Source of the DNA: Thysanoteuthis rhombus
Taxonomy: Eukaryota > Mollusca > Cephalopoda > Oegopsida > Thysanoteuthidae
Direction of reading: 5' to 3'
Assembly (NCBI GenBank): GCA_963457665.1
Contig: OY735220.1
Span: 33,300,969-33,364,968 of the forward strand
DNA length: 64,000 bases
The translations under genes and the position numbers were made by a program. A model generated the notes under the pieces. That model saw only the letters and a list, made by a program, of their open reading frames with translations, searched no databases and had not been told where the DNA came from. Shown piece by piece: positions 1 through 64,000 of this stretch (position 1 is the stretch's first letter; every line of letters begins with the position of its first letter).

Positions 1-119
1 ATCATGGTTCACATATGTAAGGATAGTAGATATAATGAAGATTAAACATGTCTATATGAAATGAAACAAATTCTTTCATTTAGCCTTTTACTAATTGATT
101 TTTATCACGTTGAGAACTT

Positions 120-159
120 GAATTATGAAAATTTCATACTGCACAAGTATATATAAAAC

Positions 160-213
<54 letters not shown>

Positions 214-380
214 AAATCCAACAGAAAAATCATAAATGTGTTATATAATTTGAAATGACCAGTTATTACACTGTGAATGCGTCATTTAGACCTGCTATTA
301 CACAGTGAATGTGTCATAGGCCAAATGACACATTCACAGTGTAATAACAGGTCATTTCAATCAATATGTATATATATATA

Positions 381-442
<62 letters not shown>

Positions 443-445
443 TTG
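120..445. repeat. Palindrome of SINE-tail-like sequence between two (TA)n tracts
   Basis: (TA)n at about 163-210 and 368-440 flank an inverted repeat: the block at about 255-290 is the reverse complement of 323-358 (tgacacattcacagtgtaat, then ggtcatttca). The left part (210-265) is the reverse complement of the 3' part of the SINE-like element at 50.97-51.05 kb. Confidence 0.7.
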
Positions 446-699
446 ACAATTACTTCAGCTACATAGTGAAATTGTTTAGCTGAGTTTATAGCAACCACTT
501 TCAACAGAACATAGTGTCAGATATTGTAGACTATGATCATAATTTTGAGATGTAGACATATCTGCAATATTTTCTGCGTCAAAGCAGTCATTCACTTGAA
601 AGCTTTTTTCATCTCAAAGTCACTGACATCACCATAATTAGTCTCTTGTACTATATTTTTAGTTAGCTTCATGGTCCTTTCCCCTCGGTCTTCTTGTTT

Positions 700-870
700 G
701 ATTTTTCTATCAACAACCCAAGCAACCTTTGCGACTCAGTGTTGTTTTGGGAAACTGCAGATCCTTCAATACATCTCTCAGAGATTTTCCTTTCCCAATC
801 CCTTTCAATATAGGTTGAACCAAAGCGTCACGTTGCATGATTGATATTTTCTAACCATTTTTATCTTAAA
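700..870 (-). mobile_element. pogo/Tigger-like transposase N-terminal remnant
   Basis: The minus strand reads MVRKYQ and then, in another frame, RDALVQPILKGIGKGKSLRD and VLKDLQFPKTTLSRKG, resembling the psq-type helix-turn-helix that starts pogo-family transposases. Frameshifted and short; only the DNA-binding start is visible. Confidence 0.4.
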
Positions 871-999
871 GTTTATACCTGATTACCTCTAACAAGGTTT
901 TCTAGAAATAAAAGTAACACATAGTTCCCGTATATCAGATGTTTTCAAGGACAACTAGAGAATCCCATATTTGGTCATTTCATCAATTGACCCAAAGTT

Positions 1000-3400
1000 G
1001 ACACACAGACAGCTGGTAGCACTTTTGCTGTGCAGCCGATTCGTAGACAACCTCTTTGATGAAGTGATATTTTGTCAATTTAGTTTTTTGACGACTGCCA
1101 TCTTATCAAATAATTTTCTTAGTACCATTTAGAAGTTAAAAAACAAAACAAAAAAACCCAGAGAAATTTCATGGAAATAATTTAATTTTACATCATAAAA
1201 TACAACATAGGAAGAGCAGGATAAAATAAAATTTTGCAAATGATCAGAGAAACAACCAAGTAGACATCGACATCATCTTTTCAAAAAGAAATTAAGATTG
1301 AAAAAAAAAAAAACTAGAAAGAAAAAAGCCCAAATTTCAAAAGAAACATGAAACAAATTTCCGTTTATGTTTTTTATTTTCTATCTACTTTTATTATCGG
1401 CAACATTCAGCTTTCATTCACAGGTGTTAGTTCGTTAAGAAGGTAGCAAATAAAACTTTTATATATAAGGTGATAACTGCCAAATATGCTCACTTTAATG
1501 GCTGAATGCAGATTAGCTGCACAAAAGTAAAGTCCATGGGGCAGGTCGGATCATATCACCAAAGTAGTCCAACCTACCCACAAACGTGTAGTCCAACCTA
1601 CCTCACAGCAACATTCTATGCAAAATACATATGGGAGATGAAGTGTAAACACAATAAAGTAATGGCCGACTTTACAAAATTTATGACAGATCAAGCCATT
1701 ATGAGCAGATAGGTTAGATTTTCAGTACTTGGGAATAAATTACGCAGTTAGTGAAAACTGCATAAGTTACTTTTGACACCTCAAATCATAAAACTAATTG
1801 TTGATAACTGGTAGCTTCCTCAAGGCTGATGAAAAAATTGTCAAAGAGCTTGCAAAGAGAAAATCCTTCAAAAGAAAGCTGGGAACTGCAGCTAAGGGGC
1901 CAAAGGAATTATGGGTGATGCGACACACCCACAGGTCCAACGCATCCCACTTTCCCCCACAATGTATGCATAGCTTAAAGTTTGTTTTTTTTCAGTAACA
2001 CTTAGTACTACTAAAAAATAAAAATGAACTTCAATTTGTAATCTGTATAATAATGAGTATGCAGACATGACACCTGACAATATTAGTTAGAATACAATTA
2101 GGAAAATAGTATAATAAATTTGCTTTAAATCCTAGAAACATGTTACACCTTTTTCGGCTTCGTCAAAGTGATAATTTCAATTGATTCATTGTTCATAACT
2201 CCTCCTTTATTTTGAATATATGAATCCATTTTCAGCTTCTCGATTTCTGTGTAATTTTGAATACTTACCATTTTTGCTCACACAAAATTATTCTGTGTGA
2301 CATCATTTACTTGAAAAATCAAACTTTCAATATTGCTTCATCTAAAATGACAACTTTGACAAAACCAGAAAGCAAAACATGTTCTTATAATGAACTTGAT
2401 TTAAATACAACCATTTTTCTAATGGTACATTCAATAAAAATCTGTTAATGAAAAAATAAAGAGAAACTTTAGGTTATTCATATATATATATCATAGTATA
2501 CATTAAAAATTGCAACTGATATGAATTGTCACACATAAATGAATAAACTGATTCTGTAATATTCTGTAAATTGCAAAATGAGAGACGAAATTCATTGTAT
2601 GCATACATTTTGGAATATAAGCAATAGGTGATTTTTTTTTAAAAATCTTCCACTTATACTTAAGCTGTCATGAGGAAGTGGACACACTCGTCATATCATT
2701 GTATCCACCTGTTTAGATAGTTTTACGTAGTTAATTCAATTGTTTGTTATTAAATATTTTTTTATCAAAATCCTGAAGTCTACAATACATATGAATTCTT
2801 TGTAAAATTATCAAATTAAATTTTTTTCCAAAAAAATATTTCAGTTCTTCAACTTATTGCATAATTATCACAATCTCCAGAAAAGGTGGTGGATCACAAA
2901 ATTTCATCTGATATGATTCCTCATTTTTATAATTAGATATTTTCAGTAATCATAAACTCTTTTATTTTTTAAATCAGTGTGATTTGTCTAAAAATGTTGT
3001 AATTTTAATGTTGTTAATGCGATGTAAGCAACCTTTCAGAGACAAAAGAGTCCAGTTTTATACATGAAACACAAATAATCTATTGAAAAATTAGTTTCTC
3101 ATTATTTTCCATGAGTGAACTTAATAATATTTAATTGATATCTACGATGAATTCTTTTGTGGGTGTGTGACGTACCCCTAAAATAAACACATAAAAAGGA
3201 GATTATGAAAATGCATCTTGTTGAAATTTTCTAATGAATAAAACAAAACAAATGTAGAACTTCAGTTTGGAAGGGTTTCTGGCTAGACATCTTTAGTGTT
3301 TCTAATACTTTTTCTTTCGAGGACTACTTTGAATCATTCAATCTTAGGTTGATTTACTGTTTCCTGGGGGATGATACACTATGAGGCTATCTCAGTCTAT
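1000..3400. other. No gene seen
   Basis: AT-rich non-coding sequence with only short chance open frames. CTATC-type pyrimidine repeats occur near 3390-3450 (two tatctcagtctatccatatct copies). Confidence 0.5.
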
Positions 3401-3473
3401 CCATATCTGTTTATCTATCTCAGTCTATCCATATCTAGCTTAGTCTGTTCGTAGCTATGTATCTATTTATTCC

Positions 3474-3919
3474 TTAAATGAATGTGTGGATATGTACCTG
3501 AGGTATTTTTCCCTGAATTTTTGCATTCATATATTCTTTGTAATCTTTGAGTTTCTGAATGAACCGTTGACAGAATTCGTCATCGACATCCTGCAAAAGG
3601 TCAACATCTGGGATAAAGAAATGTCTAATATCCCTCGATTGCAATGCACAGATCATGGAATCTAAACTAAGAAATTGATACTCTGAAAGACCTCCAGGAT
3701 ATTCATATTCTGACATTGCTGGAGTTTTTTCAAAGAAATGTAAGCAGCTGGTTGTTATATGATATGAATTAAACTTACAGTCGATATCTTTCCGTACGAA
3801 TTGGAACATATGTTTTATAACTTGAATCATCATTTTTTCAAACTTGTCGCACTTGTCACGAATAATTTTCCTCTCGAATGTGGAAAAGCTAATCCGCCAT
3901 AATTCTTGCACTCCGTCAT
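3474..3919 (-). CDS. cGLR coding exon 4 (helical C-lobe) and stop
   Basis: Acceptor tgttttcttgtccag; the split codon gives Asp (KITDADDGVQELWRIS). It holds the Mab-21 C-lobe signature: LWRISFSTFERKII, FNSYHITTSCLHFFE, HFFIPDVDLL, then a terminal helix. It reads to a stop at 3474. A CAG|gtacat just before the end could be a donor, so the last few residues (after KIPQ) are uncertain. AATAAA on the minus strand follows the stop by three bases (3466-3471). Confidence 0.83.
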
Positions 3920-5178
3920 CTGGACAAGAAAACAAAGTTAACATTCAGATTTTAATTTTATTGTAAAAAAAAAAAAAAAAATTATTGTCTTTAAAAAAAA
4001 AAGAAAGGAAAGAAAAATTATTGATTTAAAAATTTGGATTCATTCAAGAAATATAAAGCCATATCTTAGAAACATCAAAATTATTTCCAGGTACATAGAA
4101 AATTTATTATTAAACGTAAATTAATCATTGGATTTTGTTAGAGGGGGTTTCAATCATTATGTATGATATAGTCAGACTATCGTGTAGATTCTATTCTGTG
4201 CAGTTATGGTAGCCACAGACAAAGGTAAAAAATGCTGGCCTGTGAAAATAAAAATTGAAGAATAGGAAAGTTGTAATATGCAGCGACATTTACAAATCTC
4301 ACATGGCAGACCATACTTGGTAGGAGTGGGATGGGCACAAGCCCTTATGGGATGGAGAGCAAATTATTGATAGGGAGAACAATAGGTGAATATGACACCT
4401 GAAGGAAGTGGTACATACTTTCTTCCGCGGAACTAATCATCTGACTGAGCATCGATATCATAAGGGACTTCTTGGGAAAAGCAAATAGATTATCCAATGC
4501 AAGGGAAACAACTTGGAAGTTGACACTGAAAACAACCAGGATTTACAAAAAATGGATATGACGTGTGCAGTCTAATCAAGCATGCACTCTAAAAAGTGAT
4601 TACATAATCTGGAACCAACAACAAAGTTCAAGTGGTACATGGATAAAATGTTGTGAAGAAATGAGTTTATAGATAAGGAAAATGATCTGACCATATCATA
4701 CATAATGATTGATCACTGTAAGAAGAGTGAAGAAATCAAAGATTGTTCAGAAAGTAATGTTGTATCTCTGGAGATGAAATAAAAACAGAAATTGAATGTA
4801 TGGCTATCACACATATCACATAACATTATGATTATTGGCAAGTATTCCTTAGTGTAATCATCATCAAAGATCTGCAGTTAATCAACACGACCATGGAGCA
4901 TCCTTCTGTGAGAACACATTTGATCATTAAGAGCATTCGCTCAATAAGAGCCACATTTCTACCCTTCTTAAAAAGAAAAAGCAAATGTTAAAAATGTTGC
5001 TTATTTTCTATGTTTCTTACTGTATTTGATGCTCCGACTAATCACCAAAAATGTTTTCATAACTTGAAAAAAAAAAATGCATATTGATATAACAGCTGTC
5101 AAGATGTAAAAATGTAATCTTCTTGAATAAAATTAATTAAAACTAAACAATTCTAATTCCATCAAACACCAAACACAA

Positions 5179-5238
<60 letters not shown>

Positions 5239-8200
5239 TGAATATAGAATATGAACAAATAACTCACCTGCATCAGTTATTTTAGGAACAACATAAATAG
5301 GACAACCCATCCTTTCCTCTTCTGTCAATTTCCTGGTTTTCCATTTCATATAAAATTCTGGAGGTTTTTGAACAAGCAAACATGGAACCAAGTCAATGTC
5401 TATAGATTTTCCAACATCAGGACAATGTGTAACAGTATAAGCAGGACTTTTGCTTTTATTTTGTTTTCTTTCTGAAGAAAAAGAATCAAGGACAGGAATG
5501 ACAATAATCAGTATAATTGAATGACAAACAAATAATGATTAGAAATAATAATTGTCTAATCGGATCACCATAGACCGACAAATGACCTAACCAAAGATTC
5601 TCATCTTTTTGAGAGTCTATGTCTATGAGTATGTCACCAGATGCTCCTGGTTACATATTCGGGCCTACAGCCTTGAAATTTTGCAAGATTTTTTTTTCCT
5701 CTCTCCAAAAAAGTGCTTATTTAAGTTTCTATTGTCATTTTGGGACCAGCGATGCCTGAATCTTGTGCTTCAAGATAATTTTACATAAAAGATCTTTTTT
5801 TAAAGATAACTTCAGACAAATGATCTATTTTTCAGATAATTTTAGATAATCTTTTAGATAATTAGTTCTGGTTCACACACAGGTTATGGTTATTCACTTA
5901 TGGGAGACATGGATATCATTTAAGGATTTACAATGAAAAATATCAATATATTTAAACGGGAACACAAAAGAAGCTGGCAATGATAATTATCTGTAGAGTT
6001 AGATTAAAAGCAAATAGTGAAGGAACATGATGGTAGTCAGTATAATTAAATGAACAAAAATAGGAATGATATCAGTATAATTAAATAAATACATTGTTTA
6101 TAAGATTCACTTCTTGTCAAAGTCTGACCCTAAAAATCACCCTGCTTCCTTCATGGAGATGTCCAGACTTGTCGTGAATCCAGTAGATTTTTTAAAAGCA
6201 AGAAAAATAGATCAAAAGTCACTGATTCTGAATAGTCAATTTGGAATATGAATTTGCTAAATGTGACACACATTCATTGTTAAGATATTTCTTGATCTTA
6301 CACTAAATTTTGTGAGCTTGCGTTTGGAAGATAGATATGGAAAATAGAATGCAAGAGTTGAGGTCAAATTCTAGCTGAGAGGCTGTTTATTTCTATTTGG
6401 TAAAGGCATGAATTTTCACCAAATATTACAAGAATTCTGATTTTAATATTTATGATGACCATCAGCAAAGCGGTGGGCCATAAACTTGTCATAATAAAAT
6501 TCTAGAAAATAGGTTCTTGAAAAAAAAAATCATTTCTCACTCAGTTGCGGGTTTCCTTTTAGGATTGTATCAAACATCTTGAAGACAATCTCTTTGAACT
6601 TTGATGGAGTCACTTCATCATTAGGACCCAAGATCTCTTGTAATTCCGGGGGCAAGATGTGTTTGTTCATTATGAAGACACGACAATAACAGGGATGTGA
6701 ACTGCACGGCTCAACGATGCATTCCACTTTGGTTGGACACAGAAGATAATCAAAGTCATAATTGTGTATTTCCTTCCAAAAGAGAAAAAGAAAGAAAAAC
6801 AGGTCTGGTTAGTCACTCATTAGAAACTGTCACATGATCAACGTCTTTAGGCAGTATGCTGTGTTAGGGGCGATTAATAAAAAAATTGGAAAAAAAGGAG
6901 TAATTTACTTCACACCCATTGTTGGGCCATGATCACTAAAAAAAATCTGAATTTCCAAAAGACAAGCATGAACGCAGACAGACAGAAATTAAGGGACTGA
7001 TTTATCATAAATTGAACCCCACTAAAAATCTGGAGGGGATTAAAAACAAAAAAAAAAAATGTTTTTTGTATACATGAGGAGTAAATCTGAAAATTTTCAG
7101 CCCTCTAGCTTCATTAGTGTGGCCTATATGCATGACAGGTACGTAGCCAACCAGACAAACTAAAAAAAATGAAGAAACCAATGTTGACTGTTCTGGCAAA
7201 TAAATAAGAAGAAAAAAATAATATAAGTAAAGGTATTTAGTTGAATCAAATCCAGACAATATAATAAAATACAAATACTCTTATTGAGTATCAATAACTA
7301 TTTATGACATCACTGATGTTTATAGACAAGCCTGGCTGCTTCAATGTCAAACTCCACTCTGACTGAAGCTTAAATATGAAGTTAACTAAGAAAATAACTT
7401 GTTAAGAAAAGTGTTGTCTGATCAAAAAATTCCAAAAGATTGTGTGATCGGAATGAATAAATTTCCTGAGGATGTCATTAAAAATTCAATTTCCTTGTCT
7501 CCCTTTCTCTACCTGGTTGTGAGTTGACACCACATGATGTCATGGCATCACTTTTTCTTTTCCCCACCCTTCTCAATATACTGTCTGTGATAATGAAGTT
7601 AACTCCCTAAGAGTTTGACAAAACCTTTAGATTTTCCAGAATATAAATGTTATTAAGAAACCAGTAAAAATAATGCCCCAAAAAGGTAAAAAAAAAAAAA
7701 AGCTATCAATAGAGACAGAACAGAGGAGGCTGACTGGCCAGATATTAAACATTTTAGTGGAATTTGGTTGCTTTATAAAAACTGACATGAAAATATTCTT
7801 TAAAAAGCCAAATTCACTCAAATATGTACCTAAAAACAAAAAACAAACATAATGATGCTATATCAATGATCGCGTCCAAATATATAATTCTGGATGCAAA
7901 AGTCATTCAAAATATATACTCAAAAACCAAAGGGAAAATAAAGGAATGATGATGATGATATCAATAACAGGTCTGGTTAGTCACTCAACAGAAACCATCA
8001 CAGGGCTGTAACAAATGATGGGGCAATGCCCCACAGCTCTGTCAAGGAGTGGTGCCTGGAAAAAAAAAAAAAAAAAAGTTCTCTTCCATGTAAAAATTTT
8101 CTGTACTCAAAAAAAATCCTGCTCATCATGTCAAAAATTTGTATACTGATGTAAGTACCTGAATCGGACAGGTCTCCAGATTTCATTTTTCAAAAATCTT

Positions 8201-10475
8201 AACTATCTTCCTATCCTTTCGATTCCGCCTCCAGTCATTTCAGCGCAACTTTGTTAGGAAAAATTTTTTTTTTTCCCCACATAGTATATTTATAGGAGGC
8301 CCCAATCAAGGAGTCTGTCCCCGGGGCCCTGACGGCTCAAGTTACAGCACTGTTCTGCTATTTCATCAGCTACCGCCTTTGAGCAATCCATGACAATCGA
8401 TTAGATGGTTAATGTGAATGTGGCAATTATTTTCACAGCAAGTCTGCTTTTAACACCAAGATGTCTGAAGAGAAAGGTGTTTGAGTTATGGTGACTTCCC
8501 TTATAACTGAATTATTTGGAGGTGAGGTAGTAAATGGACTGGGACAAATCCCTAAACTAGTTTTATTCACACCTTGAGACAATTTATAAAATGGAAAATT
8601 TTATGATCCCAACTGAGGTTTGCAAGTCATTGTAGTATCACACTATACCCAGCTTTGTCTGACACAAGGCCACAGAATTGGGGGGCACCAGTGAAGATCA
8701 AACTCACTAGAGCAGTAATGGTCGATGAGATAAACATGCTAAGCACTACTCAACCAATGCCAACCTGAAAGTGAAGTAATTAGTACAAACCCCTTCCCCT
8801 CCCTCATTTCATTGATTATAACTCTCAAAAAATGTATGACTGTCAGGTCATCCTTGACATCACATGACCGCTCATGGCACCTGGACATCAGGAGAATCAA
8901 GAGAGTTCAAGTTAGGGTGATCACCAGAAAATCCTCAAGTTTGGGTGACAACCAAGAAATCCCTTAAAAAAGTTTAATCAAAGACATATTTTATAGTGAG
9001 CTTGTCACTGAATCTAGACAGGAAGGTCTATTCTTTGTTACATAGACATTGGTGAATGAGATCAAAAGGCAGGAACATCAACCCAGATGGCAGGGAGGTT
9101 GCAGCCACTGACCACAGCAGATGGAGATCTGCCATCAAGACAGGTCACCAGAGAGCACAGACAGTTACAATAACTGTAATAGAGTTTGTCGCTTGAAAAT
9201 CGGATTATACAGCCATGCCAGTTGCAGCAGGTCAACCATAGGCCGATCCTTGATGCATACCCCATTATCTTCCGAGACAAAGTGAGGCCAACAACAAAGA
9301 CAGGTTTTATTGACATCCTGAGACAAATCATAAAAGGGAAACTTTTAATATCTTTTTTTTATGCCATCTCAAGTTGTACAAAGGTGATGCCTCTTCATCT
9401 ATCCCACTCTTTGAAGTCATTGAAATATCTCAATACACCCAAAATTCAAAGATAATGATGATAATAGTGGCTTGAAAATGTATTTTAAAAGTCCCAAATC
9501 AAAATGCTAGATTCATCCAAAATACATACCCCAAAGTGCAAATCACCTGAAATAAACACAAAAAAATATGCATCCAATATTAACACCCAAAAGCCACAAA
9601 AGATGATAATGATAATATGTTAATATTTCTATTATTGATCAACCATAGCCATGAAAGGTGGCAAAGGACTCGATCCTTTTTAATATGTGCATGTGTTTGT
9701 TTCTGAGCCCCAATGCTGCTTGCCATACTGGTTTGTCTAGACTTCAAAACTGGCATCAGTACTCAACTTGACCCCCCCCCCTCTGAAAATATTTTTATTT
9801 TTGGAAAAAAAGCTTTTTTGACCTTTTTGGAGCCCTATTTTGACATGTTTATATATAACATCCAGATTCCCCAGAATCTAGATGTTAGATATTTTTTTCT
9901 CAATCAGATGTTTTTATATGTTATTATTATTAAATAATTATCAGTGGCTTAAAATATAAAAAAAAATGCTAAAGCACAAAGCTAAAATCATTTTAAATAT
10001 AAACAGTAAATGCTTACACTCAAAATATAGACCAAAAGGACTAATGAAAACTTACCTGGGCTCCTGTAAAATAAGACCCAGTATCTTCTCTCACCCAGGA
10101 TAGGGACCAGTAAGCATTCAATTTTTTCAAAATTATTTCTATAACATTGTCAATTATGTCATCAGACCAAGACAATCCTTCAGTGTCTTTCTCAGAATCT
10201 TCACTTGTGTTTTCATCTTCACTTTTGTCCTTTTTACTTTCTTCATCATCTTGTTTTGTCGCATTCTTCAAATCTTCTCCATCATCTGCTTTTGACTGAC
10301 ATGTGTATTGATGCATAGATAAGCTTTCAAACTTCTTATGACAATATGGACAGGGCACCATTCCATTACCCTCGTCTGTGTCAGCTGACAAAGATGGCCT
10401 ATTTGTAGCATTCTGAGAATCTTCATCAGAGTTCTTACCTTTGCTTCTGTTCATTTTACTTTCTTGATGATCCAT
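3474..10475 (-). CDS. cGAS-like receptor (cGLR; Mab-21/nucleotidyltransferase family) with N-terminal C2HC zinc finger, 4 coding exons
   Basis: Predicted sensor enzyme that makes a cyclic dinucleotide on binding a nucleic-acid ligand. Exons 10475-10056, 6772-6541, 5471-5268 and 3919-3474 join in phase (1302 nt, 433 aa). Seen: zinc finger C42-x2-C45-x9-H55-x3-C59; acidic Lys/Glu/Ser linker 60-100; GS motif G133-S134; D146-F-D148; third acidic residue D244 in IDIDLVP; IYVVPK; LWRISFSTFERKII; FNSYHITT; HFFIPDVDLL. S134 to D146 is 12 residues, the same spacing as S213 to E225 in human cGAS. The zinc-ribbon insert of vertebrate cGAS is absent, as in many invertebrate cGLRs. All three catalytic acids are present, so activity is plausible. 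Ligand and product cannot be read from sequence. A non-catalytic Mab-21-like role is the alternative. Non-coding 5' exons may lie upstream. Confidence 0.85.
4150..4800 (+). other. Unassigned decayed sequence in cGLR intron 3
   Basis: GC content and codon-like texture are higher than in the flanks, but all frames are broken and no family is recognisable. Probably an old repeat. Confidence 0.25.
5183..5237. repeat. (TA)n microsatellite
   Basis: About 55 bp of uninterrupted TA in cGLR intron 3. Similar tracts: 28656-28682, 30540-30605 (interrupted), 32160-32175. Confidence 0.95.
5268..5471 (-). CDS. cGLR coding exon 3 (third catalytic Asp)
   Basis: Acceptor ttctttttcttcag, donor gtgagt, phase 1 at both ends. 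Contains SIDIDLVPCLLV, with D244 matching the third acidic residue of cGAS, then IYVVPK, matching FYLVPK in human cGAS. A (TA)n tract of about 55 bp lies about 30 bp into the following intron. Confidence 0.82.
5560..5905 (+). repeat. Dispersed repeat family D, copy 1
   Basis: The order tctatgtctatgagt, gcctacagccttgaaatttt, ttgggaccagcgatgcc, aatcttgtgct, agataattttagat is found in reverse complement at 26275-26575. Non-coding; no terminal structure identified. Confidence 0.7.
6541..6772 (-). CDS. cGLR coding exon 2 (DxD catalytic motif)
   Basis: Starts in phase 0 after a ctcttttggaag acceptor and ends in phase 1 before gtgaga. It begins EIHNYDFDYLLCPTKVECIV, carrying the two metal-binding Asp residues D146 and D148. 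The rest (about 150-217) fits the N-lobe helix region of the nucleotidyltransferase fold. Confidence 0.82.
6800..7030 (+). repeat. Dispersed repeat family A, copy 1
   Basis: Begins aacaggtctggttagtcact and continues with attagaaactgtcacatgat and a region around gggccatgatcact. Directly upstream of cGLR exon 2. A short fragment of its start recurs at 7968-8010. Confidence 0.65.
8560..9445. repeat. Locally duplicated segment flanking a LINE remnant
   Basis: The 8560-8650 block (gttttattcacaccttgaga, caatttataaaatgg) recurs in diverged form at 9303-9440 (gttttattgacatcctgaga, caaatcataaaaggg). Confidence 0.5.
9075..9240 (+). mobile_element. Non-LTR retrotransposon (LINE) C-terminal remnant
   Basis: The plus strand reads YCNRVCRLKIGLYSHASCSR (with one frame change), the CxxC...GLxSHxRxC knuckle that ends the ORF2 of several LINE groups. 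Preceded by a Gln/Arg-rich stretch. Clade not determined. Confidence 0.5.
10056..10475 (-). CDS. cGLR coding exon 1 (zinc finger, acidic linker, GS motif)
   Basis: Encodes residues 1-140, from MDHQESKMNR to GSYFTGAQ, and ends at a CAG|gtaagt donor in phase 0. The ATG has G at +4. A possible acceptor (atatcag) lies a few bases upstream, so this may be the second exon of the mRNA. The C2HC finger is at residues 42-59, and the helix at about 101-120 corresponds to the spine helix of the family. Confidence 0.85.
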
Positions 10476-11009
10476 AAAAAGCTGATATTGATATAATTGC
10501 TCCTAAATAATATTTTATCAATTTGATCCTTTGACAAGTGAGAAAGACACGATTTCTTTAGTCACTCATTTTTGCATAATGGCTTTTGCAAATTTATTCC
10601 CAGCTTTTAGCTTGTGACACAAATGAGCACTTGGATGCTTTTGTATTTAAAGAAATGTGATAAAATAAAATGATAGTCAGGAAGAGTTTATGTATATAAA
10701 ACTGTGTATATATAAATGTATATATATGAAGGTCTGTAAGTTTATCTTGTTTATATCATATGTATGAATACATATATACAAACTGTTTAAATATATGTTG
10801 TTTATGTATAGTACATATGCACTAATGATGTATCTATTCTCTTAATAAAATAGATAACTCGCTTAGAAAGAAAGAGAGAGATAAATGTGAGGATGGGGGA
10901 GAGTTTTTTTAAAGTTCAATATTCATGTATTTGATTTAGTCAATTTATCTGGCTTTTCACCTGAAAAGAGAAAAATGTATCTTCATCAGAGTGAAAAGAG
11001 GGTTTTAAA

Positions 11010-11290
11010 AATTTAACACATTTATAGTCAAGGAAATTTGTAGAAATTTTGGCCACAGAATTCAATAAAATTCAATATTTGAACATTTGTATGGTCAAGA
11101 AAATTTATCAAAAGTTTTGGCCACGTGGAAGAATGTTTCAGTGTGTGTAGACAAGTAAACTTATGAAAAATTTTGCTAAAAAAAGTCTCAAAAATCGAAC
11201 ACTTGGATGGTCAAAATATTTCTATGATTGAACATTAACATGGTCAGAAAAATTTATGAAAAATTTTGGCCATGTGAAAAAATGTCTTAA
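11010..11290 (+). repeat. Degenerate tandem repeat
   Basis: The unit (g)aacatttgtatggtcaagaa, then aaatttatgaaaaattttgg, recurs at about 11017, 11082, 11197 and 11231, with unequal spacing. Confidence 0.6.
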
Positions 11291-12020
11291 GTAAATGTTT
11301 CAAGTAACTGTCTATGCTCAAAAAACTTGTACAAAAGCTTAAATAAGTATAAATATATATGAATAAGATAAATATTACCATATGAATATAAAGGACCATG
11401 CCTTTAGATCAAGAATAATGTTATCTTAATGTTTAGATCTTTAGGGAGAGAATCGCATTATTTTAATGGTAGTATCTGATCAATATGCAGTATATTTATA
11501 CTTTTTGGAGTAAAAATAAGAAGCTCTATTCAACTTTTAGTCTGCACACACATGCGCCTTCAAGCAGCTCCGCATACCCCACCACCAAAAAACCTTGATA
11601 AAAGCACAAGAAAACTATGGTTAAATATCAAAGTAGTCTTACAAAAAAATAATTGAATACCTCAAAGCCTCACTTCCATACAGCGGACAGAAAGTAACAG
11701 TCCCATTCACCAATACAGTTAGTTGCATTGTAAATAGATCCCCCATATAATGTAGAAAAATATTTGTTCCCCCTCTCAATCCCACAGAGATTGTGGGGTA
11801 AGGACAAAAATTTCCCAAGAAAAACTTCATTCCTTAGAAGACCAAGTGGAGCAAAGAGTCCCCGTTTAGATTAAAACATGGCAAAACTTTTGGTAATTGT
11901 TGACAGTATAAATGATTATCAACAGGTCTCATAATCTGAATGTATATTATTAAATTTTTTTTTGCATTCATTTCAAATATTAAAAATAAATCACATGGAA
12001 TCAATTTTTTTTTTAGGTGT

Positions 12021-12470
12021 TGAGAGAAGTCAGATTTGACCTCTGAGGACCGTGAGAGGTCTCAGTTTGAATGCGTTTAATTTGAAAATCAAACAGTGTA
12101 GAAAATCATTTAAGAGGATAATAGTGTAGTATGGATTACAACAAGTTACAGTTGTGTTTGGCCAAAGGTATCAGTCAAAAGGACAATATTGTAGTAGAAA
12201 TAGTTCAACTGAATTTGTACTAATTAAGTAATTTAATTTAGAATTTTTTTTTTGTAAAATTAAAATTGTCCCAACTTATTCCATCAAATTTCATTTAGAT
12301 TAAAAAAAAATTAAATTTAAATCAAATTACTTAGTACAAATTGTTGAAATATCCGTACTAGTGTTGTCTTTTTGACCGGACGCGATTGTAACTTGTATTA
12401 GTCCAAACTACATTGTTGTCATTTTCACAGATACCTTTTTGTCTTGATTCGATCTGACTTCCCTCCACAT
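12021..12470. repeat. Large imperfect inverted repeat (fold-back, MITE-like)
   Basis: The left arm (gagagaagtcagattt ... gtgtagtatggattacaaca, agttacag ... ggccaaaggtatcagtcaaa) is answered in reverse complement by 12300-12470 (gaagtcagat, gtagtttggactaatacaag, ggtcaaaaagacaac, ttgtactaagtaattt). Arms about 200 bp and roughly 70-75% alike, with an AT-rich centre. No coding sequence. Confidence 0.65.
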
Positions 12471-14871
12471 TTGAAAATTAATGTTACGGTACGTACAAAC
12501 TATGTTAGCAATTTAATGCATTTTTCAAGAAGTTTGTGAGGGTTTCTAGGTTTTATTTTTGTTAACTCCATTAAAAAAGGTTTCAAGAAGAGGTTGTGGC
12601 TGTCATCATCCAATTTAGTAGTAGGGGAAAGGAGGCAAGCAAGAGAGAAGCAAATCTTGGAAGAATAATCAAAAGTTTTCTCGTCTAAAAATGCTACGTG
12701 AATTTTAAACAAAAAAGAGAAATGATTTTTCGTAAGTTGTGGTGAATTTAGAGTCTTTTCAATATTATTAAAAGTTTGTAATCAAGATACTTAACTAACG
12801 ATTGAGCCGTTGCGTTGTGATTGTTGAAGCAATTTTGCCGAACGGTCCTATTATCTGAGTAAAAGAGTGGTTTTGATTTCTCGTAAGTTTGAAGCTTTTT
12901 CTTGGAATTCCTGCAACTCGCGGTGAAGGTGGATAATTACCAGGAAAAAAAAAACTAGTTCATTTCGACTTGAGTCGGCAATTCCAGGAAAAATGTATAG
13001 CCTTCTGTGAATTCTCTGGTATATTCTTGTTGTCAAATTTATTTATTGCCTTTCAAGTAAATTGACGAATGTAATAAAGAGAATGAGAGAGAAAGAAAGT
13101 GTGCGTTTGTACGTTTATTTTAGTATGTTAAACAAGGTTAAATTTTTCATTTCAATAAAATCTTATTCTTTGTATATATAGATGGTTAGGATCTCATGGA
13201 TTTCGAAAGCGCTTGAAATTGAATGGAAAAAACATATTCTTTTCGAGGAATTCGCAACTTCCAGCATGTAAATTTCAGACCTGTCTATGTCAGTAGAGTA
13301 AAATGCAGAAGATATCATTCAAGTAGGTGAATAGATCGTGAATGGGGATCTTGGGGCACCATGAGCGCCCCCAAGGTGTTTCAATTTCTTTCGATTTTTG
13401 GCCCTTGTAAACAGCATTTTCAGCACTACATTCAGATTTTTAAAAAATGCACACAACACAACTCGAATCATTGCAATTTTTTCATTAAAAAAGGTCAAAT
13501 TGTAGATAACAGAACTTCACTCTCTCTTGATAAGATAATTCTTTTTAGTACAAAATATAAATCAAGGGAGCTCTTATTTAAGATCAGTATAAATACAAAG
13601 TGTACGATATCTACTCGCTTGATTAGGTACTCAACCGTTACACGTTCTTAGTTAGATAGACTAGGAAAAAAAAGCAGAACATTTTCTCAAATGAGAATGC
13701 AGGAAAAAACGGGTTTCGACAAAAATCATGGGGGAGAGTGGGAAACCATAAATATTGCGGGAGAACTACGCAAAATGCAGGAGACTCGGCAGTTCTGAAA
13801 TCTTAAGCAAAGAGTCACAAGGTACACGTAGGAAAATGTTTGGAAATAAAACACTTTCCTTGAGAAAAAAAGTTGATTCAAAACAACAAAAAAATAAGAA
13901 CTATACGAAAACTAGTCGCAAACACGGGACTAAATGAAGGTCAAGTTCAAGATTTAGCGTACACTGTTGATCACCCACTTTAGTGCCAATTCAAACCTCA
14001 AAAAAGTTAATCAAAAGAAAGAGAAAATGAAAAGATTCTGGAAGAAACTAAAGTCAGATTCATTCAAAATAGTTCGTTCATACTGCATAGGAGAAAAAAA
14101 ATTTCATATTTCTTTTCGTAATTTTGTGAAAACGAACCTCAACCAAAATTTAAACAATGAGAGAACCCAGTAATTTCCTTTTTTGTGTTCGTTAGTTCTG
14201 TCTCAGGGTTTTCTTTATTATGGGTGCTTTCAATATATTTTTTCACCATCGAGCCACCCGAAAATAAGTAAGTTCTTTTATATTTTTTTTTTCAATTTTT
14301 TTTTAGGGGAGTTTCTATTCACAATGAATGCTAAACTAGGCATTTATCTATTTTTTGCTTCCATGAATTATTTTACTTCGGTTTAATTTTATTTTGCATT
14401 AATTCTCTCATTTTTTAGAACATCATTACGTAGCTTGCGCCGTTTTCAACATACGGAATCGTGTAAGCAGTACCTCCGTAAAAATAACGGAAAATAAGTG
14501 CCCACTTTAGCATTATATTCTATTCTTATAGAAGTATTTTACTAACTAAGGAAATTACCCATTGCCTTTCTTCGATAAACAATGTTATTATTCACTCCAT
14601 ACATACCGAGTTCGTAAAATTCCACAAGAACTTGTTATGTTTGAGGGACGTGCTCTCTTCTCCGCCTACGAATGAAAACTGAACCCACAATTAAGTTACA
14701 CAGACTATCCAACAAGGAAGAGAGAGGTTAAGTGTTGAAGTGCAGCGTGCAGATTTTTGACCGGGATTTTAAAAAACGAACTACCCTTCCCAGCGATAGA
14801 ATTAAGTGAAAGGTACTGGTGTCCGTCAATAGAATATTGGGTTTGTAATTAGGTGTACATACAATCTTGCA

Positions 14872-15105
14872 TTTAACCCCTTTACTCCTAATGAGTCCTA
14901 GGTTTCTTCAAAATCGTATCAACTGACATGTCTCGTGCCATCCCTCAATATTGTTTGTATTTCACTGTTTTGCCTGAATTATTTTTCGGACAATCTAAAC
15001 AAGACATTGTGATGACTAGATCACCATATTGATGATTTTAGGACTGTATTTGAACCATTCATGGATCTTTTGTCATTTTTTCATACAAATGCTTTATTTT
15101 GCTCT
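14872..15105 (+). repeat. Dispersed repeat family B, copy 1
   Basis: Blocks aacccctttactcctaatga, ccatccctcaatattgtttg, gactagatcaccatattgat and gattttaggac recur in order at 16610-16850. Confidence 0.75.
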
Positions 15106-16609
15106 ATAAGATAATAAGTTGTATGATTTCCCCTGTTTTTCAGAGAGTGTATGAACGTTGTCTCAGAGCAGGGGCTTAGCTATACATGGTGGGTGGGTGC
15201 GATTTAGAAACGCCCTCCTGGGCCCCCAATAAAAGGGAAGACCCAAAAGTTTTATGAATATTAGTTTGTAACAGATTGATATCTCCAATCATTTAAAACT
15301 ATAATAGATTTTCCTTCCTAATCAGTTTATTAGAACACACATGAAATCCAGTTAGATGAAATGTTTCATCATAAGATATTCCTAAACCCTTGATCTACTA
15401 CCAAGAGTAAATTTAGATGTTTGTTTTAAGAATAGCCTTGTTCAAGACATAAAGTCTGGAAAAAGGCAACTTTCTTCTCGAATATAATAAACATTGAGAT
15501 TTTTTTCCAGACCATCCTCGAGGAAAATGAATTTTGCATCTTGATTCTCTATCATTACCCTTTTCTATAAGATGCTCGGTCTTCATCCAAATCTCACTCT
15601 GTGTTTAGCAGAAAGTGGGTTGTTCCAACAAAATCTGCGCAACAACCATTTCACTTACGTATGTATGCATACATTCATACACATACTAACATACGAACCA
15701 ACACTCAAGTTTCTTTTCTTCCTGTATACGCATATGACCATTTTAACTACTTATGAAAATGATGCCCTTATATCTAAATCAAACTATCAATAACATTATT
15801 CCAACAAGCTGTAAATTGAGGATGAGAATTACAATAATCATTCAATAAATACATTCTTTTTTATTTAAAATTTTGTTCTTTATCTTCTTTCATTGCATGC
15901 AAGTTTTATCTGCATCCTTCTCAATGCATTATAATTTGCATTTACAATTTTGATTTGACATCACTAATCGGTAAGTTGCCATCCTATTTTTGTGCCTACT
16001 GCTACTAATCTTTCTTCTCTCTCTCATCTTATAGAGTTAACCCTTTCTTGATTTTCCTGAACAGACTACTAGCATATCATCAGCAGCCAGAATTAACTTT
16101 TCTGTGATAGATACTACTATCTGATTTTACACTTCATGCCAAATAGTAGGATTACGATTCAATAGTAGTTGGTTGTATAATTGAATATTTAATTGAAGTC
16201 AAATATCAATCATTTGATTAATTTAAGTGAGTAACTATTGCAAATTTACCTATTGCATTTTTACAAACATTATAAAACAAATCTCATTAAATGTTGGCAA
16301 GAGCCCTTGAAGGAGCGAAGACCTCAGCCCCAAATCTCCAGCTGTGCCCCTTATGTCTAAGAGGTGCATAGGTATTATTGAATACTTTGAAAGTAGTCTT
16401 TATTTTGTCTAAGGAATTCAAAGCAATTCTGTGAAGAGTAAGTTGGTACGGACACTGGGTTTGTATTGGTTAAATTTAACCTCAATTTGATTATTTTAAA
16501 AACTTTCCATAGTTCAATAAAGACTAAAATAGAATTTTAAACGCATTTCATTATGTTTTCTATAAAATAAACTTCTCGTATTTATTTAAAATGTGTACAA
16601 ACATGCATT

Positions 16610-16850
16610 TTAACCCCTTTTCTCCCAATTAGTCATGGATTTCTCAAAAATCATATATTGACATTTTGACCTGTTCTATCCCTCAATGATGTTTGTACTT
16701 CACTATTGCCTGAATATCTATTAAAGGGCAACCCAAACAAGGCATCATGAAAGCTAGATCATCATATTGATGATTTTAGGACAACATTTTAGCCCTTTAT
16801 GGACTACTTTTTGAGGATTTTTTGTCATTTTTTTCTGCAGGAATGCCTCT
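16610..16850 (+). repeat. Dispersed repeat family B, copy 2
   Basis: Diverged direct copy of 14872-15105, about 1.7 kb downstream. Non-coding. Confidence 0.75.
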
Positions 16851-17329
16851 GTAAGGTACCAATTTCTGTACAATTATTGTTATTAATGATAACACAATAT
16901 GTATATGGCAATATAAGCCCATCAATTCAGTAGGGTTTTCATGTATGGTTTCAGAGAACAGAGAGTAACCATAAAATGTTGCTTTGGGATAATTTGGGGG
17001 AGGAAGCTTCTCGTTAGTTCATCTATGTTACAATATGAGGGTTGATGGGACTGTTTAATTGGATATTTCATTTTTATTCTTAAATATTTTATTTCAATTT
17101 TGAATAGCACTTTTGTCAAAGGTACTTTTTGCATGGGTATATGTGAACTCTACTTACATACTTGGTCAAAGATGAAATACCTTACTTATACATTTGTATG
17201 AAGGTGTAAAAGAATAAACTTTTTAAGCCACCAAAAGATTTATAGAAACAGTAGATTTATTGACAAGATAAAGTATGGACATCCCAGTCACAGCCACTTA
17301 ATGGAAAAATCCATTTGGGAAAAGAAGGT

Positions 17330-18260
17330 GAAAAGGGGTTGATAAATAAAAGCCTGTCTTTTGAGTTATCTTCTTGGTGTCTCTTGGTATATCTATTTGT
17401 AAAACTTCAACAAATCTCTTGTATTGAAACTATAAGTCTTTAGGGGTCAGGATTTTTTGGGGTGACAAAGGTCCATGGATTTCTCTGCAGTGTTGACATT
17501 GGATCTTCAATTTCTAGACATTTGGCTTTCACCATTGCTGAGTCCTACTCTTGGAAATAGGCATCAGGGTTCATTGGTTTTGTCAACAACACAAGGTAAC
17601 CCATTGGTTGTAGTAAACCTCTCCGGTGAGTTCACTTAGAGGACCATCAATGCAACACATACAATCTTCCTGGCTTGTTCAATAGTATGTGCTGTGTCTT
17701 TCTGTGATTTGCCAAATCTGTTTCCGTTCTGACTGTTGTGCAATCAACACCTGTTTCAAGAGAGTTGTGAAAATATTCAAGAAATCAGATAGTTGTGCAT
17801 AAATGAATGGTAGGTACCTGATAGTAATCACTGGGCTAGAAACTGAAACATCAGATGCCAGTGTATATAAGTTGGAAAAGATGATCTCTTACTACCTAAT
17901 TTCTTTGACGATTCCATTGTCAAATCTATTACCTTTCTGTATATCAAATATTCGATTCTCTTGGTGGGTCTGATATTTTGGGGGGAGTTTGGTATACCAT
18001 TGGATGTTAGGTCCTTCATACCCTGTGACATCTAATTATCTGGCAAAGGTTCTTGGGATCCCACTGTTATCACTTGTTTCAGGTAAGTGCTTTGAAAGGA
18101 CAACTGCCATGCAATGAGTTGAGGATTTGCCTTCTATCGTATCTTCATTAAGATCAAAATCGTCAATTGCCGCACCCATAGTTGAATTCAAGTCCTCACT
18201 GTCAAACAGTTATATCTCTAACAGGATATAAATATCTGACTTGGGATAACTGATCCTTCA
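17330..18260 (-). other. Unassigned decayed sequence
   Basis: Texture on the minus strand suggests an old coding element, with broken frames such as MVKAKCLEIEDPMSTLQRN, but I cannot match it to a family. Confidence 0.25.
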
Positions 18261-18394
18261 CTACTAAAGAGATTAAACGTCTTGTTTCATCACACGAAAT
18301 AGACACATTTCAAAAAACACTTTGACTTATTTACTCATTCACACACAACTTTCACAATTCTTTATATGATACATTAATTCTGATCTTTTTAGTC

Positions 18395-18705
18395 CTTATT
18401 TGTTGATACAAAATTGTTTCCATGGGTTGTTCACTGTTTTATCTTTGACTTTAGTACCTTCTCTTTCTTACTAATAGTTGATATATTTCCATTACATTAA
18501 TTTTAATCCATCTGTCCTTGTCAAAATATCATGCAAACATGATATATTTTCTCAACTCATGTATACACACACACAAATTATACAAACATTACTGTTCTTG
18601 AATTAGAAATAAACCCTTGTCTGTTGATACAAAATTGTTTCCATGTGTTCACTGTTTTATCTTTGACCTTAGTAACCCCTCTTTCTTCCTAATAGTTGAT
18701 AGCTT
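18395..18705 (+). repeat. Local direct duplication
   Basis: The block ttgatacaaaattgtttcca, then ttcactgttttatctttgac, occurs at about 18402 and again at about 18620, followed each time by cctaatagttgata-like sequence. Confidence 0.75.
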
Positions 18706-19009
18706 GTACTGTTATTTAACTCATTCATTAACAATGCTCTCACTCAACCCGTGGGTTGGTGTTTTACATCAAATTGTGGACACATTACTTTAAATAATAC
18801 CCACAAAATATATACATAGGAACATTAAGTTAGGGTTACATAAAACAACTGCACTGCACTGTAATCGTTCATTGACGACTAGATAAGATACCCAGCTTTG
18901 CCTGGGGGTAAAAAATAACCTAAAATATAACCAAACAGGATAAATATGTTCTTTGACATATTTCCTTGTACACAATACAGCAAATTATTATTCTATGTAC
19001 ACATTAATT

Positions 19010-19415
19010 TCACCGTGGGAAGATGTACCTCTATACCCAATATCAGTTTCATAGGGAATAAATTGTGGCCCCGAACTTGGAAAATTGTTTTAAAATGACC
19101 AGAAATGACCTCTAGTGATCTTGAATGACCTCAGAAGTTAACATCGCATATATTATGATCTTTGCTATGAGATGTACCCATATGCTAAATTTCAGCATCC
19201 TTGGTGCAAAATTGTGGCCCACAACCCTAAAAATTGGCTAGAAATGACCAGAAATAACTTCTGGTGACATCAAATGGCCCCAGAGGTCAATTTTGTATTG
19301 CATACAATATTTATCGTGGAAAGATGCACCTATATCCCAAATTTCAGTTTTACAGGTGCTAAATTGTGGCCAAAAACTTGAAATGATCTCTTGTGACCTC
19401 AAATCACTTCCAAGA
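19010..19415 (+). repeat. Tandem repeat of about 150 bp, nearly three units
   Basis: Units begin near 19013, 19164 and 19314 with gtgg(g/a)aagatg(t/c)acct-ctata, continue aaattgtggcc and gaaatgacc, and end gacctcagaagtcaa-like. Confidence 0.75.
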
Positions 19416-19534
19416 TCAACCTACGTGGTTAGTTGACCGTTCCTCAGTCTATAAGCAGAATATTAGGTCGATAGGCCTCATCATTTTAGTGGAGAAGAGA
19501 AACAAACAAACAAAAGGCTTAAATATTGAAAATT

Positions 19535-19720
19535 ACCCCCTAAATCAGCTTTTAGTGGGGGGGGGGTTACTTTGTAATGTAAGTTTATGCTGAATTGATC
19601 CTTAGTTTGCGCCTGACTATATTCAGGCTATTTTGAAAAATTAGACTTCTTTTAATGATCACTGCCTAACAAAAGGTGAGAGAAGTAACACATTGATCAC
19701 CTTTTCTCAAATTTCCACAA
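19535..19720 (-). repeat. Dispersed repeat family A, copy 2
   Basis: Shares with 41140-41395 the series tgctgaattgatccctagtt, tgatcactgcctaacaaaag and acattgatcaccttttctc. Confidence 0.6.
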
Positions 19721-19929
19721 GGCCATATGATAAAAATAAAGAGTTGCCTTGAAAATCAACAGGTAGAATTCTGGTTTTTACCTGGGCTCAAACAAACAGC
19801 ATCATGAAACCATATATAGTTCATTGATACATCTTGCCCAGACTGGTTGGGATTGGGCAGACATGAAAATTGATATTTGAACTTACTCTCCTATATCCTT
19901 CAATAAATTATTGTTGAATGCATTGATTA

Positions 19930-20310
19930 ATTAATTTGGAGGAAATACAGTCTCTTCCCTAAGAGCATTCTATGGTTTGGTCGCTTGAGCGGAGAAGAAA
20001 TTCTTTCTCAAGCCAGTGGATGTCTGTACCTGGAATTTTTTACTACATCCTCAGGATTTTGTAGAAAGTGATGCAGTTGGCTCCGAAGAGTGATGACAGT
20101 TTTGATCAAAGGTGTGGATGCTATTTTGAATTCGGTAGACTGACAACAGATACAGCAGAATTCCAATGATTGTATCTACTCATCCTCTGTGTATGACAAG
20201 TCTTCAATTTTGGGAACAATCTTGGTGGCTCTTCTTTGGACTATTTCCATTCTATCAATGTTGTACCTCAAGTGAGGTGACCAGATGCACGATGTGAACT
20301 CTAGATGTGG
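19930..20310 (-). mobile_element. LINE reverse-transcriptase C-terminal remnant (CR1/Jockey-like superfamily)
   Basis: The minus strand reads LEFTSCIWSPHLRYNIDRME, then IVQRRATKIVPKIEDLSYTE, then a decayed RHPLA...NEWN-like tail. This is the ordered IWSP...VQRRATK...LSYE block of CR1/L2/Jockey-type ORF2. Several stops and shifts. Confidence 0.65.
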
Positions 20311-20319
20311 AAGTAAACC

Positions 20320-22179
20320 CAAGTAGTGATAGGCAGGCAAGGTAAGCTGTAATCAGCAGCAACCATTCAAGTTGTGCGTGTTGCTTGCCTTGTCAGTCGC
20401 CAACTTGTAACTTGATTCCACCCAATATTTGAGCCATGTAAGGTTGGTCTTATAGATATGCTGCCTGCCTACCTGCAGGTCGGATGTTTGAATCATGGCA
20501 GGGTTTTCATTATTTTTATACAATCCGTTTTGCTTTAGCGTAACAGAAATAAATAAACAGAAAAGTGACAAGGGCTTTTTTGAGATGAAAAAAACAACAA
20601 AAACTAAAATGCACAACTTGAAATTTATTAAACATAGCTGTAACAAAAAAAGGCTAAAAAATTTGAAAAAAAAAAAGTAATTTTTTAATGAATTTCATAT
20701 CACAGTCAAATCCAAACAAAAGTGTTTTAAAGCTAAAATCAGTTAAAAAATCAAATTTAACAAAAAGTCTAATACTGAATTTAAGTTTGAATGAATAATA
20801 CTAATGCAGTCAAGATTGATGGAAATTTTAAAATGAAAATCTAATGAAAAGTACGGTGCTTCTCCGGAAAGCAAGAGAACAGAATATCCTATGAACCAAA
20901 ATTTGTCCTTACCATCCGAACAGAAAAGTCAGTATCAAACCTGTTTTTTCCCACAACCAAATTATCAGTTCCTACTTGTAAAACAGCAACAGGAATAGAG
21001 GTGACGTAACAAACCCTGGTTTTAAATTTGAACATGTGGTTTTTTTTTTGTACTTTTTAACAAGCCCTTTTTTTTGAAGGCAACTCCTTCAATATTTAAT
21101 GAAAGAAAGTCCAATTACTAAATGTCAACAACACAAACAATGATCTTTAAAATTTGAATATTTGATTTGCTTGGGGTTGATTTGCCAATATGATACTTAA
21201 TTGGGTTTAGAGATTATGTTTGGTTTTACTTTTGAACTTTAATTGTGCATTTTTTCTAAAATGAATAAGGAATGTAAATAACAAAATTGATTAAAAATGG
21301 AAATTGCCTTTGCTTCTTATTAAGTTGAGCTTAGTAAACTGAAAGTATGGATGCTTTATTGGCCTTGTATCATAATAAGCTTAGCTTATTAAGAATGGAA
21401 GCTCAATTGGCCTTGTGTCTTACTAAGTTATTAAGTATCAAGAATGGGAATTAAATGGTGAGGGGGGTATGAGGGTGAATCAATAGATCTGTAGTCTGAC
21501 ACGGTTTATTAGCTGAATTTCGATCAGAAATTCTCTGTATAACGTCCAAGCCATGTGATAAATAGAGAAACATTGGATTGAGTAAACCGACCAGGAAGGA
21601 GATTATGTTAAAAAATGTTGCAAAAAGTTATTTTTTTCATCATTGAGCAATGGACTTATTGATGTATCTGAAAAAGAGCTGATGGCTTCCATTACGAACA
21701 AGCTTAAAACATGCCTGTAGGCCGGAATTTGCTGCTAATTCCTCTAGAAAGCCTAATTTTTGGATAAAATTCACATTATTCTGATTGTTCCTACCTGCAA
21801 TAAGAGATCACGGATTTTAACTACGTATTTATCGAATCATACTCTATTTGAAAAATCATCATCACGAATCCTCGGATCACGTTAAATTTAAATATTGGGG
21901 GGGGGGCTTATTACTTCAAAACCTATCTCCGAGGTCCATTGAGTAAGCATGCCAAACTTAGTAAGGTGAATCAGACATAGTATTTCATACAGAGAGATGG
22001 AAATCAGATTATTGTGGTGAGTGCTAACATAGACCCCACAATTTTTTTTTTCCAAGAATCCCAAAAGATCTTACTTTAAAACCTTATCCTAGGTTCATTG
22101 AGTATGCATACAAAATTTGGTTGGGATGTGGTCATGTTTAGGTAGTTTCAATAGTATGACAGACAAACATTTCTTACTA

Positions 22180-22214
<35 letters not shown>

Positions 22215-24050
22215 AATTTTAGAAAATAATCCTGCTTACCATTTTTATAAAGGAAAATAATTGTCTTTGAATTCATCAGTTTTAAACTGTTACTGATATA
22301 ACTCATATAAACAATTACCAAATATTTTTTTTACATAAGACAATTTTTTTTTCAACTAAAAAATAGGCCTCAAATCAGCAGTTCCACTTATAATCAGATC
22401 AGTCAAAAATGGCCAATACTTTTGCATGTATGAATACAGCATTGATAGACACAATGCATATTAACTAGCAATAATGCCTGTTGTTTTAACCCAACTCCTT
22501 ACCATGGTTTTGTATGGAATGTTATGTAGGTAGTATACAGTACGTATCATGTAATATCCACTTTAAATCGTTTTTCAGGTAGATTCATCACAATGGATGA
22601 GAATTTCACTTTCATAGCCTTAAAACAATGATCAAGATAAAAGAAATTCATAATTCAGAGATATGTGACTAGATGCCATAAATGACGCATCCATAAGAAG
22701 GGTATATTTCTCAAGACAACGTTATAGCAAAATAACTCAGTTTATATCCCAGTCATTTTTTAAAAGTTTTATGCTCTATTCTGAACTTATTCTTATCCTC
22801 ACAGTGAACTTATATACATTTTTCTAGACATAAAATTCCAACCTCAGAGAATCTTCTTGTTGACTGCTTTATATAGATACATTTTGTTTTTTGTCAAATT
22901 CCTACAAAGACTTTTTTTCCTTACCTAATAACAATGACAAGTTTAGACTTCTGGTTAAGACTAAAAAGTGAAAAAGTTATAAAATCTATATGATTGATAG
23001 AGAGAGAAGGGAAAAGAGAGAGACAGATTCTATTTATATGGCATCAATCAATGAAAGGAAAAAAGAAAGACAAAGAAAGAGAGAGAAAGAGAAAGAAACT
23101 GGAAAGTTTTAACACTGGATTGAATTATCTGGTGTCACTAAACGGATACTTCTAATTAAAAATTATCACTTTTTCTTCCTTTTTAAATTTTTAATATGAT
23201 TCTTTTTCTTTCTTTTCTCCTCAGCCATAACTACACAGAATATTTTTTGTTTTCTGAAAATTCGGCTTAGTGGCTGAAATAGTTGTGTTCAGATTGAAGC
23301 AGCCAGTCTTGTACTTGAGTGGAGTAATGAAACTGGTTCCCTGTGACCATCATAAAATCATTATTAATCTCAGTATTAATGGAGATACTTTAAAAAATTT
23401 CCCAATCATTACTGATATTAAGGTTGATTGTTTTTGTTGAATGGTGATATCTGCAAAATGAAGAGTAGCTTTTTTTGTTTTGGTCCTCAACAATGGACTC
23501 CTCCACTCAAAGGTAACAATTTTGCTGAGAAAAATAACTTCTACTCATCATTTGAAACAAGACTCTTCCTTGGGTTCACTTTTCAATAAAACCTCAGATG
23601 AAAATGATTTATTTACACTTAACAGCTTTGAAATAGTGAACTATTGGATCTTGTGGTGAGAAAATATGAAACAACTATTCAAACTCCACAGAAACATAGG
23701 TAAATATTTTTACCAAATAGATTACAGCCTCCAATATACATATATATCTATACATTTATTTTTATATATATTGAAAGGCTCCATGACAAAATGTATTATA
23801 TCCTAATTTCTTGAAATGGGGAAAATTGTAATCCTGTGTAATGCATTCTTTAACAAAATGCAATTTTCTCTTAAAATTTGTTTTGTAGGAAAGCAAGGCA
23901 AATATCAATAGATTGAACCTTGGAGAAGTGACTAGAAGTGATTCATTTTTTTCCAATTTGGTGTATAATGCGTTTTGCCATTGAGCCCTTTGCATGTATA
24001 AATAAATGATTAATTTATAGAAATTCAAATATACATATGAATTTTTTCAC
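20320..24050. other. No gene seen
   Basis: AT-rich sequence. A (TA)n(TG)n tract lies at 22180-22215 and a GA-rich tract at 23000-23100. No exon with good splice ends recognised. Confidence 0.4.
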
Positions 24051-24065
24051 CTGTAATAACTAGTA

Positions 24066-24332
24066 CAGTAGTTCTTAACCTTTTTCACATCTCCCCCTAT
24101 AGACTTTAGTAGTCAGACCTTGCCTTCACGCCCTCCCTCAACATCTTCAACCAAATGACCAATTCTCCAAATATGTGAAAAAAAATGTTAATATATTAGG
24201 TTCATTATGATATTATGCAAACTTGATAAGAGAATTCCCAAAATAGCTGGGAAAATTTTTACTTTTTTTCTGTGGGCATGTGCTCCCTCTTGAAATAACG
24301 CTCCACCCCCAGCCCCAGGTTAAGAACCATTG
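24066..24332. mobile_element. Non-autonomous hAT element (MITE)
   Basis: The left end CAGTAGTTCTTAACCTTTTT and the right end, complement CAATGGTTCTTAACCTGGGG, form hAT-type terminal inverted repeats. Flanking 8-bp sequences aactagta (24058-24065) and aattagtg (24333-24340) match at 6 of 8, fitting a hAT target duplication. 267 bp, no transposase. Confidence 0.8.
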
Positions 24333-24366
24333 AATTAGTGATATCGTAAAACAAATATTATGGCCT

Positions 24367-24689
24367 TTATTGTTCTGCTTTGGCTTGCTGTTTTGCATAG
24401 AGTCTTAGAATAACAGACAATTGTCTTGATAGGCCACTCACTTCTGTTTTGAGCAGTCCATGTGACAACTCTTCTTCAACATAGTCATGCAAGACCCTAT
24501 TTCTAGGTAGATAAGAATCAGCATCCAGCACTCCTTTCTCGGCTGTGTGACAGAAGGGCCAGCTGAGCAGTAACATTGTAACCAAATGGACATCATCCAC
24601 AATGTGTGCTGCGTCGTGTCCTTGAAGGTCTTCTGAATTTGATATTTTCCGACAGGTATGGCAAAACGTTTTTACTGTTTGTTCTTGAA
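24367..24689 (-). CDS. Phytochelatin synthase terminal exon
   Basis: Acceptor gtattttgcag; the split codon gives Val, then [16 protein letters not shown]. It includes [20 protein letters not shown] and ends AKQQAKAEQ-stop. AATAAA overlaps the stop codon (24366-24371 on the complement). A hAT MITE ends 34 bp beyond the stop, so any longer 3' UTR would run into it. Confidence 0.75.
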
Positions 24690-27600
24690 CTGCAAAATAC
24701 AAAAACATATTCACCACTTTTTTTTACATGTAAAAAGAAATAAAAGTGTTACACTCTTCTACACAAAGGCATAACAGATACCAGCAAAATATTAATAAAA
24801 AAACTGATTCACAAATTGCTTTGACCTTTTTATTGTTACTTAAAACATTTTAGAACATTAATTTTAGGGGGGGAAAATATACAGATTGTAAATACATTAA
24901 TACATCATAATAGCCTTAAAAATTTGTGGTGATCTAATAAACATCATAATTTAAAAAAAAATCATTTACATCTGTTAATAGCACTATATATTACTGTAAG
25001 TCTATTCCATAGTCCCACCAATCTATTGCTAAAAAAGAGTTTTCTAATATTTAATCTACTTTTATTTACCTCTACTGCATATGGGTGATATCTCAGTTCC
25101 TTACACTCCCTTCTACTACAGAATACATTATTCTAAACTGTGTATAATCTAACTTTTTAAATAAGTCTAAAGAAATATTTTTTTCAAAGTTTCTCCCAGG
25201 GTTGCCAATTTAGATGATTTTTTTTTATTTGTTTTTTAAAAGTTGTGTATCCAGTGTTAACAATTAATTAAATTTTTTTACTGTTTCAAAGTTCACTGTT
25301 GCCTACTGAAATTTTAGAAAAAAATTCCTTTCAAACTTGAAAATGACTTCCAGAATCAAAAAATTGAAGAATCATAAATTGACAACCCTGGTTTCTCGCT
25401 GCATGAAATAAATGAATATAGACGGCTAGAAATTCTTGTAGAGTCAATGCCAAAAATTGATCTCTTTCATGAAGTAATTCCATTTACTTCATCAAAAAAT
25501 GATTGATAAACAAAAGAAAATATACCAATTTTTGTTCAAACAATTCAATCTCTTTTTCTCCATCTTTAGTGTTGACACGATGTTTCAGTTGATTCATCCT
25601 ACGGCCATCTTCAAGTATATAATGTGATACCCATAAGAGAATAGAGTCTCTTTCATCAGTCTCTTTCTTGAAAAAGACTCTTTCCCAACAAATACTACAT
25701 ATTACACCCGAAGAAGGCCAGTGCATGAATTGGCTGGAATGTTGTGTCACATCAAAGATAGAAAGGGGATATTAAATAGGAAGAAAATATGCTCACCATC
25801 TTTTTCTAGTTTCATGATATCCCTAACAAAGAGGAATAATTTGGTGGCTTCAAGTTCTTGCAGCAATTTCTGCATGGCACAACCATATTCCTTGTATTCT
25901 TCAACCAAGTCACAAGGGCATTCCTGTTTCAAGACATGAAACTCGAGAAGTTTGTTTTCGGGATTCAAATCAGCAGTGAGAGACAATAACTTGTGGACTG
26001 TGTTAATAATGGCTGCTTCTGTCTGTTCAGCATCAACCTTCTCTCTCAGGAAATCTTGCCATTTCTTCAAAAATAGCAAAACGTCAGCAGGTAATTGTGA
26101 ATGAAGCATTAATGTGAGAGCTGAAGAAATTCGGAACAAGAGGAGAGGACTAGAATTGGCTTTTCGACTCAGCATTATGTAACCTCGAGGCAAACCTGAA
26201 CAACAAAGAAAACACAATATTAGCAAGAAAGGAAAATTTTTGATACAAACTTTACCTCTTATATTAATAACTGAATCACCATAGCCCGCATGCATACCAG
26301 AACTTGTAATCTAAAAAATCATCTAAAAAAAGTTGATCTTTTATCCAAAATTATCTAAAAAAAAATACCAGCACAAGATTTGGACATTGTTGGTCCCAAA
26401 TGACCACATAGGCCCAGGAGAGCACTTTTTGAATGAACAAAAACAAAATTTTTAGGTGCTGATTGGTGTACTCATGCAAATTTTCAAGGCTGTAGCCCTA
26501 AAAATGTGACCAGAAGTGCCTGGAGACACACACACACACACATATAGACATAGAGACAAATGAGCAAAGAAAGAAGAATCTGTAGCCAACTTGATTGGTT
26601 GAGCAATTTTAGGGGCTGAGATGATTCAATATATAAAATTTAAATTCTAAATCAAAGGTAATAACTTCATATCAAAGTTACTCCCATTGCACACATGAGC
26701 AATTGAAAGAAAAAAAAAATTATTATTCAATTCACAAGTTCCACTGTGTTCAGGAGTGGTATGAAGCAGTTCATGAATTTAAGAGTCAAGACAGAATAAT
26801 CCACTGCTAGAAGAACAGGCTGTAAAAGTGAAACCTGTTCTGTGCTGATAAATATGAGGCCACTTGCATGCTTTGGCCTTTCAAGAAGGAATTTATTTAA
26901 TGATCTGCTTTCTCTGAGATGATCAACTACAAGAAATTTCACAAGGTTTTGACAGAAGGTTCAGATTATATCAAATTTGAGTTATTGACTTGTTTACTGG
27001 TAAATTAAAAAGTATTCACAGAGCACATGCCTCTGTCAACGCAATTGTCAATAAGACATAGGGGAAGTAATAGTGTACAGACCCGACTAGAAATTGCCCA
27101 CCTTTCCAAAAATTTTCATTGAAATTCTTTGAGAACTTTTGGAGATATTGTGTGGTGTGGACAGATAGCTATGGCGTAGGGAAAGTTTGGTTTTGTGTCA
27201 GTTGTTTCCACTTTTATCCACTCACCTGTATCTATGTCCAGTGCATTCATGGCTTCTAGAAGGTGTGGTAGCTTGACCCAGTGGGGTGGGTATTTGAAGC
27301 GAGCAGTGTCCATGATGAGGACTAAATCCTCTCCTGGGTGATAGCCTGCGATTGGCGAGAAATGTCCATCTCCTGTTTGGTTGAGGACCTTTCGAGAGTA
27401 GGTGGCTATGAGAAATACATCATCACATTGGGTGTATGCTTTTATGACCTGAAACACCAAAATATCATCTTTACAGTGAATATTATAGAGTTGAATATCC
27501 TATGTAAAATATTTGGCATTTATAGATTGCTTATTGTATTCTTCCATCAAAGCTTCTCAAAGTGAGGATTGCAACCCCTTAGGTTGGTTGATTAAAGATG

Positions 27601-30559
27601 ATGCGTGTGGAAGAGGATGGTGGTCGCAGAGATGTTTGGAAATGTTCTCCCGAAGAATAACCATGTATATAATTATTTTTTCATACCTAAATAAAAATAG
27701 GCTTTTGGTGTTCACTGTAAAGTGGCCTACTGTTATTCACTAATTTTTAACTGCGACAAAAGTTGAGAGTTCTCAGAATGGGGAGAATTCTTATTAAGAC
27801 TAATTTTCAAATTGTTTAACAGTGTTTGTAAAGAATTTAATGACCTGAAGAGAGATAAACATTGTTTTTTGAGGGGTTTTTTCAAATCAGTCCATACATA
27901 AATTTTGTTTTTGTCACATTTTAGTAATTTATCTTAAAAAAGTAATTTAATATTTTCATGATAAACACCATAAATCTTATAGATTTTGAACAAATAAGTA
28001 GCAATTTTTTTTACAATATTTTTACTGTTATTTGTTTCTGTTTAGTTACAGTTAGATTACAACTGAAGACTAATATTTAGTCATAACATCTGTTGTTTTT
28101 ATGACTGATTGAGAGGTTGCTAAAAAATTTCACCTTATCAAAAGGAGTTACGAGTGAAAAAAATTGAGAAGCCTAGATAGCAGGGCAGAGTAACTTCTCT
28201 AGCCTTGGGAGGATACTGTCTAGAACAACTCCAGAAAATATTTCTGTGTGAGCTCAATTGGTCACTACCTCCCCCCAAACCAACATGACCATACAATATC
28301 AAGGGAAGAGTTAGTCCAGCAGTAGACCTGATGATGATATCATGTATACATATATATAGTGCTTGGATAGTATAATGGTTAGCATGTCTACCTCACACAC
28401 AGAAGGTCACAGGTTCGATTGCTGGTAGCAAGCATAGAGCATGGAAAATATTTCATAGGACAAATTTCCTTGTGCACTCAGCAGCTAATTGAATACACAC
28501 CACGCTGTGTATGTATTGACCATCTTATAATCATGTGCTTCCCACAATGAAGTGAGCAAGATGTCAGACCAACATGGCAGATTATGGCTAACTGAAACCT
28601 CAACTGGGTTACACATTCTGCAACATAGTGGTGGAAGAGTTCATAATAATAATGATTATATATATATATATATATATATACATATATCAGAATAGTACAA
28701 GTAAAATGGACCATACATAAGGGTCTAGGAGACATATGTGACACTAGGGGGCCAGGAGTCCCCCGTGTCCTGAAAATTACGAAAATTACTATGGCTGTTA
28801 CTAAAAATTACTATGGTTATTACCAGTAATTACTATTGTTATTACAAAAGGAGTTGTCTGTGTTAAAGGGGATAATGTTTTTCGAGATGTCATAGGAAGT
28901 TGGGTCACCTGTGCTTTTTCAATCTGGTGTCATCTGTCAAGGCCTGGGTTGCAAAAACAAATACTTTTGGAAAAAGGTTTTGTTCCCGATTCGATGACCA
29001 TGTCATGGGAAGTTGAGTTATCTGTACTTTTTCAATCTAGTGTCATCTGTCAAGTCCTGGGTTTGAAAACAAAGCCAGATATAAGGGTCAGTGTTTGGGG
29101 TCTAGAGAGAGAGAGTAAAAGCTTATGAAAGAAAAGTTATTTGCAGAAACCTTGGGAGAGGGGGAGACTAATTTATGATATTGAACAGACCTGCGTCGCG
29201 AGATGAATGAGGGTCAATGTTTTGGGTTTTTCCGGAAAGGTCGAGATGGCAGGAGAGGGAGAGATAAGGGAAGTCGGTTACAAGAGATACAGTGTCGATA
29301 TCAAGTGCTTAAATAAGGGAGATTTTCGTAACAAGCAGTCAGAGTAAAATTTGGGTTTGGAGAAGAGAGTCGTTGCTAGCTCTCTCTCTCGTGTCAGCCG
29401 TCCGCCCTTAGTGACCGTCAACCGCTGAGTCAGAGTAAAATTTGGGTTTGGAGAAGAGAGTCGTTGCCAGCTCTCTCTCTCGTGTCAGCCGTCCGCCCTT
29501 AGTGACCGTCAACCGCTGAGTGAGAGTAAAATTTGGGTTTGGAGAAGAGAGTCGTTGCCAGCTCTCTCCCTCGTGTCAGCCGTCCGCCCTTGGTTACCGT
29601 CAACCGCTGAGTGAGAGTAAAATTTGGGTTTGGAGAAGAGAGTTGTTGCCAGCTCTCTCTCTCGTGTCAGCCGTCCGCCCTTAGTGACCGTCAACCACTG
29701 CTACCATTCAGTAGACTACCGTTCGTGACATGAGAGACCAGTCGTCATTTTGACTTAGATAATAATCGGCCTCCTCTCTTTTCAACTGCGAATAGGCATT
29801 TCCCGTCTCCAGAGATATTGATAATCAATATTCTATATAAAACATATAAACGAAATTCCGTTTTGTTGCCTTCTTTTACTAACCCAGAACCACGGCTGGG
29901 CTTGGTATAGTTTGTGGGACCACACCCCCAACAGCAAAACCCCACACATACATAAAAGAAGAAGTAGGTATGGATAGGGTAAGAAAAGTTTGTAACATTA
30001 ACTATATGTAAGCAGGGGTCCAGACTGTATGGGTAAGGCTATAGTGGATATGTATATCTAGGGGTTTCATGGTGCATATTCATGGGCCAAGATGGAAGTA
30101 CAGTATTAGTTGCTGGTATAAAGATAGTGAGTAAGTCAGCATAGATTAACTACGAGTGAGAAGATTATGTGGTTAGAGCTTGGAGTGCTTTGGGTTGTCA
30201 AGTCAGTTAGGAGAGAGAGTTTCAAGTTTATTAGTCCACATATATTCATGTAATTCCAGAATTTTAGTCGTGTTGGAAGGTGTATGTTTTCAATGATGAT
30301 AAATCTAGCATCTGTGCCAGAATTGTAGCCAGGGGTATGGGAGTGTTGTTCTACAGGGAGTAGGCTGGGATGATTGGATGATTTGATTCTGTGTCTAAAG
30401 TTATTAAGTCTAATGTTGAATTGCCACTCCAATTTACCTATATATTGCAATTTGCATTCAGAACAGGTAGGTGACATTTTTGCAGTTGAAATTATGGTAG
30501 ATTTAGACACTCTTGATTAGTGGTAGAGCTGGTGAAAGTTATATATATACATATATAGT

Positions 30560-30603
<44 letters not shown>

Positions 30604-33099
30604 TACATAAAAATCAAAGTCCATACGTCTGCTCCACTTTGTAGGCTACACTTTTGTGCGCAAGAAGCTGAAATTTTACACAGTGTTACATCTTATCATG
30701 GCGGAGGCCATAGGAGTTTCCTAAGGTTTTACAGGTTTATTTGATTTGGAATGACACTATAAATTCAAACTAAACTGACTTCCCCATTCTGGGAGTTTTT
30801 ACCTCAACAGCTTCACCTACTTCAGTTGATTCATCCCCAGCTAGACACAAGACATGCCAGGCAGACAAAAAAACAAACATGTGCGCCTAAGATTTCTATC
30901 CATGTAAGTAAATGATATTTTTTGAACTAAGTAATAACTTTTAAATGTACATTTTTTATGCATGTATATTTTTTTTTTCAGAAAAACTGGTTTTTGTCGG
31001 TATTCTTTCAGCATTGAATTTATTTAAATATATTTTTCTTCTCTAAACATTGTTGCTGTTTTCAAGAAAAGATGTATTTATAATGAAATATTTCCAACGG
31101 GACTTACAATACCAAAATAGAAACATTTACTAAAATACTTTGGCCAGGTGGATTTTATAGTATTTTTGATCTTAAAAATAAATCCATTCTTATTTCATAT
31201 TTCCTATGCATAAAGTGAGATTTTCCTATTTCATCTTGAAGAAAAAAAAGTAAGATTTACTTTCTAATTTTACTACTTAGACTGTAGAAAAGAATGATTT
31301 CTTGGAGAAAATGAGATTATTAGCTGTTTGTGTTTTATTAAAGTAGTACCATCCGTGGTTCATTTACTTCAAGAGCCCCCCCCCCTAAATAATTCCCCTC
31401 CATACGACCTAGTCTGTCATGTTTTTCTTTGTATGTTCTTTGTAATTTCTTTTCATCTTCGTCATCAGTTTTGTATTTTGTATTGCAATAGACATAGGAA
31501 ACTTTTCACACACATTTCAGAATTTTTAGAGAATAAAATTTAATTTTACATCTTATATTTATCCATTTCTGATTACATTTTTGCAACTATTCAAAAGAGT
31601 AAAATTGCGCAATTTTATGATATGATGTTAGTAGAGAGGAAAAGGAAGAATAAAGGTAGAGAGAAAATAATAAGTATTAGCAAATGCTAATAGGAGTGAG
31701 TGCGTCTGCGTATGTTAAGGACCCTTCTTAGACTGACCAACACAAAAAATAGATAGAAAGTAAAAATACGAGTGTAAGCAGGATAATTAGCAGGTTTAAG
31801 ATCTATGAACTTCCTCCTGATTGGTTGTTTCTGAAAATGGCGGGATTTGGAAGGTCACCGTCCATTACAGCAGTTGGTATTTTGTCTTGGAGAGAAGGAT
31901 GAGAGAGAAAGAAAGGGAGACAGTCTTTCAAGGTCAATATATTGGCAATAATTTGGGTATGGAGCTTTACTTTTGGCCAATCTTGAATATGATGCTTAAT
32001 CAACACAATATAGAAAGTCATGCAAAATATTTGTAGGTATGAATTCCGTCTGAGGTTTTGTTAGCAAATTAATTGAAGCAATAATGTAGGTAACTAATAT
32101 AATTGCATTTATCTAAAGAATATTTAAAAAAAAAAAGGGCAATGCCAGGTATTTCTGCTAGTATATATATATATATTTTCTGTATTTTCTGGTTTTTAAG
32201 ATGAATAATCTTCCAAGAAATACCCAGAATTAGTTGAGCTCAATTTTAGAAAAACATAGTCAAGTACTTTTTCTTTAAGTGTCACCCAATAAGCAATGTA
32301 ATATTTACCCTTGAAGACATACTAGATTTTCAAGGTTCAAGAAAAAGTTGTGTTTTTAATGCAAAGGAATGCATTATATATATATATACATATATCAGAT
32401 GTTAACAGTCTATTAAAAGAACAAAAAAAATTATTGTATTCCACCAAGTATAGTCAGCATTTTTTAAAGAAAATTTTCCAGCTAAAATAACCAAGGGTGT
32501 ATCACAAATGGAATCACAATTGTATACACGGGATAATATAACTGAACAAAAATTGAATGGGATGGAATATCTATGGTGGCAGGTTATAAATGGTGAGATA
32601 CAGTATACTGCATAGATATTCTGTTTCTTATAACCTCTAATTGAAGAATAATAGCTATTTTACAGGAAAAATAAATTACCTCTCTGAACTGATCCACTGA
32701 CATATCAGCAATTCTTGGTCGCACGACAATCGTATGGAGAGAATTACATTCAGCAATGCAGGTAAATTGTTCCAGAGTAATACCATTATTTTTGACAACG
32801 TCCAAAGGAATACAACAGTCAAGCATGTTCTCATGGTACCATCGCCAGGGTCGCTTCCACACGACCCCCGGATCAACATCTAAAGCAGTGAGCACCATTA
32901 CCAAAGTGGATAGGCCACAGAAGGCTGGTTCGTCTTGGGTACGAAACTGAGACGCTAGTTTGAAATAACAGTTCATGTGGCCGGAAGCCATCGCCTCAGC
33001 AAATATCAATTTGCCTTTCTCTGAAGAGAAAGAAATGCAGCTTGAAGGGAGAACACGTCGATAATATTCAACATCAGGTTTCAACTGTGCCAACTTCAT
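24367..33099 (-). CDS. Phytochelatin synthase (glutathione gamma-glutamylcysteinyltransferase), 4 coding exons
   Basis: Papain-fold peptidase-like enzyme (EC 2.3.2.15 family) that transfers gamma-Glu-Cys between glutathione molecules to build metal-binding phytochelatins, and can also process glutathione conjugates. Exons 33099-32680, 27448-27226, 26195-25797 and 24689-24367 join in phase (1365 nt, 454 aa). Seen: [20 protein letters not shown] with nucleophile C61; [28 protein letters not shown] with H169; [14 protein letters not shown] with D187. Distances C61-H169 (108) and H169-D187 (18) compare with 106 and 18 in Arabidopsis PCS1. The C-terminal part (216-454) is poorly conserved, as usual, and ends in a Cys-containing stretch. 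Cytosolic role inferred. The enzyme looks intact. Confidence 0.92.
25500..25735 (-). other. Exon-like open stretch inside the phytochelatin synthase gene, unplaced
   Basis: The minus strand reads a protein-like stretch containing [19 protein letters not shown] and [17 protein letters not shown]. It lies between two confirmed exons on the coding strand. Candidate acceptors (ccag, tgtag, ttttcaag) do not give the two-base start that the phase 1 donor at 25797 needs, and gtatat after EQKL gives phase 0. It may be an alternative exon, a decayed exon or chance. Confidence 0.25.
25797..26195 (-). CDS. Phytochelatin synthase exon 3
   Basis: The acceptor after gttgttcag gives a split Gly ([14 protein letters not shown]), matching the GRRRGFMLISRP region of plant enzymes. 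The rest is helical and variable and includes [16 protein letters not shown]. Ends in phase 1 at gtgagc. Confidence 0.83.
26275..26575 (-). repeat. Dispersed repeat family D, copy 2
   Basis: Reverse complement of the 5560-5905 repeat, ending in a (CA)n tract. It lies in the phytochelatin synthase intron just upstream of the 26195 exon. A partial third copy may be at 42600-42720 (minus), matched only at the caattttcaagtctgtag end. Confidence 0.65.
27226..27448 (-). CDS. Phytochelatin synthase exon with catalytic His and Asp
   Basis: Phase 0 start after tttggtgtttcag, phase 1 end before gtgagt. Encodes residues 141-214 with [12 protein letters not shown] (H169) and [16 protein letters not shown] (D187), the strongest family signature in the gene. 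Confidence 0.93.
28361..28690 (+). mobile_element. tRNA(Val)-derived SINE with (TA)n tail
   Basis: 28361-28435 reads as a decayed tRNA-Val(CAC): A box tagtataatggttagcatg, anticodon loop ctcacac, variable aggtc, B box ggttcgatt. The anticodon and T stems have mismatches, so it is not a working tRNA. A 230-bp unrelated body and a (TA)n tail follow, the usual SINE plan. Confidence 0.7.
28737..29946 (+). mobile_element. Solo LTR-like fossil (gypsy-like, tentative)
   Basis: Begins TGTGACACTAGGGGGCC and ends AAAACCCCACA, so the termini are TGTG...CACA. CATA directly precedes (28733-28736) and follows (29947-29950), fitting a 4-bp target duplication. A TATA-like box (tatataaaac) lies near 29834, and a 91-bp tandem array sits inside. 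No internal coding region or partner LTR in the window. The matching target copies suggest modest age. Confidence 0.5.
29341..29700 (+). repeat. 91-bp tandem repeat, almost four units
   Basis: agagtaaaatttgggtttgg recurs at 29341, 29432, 29523 and 29614, exactly 91 bp apart. Units contain ctctctctctcgtgtcagcc, ccgtccgcccttagtgaccg and are over 95% alike. Upstream, 28885-29075 holds a looser pair of repeats about 115 bp apart (gtcatctgtcaagg/tcctgggtt). Confidence 0.95.
30136..30500 (-). mobile_element. Penelope-like retroelement fragment with GIY-YIG endonuclease
   Basis: The minus frame reads [60 protein letters not shown]. This matches the Cys-containing YIG motif, NxR..H, EQH and FxIIE blocks of the Penelope endonuclease. 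Only this C-terminal domain remains; the reverse transcriptase is not seen. Confidence 0.75.
31680..32100. other. Non-coding stretch with promoter-like words, function unknown
   Basis: Around 31815-31860 are attggttg and ggcgggatttgg, close together. It lies inside the phytochelatin synthase locus, between its candidate promoter and its later exons. No TATA box or exon found. Confidence 0.2.
32680..33099 (-). CDS. Phytochelatin synthase exon with catalytic Cys
   Basis: Acceptor tatttgtttatcacag at 33107; the exon runs 33106-32680 and its first ATG is at 33099, giving [18 protein letters not shown]. It ends in phase 0 at GAG|gtaatt. It carries C61 ([10 protein letters not shown]) and the [12 protein letters not shown] block. 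Because the frame is open from the acceptor to the ATG (S-P before Met), an in-frame upstream exon is possible. Confidence 0.92.
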
Positions 33100-35189
33100 T
33101 GGGGACCTGTGATAAACAAATACAAAATCATAACAAGCTTTTTTTTTCACAAGTAAAAAAGAAATGATTACTTATACAGGAATACCCAGAATAGTGCAGT
33201 TTTGATTAGTGCATCTTTTCATGTAGTATAGCTAAAGTATTGCATTGAAAATTAATGTAACCAAGTATAAGCTGGAAAAAAATTTAATTATCATAAGATC
33301 TTGAATAGTGTGGCTTCAAACAGAACAGAAAATTTTGGAACAAATTAACCACACAAATCAAGGTATACCTGTATTTTATTATTTACATATAATGATCCAG
33401 ATACTGCTGAAAAATGAACTGCTTGTATCTATTTTGTATAATCACAGATTCAGTTCAAAGAGAATAGAAGTGATCCTGAATAACATTATTGTTAATTTGA
33501 TTAAACAATAAAGTAATGGGCAGACCATATTTCATGTATTTTCTTGAATCATATTGTGTATCATACAATTAAACATTGAAGGAATTTCCTTTTTCTATCC
33601 ATTTCACTATTTCAAGTAGAATGTTTAATTTTAAAATGGGTAATCCTTGGTTATTTAATTCTAAAAGATTACAGGGTCGACGGGGGTGGTATTAGTTGAT
33701 TTTTTGATTGTCAAAAACATTTTTTTTTTAACATTAAGGCTCTTATTTATAAAATGGCATACAATACAAAAAAATTAGCTATTTTCAAAGTTGGAAAAAC
33801 TAGGCCTGAAAAATCTACCCTCAACCCATTATACCATGAGGGTTCAGGTGGAATGAGTAGCAATTTAGTCAATTTTTCTTTTATTAAAAATAAAATTCAA
33901 AATTGAATAAAGTTTCATTTTCCAGTTCAATTTTTAAAATTCTATTGTAACTTAAAACTATTCTTTATTGAATCATTTATAGCTACTTATTGTTTAGAGT
34001 CTTTTACAAGTACTTCTCTGGCATAGAGCACTGGCCACAACTGCCACATGTTGCAGGAAATTCAATCACACTAACAATGTCTTGTATTGGTAATCAGGAA
34101 CATCTTCATGCTTTGGTTATTTCTATGTTCTGTATTTTATAAGTAGAACTTTAACTGTGAAATATGATGCCTCGTACTCCATTATAACAAATATAACATC
34201 AGCATGTAGTTCTCCTGATTCAATATGGTCTTCATGTATGCCTTCATCCGGGTTATACTTTTTATTCCCTTCTCCCCTTTTAGCGTTCCCTCCGACCTGT
34301 CAAAGGGAGATAGCTTGGTTGGTCAAATGAAGACATTTTTCATCTAATTTCGATTAATCATAAATCAGTCATTAATTTTCATGACTACTTTTTACCATCA
34401 GCTACCCCCCCCCCCCGTCCTCAAAAATAAGTTACGATAAAACCACTTCCCTTCCACAGATTCAATCTGTGGAGGTGAAGTTTTGTAGAAGTAGATAAAA
34501 CATTTATTTCCTTTTTCAAATTTCTATTCATGTCTTCAGTGCATAAAAAATATTACCTTGGGTAGATTTTGAGATCTGAAAATGAATGAAAGGAAAAAGA
34601 AAAAAAATGTCACTAAATGGCTTGAAAAGAAGTTATGATAAAACCACTTCCCTTCCATTGAATATCTTCATAAGACAAACTTAGTTACCTCCCTTGGACT
34701 GGCAGAAGGGAACACTAGATGGAAGAATTGACAGATCACAGGTATCAGACGTTTTTATTGACATCTTCAGCTATTTGTTAGAAGACCTTGGTCGTTGCAA
34801 TGACAAATGTGAAGAAAATACCAATTCAAAAAGTTACCCATTCTACCTGGGTTAGTTGTTCCATCATATCTCAAATAATTGTAAATTGAACTAAATGTCC
34901 ATTATAGCATAAATAGCCAACATCATTGATGCAATAAATTTTGTTATAAGTAAATAACTTTTTTTTAGTTATACAGAAGTTTTTGGAGACAAAATTTCAC
35001 AGGTTAAAATTTCAATGTTTTTTTCATAAATTTTAGGATTTTTTGGCATATTTTTGTTATAAGTTATTCATTATTTCATGAATATCTGAAGAACCTACAG
35101 GAAAAAAGCTTTCCAACAGTGTTTTCATTATTTTATATTAGTTAATAACAATCTTTCCAAAGCTTGATTTTTTTTCCTCACAATCCACC

Positions 35190-35374
35190 TTAGACAACTT
35201 CAGCATTAAGGTTGCCAAAAGTTATTCCCCTTGATAACCAAATATAGCTAGATTTTCCTTTCTTTTCTTTTCCATTTCCAGACGGCTTTATAGCTACAAA
35301 TGTTACGTATGCTCCAAAATTCATACAGAGGGTTAAGATTTTGAGAACAATATTTTGGATTTGAAGAATCATAC
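35190..35374 (-). CDS. Unknown gene, putative terminal exon
   Basis: Acceptor ttgttttcactattag. Sixty codons starting MILQIQNIVLKILTLCMNFG and ending ITFGNLNAEVV-stop. Phase matches exon 5 (split Ser). Placement rests on phase and open frame only. Confidence 0.42.
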
Positions 35375-38300
35375 CTAATAGTGAAAACAAGAACATTATT
35401 TGCAGTATACATGATTTCTTTTAGCTATAAAAGTAGTTAGAAATGGAAAAAACAGCCATCAAGGGGGATAACTCATGACAATTTTTATGCTATCGTATTT
35501 TAGGATCTAAAAAGTCAGATTTATTTTCAACTAAATTAATCCAATTTCAGTTGATGGAAAGGATGTCCATCCCATCCCAGTTAAAGTGATAGTAGTATTC
35601 CAGTAACTAATTTTAGTTTAGGCGTGGTTCTCAATGTCAAGATGACATTTCTGCACCTCATTCACTTTTTCAATACTTGGTTCTCATTTTGGAACATAAT
35701 TTTATTTGAAAATAACGATCTATGATATGGTCATGGGATTGTTTTGCTTTCAGGATGTTGAAGAAGGAAAATAAAGATGGAAGAACAATTCAAAATTTTG
35801 CTGATATTTTCTATCGTTATTTTCTTGAGAAAATAATTTAAAATTATAAACATCCTTTCAAATAAAGAAAATATCATGACCTAAATCAGAATCTGGCATA
35901 AAATTTAGATTCAAGGGGAGATTTGTGTGTGCCCCGAGCCCCCTGCCCCCAAAAGCGCAAAAATTACTTGAAGTGATAGACTTTTTACATATTGGAAGTT
36001 AACGCGTGAACGAAAGGGAATAACAACATACTTTGAAGTAAAACTTCAGTACAATGGGCGGAAAGTACAACCCCGTTTACGATATATTTACGTTGTAAAT
36101 AGAACCCCTTCCCCAGCTAAAACCCTAAAAAAGGGGGGGGGTTCTTAAAACCAACGAATTCCTGGAAGATTTGAAGGCCTAATAGATTAAAAGCACCAAA
36201 ATTTACAGGCGTAATTTTTTTTCGTCTATATTAACTGAAGTGGTTTTTAATAAAACTTTCTCAGGAAAATACATTACACGGTTTCATTGAAAATTGCGGA
36301 TTTACATAATGAAATATTACGGTTTTTAATTACTTTTAATGTTTCTATTTTAAATAATTTCAACGCTCTTATTACATTTTTTATAGTCATTTCGAGTCTC
36401 CGTTTTAAACATGTCATGTTATAGTGTTTCCAACTTCTTTACTGTTTAAATATCAATAGCTCTGGTCTTAATTCTTTAAAATAAATAACTTCCTTCTGAC
36501 TAACTACTTACTTCTAATCTAATGAAAAGCAAATTTTGACTTCTTTCTTTGATGTGAGTAGTGGCCGGAAGGCCTTTGCTTACAGAGACCAAAAGTTTTT
36601 TAAATACTTTTTGAATGAGTAAACAGTAAACATCAAATAAATAAATAGAAAGCTTGTATGGAGTGTATGATGTCAACATTTCATCATCTAAAATATTGTT
36701 TTGGTTAGGCACCTCTGGTTCGGGTTATGGCAAAGCACAACACTAAAAAGTAAAGAAAAAAAATTCCAGCATAGAATAATATTCAAAATGAGAGATTACC
36801 AGTGAAAACATCTTGCCGGGTTAAATTGTTGGGAAGAAATCAGTTTTTTTAGAGCGAGACATGAAAGGGTGTGTGTGAATGATTTCGTTGTTGAAGTTGA
36901 AGAATGAATCTTTTTCACGGGTTGTTGTTGTTGTTGTTGTGTATGGAGTTGAAAAGCCGGGACTGTAAATTTCATGGTGTATTCGCGCTGGAGCGCGATC
37001 AACCTCGGAGTCACGGACATTGTGGTGTTGTCATTACATTCGAAGACTGATTTTCCGACAAGATAAACAAGACGATTTTAGGAAGACAATCGAACCGTAC
37101 GGCATGTGAAAGAAGAGGAAAACAGAACACCGACATTTGTAAGGGGGAGATAACTCTAACCAGTTTTCAACCAGTTGAATGAAAATCAGTTTGAATTGAC
37201 GGAATGAAATACGAATGACAATAATTTAGGGGTACCTCCAGCTTTTTTGACGAAAGAGCGATATGTGACGGAAATACGCACCAAATTTGTATAATAACAA
37301 TTTTATTGTAAAAAAAAATTCTGTGCGATTCGCAAGAAATGGAAAAAATTATGGTATAAGAATTATACGTTTTTTTTATCTTTAGAACTGGAGATTTTTG
37401 TCTTTGAAAAAGTTGTTTACAGCGTAATCAGTTGATAATTTGCATTTTAAAAAATATATATATAATACACCCCGATTTTGAGATTCATCGTCAAATATTT
37501 TAGTTAAAAAGAAAATGATATATTTTTTCAAATACTGTGAAGTAATTGTTAAAGTAACTAATTTCCTAGAAAATTATCCGAAATACGATTAATTTCGGGG
37601 AAAATTCGGTTGTCATGGTGTCAACAACTGGGGAAACGGTTGAATCGATCTTATTCATTTACAAGAAAAATATTTTTAAAAAATGGTTCATGACATGTTT
37701 TAAATACTCAAAAGTAATTTTCCTTTTCTTTTATGACTAATTCTCTTGGCTATTTCCTTGCAGTTGAATTCAAAATTAAATCTTAAAAGAAGATATTTAT
37801 ATTATTTTGGGTGTTCTTTTTCGTCACCTTACTTTTTCGTCAATCGTGTGGGAGGTACCTGAATTGAATTGAAACTGATCTTCATGATATTTTTGGATAT
37901 TATCCATTGGTGAAATGAATTCTGTTTCTCATTCTTCACCACCTCCAGCAGGATTCCTTCATTATTGAAGATCTTTGTTAATCTTCCATCAAGTTTATCA
38001 CTGTACCCCTTTGTCACGTTGATTGTAACTTTTTTCGATTTTTTGAATACCCAACTAATCGTAGTTTTGAAAATTGTAAGTGAAAAAAAAATCTCCCACT
38101 CCTTATTTTGACTCCTAAATAATTCCTTTGGATTTCGATCATTAAAAGTGGGCAAAACATATTCTTCTCGATTTCGAATACTAGAAGTGAAAAAAAAGAA
38201 ATTCTCTCCTTGATTTTGAACTCTGAAAGTCAAAAAAAAATCCCCCCTCAATTTTGATCTCTAAAAGTAAAAAAAACCCTTGATTTTGACCTCCTAAAAT

Positions 38301-41300
38301 TGGAAGAAAATTTGGACCCCTAAAAGTGGAAAAAAAAAATCTGCCCTGCAATTTTAACCACTAAAAGTTTTGAAAAATTACCTTGGATTTCAACCCACAA
38401 AAGTGGAGGACCCCACAAGTTTGATCTGTGAAAATGAAAAAAAAAATTTCTTTTTGATTTTAACCCCTAAAAGTGAAAAATGTATTCCCTTGCATTTTGA
38501 TCTCTTAAAAGTAGAAAAATTACCTCTCAATTTGGACTCCTATTGTGCGAGAAAAAAAAAATACCTCATCCTTTCTCACTCCTAAAAGTGAAAAGAAGGA
38601 ATTCCCCTTCGATTTTGAACCTTAGAAGTGAAAAAGAAAAATACCCTTTTGATTTTGACTGATATAAGTGGAAAATAGTGATAGTAAAAATTATTCAGTT
38701 ATAAATTTTATGAATTAGATAATTCTCTCTCGCGGTAGTTCAACTGAATTCACCATTGAAAAAAATAAGAGAGAAAAATAAAGAAAGAGAAGAAAAATCT
38801 CACTCTTGAATTTCAACCCCTAGAGAAGATAAGAAAAAAGAAATTTCACCTCCTAAAATTTGAAAATGAAAGTTCCTTTTTGATTTTGAACCCCTAAAAA
38901 TGAAAAATGAATGCTTTCTCCATGTGACCAACGTAACTTCTGATCCTCAAAATTCATGTCTTGCAAAAATGTATCTTAACCAAACTACATCAAAACATGC
39001 ACTGATTGTAAAAATTATTTATTAATACGTTTTATGAATTAAAAAATTCTCTCTCGCAATTGGTCAACTTGACTCACCATTGGAAAAAATAATTGATTTG
39101 AATTTATCATTATTATTGACACCAGTTAAATTATTGATGATGTGAAAAAAAGGATCTGTTTTTGTCTCTCTCTCCCTCTCTGTGTCTCTGTCTCACCTTT
39201 CTTCTCTCTTAGCTTTCCATTTTCTCTTTCTTTCTTTCTTTCTCTTTCTTTTGCTCTCTTTCTTTCTCCTCTTCTATTATCTTTCTTTTGTTTTCTTTTC
39301 CTCCTTGATTTTGACCTCTAAAAGGGAAAAAATCCCCACTCAAAAAGAGAAAGTGAAGAAAAATCTCCCTCACTGATTCTAATCCCTAGTAAAAAAAAAA
39401 AAAGAAAAAGAAATTTCCCATAGATTTTGTCTTCTAAAAGTGAAAAATGAATGTTCTTTAAAGATTTGATCCCTAAAAGTGATATAATCTGATCCCTAAA
39501 ATTTGTCTTGGAAAAGTGTAATTTAACCATATTACATCGTAACTTGTACCAATGAAAACACCACTATTCAAGGTATCCACGTACAACCAATAAACATCAC
39601 AATTAGAGATATGTCAAAAAAATGTTTGGTTTTTTTTCATAATAAAGAACACTTTTTTTCTTTGAATTGAGAAAAGAGAATAAAAAAAATATTTTTTCAT
39701 TATGTCATCAAGAATTATTTTTACCATTGAGGAATATTCTTATGAATACCCCCCTCCTCGATTAGAAACCCCCTAAAAACATATATTGGGGGTTGGATTT
39801 CAAGATCCAATTTGCTAAAAATATGTCCTCGGTATTGGATCTGTACCAACAGAAAATTTTATGGATTTATATCGAGTAGTTTTGTGGTAGGCAAGTACAA
39901 AAGACAGATGGACTTATGGCAATTTTTATAGTAAAATTTGCAAAATGATGGGATTCTTTTTGCATACAAATGTATCAAGAACATCTTGGCACAAAGAAAA
40001 TGAATGAAACAAAACATAAACATCTCTGTTTTTTCCAAAATATCACAAATCTTTATTAACAAAAAGAAGTGAAGAACTGAGATGTAGGAAAAAGGAAAAT
40101 TTTGCTTGTGGACAAGTGCTTCACAGGAAAATCAAACTTACTGTGAGTCCAGTAAACAAGAGTTAATATTCTAAATAGAGAGCGTCTTTTGAATGAAACA
40201 TTAAATGCTCGTGGAGATGTTGGTTTCTGTAGAAAAGCTGATGCTTTCTTGTTGAGTTCTGTGGTGATGGTGCTTCTTCTTGCAGTGTTGAGTTGATAAG
40301 GGTAGGAGATTTCACCTCCTAGGTCAAAGGAAAGTTCTTTTATAATGTTTTTCCAGTGTAGGGAGTTTGTCTGACACGGTAATCAAGATGTAAGGCCATT
40401 TTGGCCATGCCCATAAGAAATGATGCTGACAGTTTAAGAAATTTAGACAGCTTCAATTATTGTGAAGTAAATTTTTTTAAATTGACGACACATGAGGTGC
40501 TGGCATTTGCTGACACCAGTTTAGGACTAAATCCAAGCTTGGGCAAACTGTTCCCTCTGGAAGTTGGATAAAGAAAAAAGGCTTGGAGCAGTAAGCAACT
40601 GTTCAGCTCACCATGGGGAGTTGGTCACATGACCCTTTTCTAGGCATTCTCATTGGTTGAATTTCAGCAAATGAAAAACGTAAATGTTCTTAATCCTGGA
40701 GTAATTTTGGAAGATGGGATAAAAATAATTTTACATGAAAATATACAATAAATTTTCAATACCTCTTCCCACTAACAATGCCATTCAAGCATTACCAATA
40801 TTTGGGGCTGAGCAGTTAATAAATAAACATTTTTAAAAAATGTCTGAAATGAAAAATTTTTGTTGATAATTGCTAAAAACAAATGAAATAATTTAACATT
40901 AATTGCTGATCTCTCAGTTCTTATGATTGAACTTCAATCAATTATCAGAAATATAAAAAGAAACCTTACTATGAGCTGTCAATCAAAACTATCAACTTAC
41001 TTTTCTCCAGTTTTTAAGTCAGTCTGGCTGGCTATGTGTGAATTTATCATGAGTACAAGCTGTACCAATGGACTTAGAAGGCTGAAAATTTAAACATTAC
41101 CACCTTATCATGATGAGGAAAAAAACATTCTTTTTTTTTTTTTTTTTAAATTCCCTCCTGAAATGTTTTTTTTTGTTGGGGGGTTCAATTTACAATGTGA
41201 GTGAATGCTGAATTGATCCCCTAGTTTGTGCCCACTTGTTTTTAAAAAAAATTCAGACTTTCTAGTGTTCACTGCCCAACAAAAGAAAGATAACCAACTC

Positions 41301-43088
41301 ATTGATCACCCCTTTATCTGAATTTTTATACTGATCATTCCCAACATGGCATGCTGCCAAAAGACATTGGTTATGTGACAGTTTCTATTGAGTGACTAAA
41401 AATTAGTATTTAGAGCAAACACACAGATATGTTCACACAAAATTACTAGCTAGCTCACCCTGAGAGAAACAGAATTATAGACAAGATCTCATTCCAGTTG
41501 CTAGTGTCTCTTTCTGTGAAGCCACATAAACTGGGATTCAATACAACTATTATGTCTGCATGTGGCATATAAAAAGCTGAAAAACAATTTGATCCTTTGT
41601 CAGTCACCACCAGATATCTTCCCCCTGCAAAATTCTGCCCGGCGCTGTTTGTTGTAACTAAACTCTGCTCATTTAATGGCATTAAAGTGAACATCTTACA
41701 CAAGTGCAGAAAAATTGAAGGGTAACATTAAGTTCCCAAGTATAATAAGCAGCCCTGAGTTTTAGTTTCAAAACTCTTGAGTGCATATTATAAACAAATA
41801 ATTATAGTACATGCCATATCTCTGCATGCCCTTCACTTCCACCACTGGTTGCAACAAAAGTTCTGGGCATAAGAAGAAAGTTTGCAAGAAGAAAGTTCAT
41901 AGTTTATAAGTCCAGTTGAAAAAAGAATTAAATAGTTTTGCAAGTTTTTATGTTACTCATTTGGTGGGAAGGGCAAGATCTCCAGCTAGGAAGGCATAAA
42001 TTGAGGCTTTGGACCCAATAAGAGATCATGGATTTGAATTATATAGTTATTAAATTATACCTTGTTTGAAAATCATGAATTTGAATAATTCAAACAACTG
42101 GGAGGATTTTGCAGAAGATGGGTGAATTATAGAAAAAATTTGATTGATAGATGGGAATCGGATCATTATTATCAGTTTGAGTGCAAATGCAGACACCAGA
42201 ATATAATTATAATCATTATTTTGAATTTTCAAAAACTTATGGGCTAAAAACATGCTCCAGAACATACAGAAAATTTGATGGTCATAGCTCTATCCTCGAG
42301 TTATGTAATGACTGATAGATAAGCTGATGTTAATTGGATTATAGTATGGAAAAATAAACAATACTCACCCTAACAGTCAATAATTGAACAACCATAGTGT
42401 CAAAATTTGAAGTCATGTAAAGAAATTCCCCCAAAGAATAAATATAGTCAGAATGAATTCTATTTATGATATCAATGGCATTTTTCACTGGAAAACATCT
42501 GAAATAGAGTTAAAAAAAAGATCAAGATACTGGAGATTCTTAGTGTTATTAATAAACCCATTTAAATAAGGTCTATTGGCGAGCTTCTTCTTGCAAAAAA
42601 CCCACAACAACAGATTTTCAGCAGGGGCCAAATGGAATACTGATGCCAATTTTCAAGTCTGTAGACAAAATGGCATGGCCAGGAGTGCTGGAACAAACAA
42701 ACAAACACAAATAAAAAAAAAAGGAAAAGGATAGTACCCTTTGCCATCTATGATGGCTACAGCAGTTCAATTTTTGTAAATAAGCTAATATTTTAATTCA
42801 TTGTAATAGAATAAGTAATATTTTATTGAGGTAAATATTACTAATTTTATCATAGTAAATTAAATGTGACTTTTATCCTCAACACTTATTTCATAAAAAT
42901 ATTACTTATTTTATCACTGTAGATTAAAAGAATTTTAAAAAATACTTTGAAAAGAAAAGAAAGATATCACTCTTTTTATTGTCATAAAGCAAATAAATTA
43001 AGATATGACTTTCAATATCAAAAATTAAATGAGTTAAAATACTACTCATTTCATTAAAACTAGGGCAGTGTCTGATCCAATGAGACAT
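35190..43088 (-). CDS. Unrecognised 266-aa protein, 6 coding exons
   Basis: Not recognised. Six minus-strand exons (43088-43046, 42487-42369, 41694-41459, 41081-41001, 40278-40142, 35374-35190) all have GT/AG ends and agreeing phases, 801 nt in total. The protein starts MSHWIRHCPSFNEMMKNAID; the middle part (GGRYLVVTDKGSNCFSAFYM, then ADIIVVLNPSLCGF) looks like an alpha/beta fold with a buried hydrophobic strand, followed by WNEILSIILFLSG and LLSPLVQLVLMINSH. The segment after about residue 190 has hydrophobic helices (RILTLVYWTHSMILQI, LCMNFGAYVTFVAI) that could be membrane segments, and a basic C-terminal region. IVVLNP followed by a helix recalls the C-terminal domain of MSS51/ZMYND15 proteins, but this is too weak to name. 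The last exon is the least certain, being separated by a 4.8-kb intron. Confidence 0.55.
36800..37020 (-). CDS. Possible 5' coding exon of the phytochelatin synthase gene
   Basis: An ORF starting MSVTPRLIALQREYTMKF, with a six-Gln run, reads to CACTG|gtaatc in phase 2. The synthase exon at 33106 begins with exactly one base before an open frame, so joining gives ...RCFHW-SP-MKLAQ in frame. The surrounding 36.9-37.15 kb is richer in CpG than its flanks, as a promoter might be. Against it: phase agreement has a one-in-three chance, and the exon would sit inside the last intron of the unknown gene on the same strand. cDNA is needed to decide. Confidence 0.35.
37150..37820. other. No gene seen
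   Basis: AT-rich intron sequence of the unknown gene, without recognisable elements. Confidence 0.4.
38030..39530 (+). repeat. Degenerate satellite-like repeat
   Basis: The motif (c)cttgattttgacccctaaaa, then gtgaaaaaaa(t), recurs more than 15 times at irregular spacing of about 45-65 bp, interrupted by a pyrimidine-rich tract at 39160-39310. Open frames on both strands here are products of the repeat. Confidence 0.85.
40142..40278 (-). CDS. Unknown gene, exon 5
   Basis: Donor CACA|gtaagt. Reads RSTITTELNKKASAFLQK then RAFNVSFKRRSLFRILTL. The acceptor actgcaag at 40279 is the one that fits the phase of exon 4; a second acceptor (gacctag) 40 bases upstream does not. Confidence 0.5.
41001..41081 (-). 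CDS. Unknown gene, exon 4
   Basis: An 81-nt exon: acceptor gtttaaattttcag, donor gtaagt. Reads LLSPLVQLVLMINSHIASQT then DLKTGE in the frame required by exon 3, ending in phase 2. Confidence 0.6.
41140..41395 (-). repeat. Dispersed repeat family A, copy 3
   Basis: Reverse complement of the 6800 and 61912 copies: the right end reads gtgacagtttctattgagtg. It lies between exons 3 and 4 of the unknown gene. Confidence 0.65.
41459..41694 (-). CDS. Unknown gene, exon 3
   Basis: Acceptor caatttttctgcacttgtgtaag, donor CAGG|gtgagc, phases 0 and 2. Carries the most structured part of the protein: NFAGGRYLVVTDKGSNCFSA and MPHADIIVVLNPSLCGFTER. An alternative in-phase acceptor (gagcag) lies 39 bases into the exon. 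Confidence 0.65.
42369..42487 (-). CDS. Unknown gene, exon 2
   Basis: Acceptor gttttccag, donor AGG|gtgagt. Encodes KNAIDIINRIHSDYIYSLGE and ends VVQLLTVR in phase 0. Composition and ends are typical of a real exon. Confidence 0.6.
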
Positions 43089-43099
43089 GTTTGAAAAGA
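43046..43099 (-). CDS. Unknown gene, exon with start codon
   Basis: Acceptor tctcctttcag at 43100, 11 bases of 5' UTR, then ATG at 43088 with A at -3. Fourteen codons (MSHWIRHCPSFNEM) and one base before gtagta. The split codon with the next exon gives Met. A non-coding first exon must lie further up, probably near 43.8-44.1 kb. Confidence 0.5.
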   Translation of the reverse strand, partial: SFQTCLIGSDTALVLMK

Positions 43100-43254
43100 C
43101 TGAAAGGAGAAAATTTCCGTTGTACAAAACTATGGCTTCGAAGTACTTCAGTTATTTCTCTTCAGTGCTGCCAACTAAGATATTTCATATATAAATTTAG
43201 ATCTATCGCCAATTTAGATATTTTCTATACTTTTTTTAAATAAAAAATCTAGAA

Positions 43255-43545
43255 TCTCTAATTTTTTAATACTTTCATTAGATTTCTCTAGAACTTCTAA
43301 TCCAAAAAACTTCAAACTCAATACTGCATAGTCTTCTGTTCTGGCTAATATATCTCATAAATGTCAACTTTCTACGATGGCCAGTTGTTGAGTAATTGTG
43401 GTGAATTAGATTTCTTGAGAAGCACCAATCCAAACTTCTTCAAATTCGACACAGCAGTGCCTGGTGTACTGACTGATATATATGGCAAATATCAACTTCA
43501 TACAATGGCCAATTGTTGAGTCATCTAGCTTCATACACACCCACA
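43255..43545 (+). repeat. Local direct duplication
   Basis: Two neighbouring blocks share gcaaatatcaacttcatacaatggccaattg-like cores (near 43365-43395 and 43487-43520; gatggccagttgttgagtaa and aatggccaattgttgagtca). Confidence 0.6.
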
Positions 43546-43739
43546 GTTTTTTTTTTTTCAATTATACAGTTAGTTTTTATTTATCTTATTACTATAAATC
43601 AAAACATAACTTATTTTATCTAAAATATCACCTTTTTTTATTACTATAGATTGAATTGATAAAAGTACTACCTGTCTTATTAAAATCATTTCTTATCTTC
43701 ATGACTAATAATTAAATAAATCAAAATATTTTTTTGAAA

Positions 43740-44703
43740 AGAAAAAAAAGTCGTACGGCTTTTTGAAAAATTACTACAATCGTCCAATCAAATGTCTCAG
43801 ACAAATTGTGCCTCCGCATGTAAAGCGGTCTCCTGATGACTTCAGGTCAACGTACCTCGAACTGGATAAATTAACCACGCTTATCACTAATATAGTATCG
43901 CGAGTCATTTAACTAGTCAGCCTGAGAAAATAGATTGTCAATAAGACTCGTTCTATGCAAGGAAAGGCGAAGGTGAGAATCTGCCTACAGAAAAATCATT
44001 CATCAAAAGATTTAGAAATGTTTAAACCCAAATAATTACTGAGAAACTAAGATGAAATATGAGAATTACTTTTTTTCTATTCTGACACGGTGACACCGAT
44101 CCATTAATGAGATGAGTGCATTAAACAACCAATCAGATTCGTAAAAGTCCATCTCCTACGCAAACAAGTGGCAACTTTTATATTAAACTAGATACCTGAT
44201 TTAAACTGATGCTTGATTATAGCGAACCTTCTATTCATTATTACGAGCAATTATCCAAAAATCTGAGTTTGAAACCTGATTTTTTGAAATTAATTTCTGA
44301 AACTAGTGTAATTGAAGAGAAAAAAAGTTGCTTACAGAGATGACATTAGCGATTTTGTGATTGGTTAATAAAAATCATGAGTGAATGGCTGTAATTGGTT
44401 GAATTTTCTAGTTGCCATAGATACCGTGCTTAATCGACCACTGGCGCCGATTGGGGGAAAAAGAAGGTCGACATTGCTTCACATTTAAACTACTTTTTGC
44501 TTGTTCATTTATTTTAATTTTTAAATTGGTTATTCTAGTTTTATTTTAGTTGTTGTTTTTAATCAAGATAGTCACAGATTAGTTTTGAAGATGAAACTTG
44601 TACACAGAAGAAAAAAAAAGTTTTTTTCTCTTCTTGGCTTTTTAAATCGTGGAATAATGGTGACATGAATTCCAAGTAAAGACGATTGAAGCGAATATGA
44701 AGG
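43740..44703. promoter_or_regulatory. Candidate bidirectional promoter between the unknown gene and the STPR gene
   Basis: The two genes diverge from here. CCAAT lies at 43784-43788 and 44129-44133, and its complement ATTGG at 44360-44364, 44394-44398 and 44450-44454; such clusters are typical of NF-Y promoters. CpG is more frequent than in the AT-rich flanks. No clear TATA box. A possible 5' UTR exon of the plus-strand gene ends at AAG|gtaaaa (44702). Confidence 0.4.
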
Positions 44704-44709
44704 TAAAAT

Positions 44710-46800
44710 GAAAAGCTTTTTACTTTTAAATCAAATTATCTTTGTCATGTTTTGCTGCTTGTTTTATATTCGTTAATTTTGAGGCTTTTGATTTTCGAAT
44801 TTGGGGGAAAAATTAATCTTTTACAAGTTGACTATTGTTTTTATTTTTAAACAAAATAAAACGAACTGAATTCAAAGTCATTTCGAAGCCATGTTTTCAT
44901 ATTTTTTCTTTTTACGAAAATTAAATATGTCTTCGTTAAAAACAAACAGAAATGTTTGTTTTATCATTCAAGGATTGGTCGATATTTCCCGATTTGTTTA
45001 TTTTGAATTTATGAAGTTCAATTCATAATAATCAAATTTACATCGGACTTTTTGCCACCTTGTGACATCGACTTCACATTAGTTTTTTTCACAATTTAAA
45101 GTAATTTAAAAACGAGATCTATGACTTTTCAAACTGTGTGATTGTTTTACTTTCTTTATCAAAAATGTGCAGTAATTCGAAATCATTTCCAAACCAAACA
45201 TCTATTCTCACACGTTTATACTACTTGTCCTAAACAAATATGAATTGAAAAAAGTTTGAGCCGAACTACCGCCGAACATTCCATCTACTTTTATGCTAAT
45301 TTGAATCGTAAATTGTTTTGAAAATGTAAACCTTTCCATAATTTCAAATATTCAACTGAACCATATTGTTATTATAGTTTACTGTATATTTCGGCGGATA
45401 AGGTGAGAACACACTTTTCTACTGAATTTCACGGTTTTAGCTCGCTGTTTTTTTTATCTGGCCTATAAGACGACCCCTATTTTGGCGATGTCTTCTGGAT
45501 GCTTCAATGTTGTCTTATTAGCCGATAACAAAGTTTCTCATAATTCAAAATAAGCTTGATTCAACCCAGAATATTGCATATCTGATAATTTTGTGTTTGG
45601 ATAAACAAAACTTTTATCGAGTCGAACTTTAAATACTTTTTAAAAATTTTATGTTGCTGTGTTTTGTTTCATTATCACCTTTTTTTTTTTTAAATTGTTC
45701 ATCATAAAATGTTTTGAGGGACATAACTCATCATCAAAAGGTTCAGTCCATTTTTCTCAGCAGGATTTTAAAGTGTATAATTTGGGATGTATTGCAGTTG
45801 TAAATAACCATTGTCTTTTGTCAGTTGGTTATTCTAAATAGTAAAAAATGGTTCACCTTTTTCCTTGCTTAATTAGTGTTGATGAGTCATATACTAGCGA
45901 TCGGCAAGCTTTAAAAAAAATGAATGGAAGCCATACTGTATATATCTGCTCAACAACTTGTGGAAGATCATGATGTGGATCACAAAGGCATCATTTGGAC
46001 AACAACAATGTGTGACACCATTAAATACTGCAAGAAAAAGCAAGTTCCGATGTATTCCAACCTCAAAATTGATGAAATAAATACCACTATTGGGTGCCTG
46101 TACAGACTGTATTTTATTGGTCCAACTGCCTGAACTTTCATAGTGGAGTACAACGAAATGTAACTTATGAGAAATGACTACACCAAATTTTCTACACATG
46201 CTTTTTATTCTATGGATACTGAAAGTATACTGAATTCTGGGAAATGGCGATTTAAAATTGGATTGTGGTACATGCTAAGTGATATTGGCCTATCATCATA
46301 CTTTAGATGGTGCCACAAACTTGCCATTAACCAGAAATTGTATAAATTGCAATTTTTGCAAACGTACTTACTACCGTGGCTTCAGCAAAATGGAATATTG
46401 GACAGTTGTGAGTCCTGACTGGAGAAAGCCAGCTGCCATTATACGAAAATGATCTTTGCTCACTTGGAATCCAAACAAATTGTAATATCATAGAAGGAAA
46501 ATCCACCAAATCTTCTGCAACCTATGGAAACACCCCTGCACTGATCGTAATAAGAGGTGTTTGCAAATCGTTTCTACCCATAAACAGTAGATGAGCTACG
46601 AAGGAAAATTCATCAAGTGATGGCAAAGAGGAATATTTTTCTTGAATGCATAACTGCCAATCTTTTATGCTTAGTGTAAAAATTCTGCAATCGAGACAGA
46701 TAGGAAGGATTATTGGCAATTTGTAACTAGATAATAAACACTATTAGATGAGGTTTCGTTTCAATAACGAACGTGTATATTTTTCGAGATATTAACTTTT
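44710..46800. other. STPR gene 5' intron; no exon identified
   Basis: Short open frames at 45924-46133 (plus) and 45894-46199 (minus) overlap, and neither has good splice ends or a recognisable product. 45.9-46.7 kb has a slightly coding-like texture, probably an old repeat. Confidence 0.3.
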
Positions 46801-46814
46801 TTATCTCGTTTCAG

Positions 46815-46916
46815 AATTAATCCCCCAACGTTATTAACCACCTACCAACACACTGATCTGAACTCCCCGAGTGATAGCTACATTGTAAGTTCCGAAATTT
46901 GACACAAAGGTATCGC
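46815..46916 (+). other. 5' UTR part of the STPR gene's second exon
   Basis: The strong acceptor ttttttatctcgtttcag ends at 46814. From there to the ATG at 46917 there is an in-frame stop (46875-46877), which fixes the ATG at 46917 as the first in-frame start. Confidence 0.55.
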
Positions 46917-47216
46917 ATGGAGAGAATGAGAAGATACAGACAAAGGTTGGGAGAAGAGCAGAAGCGCAAGATGATGGAACAAGATCGGCAACGACTCCGG
47001 AGAAAAAGGGCTTCTATGAGTGAAGAAGAACGGGCAGTGTACAGGCAGCAAGAAAGAGAAAGGCAGCGAATACGAAGAGCAAAAATGGATGAAGCCCAAC
47101 GACAACGGTTGCGACAAACAGTTCGAGAGAAAAGAAGAACAATGACACAAGAACAATTACAAAATATGAGAGAAGCTGAGAGAAGAAGACAAGAACAATG
47201 CAGACTTAGAAAACTG
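46917..47216 (+). CDS. STPR repeat exon
   Basis: One hundred codons starting MERMRRYRQRLGEEQKRKMM. About four 23-25-residue units, each with a basic helix preceded by M-(S/D/T)-(E/Q)-E. Ends at AAACTG|gtttgt in phase 0. Without splicing the frame stops four codons later. Confidence 0.78.
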
Positions 47217-50200
47217 GTTTGTAGCGACTAAATTTAATAGATGTATAACTTTTCTGTGTCTTCCCAATGACTTAGATTATATTTTATACATTTTCCATTT
47301 TGTGTTGAACAATGTAATTTATGCAGTTTTTAGATCAAATGTAGAGACCTTTCCTCACTAAGCTATATCTTCATAGGTTCATGATAAGCTCATACAAGTC
47401 AAAATGAATTTAGGAGAAATAACAAAATTTAGAACCTGTTGGTGAGAATCTGTGAAACCAAAATGGGTCATGTCTGCAATTATCTCACTATGTTTGTTAC
47501 TAAAAGACTTGAAACAGATGATAACTCTGCTCATTCTTGGCTAACCATTGTATAGGGATGTCCTTCTGTATATATGGAGATTAAAATCGGTTTTCAACCT
47601 GCTTCAAAGCCTTTTCTCAACATGCACATGGTAATCTTTTAATCTTATCGTGGGCTCACTTTATTTTCCTAATTGCTTGAAATATGCTGCGTCACATTTC
47701 GTTTTGTATCCAACATGTATGTATTTTCTTTTAGTGACGGCTCTTAAGTGGCTCTTACCTGTCTGGGGTTTTGGATAAAAAACTTTTTTACTTCTAATTG
47801 CTTGGTTTTGAAAGTTGAAAACAGGAACATTGTGTGAGAACCAAATCTTTTGCAATTGATATAAGAAGGCATGTATTTAATCATGTTCTGTGGTTCTAAA
47901 TGCTAAATTTCTCAAATGTTTTTGTAACAAAAAAATTTCAAGTAAATGAATTATCATGAATAAGAAAAGTGCTTGTAGGCATTTGAACAAGCATAAAATC
48001 AGTTTTGATTTCCTGAAATTGCATGTAGTTTGGTAGCTCTTCCATGTAGCAATGGGAGTTTATTTTTCAATCTCTTCGATCAATTCTGAACAAGATGTCA
48101 GAGGGATGAAAACAATAAATCTCATTTTCATTTAACTATATTCTATTAAAAGACACATTTTTCAAGGAATTTAGCACTCAGAACCACAAAACCTGACTAA
48201 ATACATGCCTCATGTTGATTTCAAAAGATTTGATTCTTCTTGCATAATGTTCCTGTTTCAACTCTCAAACCTACGTGATTAGAAGTAAAAGGTCTGTTTG
48301 TTCAATACAGGTGCTGTACTTGAACCTCTACATTATCACTTGAATATGTCTTGCTTTTCTATTATGTAGTCTCTTATATTTGAAGAAGGCAATATCTAAC
48401 AGTTTCAAACAAATACACACAAACCTTTCAAAGAATCAAAATATCTTTACATTAATTCATGTATATGAACATTAATATCAAATAATTGTTTCAAACATTC
48501 CTAAGAAATTGGTGACTTGATATTTCTTTTACAGGTTAACACGCGTTAAAATGATGCAGTCAAGCCTTACAATGTTGATAACATGAACACTCCCTCAAAT
48601 TTTTTTCAAGCACTGAGATTTGCAAATGAATCACTACATCAGTGCCAATATAGATTAGTTAGCCTCCCTTGACTGCCACTCTATCTAGATGAATTGATAA
48701 TGAATTTTGATGGAAATTCTCATGAATTGAATTCCTTTTGAAAAAAGAAGTACAACTGCTTTTTCCTTTGCTTATTTTGAAGCAAAAATAAACACATCTC
48801 AGGGTCAAGGAACTTATTGCTTCACAGTTTTCAGGGACAGACTTAACATTCAACTTTTTCTTTTCAACCCGAGGATGAATGTCCTCAGTATGGTCAGCTA
48901 TGTATAGTTGATGTGAATGAAGCATTGCAACACATGATGGAAGCCCATCAAAGTACACAATGCTTACCAAATGTGATGATAATCATACTCAATGTCTCCA
49001 TTGAATTAATCTTTTTCTTCAATTATATATAAACATGCATTCCATACAGATACAGGAAGCATGTATTTGCCGAGAAAATGTTGCTGCTTGAAAAGTGGAT
49101 CTACCTTTCAAACAAGGCCCAGATATTGAGCTAAACTATTTCTCCCACAAGTAATGAAATTATTGCTGTCTTCATTGGGAGAAAACAAAACTTTTAGAGA
49201 ACAAAGATATTGTGATTTGCCCAAGAAAAGTGCTTCTCTTCCAAGAATATTGTATTTGTCGTATCCTATGGATCCTATGTGTTATCCCCTTCTATTTCCT
49301 TATGATGAATTTGGATGGTACAATGGAATCCAACATAATGAAGCTCGAGGAACAAGTGTTTGTAACAGAATAACTATGCAAAGAGTGCTATAGTTTTCAT
49401 AGTATTTCGAGGAGGATTAAGCATCATTTACAGAATAGGTAAACTTTTTCAACAGTATTTTGTGAATGCCTGTGTAAATGTTGAAAGATGCCGTTATCAG
49501 TCTATAAGGAATAATCCATCTCAGTTTCATGTTGAGCTGTACAGTGGGTTAATGAGCCATCTCTAATATGGAGTAGACAGAAATTTTTAATTGGGAATTC
49601 CAGTTGTATTGCCTTCTTCATTTCTAGGAAGTCTTTGGAATGTGCATCAGTATTTTCAGGATGCCGTGGCAAAATATGATAAACCAAACCTTTTTGTAAC
49701 CTACTTGTGCAATCAGAGATGTCTCCAAATCATCAGTAACGTGCAGCAAAATGACACTGTAGAAAATTAACCTAACTTGATGGCAAAGGTTTGTAATGCT
49801 CATTTTACTGAATCCCTAGAAGATATAAAGGACTGGCATGTACTTAGTGTACAACTTGCTCATGCACATGTCATAGAGTTCCAGAAATGAGGACTTCTCC
49901 ACTGTCACATGTTGATTTATTTTAGGGCTGAAGACAAAATTAGACTGGTTGGTATTCACAGAAATACCTCATGATAATGACGGCAGAACTTCACGATCTA
50001 GTAAAGAAATTTGTCTTAGGAAAAAATTGTCTCTCTTCTTGATTTTTATTATTGAAAATACAGTAGACCAAGGATCCTTCCATACTGAGTTACATCAATT
50101 GATATCTTTCAAGAAAGGAATTGAATTGGAAATCTCAAAAAATTCAGTGCTTTGCTCCAACCACTAAGCCATACCAATAGTGTTCCAAGAAGGTAATGAA

Positions 50201-51041
50201 TTAGAAATCTCAAAACCTTCAGTTATTGGCTCTTACACTGTCATCTATACCATAAATACCCTTGTCATGATTATGTCTGTGATGCTGTGATTTGTTAATT
50301 CATCTAAAAAAATAACAGATCACAAGACAGAACTTTGGAATGCAGAAATTTGGATGAAACAACCAGTCATTGCAAATTTATTTTCGGAAACGGATTCTTT
50401 CATTTGTTTTTTCATTTTTGTTACATTACGAAATTATGAGTTGGTTTAAAATCTGGGGTCAAGATTCAGTTTCTTTTTTTAAAATCTTATATGGATTAAA
50501 TAAATGAAAACAATTTATTTTATCAAAAATATTTTTTATACTATAAACTGGAGTTAAGTAGTTGATAAAAAGGCAGAAAGAAGGGAGAAAACAGGTTTAA
50601 GTAGTTTACTGAAGGGGTGAGGAGAGAGAGTGAGAGGGTGTTAGTTAAATAAGGCAAGGAAAAGGGGATAGAAAAGATAGAAGAGAGAGGGGAGAAAGGA
50701 AAGTTAGTTTAATAAGAGGGTAGGAAGAGAAGGAATGAAAGTTAAGTAGTGTCTGAGTGGGTGGGAAGAGAGGGAGGGAGGGAATAAAAGATAGAAGTCA
50801 ACTATAATTAAACAATTGAAGAAAGAATTGGATTGTAAGCAGTTATTTGGTAAAAGTCTTGCTGTGGAGAACCAGCTACCCTATCATTGACAGGTTCGAT
50901 TCCTGCAGCAGTTCTATTCTCTTTAATTGTTTATTCTATTTATGTTGTCTAGGGTTAGTGATACATTAACTGTGTAATGATAGGAGATCATTTCAAATAA
51001 GTTTCTATATAATATAACACAATTTATAAACATTCTGTTGG

Positions 51042-51111
<70 letters not shown>

Positions 51112-54100
51112 AAATACTCAAGAAGAAATGAAAAGAATGACAAAATTATTCTTAAATTATTTAATATTTCTAATTCAGTTTGAAAAAATTATGTCATTTT
51201 CATGACATATAGAGAGAAGGTAAAAATCATCCAACTCAAAATATAATTTTGATTTTTATATCTCCTCCATAAATTTTGAACACAATAGTTTATTTTCATT
51301 GGTCTTTGTATTGATTCAACATGTAAGGATTTGTCAGCAGGGATTCGTTCAATGGGGAGATGTCTGGTCACTTTTTTTCTAAGTGCTTGACTGCAGCTTC
51401 TGGTGATGATTTCTGTTTTGGTGATGAAAATTTTAGGAAATTGTCTCACTTTTTATCATAAAATTTGTCACCACTTTTGATGATTTTTTTTTTTTTCTTT
51501 CTTTCTTTCTTTTCAGACCCGAACACTCCCCGCTGTACCTGATGAGCTGATAATTCCCAAGCCAGCACCCGGTGAAAATGTCTATCCTATATATTCTCAA
51601 GGGGTCATTTGTGGCTACATTTACTCAGGAGGCAACCAAAAAAAGCCAAAAATTTTCCTTACTGAAGAAAATCAAACCATTTCTGCTGAAGAAAAGTAAA
51701 GCTCAAATCATTGATTATATTTTCAATACTAGTATAGTGCCTGAAAAAAATGACTGGTTCATTAACGTATGGATAGGTTATACAAATATATGTTTTAGTA
51801 TTGATGTATCTATTGCAAACAAGCACACTTCTGAAACAAAACTTATTTTTATGCAAATTTCCTACAGTTCTTCACATTTTTCTGTTTTTTAAATATTTCA
51901 AAAGAAGGCAACAGAAGTGAAGAAAAGATTTGTATTTCAATAAGAAAAACATCAGAGATGCCTATATTTGCTTATTATTATGAAGACAGCAGTAGCAGCA
52001 GTAGTTATAGTGAACTAGATGCAAACACAGACATAACTAGCTTTATACTTTAGCATATGTGAACACACAGGTACAAACTTTGCTTTAGCCTCTTACTCTC
52101 TTTTTTTGCTTTAGCATGACATGAACCAACCAACAAAAAAAGTGACAATGGCGTTCATATAAGATTTATTGTTGATTTTTTTTTTTCCCCACTTCTCTGA
52201 TCATACATTACTCATTAAATTTGTCTGTACCTTTACATGGTTATTACTATTTATAATATAGTGAGTTTGCAGATTTTTCAATTACTAGACTGATAAAGTG
52301 GAGGGCATTTTTTTGCCAAGGTTTTCCATTCTTTTTGGTAAGTTAGATAAGCTTAATTATTTACCACATTGCTGCTCTTCTAGAACTCTCGTTGTAGTGA
52401 AGCTCTGCTAGTTAGGCTTGCAAACCTATGCTAGCATGTTCAAGCTTCACTACGAACTCTATGAATGTGGCTTTGTACCAAAATTATCTTGGTTCAACTA
52501 AGATCTCTTATAATTCTTTACCACTGAGCCAACTTTCCAAGTTTTTGCTAGTCATGGTGTTGATAAAAATCCTTATTTCTCAGTTAGATTGCCCCTGCAG
52601 TTGGCTACAGCATCTGCCAAAAGAAGGAAACTCAGACAAAACTTATGACCTAGTGACCTTTCTCCCATCATCTCACCTCTGTTGACCATGGGATGCAAAC
52701 CTTTGGTTTAAGAAGTAGAGTTGGCTGTGTGCACTATCCTCAGCTTAAAAGTACATTATACAGACTTTTTGTCCGTTCACATACAGGCTCCACTGACTGA
52801 GGGCACATGAAACATGGAAAAAGTATAGGAAATGGCTATCAAACTTTTCTTTTTGTCCAGGATAGTGATATTCTTATGAAATTGCTTTTCTTGCTTTGTG
52901 ATTAAAAATGTGGGAATTCGCGTGTTGTCCAATTAGAAATTAGATTTCAAATTATCACTGTCCTGTTTGCAAAGACAAAGATTGAAGGGAATAATTGACA
53001 TTTTCTTCTCTTATTAGACCCTAATCAATTGGAAAATAACACTTATCACCCAGGAACCAAAAAAAATCTTTTTTAAAAACTTGCACAGTGCTATTTATCA
53101 AAATCAGTTTTTGTCTTTTTAGACATTATCAATACAAGGTTTTTATTTTCTCTCTCTTTTCAGACCGACAAAGATGAAAAATGATGACTTGAAGAAGAAA
53201 TCTTGTGTTGAAAAAACCGACGTTACAAGCACAGCTACACAATCTGTAAATCCAAAGCTCAAGAAAGAAAAAATAGTTTCATCCTCTGAGAAAATATCCG
53301 TGCTTCCAAATGTGTCGAGAATTGAACCCAAAGTATTGATAGCAAATCCTTCTGATAAGCTTGATGTATCATGTAGTCCAGCTAAGCAACCAAATGGTGA
53401 TACTGTTGATTTGGGGAGAAAAGGTTCTGCACTTGAAGATGGCGTTTCATTGCCAGTGTTTGAGATGCCGTCCAAACTGGTAACTTCACCAGCAAAGAAG
53501 AATGTTCTGCAAATAAAAAATCCTCCTGAAATTGGGAACCTTGTTGCTAAGCAAAATTCAAATCCAAAACTCTCTGTTGTTATGTCCACTTCTCTCTGTT
53601 CATCATCTTCGTCCAGTGTCACAAATTTAGCTGGCAAGATGACCATTTCTTCAAATGCAGCTCCTGGTGCAAAGAATACGGTTATCCTCCCTCGACCCAT
53701 AACAACTAATTGTAACCAGCCAGTCATCTTAGCATCAAGTAACTCTGCTTTGCAATCGACGAATTGGTTGACCACACCTGTCCAGCCAAATTGGCCTAAT
53801 ACTGTGACTTACTTCCTCATGCCAACAGGTTCATTAGGCCAAGGTCAAGTTTACCTGACTAGCTCAGCAAATACCTTGTCTACAGTTCTGCCTACAGCCA
53901 CAACTCCATCTCTAACAAGAACAACTGTGTCCACAGTGGACTCCTCTGTGGTTCAACTGTCTTCCTCCACAACCACCACCACCACCACAGCCACCCCACC
54001 CGTTACTATGACGGCTTCTCAAGTGACTACATCCAACAATAATAGTAGTCAGTTGCTTACGACATTACCTCTGAAAGCCATAGTGCCAAAAAGTACTTAT

Positions 54101-56815
54101 GTTCAGTTGCCTCTTCACGTTTCAACTTCATCTTTGTTTAATAAAAAAACGAATAATGTTTTGGGTAAAAGACAACCAATTGCTTCACAATTAAAAATAT
54201 TGAAGCTAACTAACGTTGAAAATAAAAACAGAGCTTCCGAATCCAATTTGTCTCAGATTTGTCCTGTTACAAATGGTGAGAAAGTGAGCAAAGAATCAGT
54301 TTCATTTGTTAGTGACACTCAAAGTCATGAGGTTAAAGGGCCGGCAGCAGAATTGCCCAAAGACGTGCAAGAGAAACCGAATGATTCAAATTTGAGTGCT
54401 AATTCCAATCAAACGAATTCATCTGAAGCATCCTGTGCTGCAAGTCCGTTTATTTCAAAGGAAAATAAGAGCCTTTACTACCAGTTTTCCTTGAAGAAGA
54501 ACAAATCTGATCCTGTGGTGCCAATTGAGAAGAGACCCCGCGGTCGACCCAAAAAAACTAAGGCTCCAGAAAAAAAGGTACAAAAAAAAATCCCAATTCC
54601 TATTCTCCCTGCGACTCGAAACACTTTGGACATTGTACCTTTAATTAAGTCATCCAAAGAATTATCTAATCTTACAGCTTTGCCATCTCATATTCTTTTG
54701 GTTCCAAGTGGTGAGAAAATAAGTACAGATTCAACCTTGTATAGTGATACTCAAAGCAATGGAGCTGATGGGACTGCAACAGAATTGACCAAAGAAGTAC
54801 AAGAGATAATGATCGATTCAGATATGAATGCAAATTCTAACCAAGCTGATAAATTGGAAACCTCCTCTGCTATATCAAAGGGAAAATACCTTAAATGCCA
54901 ATCTTTATTGAAGAACAGTAAATCTGTTGGAATACCAATGAAGAAGAGACCCAAAGGTCAACAGAGAAAAGGTCTGCTTATTCCAAGATGTGACAAATCA
55001 ATTGCTTCCGCAACAGGAAACAATTTGGAAATTGAACCTTCTAGTAACTTGCGTGGCTTTAATTTGTTGCCGTGTGGGAATTATGTGCTTGGCTCTCAGA
55101 AGGAAGGAAACAAGAATTCTTTGTCAGGGGGAGGAAATCAATTGGAGGAGTTGAAGGCAAATCTTTCTGAATATGAAACCAACAAACAATTGATTTGTGA
55201 CAAAGAGAACAATAGAAGTGAAAAGGAATCGATGGAGAGTAAACCATCCTCGAGTGAAGAGAAAGAAATTCATCATTTGTCTAGTAAGGACAGGATTAAC
55301 ATTAAAACTGAGCCGCTTGATTATGATTCAGGAGTTGATCAAGAAGGATGTGGAAATTGGTCTGATAATTGTACCTCTTCAGCATCGTCAAATGCTGCAA
55401 CCATCCAACCCAAACAGCTGTGCAAAAAAGAGAAGGAATCGGAAGATGAATCGACTGCGATTGATGAAGAGAACCAATTGGTGATAAGTAGTTGCTTCTC
55501 GTTATCAAGTCGTACAGAATCAAACAGAAAACTTATTCCCATCGACTCGGTAAATTCTGATTTTGATAATTTTTTCTTCTTGCCTAGTAAAACGGATTCA
55601 AGCGACGAGAGTTTGGATAATATGAAAGTTGTTCCTGGTAAAAATTCGAAAAAGGTTTCCAAGAAGATAAGACTTAAAGAATGTACAGTCAGGTTAGAAC
55701 CATTAAATTTTCCATCAAATTCACTGATTTTATCTTCCGAGGAAGACAATCTTCCTTGTACTAAACCTGCTGAAAATGACAACGCCTCCCCAAAAGATGA
55801 ATTGAACATTAAAAGATCAGATTCTTTATTGAAAGAGTCTACATTACCATCAACAAAGACTGAGAGATCACTTGAAGCTCTTGCCAAGTCCATTTTAGAA
55901 CAGGGTTGTTTGGAAAAATTGAAAGAAAAATACAAGTCTGTTGATACAACCTTAGATTCTTCTGTGAATGTATCTTCAATACTAGCAACAGGGATAAAAA
56001 GATCACTGAAAGCACCTGACAAATCTACTGGGGATCAAGAACATTTGAAAAAATTGAAAGAAAATGATGAGTCTGGTGATAAGAAATCAGATTCTTCTGT
56101 GAACGTGTCTTCAATAGCAGCAATAGGGATGAAAAGATTGCTTGAAGCACCTGCCAAATCCATTCGGGATCAAGAATATTTGAAAAAATTGAAAGAAAAT
56201 GATGAGTCTGTTGATATGAAATTAGATTCATCTGTAAATGTTTCTAATTTACCATCAACGGCAACAAAAAAATCACGTGAAGTGTCTGCCAAATCAATTT
56301 TGGATGTGAAACATTTGAAAAAATTGAAAGAAAACATTAAATCTGTTGATACATTATATTCTTCTGTGAGTGTTTCAGCATTATCGTCATTTGGGACAGA
56401 AAAATCACTTGAAGTGCCTGCAAAATCTATTTTGGATCCAGAACATTTGAAAGATTTGAAAGAAAAGTATATTTCTGTTAATAATAAGACTGAAATTCCA
56501 GTGCTTCCAAGTGATATGAGTGAAGTATCAATGAAGCCAAAATCAAAATCTTGCTCTGTTTCCAAAGACGTTTTGTTTATCCCGAACCGTGTAAATAATC
56601 CTTTAAAAACATCGAACAAAAGCTTAGATGCCTTGCAGTCAAATGATGATTCACTGGTCGATTTGACAGAAGATAATGAAGCAGACACATTCATTGAAGG
56701 CTGCATAGCTTTCCATGAGCAACAATTGTATCTGTTGCAATTACAGATGGATCAACACAGAACGGCATTGGAAAAACTAAAAAAGGAACAAATCTACCGC
56801 AGAGGCTCAAAATGA
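46917..56815 (+). CDS. STPR-domain nuclear protein with AT-hook, SUMO motifs and 45-aa repeats, 3 coding exons
   Basis: Probable DNA-binding chromatin or transcription factor. Exons 46917-47216, 51517-51695 and 53164-56815 join in phase (4131 nt, 1376 aa). Residues 1-95 are Arg/Glu/Gln-rich degenerate 23-aa repeats (RASMSEEERAVYRQQERERQ) of the STPR type known from silkworm FMBP-1 and vertebrate ZNF821, which bind DNA. Then: Ser/Thr-rich low-complexity region with poly-Thr; AT-hook KRPRGRPKKTK at about 616-627; NIKTEPLD at about 872, a classic psi-K-x-E sumoylation site; five 45-aa repeats at about 1057-1259; VDLTED at about 1325, a SUMO-interacting motif; Leu/Gln-rich coiled coil at about 1343-1372. 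The STPR donor (CTG|gtttgt) is weak, so extra exons may lie in the 4.3-kb intron. Confidence 0.8.
48690..50040 (+). mobile_element. Helitron Rep/helicase remnant
   Basis: Broken plus-strand reading frames give, in order, GQGTYCFTVFRD, ECPQYGQLCIVDVNEALQHM, PTSNEIIAVFIG, DPMCYPLLFPYDEFGWYNG, QHNEARGTSVCNRITMQ, QQYFVNACVNVERCRYQSIR, VELYSGLMSHL, VVLPSSFLGS, HVLSVQLAHAHVIEFQK and LLHCHMLIYFRAEDKI. These are the ordered blocks of the Helitron-like N-terminal and Rep regions, ending at the HUH-type HCHM motif. Many frameshifts and stops; the helicase part is not seen. It lies in the STPR gene intron, same strand. Confidence 0.85.
50500..50800 (+). repeat. Purine-rich (GA/AGG) low-complexity tract
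   Basis: Runs of gaagagag, gagaggggag, gggagggag and similar on the plus strand. Non-coding, in the STPR gene intron. Confidence 0.7.
50843..51110 (+). mobile_element. tRNA-related SINE with (TA)n tail
   Basis: The head contains cttgctgtggagaaccagct and a good B-box/T-arm (caggttcgattcctg), with cagcag pairing back to ttgctg. The body includes gatcatttcaaataagtt and cattctgttggatcatatat, shared in reverse complement with the palindrome at the window start, then about 55 bp of (TA)n. Confidence 0.55.
51517..51695 (+). CDS. STPR gene exon 2
   Basis: A polypyrimidine tract and ttttcag precede ACC CGA ACA. Reads TRTLPAVPDELIIPKPAPGE, then IYSQGVICGYIYSGG and TEENQTISAEE; donor gtaaag at 51696. 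Phase 0 in, phase 2 out, matching both neighbours (split Lys). Pro-rich linker without a recognised domain. Confidence 0.72.
52389..52457. repeat. Short hairpin
   Basis: ttgtagtgaagct (left) pairs with agcttcactacgaa (right), and inside it gctag and agg pair with cct and ctagc. Could form an extended hairpin of about 69 nt. Confidence 0.55.
53164..56815 (+). CDS. STPR gene large terminal exon
   Basis: Acceptor tctctctcttttcag. The frame stays open for 1217 codons to a stop at 56813-56815, far beyond chance. Contains the low-complexity Ser/Thr region, AT-hook, sumoylation site, tandem repeats, SIM and coiled coil. An internal duplication relates nt 54270-54565 to 54710-54975: both read SDTQS...ANSNQ...KKRP-like, with an intact AT-hook in the first and a decayed one (KKRPKGQQRKG) in the second. 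Confidence 0.9.
55855..56525 (+). repeat. Coding tandem repeat, five units of about 135 nt
   Basis: Five successive units share the pattern (K/E)(R/K)SLE.PAKSI...HLKKLKE, then SVD...DSSVNVSS. The nucleotide units are still clearly alike. The first and last units have drifted most. Confidence 0.85.
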
Positions 56816-56872
56816 ATCATGCGTTTTCAATTACAGCATAGCAACAAATTGCTCATGACTTTTTTCTATTCT

Positions 56873-56944
56873 AATAAAATCTACTCTAGAGTTATTTACT
56901 CTGAAAAGTACTGTTTATTGCTTAGAAAAATAAAATGTATTTTT
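56873..56944 (+). promoter_or_regulatory. Polyadenylation signals of the STPR gene
   Basis: AATAAA at 56873-56878, 58 bases after the stop, and again at 56939-56944, followed by a T-rich stretch. Confidence 0.6.
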
Positions 56945-57544
56945 GTAAAGAATCATTTAGTGCTTTCTCACTGGATGTGAACCACTCATATTCAACCATC
57001 ATGTGTGAAAATCTCCCTTTGTGTGGCATCTAAAGTGGTTCCATTTTTCACTTGTGTGCATTTATTTGATTTGATTTTCAGATAATCAGAAACTTAGTAC
57101 AGAACTCGGCCATTTATCTGGCATGCTTGGAACCAGAGGTGACCTGGTAGGTATCTAACATGCAAATCAACACGCTTCTAAAACAGGGTCTGTTTGATTT
57201 TTTTTTTTTCTTTTCTTTTTTTTCTTTTTCCAAATAAATCTTCTTAAAATCCGTATATATAAGTGAGAGGTATCCTGATATATGTTTGTTAGGCTTTTGA
57301 AACCACTTAAACATAGGTGCAGCCCAACAAAATATGGATTGGGGCTCTTGTATCTTTATTTTATGTTTATTATACGTAATTCTCTGAGGGGCTGAAAGTG
57401 AAGGGAGACTTTTCCTCCCTTTTAAAGGGTCAAAAGTGAAGGAAAATTTTTCTTTTATTGCTAACAGCAGCGAATGATGAAAGTACAGCAATGTCTCCCT
57501 TGACCTATCATCTGGAAAATCTGCAGTCAGTAGAGGCAGTGCCA

Positions 57545-57670
57545 TTTACAAGGTGAACCCACATTCAGAGGGTGGACTGCTTAGAGTTGGAGGGCAACTG
57601 AGTAAGGCAAGCAGTGACCAAAGAAACAAAACTTCCACTCATTTTGTCTGAAAAAGTTTGGAGGCTTTAG
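57545..57670 (+). mobile_element. BEL/Pao-like LTR retroelement scrap (fossil)
   Basis: Reads GGLLRVGGQLSKASSDQRNK, the conserved block before the integrase of BEL/Pao elements. Broken and short; no LTRs or other domains seen. Old. Confidence 0.5.
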
Positions 57671-57802
57671 TCTTTTCTTTTTCTTTTCTTTTCTTCCTCT
57701 CAATTTTAAAAAAAATCTTTAACCTAATATAAATGGGTACTCCAGTAAGTATAGAATATATAAGTAAATGAGGTAAAGATGAAAGCAGTTTATAGTAGAT
57801 AC

Positions 57803-58180
57803 AATATCACCTCTGAAAGCCATAGCACCAATCAGTATTTATGTTCAGCTGCTTTTTCACCTTTCAACTTAATCTTTGATAAAAGAAATATAAAATGTTC
57901 TGGGCAAAAGACAACCAATTGTTTCTCAATTAGAAATATTAAAGCTGACAAATGTAAACCGATTCATCTCTGATATGTCCTTTTGCAAATGGTGAGAAAT
58001 TGACCTAAGAATCAGCCTCGTTTGTCAGTGACACTTAGTCATGAGGTTAATGGGCCAGCAGTTGATTTGCAGAAATGTTCAAGAGAAAATGACTGATCTA
58101 GATTTGAGTCCTAATTCCAATCAAATGAATAAATCTGAAGTGTCCTGTGTTGAAAGTTAGTTCATTTCAAAGGAGAAAAC
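57803..58180 (+). pseudogene. Decayed partial copy of the STPR gene's large exon
   Basis: About 1 kb past the gene's stop, the sequence aligns with nt 54062-54455 of the large exon: cctctgaaagccatag, atgttcagttgc/ctgc, aaaagacaaccaatt, agtcatgaggttaa, attccaatcaaa and catttcaaaggA blocks occur in the same order. The copy has in-frame stops, small deletions and no flanking parts of the exon, so it is a non-coding segmental duplicate. Divergence looks like 20-25% by eye. Confidence 0.85.
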
Positions 58181-58567
58181 AACAAAACTAGGTCTGTTTT
58201 AATCCTAAATCCACTAATGTCCATCTGAGGACAATTCATCCGTGGTACTGAGCAGCAACCTCTTACAAAGCTTGCTAGATTGTAAACTAGTCCGTTCAAA
58301 AAAGAATTATCAGTTTTCTCATATTTTGGGAAGCCAGATAAATGTTGTTTATTTCATTTCTAGTATTTGACTGCTAACCTATGACAATATGATAAACTAT
58401 TAAAATTGGCCCCATGGTATGTTTGAAGGGGTGTCAACAGTTTAACTCGAGAAACATTTGATGGTCCTTCAGAAATCCTGATATTTGTGGAGATAAAGTT
58501 TTTATCAAATTTTTGATTGTGAGGAAATTAGTGCCGAATGAATTAATTCATCCGCTTTTCTTTAGAG

Positions 58568-59053
58568 CAGGGATCAGCATCTTTTTGTAATGGCCCACAT
58601 TTTTTTAGTTTAGCCTGTGGCTCACCTGCGTATTGTATCGTATATTGCATATATAAATTTGCCCTTGAGCCCTATAAGTTTAAAATATTTACCCTCTAAG
58701 TAATATGAAAGTGATATAAAAATCTGCATGAAATGCTTATATTTATTTATTTATACAGTTAATTCACTAGCAGTTATTGGATAGTTCTCAGGGAAATATG
58801 CATCAGTGTGAAGATTGCAGTCTCTTGTTGACCTCAGTGAATCTTGGAATGTAAGTTGTAGCAGCAATCATGTCTCTATTGTGGATACATTAAATAATGT
58901 AATGCAATTCTTATATAAACAAAAATTGAACAAATCATGACACAAAAGACAATCTCAAAGACATCCACTGCTCAATGGCCTACAGTTATGAAATTTGAAA
59001 AGGTCCAACACCCACAGAGAACATGTCAATTGGCACACTTTTGCTGATCCCTG
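58568..59053. mobile_element. Second non-autonomous hAT element
   Basis: The ends CAGGGATCAGCATCTTTTTG and, in complement, CAGGGATCAGCAAAAGTGTG match the hAT terminal pattern. Flanks ctttagag and ttatagaa agree at 5 of 8. 486 bp, no transposase. Confidence 0.7.
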
Positions 59054-59746
59054 TTATAGAAGGACAAAATAAAATTGAAGATATATCACTGGAAAAGTGA
59101 AGTTCACTTGATTAATAACGTTTTCACGAGGCAAATGCCGAATTCTTTGGTGAAGCAAATAACAAATGACAGTACTTCGTTGGAAGGTGGGTTCAGCAGT
59201 AATACATACCCAAGTTGTGAAGTAAGTTATCTCCCTTGGATAAGAATTGGAAAAAAAAAAGTGATAGGAGATTGGAATATATAAAGTAAATATGTGTTAT
59301 TTATAAATTGAAAAAAATAAATCACTGAAGGAAAGTGTAGTGTAAAAATATCAAATTTATCAAATAGACAACTTAAGTAAATTGATGAGCTCAAAATTGA
59401 ATGTTTTTGCATTATGCAAAATTATTGTAAATCAGATACAACTTGAGTATACATCTCTGTTGGACCTATCTTCCTAAATACACAAATGACCATATTTCTG
59501 TCATTTCAAAAGTTGGATCTAGCTAAATGAGGCGTTTCAACATTCTTAATTTAAAATTCGCTTTTCAAACTCAGATTTGTCCCCTGAGTATTTTTATATC
59601 TAAATACAGGAAAGCCTAGTTCTGTGTGCCATACTTGCACATGCAATTAGTAGTTTGCACTTAATGTTTTTTTCTTTCTAATATTTGCCACTGGACGCTG
59701 GTCTTTGGCTATTTGAATATTGCTGTTTTGAGAAAATAGCATTAAA

Positions 59747-59893
59747 ATTATCTCTAATATTGTTCGGACTATCTTCATCTTGGTTGTTTTCCATACAATG
59801 ATGATACCTGATGAAGGCCGTAGAGTACAACGGCCGAAACGTTGTATGGAAAACAACCAAGATGAGGATAGTCCAAACAATAATAGAGATAAT
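59747..59893. repeat. Palindrome with 52-bp arms around a hammerhead-like ribozyme core
   Basis: The arms 59747-59798 and 59842-59893 are over 90% complementary. Between them: CTGATGA (59808-59814), GGCCGT (59816-59821), an eight-base loop, ACGGCC (59830-59835) and GAAAC (59836-59840). CUGAUGA - stem II - GAAA is the hammerhead core; an extra A sits before stem II. Such minimal hammerheads are known in Penelope-like and retrozyme elements. Confidence 0.55.
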
Positions 59894-60489
59894 GATAATA
59901 CTTCATCTCAAAAATTCAGAGCATTAAAATTGCCTTCCTGGCTAGAGACGCCAGTCTTCCCAGGTATTTTACCTATGGTTGGTGGGAGATGAAATGGATT
60001 CATGCCTTTCCCAAGCTGTAGCCAGACTTTGAACTCTGTTCACTGATTCCATTGTTTTCGTTGCTAACCACTCCATCACTCAAACCTCTTAATAATTTTG
60101 TCGGATAGAAACAAAGAAATATCAAAAAATTTTGATTTCAGAAAAATGCAAATGGATGAGAGACATCATATTATCCATAGATTTGTCATTGTGGTTGAAT
60201 CATCTAAACCCCGTTCACTTCTGATAAATTTTGTATTTTTCATGCAAAAATCTTTTGTCTTTTTTCACTTTGGTGTAAAAATATGTTGGTTTTCTTGCAT
60301 CCAGAGTTTTTTCCCCTATCTTTATTGAAAGGATCCCAAGATTGTTGAAATGCCTTTCAAGTTTATCAAGAATCAGAAATATTGTATGCAATATAACCAC
60401 AACCTTGAATACCATGATAAACATCAGATTGTTAATCACACATTACAGTATCAAGAAAAATAACTCTGTTCAAAACCTTTGACATTGTT

Positions 60490-61115
60490 TACACAATTGG
60501 GCAAAGTAGACCCCTACATCTACCTAGGACAATGAATTACCTCGAGATTCTCAAAAGAGAAGGAAATCAAGCGAAGAATCACTCTGGGATGGCAAGCCTT
60601 CGGCAGAGCAAGCTCAACTTTCAAAAACCAGACGATCCTAATAATCCTGAAAGAAGAGTATATAATCAATGCATTCTTCCGATAGTCACTTATGGAGCTG
60701 AAACATGGAACCTAACCAAGATACAGACCTACAAACTGAGAAGCATGCAATGTGCGCATTAGAGAATCATGCTCAACCTTATATGGAGAGATCACAAGAC
60801 AGCACAGTACATAAGGAAGAAAACGGGAGTCCGAGACATCATAGAAACTATTAGAAAATTCAAATGGCAATGGGCTGGCCATGTTGCAAGAATGAAAGAC
60901 AACCTATGTACATTATGACTCACGACATGGATCCCCAGGATCACATACAAAACCGAGGCCGACAGAATACAAGCTGGAGAGATGAACTAGACAAATTCAG
61001 GAAATACTGGCTCCGCAACGCCCATGATAGAGAATCATGGCGAATCCTGGGGAAAGGTCTATGTCCAAAGACGGACGTTAAAAGACTGATGCTGCTGCTG
61101 CTGCTGATGTTTCTG
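60490..61115 (+). mobile_element. RTE-type LINE 3' end remnant
   Basis: Plus frames read KEIKRRITLGWQAFGRAS, RRVYNQCILPIVTYGAETWN, KKTGVRDIIETIRKFKWQWA, GHVARMKD and RGRQNTSWRDELDKF. This is the ordered C-terminus of RTE/BovB-like ORF2, ending in a (GCT)n/GATG tail at 61083-61110 that is typical of RTE 3' ends. Frameshifts and a stop break it. Confidence 0.85.
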
Positions 61116-61267
61116 TAATAAAACTATTTCTTTCCTATTGATTTTTCAAATTGATCCCTGTGATAACATCCAAAACAAAATTAAATAATCTTTGGATCAA
61201 AGATAAAATAAAAATATCACCCTGAATGCGATATGATTTATTTTTAAAAGAAGAAAAAGTTATAATA

Positions 61268-61269
<2 letters not shown>

Positions 61270-61351
<82 letters not shown>
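61270..61351. repeat. (TA)n(TG)n compound microsatellite
   Basis: About 45 bp of TA followed by about 32 bp of TG. Confidence 0.95.
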
Positions 61352-61354
<3 letters not shown>

Positions 61355-61911
61355 CCTAAGTTATAGTCTGCTTTCTTACTTATATTTTCAATTTTCTTAC
61401 CTAGAGAATTGATTTAAAAAAGGAAAATGATATAGTGATATATAAGAATGAAAAAAATTGCTCTTTCTACACCCACTCGCAGTTCGCACGCACTTTCTCT
61501 ATCCTTCCTTATTCAAATTTGGTCTGAACAAAACCTTTCCATATCCATAGAACTAGTGATTTTCACTGTCAAAGAGATATTAAAAAGCTGTAATACAATT
61601 GCTTTCATAAGCATTTCTTCAGATTTATAAAGCTGACCAATTTATTCAGATTTTCCAATTGAACTTGAAGTATTTCAAATCTTTTTAAAGAGAGCCATTA
61701 ATATTCAAAGCTTTGTTTGGACTATCGAACTCCTCCTTTGTGTTGTTGATAATGTTACAAGTGTTTCAACCAATCCATTCTTCCGCCTCTTTTCAGATGT
61801 ATGATTTGTATGGAATCGGTGTCATGCTGACTCGTATCATCTTTGTATCTTTTGTTGCTGGCATGAATTGATTTGATCAGTATATTAGTGACCATCTTAT
61901 ATCGTAAAAAA

Positions 61912-62150
61912 ACAGGTTTGGTTAGTCACTCACTAGAAACCATCATTTGACCAACATCTCTTGGCAGCATGCCATTTTGGGGGTAATCAATAAAAAAAAT
62001 TTAAAAAGGGGGTGATAAATGAATAAATTCCTTCCGTAACCTTTTCTTGGGTGATGATCACTATAAAAGCCTGCATTGAAAAAACAAACAAGCCTAAATG
62101 CTGCTGGACACAAACTAAGGGACCAATTTACATTGATATGTGGTGCAAGA
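61912..62150 (+). repeat. Dispersed repeat family A, copy 4
   Basis: Starts acaggtttggttagtcactc, as at 6800, and follows it through caacatctcttggcagcatg and the gatcactataaaag region. Confidence 0.65.
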
Positions 62151-63000
62151 AGGAGCTAAGGGGATGGAGTGATAAATGAATTGAATGCAGCGTTTGTATT
62201 GTGTCACCAAAAATGAGATAAGTGGAATAATTGCAGTGTTTAGCATTGAGTAGCCATGAATCTCTCATGTATTCTCACAAAATTAGAGATAAAAGATAAT
62301 TTATATAATCATGGTCAATGAATAGAAACTTTGCCTGCTGTGAGGTTAGAGAGTAGGAAAGGAAGAGAAAGAAAGGAAGTAACTGACAAAGAAAGCCCGG
62401 GAGAATGTGTGAGTGAACATGTGCATTCAGGGCTTTTATAGGGAGTAGATAGAGGAAGTGACATTTTGTATATGTGGCTAGATTTTAGGTTTTTCTGTAG
62501 TGCTGATATTTAGTTATTTTCATATTTATTTAAAACTAAAAATAAAGGAGTTGCTTCAAACCTATTTTGCTTAGTTTGTTTGACAGTTTCTAAAAAAGAG
62601 AGAGAGCCCTCTCCCACAAATTATGCATATGAAAAAGGCTTCAGAATGGATCAATTGAAAATGTAGAAACAACATCAACAAAAAAAGGGGTTTGATTCTG
62701 AACAAATTTTGGAATATTTACTTGCTTTTCTTGTCTAAGTCCACTCATTCCCTTTGCCAAGTGCTCCTCAGAAAACCAATGAATTGAAAAGAATTGAAAA
62801 GAATTAATCCAGTTATATTAAATCAACATTGTTCTTTCTGATTTCTGGCTTCTGCTAATGGAGGTTCAGATCATAACGTCCTTACAATACAAAACAAAAA
62901 TATTTGCCCCTTAAGTAGAAGATCAGTTTGTAAAAGTATAACAATTGAAAAAAAACAACAAAAAACAAATAAACTGATCCACCTTTCTTTCTGTTAAAGA
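62150..63000. other. No gene seen
   Basis: AT-rich with scattered GA-rich stretches; only chance open frames. Confidence 0.4.
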
Positions 63001-63135
63001 TAAAAGCGTTATACTATTTAAATTTGTATTTTTTCCATCGCTTTTTTTGTATTGTTTGCTAAAGAGTCTTCCTTGTGGTGATGCCAAATTTTCTGAGATT
63101 TTTGGAGATGCTCCTCTCATCAAAGTAAATCATGC
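62990..63135 (-). mobile_element. Tc1/mariner transposase fragment, minus strand
   Basis: The minus strand from about 63135 aligns base for base with 63925-63985 plus: ccaaaaatctcag(a/c)aaat(t/c)t(g/a)gcatca, then tagcaaac. The protein-like reading there is therefore a transposon relic, not a host exon. Confidence 0.55.
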
Positions 63136-63576
63136 GAAATTTCATATAACCTTTGCAAAATTTCCTGGTATTTCAACTGAATTTTATTACCAACTTTTGG
63201 GGTGCTAGGAATATTAGCCCCCAAAATAATTAATTATCAGAATTGATCCAAGAAGATAAATTCTGGTAAGATCTACAGCAATAAAGACCAAGAGAAAGGA
63301 AGAATGAAGGGAGAGGAATGTCACTTACTAAATGTGAGATAGAGTCTTTAGATTGCCTGTCAGTTTTTGGTCATCTAGAATATAGCCACTGTAATGTTAT
63401 CTTTGGAAATCCGACCTAACTGCGTCGAGATTGCTTAACTTAGATAGGACGTGTTCTTTGGAATCAAAGAAGAATGGATTACTTTTTATACATGAGGGTG
63501 CGTGTGTAAAAAGTAGGTGTGTGTAAAAACTATATAAACTACCCAAATTAAAGAGAGAGTGAAAAAATGAGCTTAC

Positions 63577-63660
63577 CTTGAGGCCGTCAGAACAGAAGCG
63601 AGAGAGAGATAGTTTTACGGCCAAAGTTTAAATACTGTAGGTCTGTGTGACGTCAAAGAG
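63577..63660 (-). promoter_or_regulatory. Candidate promoter and first exon of an unseen minus-strand gene
   Basis: Read on the minus strand: a perfect CRE TGACGTCA (63648-63655), a TATA-like TATTTAA (63628-63634), a CpG-containing stretch, then CTCAAG|gtaagc with the donor at 63576. No following exon could be assigned. Confidence 0.35.
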
Positions 63661-63859
63661 GAAGCGACAAAGTATTCACCGTTTCTACTGAGATTTACAA
63701 CTGTGTAAGGAATTGCAAGTAGATCCCCGCTGAGGGCAGATAACACCATACATGTGCAATTTTCTTTTTTGCTGGAAAAGGAGGGTACTACACAACCATG
63801 GTGATGTGACGGAAGGACTTAATTCAGAATTTCAAATCTGATTTAATAAGGATTAAACG

Positions 63860-64000
63860 AAAAAAAAAAGAACTGTGTGATGCCAACAACAGTCCAAGGA
63901 TCACAACCAAGGCCATCCTCAAAAATCTCAGCAAATCTAGCATCACTAAAAGGTAGACACATAAGCAAACACTGCACAAAGGTGGTCTGCTTGGCATAAC
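63860..64000 (+). mobile_element. Tc1/mariner transposase N-terminal fragment, cut by the window edge
   Basis: Reads NNSPRITTKAILKNLSKSSI and then HKQTLHKGGLLGI, like the ITTKEI...L...GI.VS..TV.R.LHKAGLHG helix-turn-helix of Tc1 transposases. An internal stop shows decay. Continues beyond the window. Confidence 0.6.

Follow-up and report, generated by a model that had tools for sequence, protein, structure and literature searches.

A cGAS-like receptor gene in the squid Thysanoteuthis rhombus with three predicted catalytic acids, an acidic core and a possible N-terminal zinc finger

Background

The cGAS-like receptors (cGLRs) belong to a superfamily that is described as almost entirely metazoan (PMC10732462), and of which 3,020 members had been catalogued by 2023 (PMC9980059). 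The same survey gives for them the motif h[QT]GS[X8-20][DE]h[DE]h[X50-90]h[DE]h and, in its Methods, the looser form [E/D]h[E/D]X50-90[E/D]; its further criteria are homology over the nucleotidyltransferase core together with the C-terminal helix bundle, and predicted structural similarity to known cGLRs. The nucleic-acid-sensing cGLRs characterised there have a pI above 8.5 and a basic ligand groove; for acidic cGLRs other ligands are proposed, an active acidic example being known from Pocillopora (pI 5.0), and both acidic cGLRs and those without known ligand are named as an open question (PMC9980059). In human cGAS, residues 390-405 form a zinc ribbon (PMC10855445). Here, we analyse a squid gene of this type within a stretch of 64 kb (64,000 nucleotides of contig OY735220.1, hereafter the window).

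Gene structure and family assignment

On the minus strand of the window, four exons splice into a single cGLR reading frame of 1302 nt (433 codons plus stop):

Exon 1: 10475-10056, minus strand, 420 nt; amino acids 1-140 with the N-terminal tail, the possible C2HC finger, the acidic linker, the spine-helix region and the GS activation loop; donor GTAAGT
Exon 2: 6772-6541, minus strand, 232 nt; first part of the nucleotidyltransferase core
Exon 3: 5471-5268, minus strand, 204 nt; second part of the nucleotidyltransferase core
Exon 4: 3919-3474, minus strand, 446 nt including the stop codon TAA; Mab-21_C helical lobe
Possible polyadenylation signal: 3466-3471, minus strand; AATAAA directly 3' of the stop codon, by pattern only

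The three introns (3283, 1069 and 1348 nt) begin with GTAAGT, GTGAGA and GTGAGT, respectively, all end in AG and match in phase; in-frame Met codons at amino acids 1, 8 and 39 are candidate starts, the length of 433 amino acids being counted from the first. One phmmer alignment to the cGAS-like receptor 8gjw of the PDB (E = 1.7e-16) runs across all three exon joins, which places the joining of the exons beyond chance, and further support for the join between exons 1 and 2 comes from GS and the first catalytic acid lying 11 residues apart in the squid protein as well as in 8gjw. Searched singly against 8gjw, exons 2, 3 and 4 give weak, collinear matches to its residues 72-137 (E 0.19), 151-205 (E 0.16) and 228-333 (E 0.016), and exon 4 alone matches another cGLR, 8gjy, at E 4e-6.

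In Pfam, the 433-amino-acid protein scores 41.3 bits with Mab-21 and 37.1 bits with Mab-21_C (cut-off 24.1 each); the Mab-21 match covers only amino acids 178-306, i.e. without the GS and D-F-D part. Among the single exons, exon 4 reaches 40.8 bits with Mab-21_C, exon 3 stays below the cut-off with Mab-21 (20.2 bits), exon 2 has no match at E ≤ 1 and exon 1 none to Mab-21. Ranked by phmmer, 8gjw stands before cGAS (best E 1.1e-11) and MAB21L1 (E 0.021) among PDB entries, and the homology extends over both the nucleotidyltransferase core and the C-terminal helix bundle (amino acids 109-395 in the 8gjw alignment, 100-413 in that of cGAS). A structure predicted from the exon 4 peptide alone had a mean pLDDT of 41.9, too low to inform on the fold. 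A preliminary description, which named no strand, had joined the four exons in phase into one cGLR with a full helical C-lobe and had proposed a search with Mab-21/cGLR profiles; the GT-AG introns, the matching phases, the open frame and the alignment across the joins agree with the joining, the Mab-21_C score, also of exon 4 alone, with the C-lobe, and the profile search places both domains above their cut-offs. Judged by its sequence, the gene is a real member of the Mab-21/cGLR family; its introns and the almost wholly metazoan distribution of the superfamily indicate a gene of the host animal.

No second cGLR was found in the window, where tblastn with the whole protein returned its own four exons and, as the next best match, one of E 0.84. 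The window holds 40 ORFs of at least 90 amino acids, four of which contain the cGLR exons; in a Pfam scan of 16 of the 40 ORFs, neighbours of the gene, only two phytochelatin synthase ORFs passed the cut-off. Neither Rfam matches at the gathering score nor tRNA genes were found in the window, and its GC content lies between 29 and 41% per 2 kb, which, like the best PDB match, would by itself be no more than a hint of a mollusc-like source. In two collections of non-animal sequences, a pattern search for relatives matched 202 times in viral_contigs and 169 times in genome_contigs; tblastn confirmed none of these matches at E ≤ 1e-3.

Active site

The predicted active-site and substrate-pocket residues are distributed over all four exons:

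Gly133-Ser134: 10074-10079, minus strand; activation-loop motif, from the sequence and the 8gjw alignment
D146-F-D148: 6749-6757, minus strand; catalytic acids, from the sequence and alignment
IDIDLVP, amino acids 241-247: 5383-5403, minus strand; contains the third catalytic Asp, D244 (codon 5392-5394), from the sequence and the 8gjw alignment
WRISFSTFER, amino acids 293-302: 3870-3899, minus strand; R294, S296, S298 and E301 stand opposite human cGAS R376, S378, S380 and E383
S337-Y338-H339: 3759-3767, minus strand; opposite human cGAS S435-Y436-H437

Together with K314 and K321, which pair with human K407 and K414, nine of the 11 human cGAS positions checked outside the zinc ribbon are identical in the squid protein, the differing two being K411 (Q318) and S434 (N336). 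The functional roles of R376, S378, S380, E383, K407, K414, S435, Y436 and H437 in human cGAS are those that we presume. The third acid is paired as such only in the 8gjw alignments; in the phmmer alignment to human cGAS, D319 of the latter falls opposite S240 (counted on the alignment), four residues before D244. As to the ribbon itself, four of the five positions checked (H390, K394, C396, C397 and C404, in what we take to be the human numbering) are gaps, and only C397 is matched by a Cys, C309. The elements that had been read from the exons beforehand, namely GS, a D-F-D at cGAS-like spacing, a third Asp within IDIDLVP and the lack of the vertebrate zinc-ribbon insert, are supported by the alignments, the third Asp by those to 8gjw.

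The literal cGLR motif is missed at two points, since Asp131 occupies the hydrophobic position before TGS and the second gap amounts to 93 residues (Tyr and Cys scored as h); the 50-90 residues of the looser form are exceeded as well, with 95. The solved cGLR 8gjw likewise departs from both forms, with Lys-Ser before GS and gaps of 97 and 99 residues, respectively, so that we give the misses of the literal motif little weight, though they still count against the reading favoured below. From its sequence, the squid cGLR is likely to be catalytically active; the nucleotide second messenger proposed beforehand would be a predicted product, and a part as immune sensor is putative.

Charge and N-terminal segment

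The core (amino acids 99-433) has a pI of 5.97 and a net charge of -6, and the full protein a pI of 5.30 (calculated with Biopython, another method than that of PMC9980059), whereas the 8gjw segment has a pI of 9.24 and a net charge of +12. Since cGLRs sensing dsDNA or dsRNA lie above 8.5, a value that the squid core does not reach, its sequence makes such sensing by the core doubtful; a nucleic-acid ligand is still possible in view of two local basic stretches, amino acids 211-240 (net +6) and 301-330 (net +4). The acidic core and the possible zinc finger were absent from the preliminary description. Two features lie upstream of the core:

Possible C2HC zinc finger, amino acids 42-59, C-x2-C-x9-H-x3-C: 10299-10352, minus strand; weak evidence, from a sub-threshold Pfam match and a single-sequence model
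Acidic linker, amino acids 61-98, net charge -9: 10182-10295, minus strand; computed charge

All four candidate zinc ligands (C42, C45, H55 and C59) are present, but the match to the Pfam family zf-C2HC_2, whose cut-off is 27 bits, scores 16.2 bits for the protein and 17.2 for the isolated exon 1; the spacer is presumably shorter than is usual in that family. In a single-sequence model of exon 1 (mean pLDDT 57.4), two short strands (residues 40-41 and 48-49) precede a helix (residues 55-63). Foldseek found no significant match of this model in the PDB (best E 3.9); of the 20 matches at E ≤ 10, 17 are titled zinc finger and one is RAD18 with ubiquitin. Sequence matches of the N-terminal 100 amino acids to the PDB, i.e. 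RING finger protein Z (E 0.014), TRAF4 2eod (E 0.3) and 2jrr (E 1.1), were taken as chance-level. A C2HC finger at the N-terminus is regarded as possible on this weak evidence.

Possible function

The reading that we favour, and consider probable from the sequence and by analogy, is that of a caged nucleotidyltransferase making a cyclic dinucleotide, with a trigger that would more likely be something other than naked dsDNA or dsRNA on the core alone, given the acidity of the latter. By homology, D146, D148 and D244 would hold the metal ions; as in characterised cGLRs, a ligand docking at a groove that lies behind the active site would cause two nucleotides to be joined into a cyclic dinucleotide, to be read by a STING-type receptor. 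Precedents for the product are 2'3'-cGAMP or a cUA isomer, between which the sequence cannot discriminate. The trigger might be a ligand of a different kind, or else a nucleic acid that the N-terminal segment helps to capture. A more elaborate version, in which a protein or cationic signal triggers the catalytically complete, acidic-core enzyme to yield a cyclic dinucleotide, gated or guided via the acidic linker by a zinc finger (possibly a ubiquitin-binding or TRAF-like C2HC), is rather speculative and in our opinion improbable.

An ordinary nucleic-acid sensor that, for all its acidic overall charge, recognises dsRNA or dsDNA through local basic patches or the N-terminal finger and responds with cyclic dinucleotide synthesis appears unlikely, although not strikingly so. 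K314 stands opposite human cGAS K407 and R302 opposite K384, both of which we take to be basic groove residues, whereas Q318 replaces K411, and the pI of core and full protein falls well short of that of characterised sensors. The best match, 8gjw ('cGAS-like receptor 1' in the PDB), is presumably Cv-cGLR1 of Crassostrea virginica. Cv-cGLR1 is described as a dsDNA sensor (PMC9980059), and the zinc-finger-bearing oyster CgcGAS as binding both dsDNA and poly(I:C) (PMC8218723). Less probable still is a signalling scaffold, which would retain the fold yet work through protein contacts instead of nucleotide synthesis, by analogy with the Mab21 proteins of shrimp, for which no detectable cGAMP and an action through IKK epsilon are reported (PMC12928593). 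The finger and the acidic linker could be the parts making such contacts, but the conservation of all three catalytic acids and of most substrate-pocket residues checked would not be required of an inactive scaffold, and the match to MAB21L1 is far weaker than those to the enzymes. Some bivalves have more than 200 cGLR proteins (PMC9980059), and a decayed or unexpressed copy in such an expanded family is conceivable; 433 open codons, three GT-AG introns in matching phase and intact key residues make it very improbable here.

The favoured nucleotidyltransferase would be one more gene in a large immune family with over 3,000 known members, in which it is unusual solely by its acidic core and the possible small zinc finger. 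Uniting these with a full predicted active site in one natural protein, it could be of some value as a test case in the search for non-nucleic-acid ligands.

Comparison with known systems

MAB21L1 (5eog) has the same superfamily fold, and its match to the squid protein is very weak. Human cGAS is homologous across the whole core (best entry 7ftn) and shares most of the non-ribbon positions checked; unlike it, the squid protein has no zinc ribbon and an acidic core, and its first acid is Asp instead of Glu (presumably E225). Closest is 8gjw, the best PDB match with the same GS-to-acid spacing, in which GSY, FD, ID-DLVP, WRISF and SYH are invariant with the squid protein; the identity with the 8gjw segment, however, is 26%, 8gjw has Glu at the first acid, and its segment is basic, in contrast to the acidic squid core. 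In domain composition, compared by description, the squid protein resembles CgcGAS of Crassostrea gigas, for which the combination of a Mab-21 domain and zinc fingers in one protein has already been published; CgcGAS has 590 amino acids and three consecutive fingers, the squid protein 433 and one weak C2HC candidate (PMC8218723).

Gene structure and family assignment

The cGLR gene is read from the minus strand and consists of four exons:

10475-10056, minus strand, cGLR exon 1 (window sequence)
6772-6541, minus strand, cGLR exon 2 (window sequence)
5471-5268, minus strand, cGLR exon 3 (window sequence)
3919-3474, minus strand, cGLR exon 4, ending with the stop codon TAA
3471-3466, minus strand, AATAAA 3' of the cGLR stop (sequence pattern)

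The four in-phase exons of the preliminary description hold: in transcript order, introns of 3283, 1069 and 1348 nt start with the donors GTAAGT, GTGAGA and GTGAGT, respectively, all acceptors are AG, and the spliced frame runs unbroken over 1302 nt to the terminator TAA, giving 433 aa. In-frame Met residues at aa 1, 8 and 39 are candidate starts, and a further 5' exon may lie upstream of exon 1. One copy (6795-6894) of a dispersed repeat of ~100 nt, probably a mobile-element relic, sits within intron 1; the others are found at 61908-62007 and 41310-41399 (reverse), the copies being 78-79% alike.

Both the Mab-21/cGLR identity and the helical C-lobe proposed earlier are borne out by Pfam, where Mab-21 (41.3 bits, aa 178-306) and Mab-21_C (37.1 bits, aa 314-410) exceed their cut-offs of 24.1. 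Among the 42 matches at E <= 10 in a PDB sequence search, 8gjw ('cGAS-like receptor 1') ranks top (E = 1.7e-16) with a single alignment (aa 109-395) spanning all three exon joins, followed by cGAS chains (best E 1.1e-11), while MAB21L1 reaches E 0.021; judged on sequence, the cGLR resemblance is more than chance. Searched singly, exon 4 matches the cGLR 8gjy (E 4e-6) and Mab-21_C (40.8 bits), and exons 2 and 3 each have 8gjw as their top, weak PDB match (E 0.19 and 0.16), the matched 8gjw positions being collinear for exons 2, 3 and 4. In Pfam, exon 3 scores 20.2 bits for Mab-21, under the cut-off, and neither exon 1 nor exon 2 alone gave a Mab-21 match. These searches agree with the whole-protein assignment, with less force. 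The join of exons 1 and 2 is supported by the distance from GS to the first acid, since it is 11 residues in both the 433-aa protein and 8gjw. A single scan of each of the viral_contigs and genome_contigs collections confirmed no relatives.

Active site and substrate pocket

The three catalytic acids noted previously were located: 11 residues separate the GS motif (aa 133-134) from the start of D146-F-D148, and the third acid, D244, lies in IDIDLVP (aa 241-247). In a phmmer alignment with human cGAS, D319 stands opposite S240, four residues short of D244 (counted on the printed alignment); alignments with 8gjw pair the third acid correctly. The published cGLR filter, h[QT]GS[X8-20][DE]h[DE]h[X50-90]h[DE]h (PMC9980059), is literally missed, with Asp131 at a required hydrophobic position and a second gap of 93. 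We count this miss as minor, because 8gjw fails the same filter (Lys-Ser ahead of GS, gap 97).

Outside the zinc ribbon, nine of 11 checked functional positions of human cGAS (R376 to H437) are identical: R376/R294, S378/S296, S380/S298, E383/E301, K407/K314, K414/K321, S435/S337, Y436/Y338 and H437/H339 (human/squid), the changed ones being K411 (Q318) and S434 (N336). The ribbon insert is missing, as already described: H390, K394, C396 and C404, four of five checked positions of this region, are gaps, C397 being the only one with a Cys opposite.

N-terminal region and charge

Near the N-terminus lies C42-x2-C45-x9-H55-x3-C59; after it comes a linker (aa 61-98) that is acidic, with a net charge of -9. 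A single-sequence model gives short strands (40-41, 48-49) and a helix (55-63), and 17 of its 20 Foldseek matches are titled zinc finger. A genuine zinc finger is weakly suggested: none of these matches is significant (best E 3.9), and Pfam zf-C2HC_2 scores 16.2 bits, under its cut-off of 27.

The core (aa 99-433) has a pI of 5.97 and net charge -6 (full protein: 5.30, -17), against 9.24 and +12 for the 8gjw segment as printed in the alignment; the charge is uneven, with net values of +6 over aa 211-240 and +4 over aa 301-330. Neither the Cys/His pattern with its linker nor the acidic core had appeared in the preliminary description. In a published survey, cGLRs sensing dsDNA or dsRNA have a pI above 8.5, and acidic ones are proposed to respond to other, perhaps positively charged, ligands (PMC9980059). 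An acidic core is unusual, yet has a precedent in an active coral cGLR of pI 5.0 (PMC9980059).

Other features of the window

Two exon-like minus-strand ORFs, 27119-27499 and 32587-33171, score 104.6 and 165.9 bits against the Pfam Phytochelatin model, above its cut-off of 24.9, and are predicted to belong to an animal phytochelatin synthase gene; further along this strand, ORFs 25750-26310 and 24370-24723 had no Pfam match above cut-off. Two plus-strand frames gave no Pfam match at E <= 1: 53123-56815 (1230 aa, by eye rich in Ser and Lys), which holds 135-nt repeat units at 55810-56349, with a partial diverged copy at about 57800-58177, and 46878-47231 (117 aa, rich in Arg/Glu/Gln with a repeating pattern by eye), which may resemble STPR-type repeats. 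A tandem array with 91-nt spacing occupies 29337-29791, its first copies being 96-97% alike.

Proposed mechanism

The family, gene structure and conserved residues are demonstrated. In the most likely mechanism, ligand binding would open the active site, D146, D148 and D244 would hold metals, and the enzyme would link two NTPs to form a cyclic dinucleotide, to be read by a STING-type receptor. Reported products are 2'3'-cUA for oyster cGLRs and 2'3'-cGAMP or 3'3'-cUA in other animals (PMC9980059). Shrimp Mab21 proteins, reported to act on IKK epsilon with no cGAMP detected (PMC12928593), call for caution with this reading. A second caution is Aplysia, reported to have Mab-21 proteins without STING (PMC9334734), and the downstream step is therefore species-dependent.

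Comparison with known cGLRs

The survey cited for the filter lists 3,020 cGLRs across 583 species; 87% of these proteins carry no additional domain, and certain bivalve genomes encode more than 200 (PMC9980059). Zinc fingers and Mab-21 in one protein are already published for oyster CgcGAS (PMC8218723); the 433-aa protein is therefore another member of a known family.
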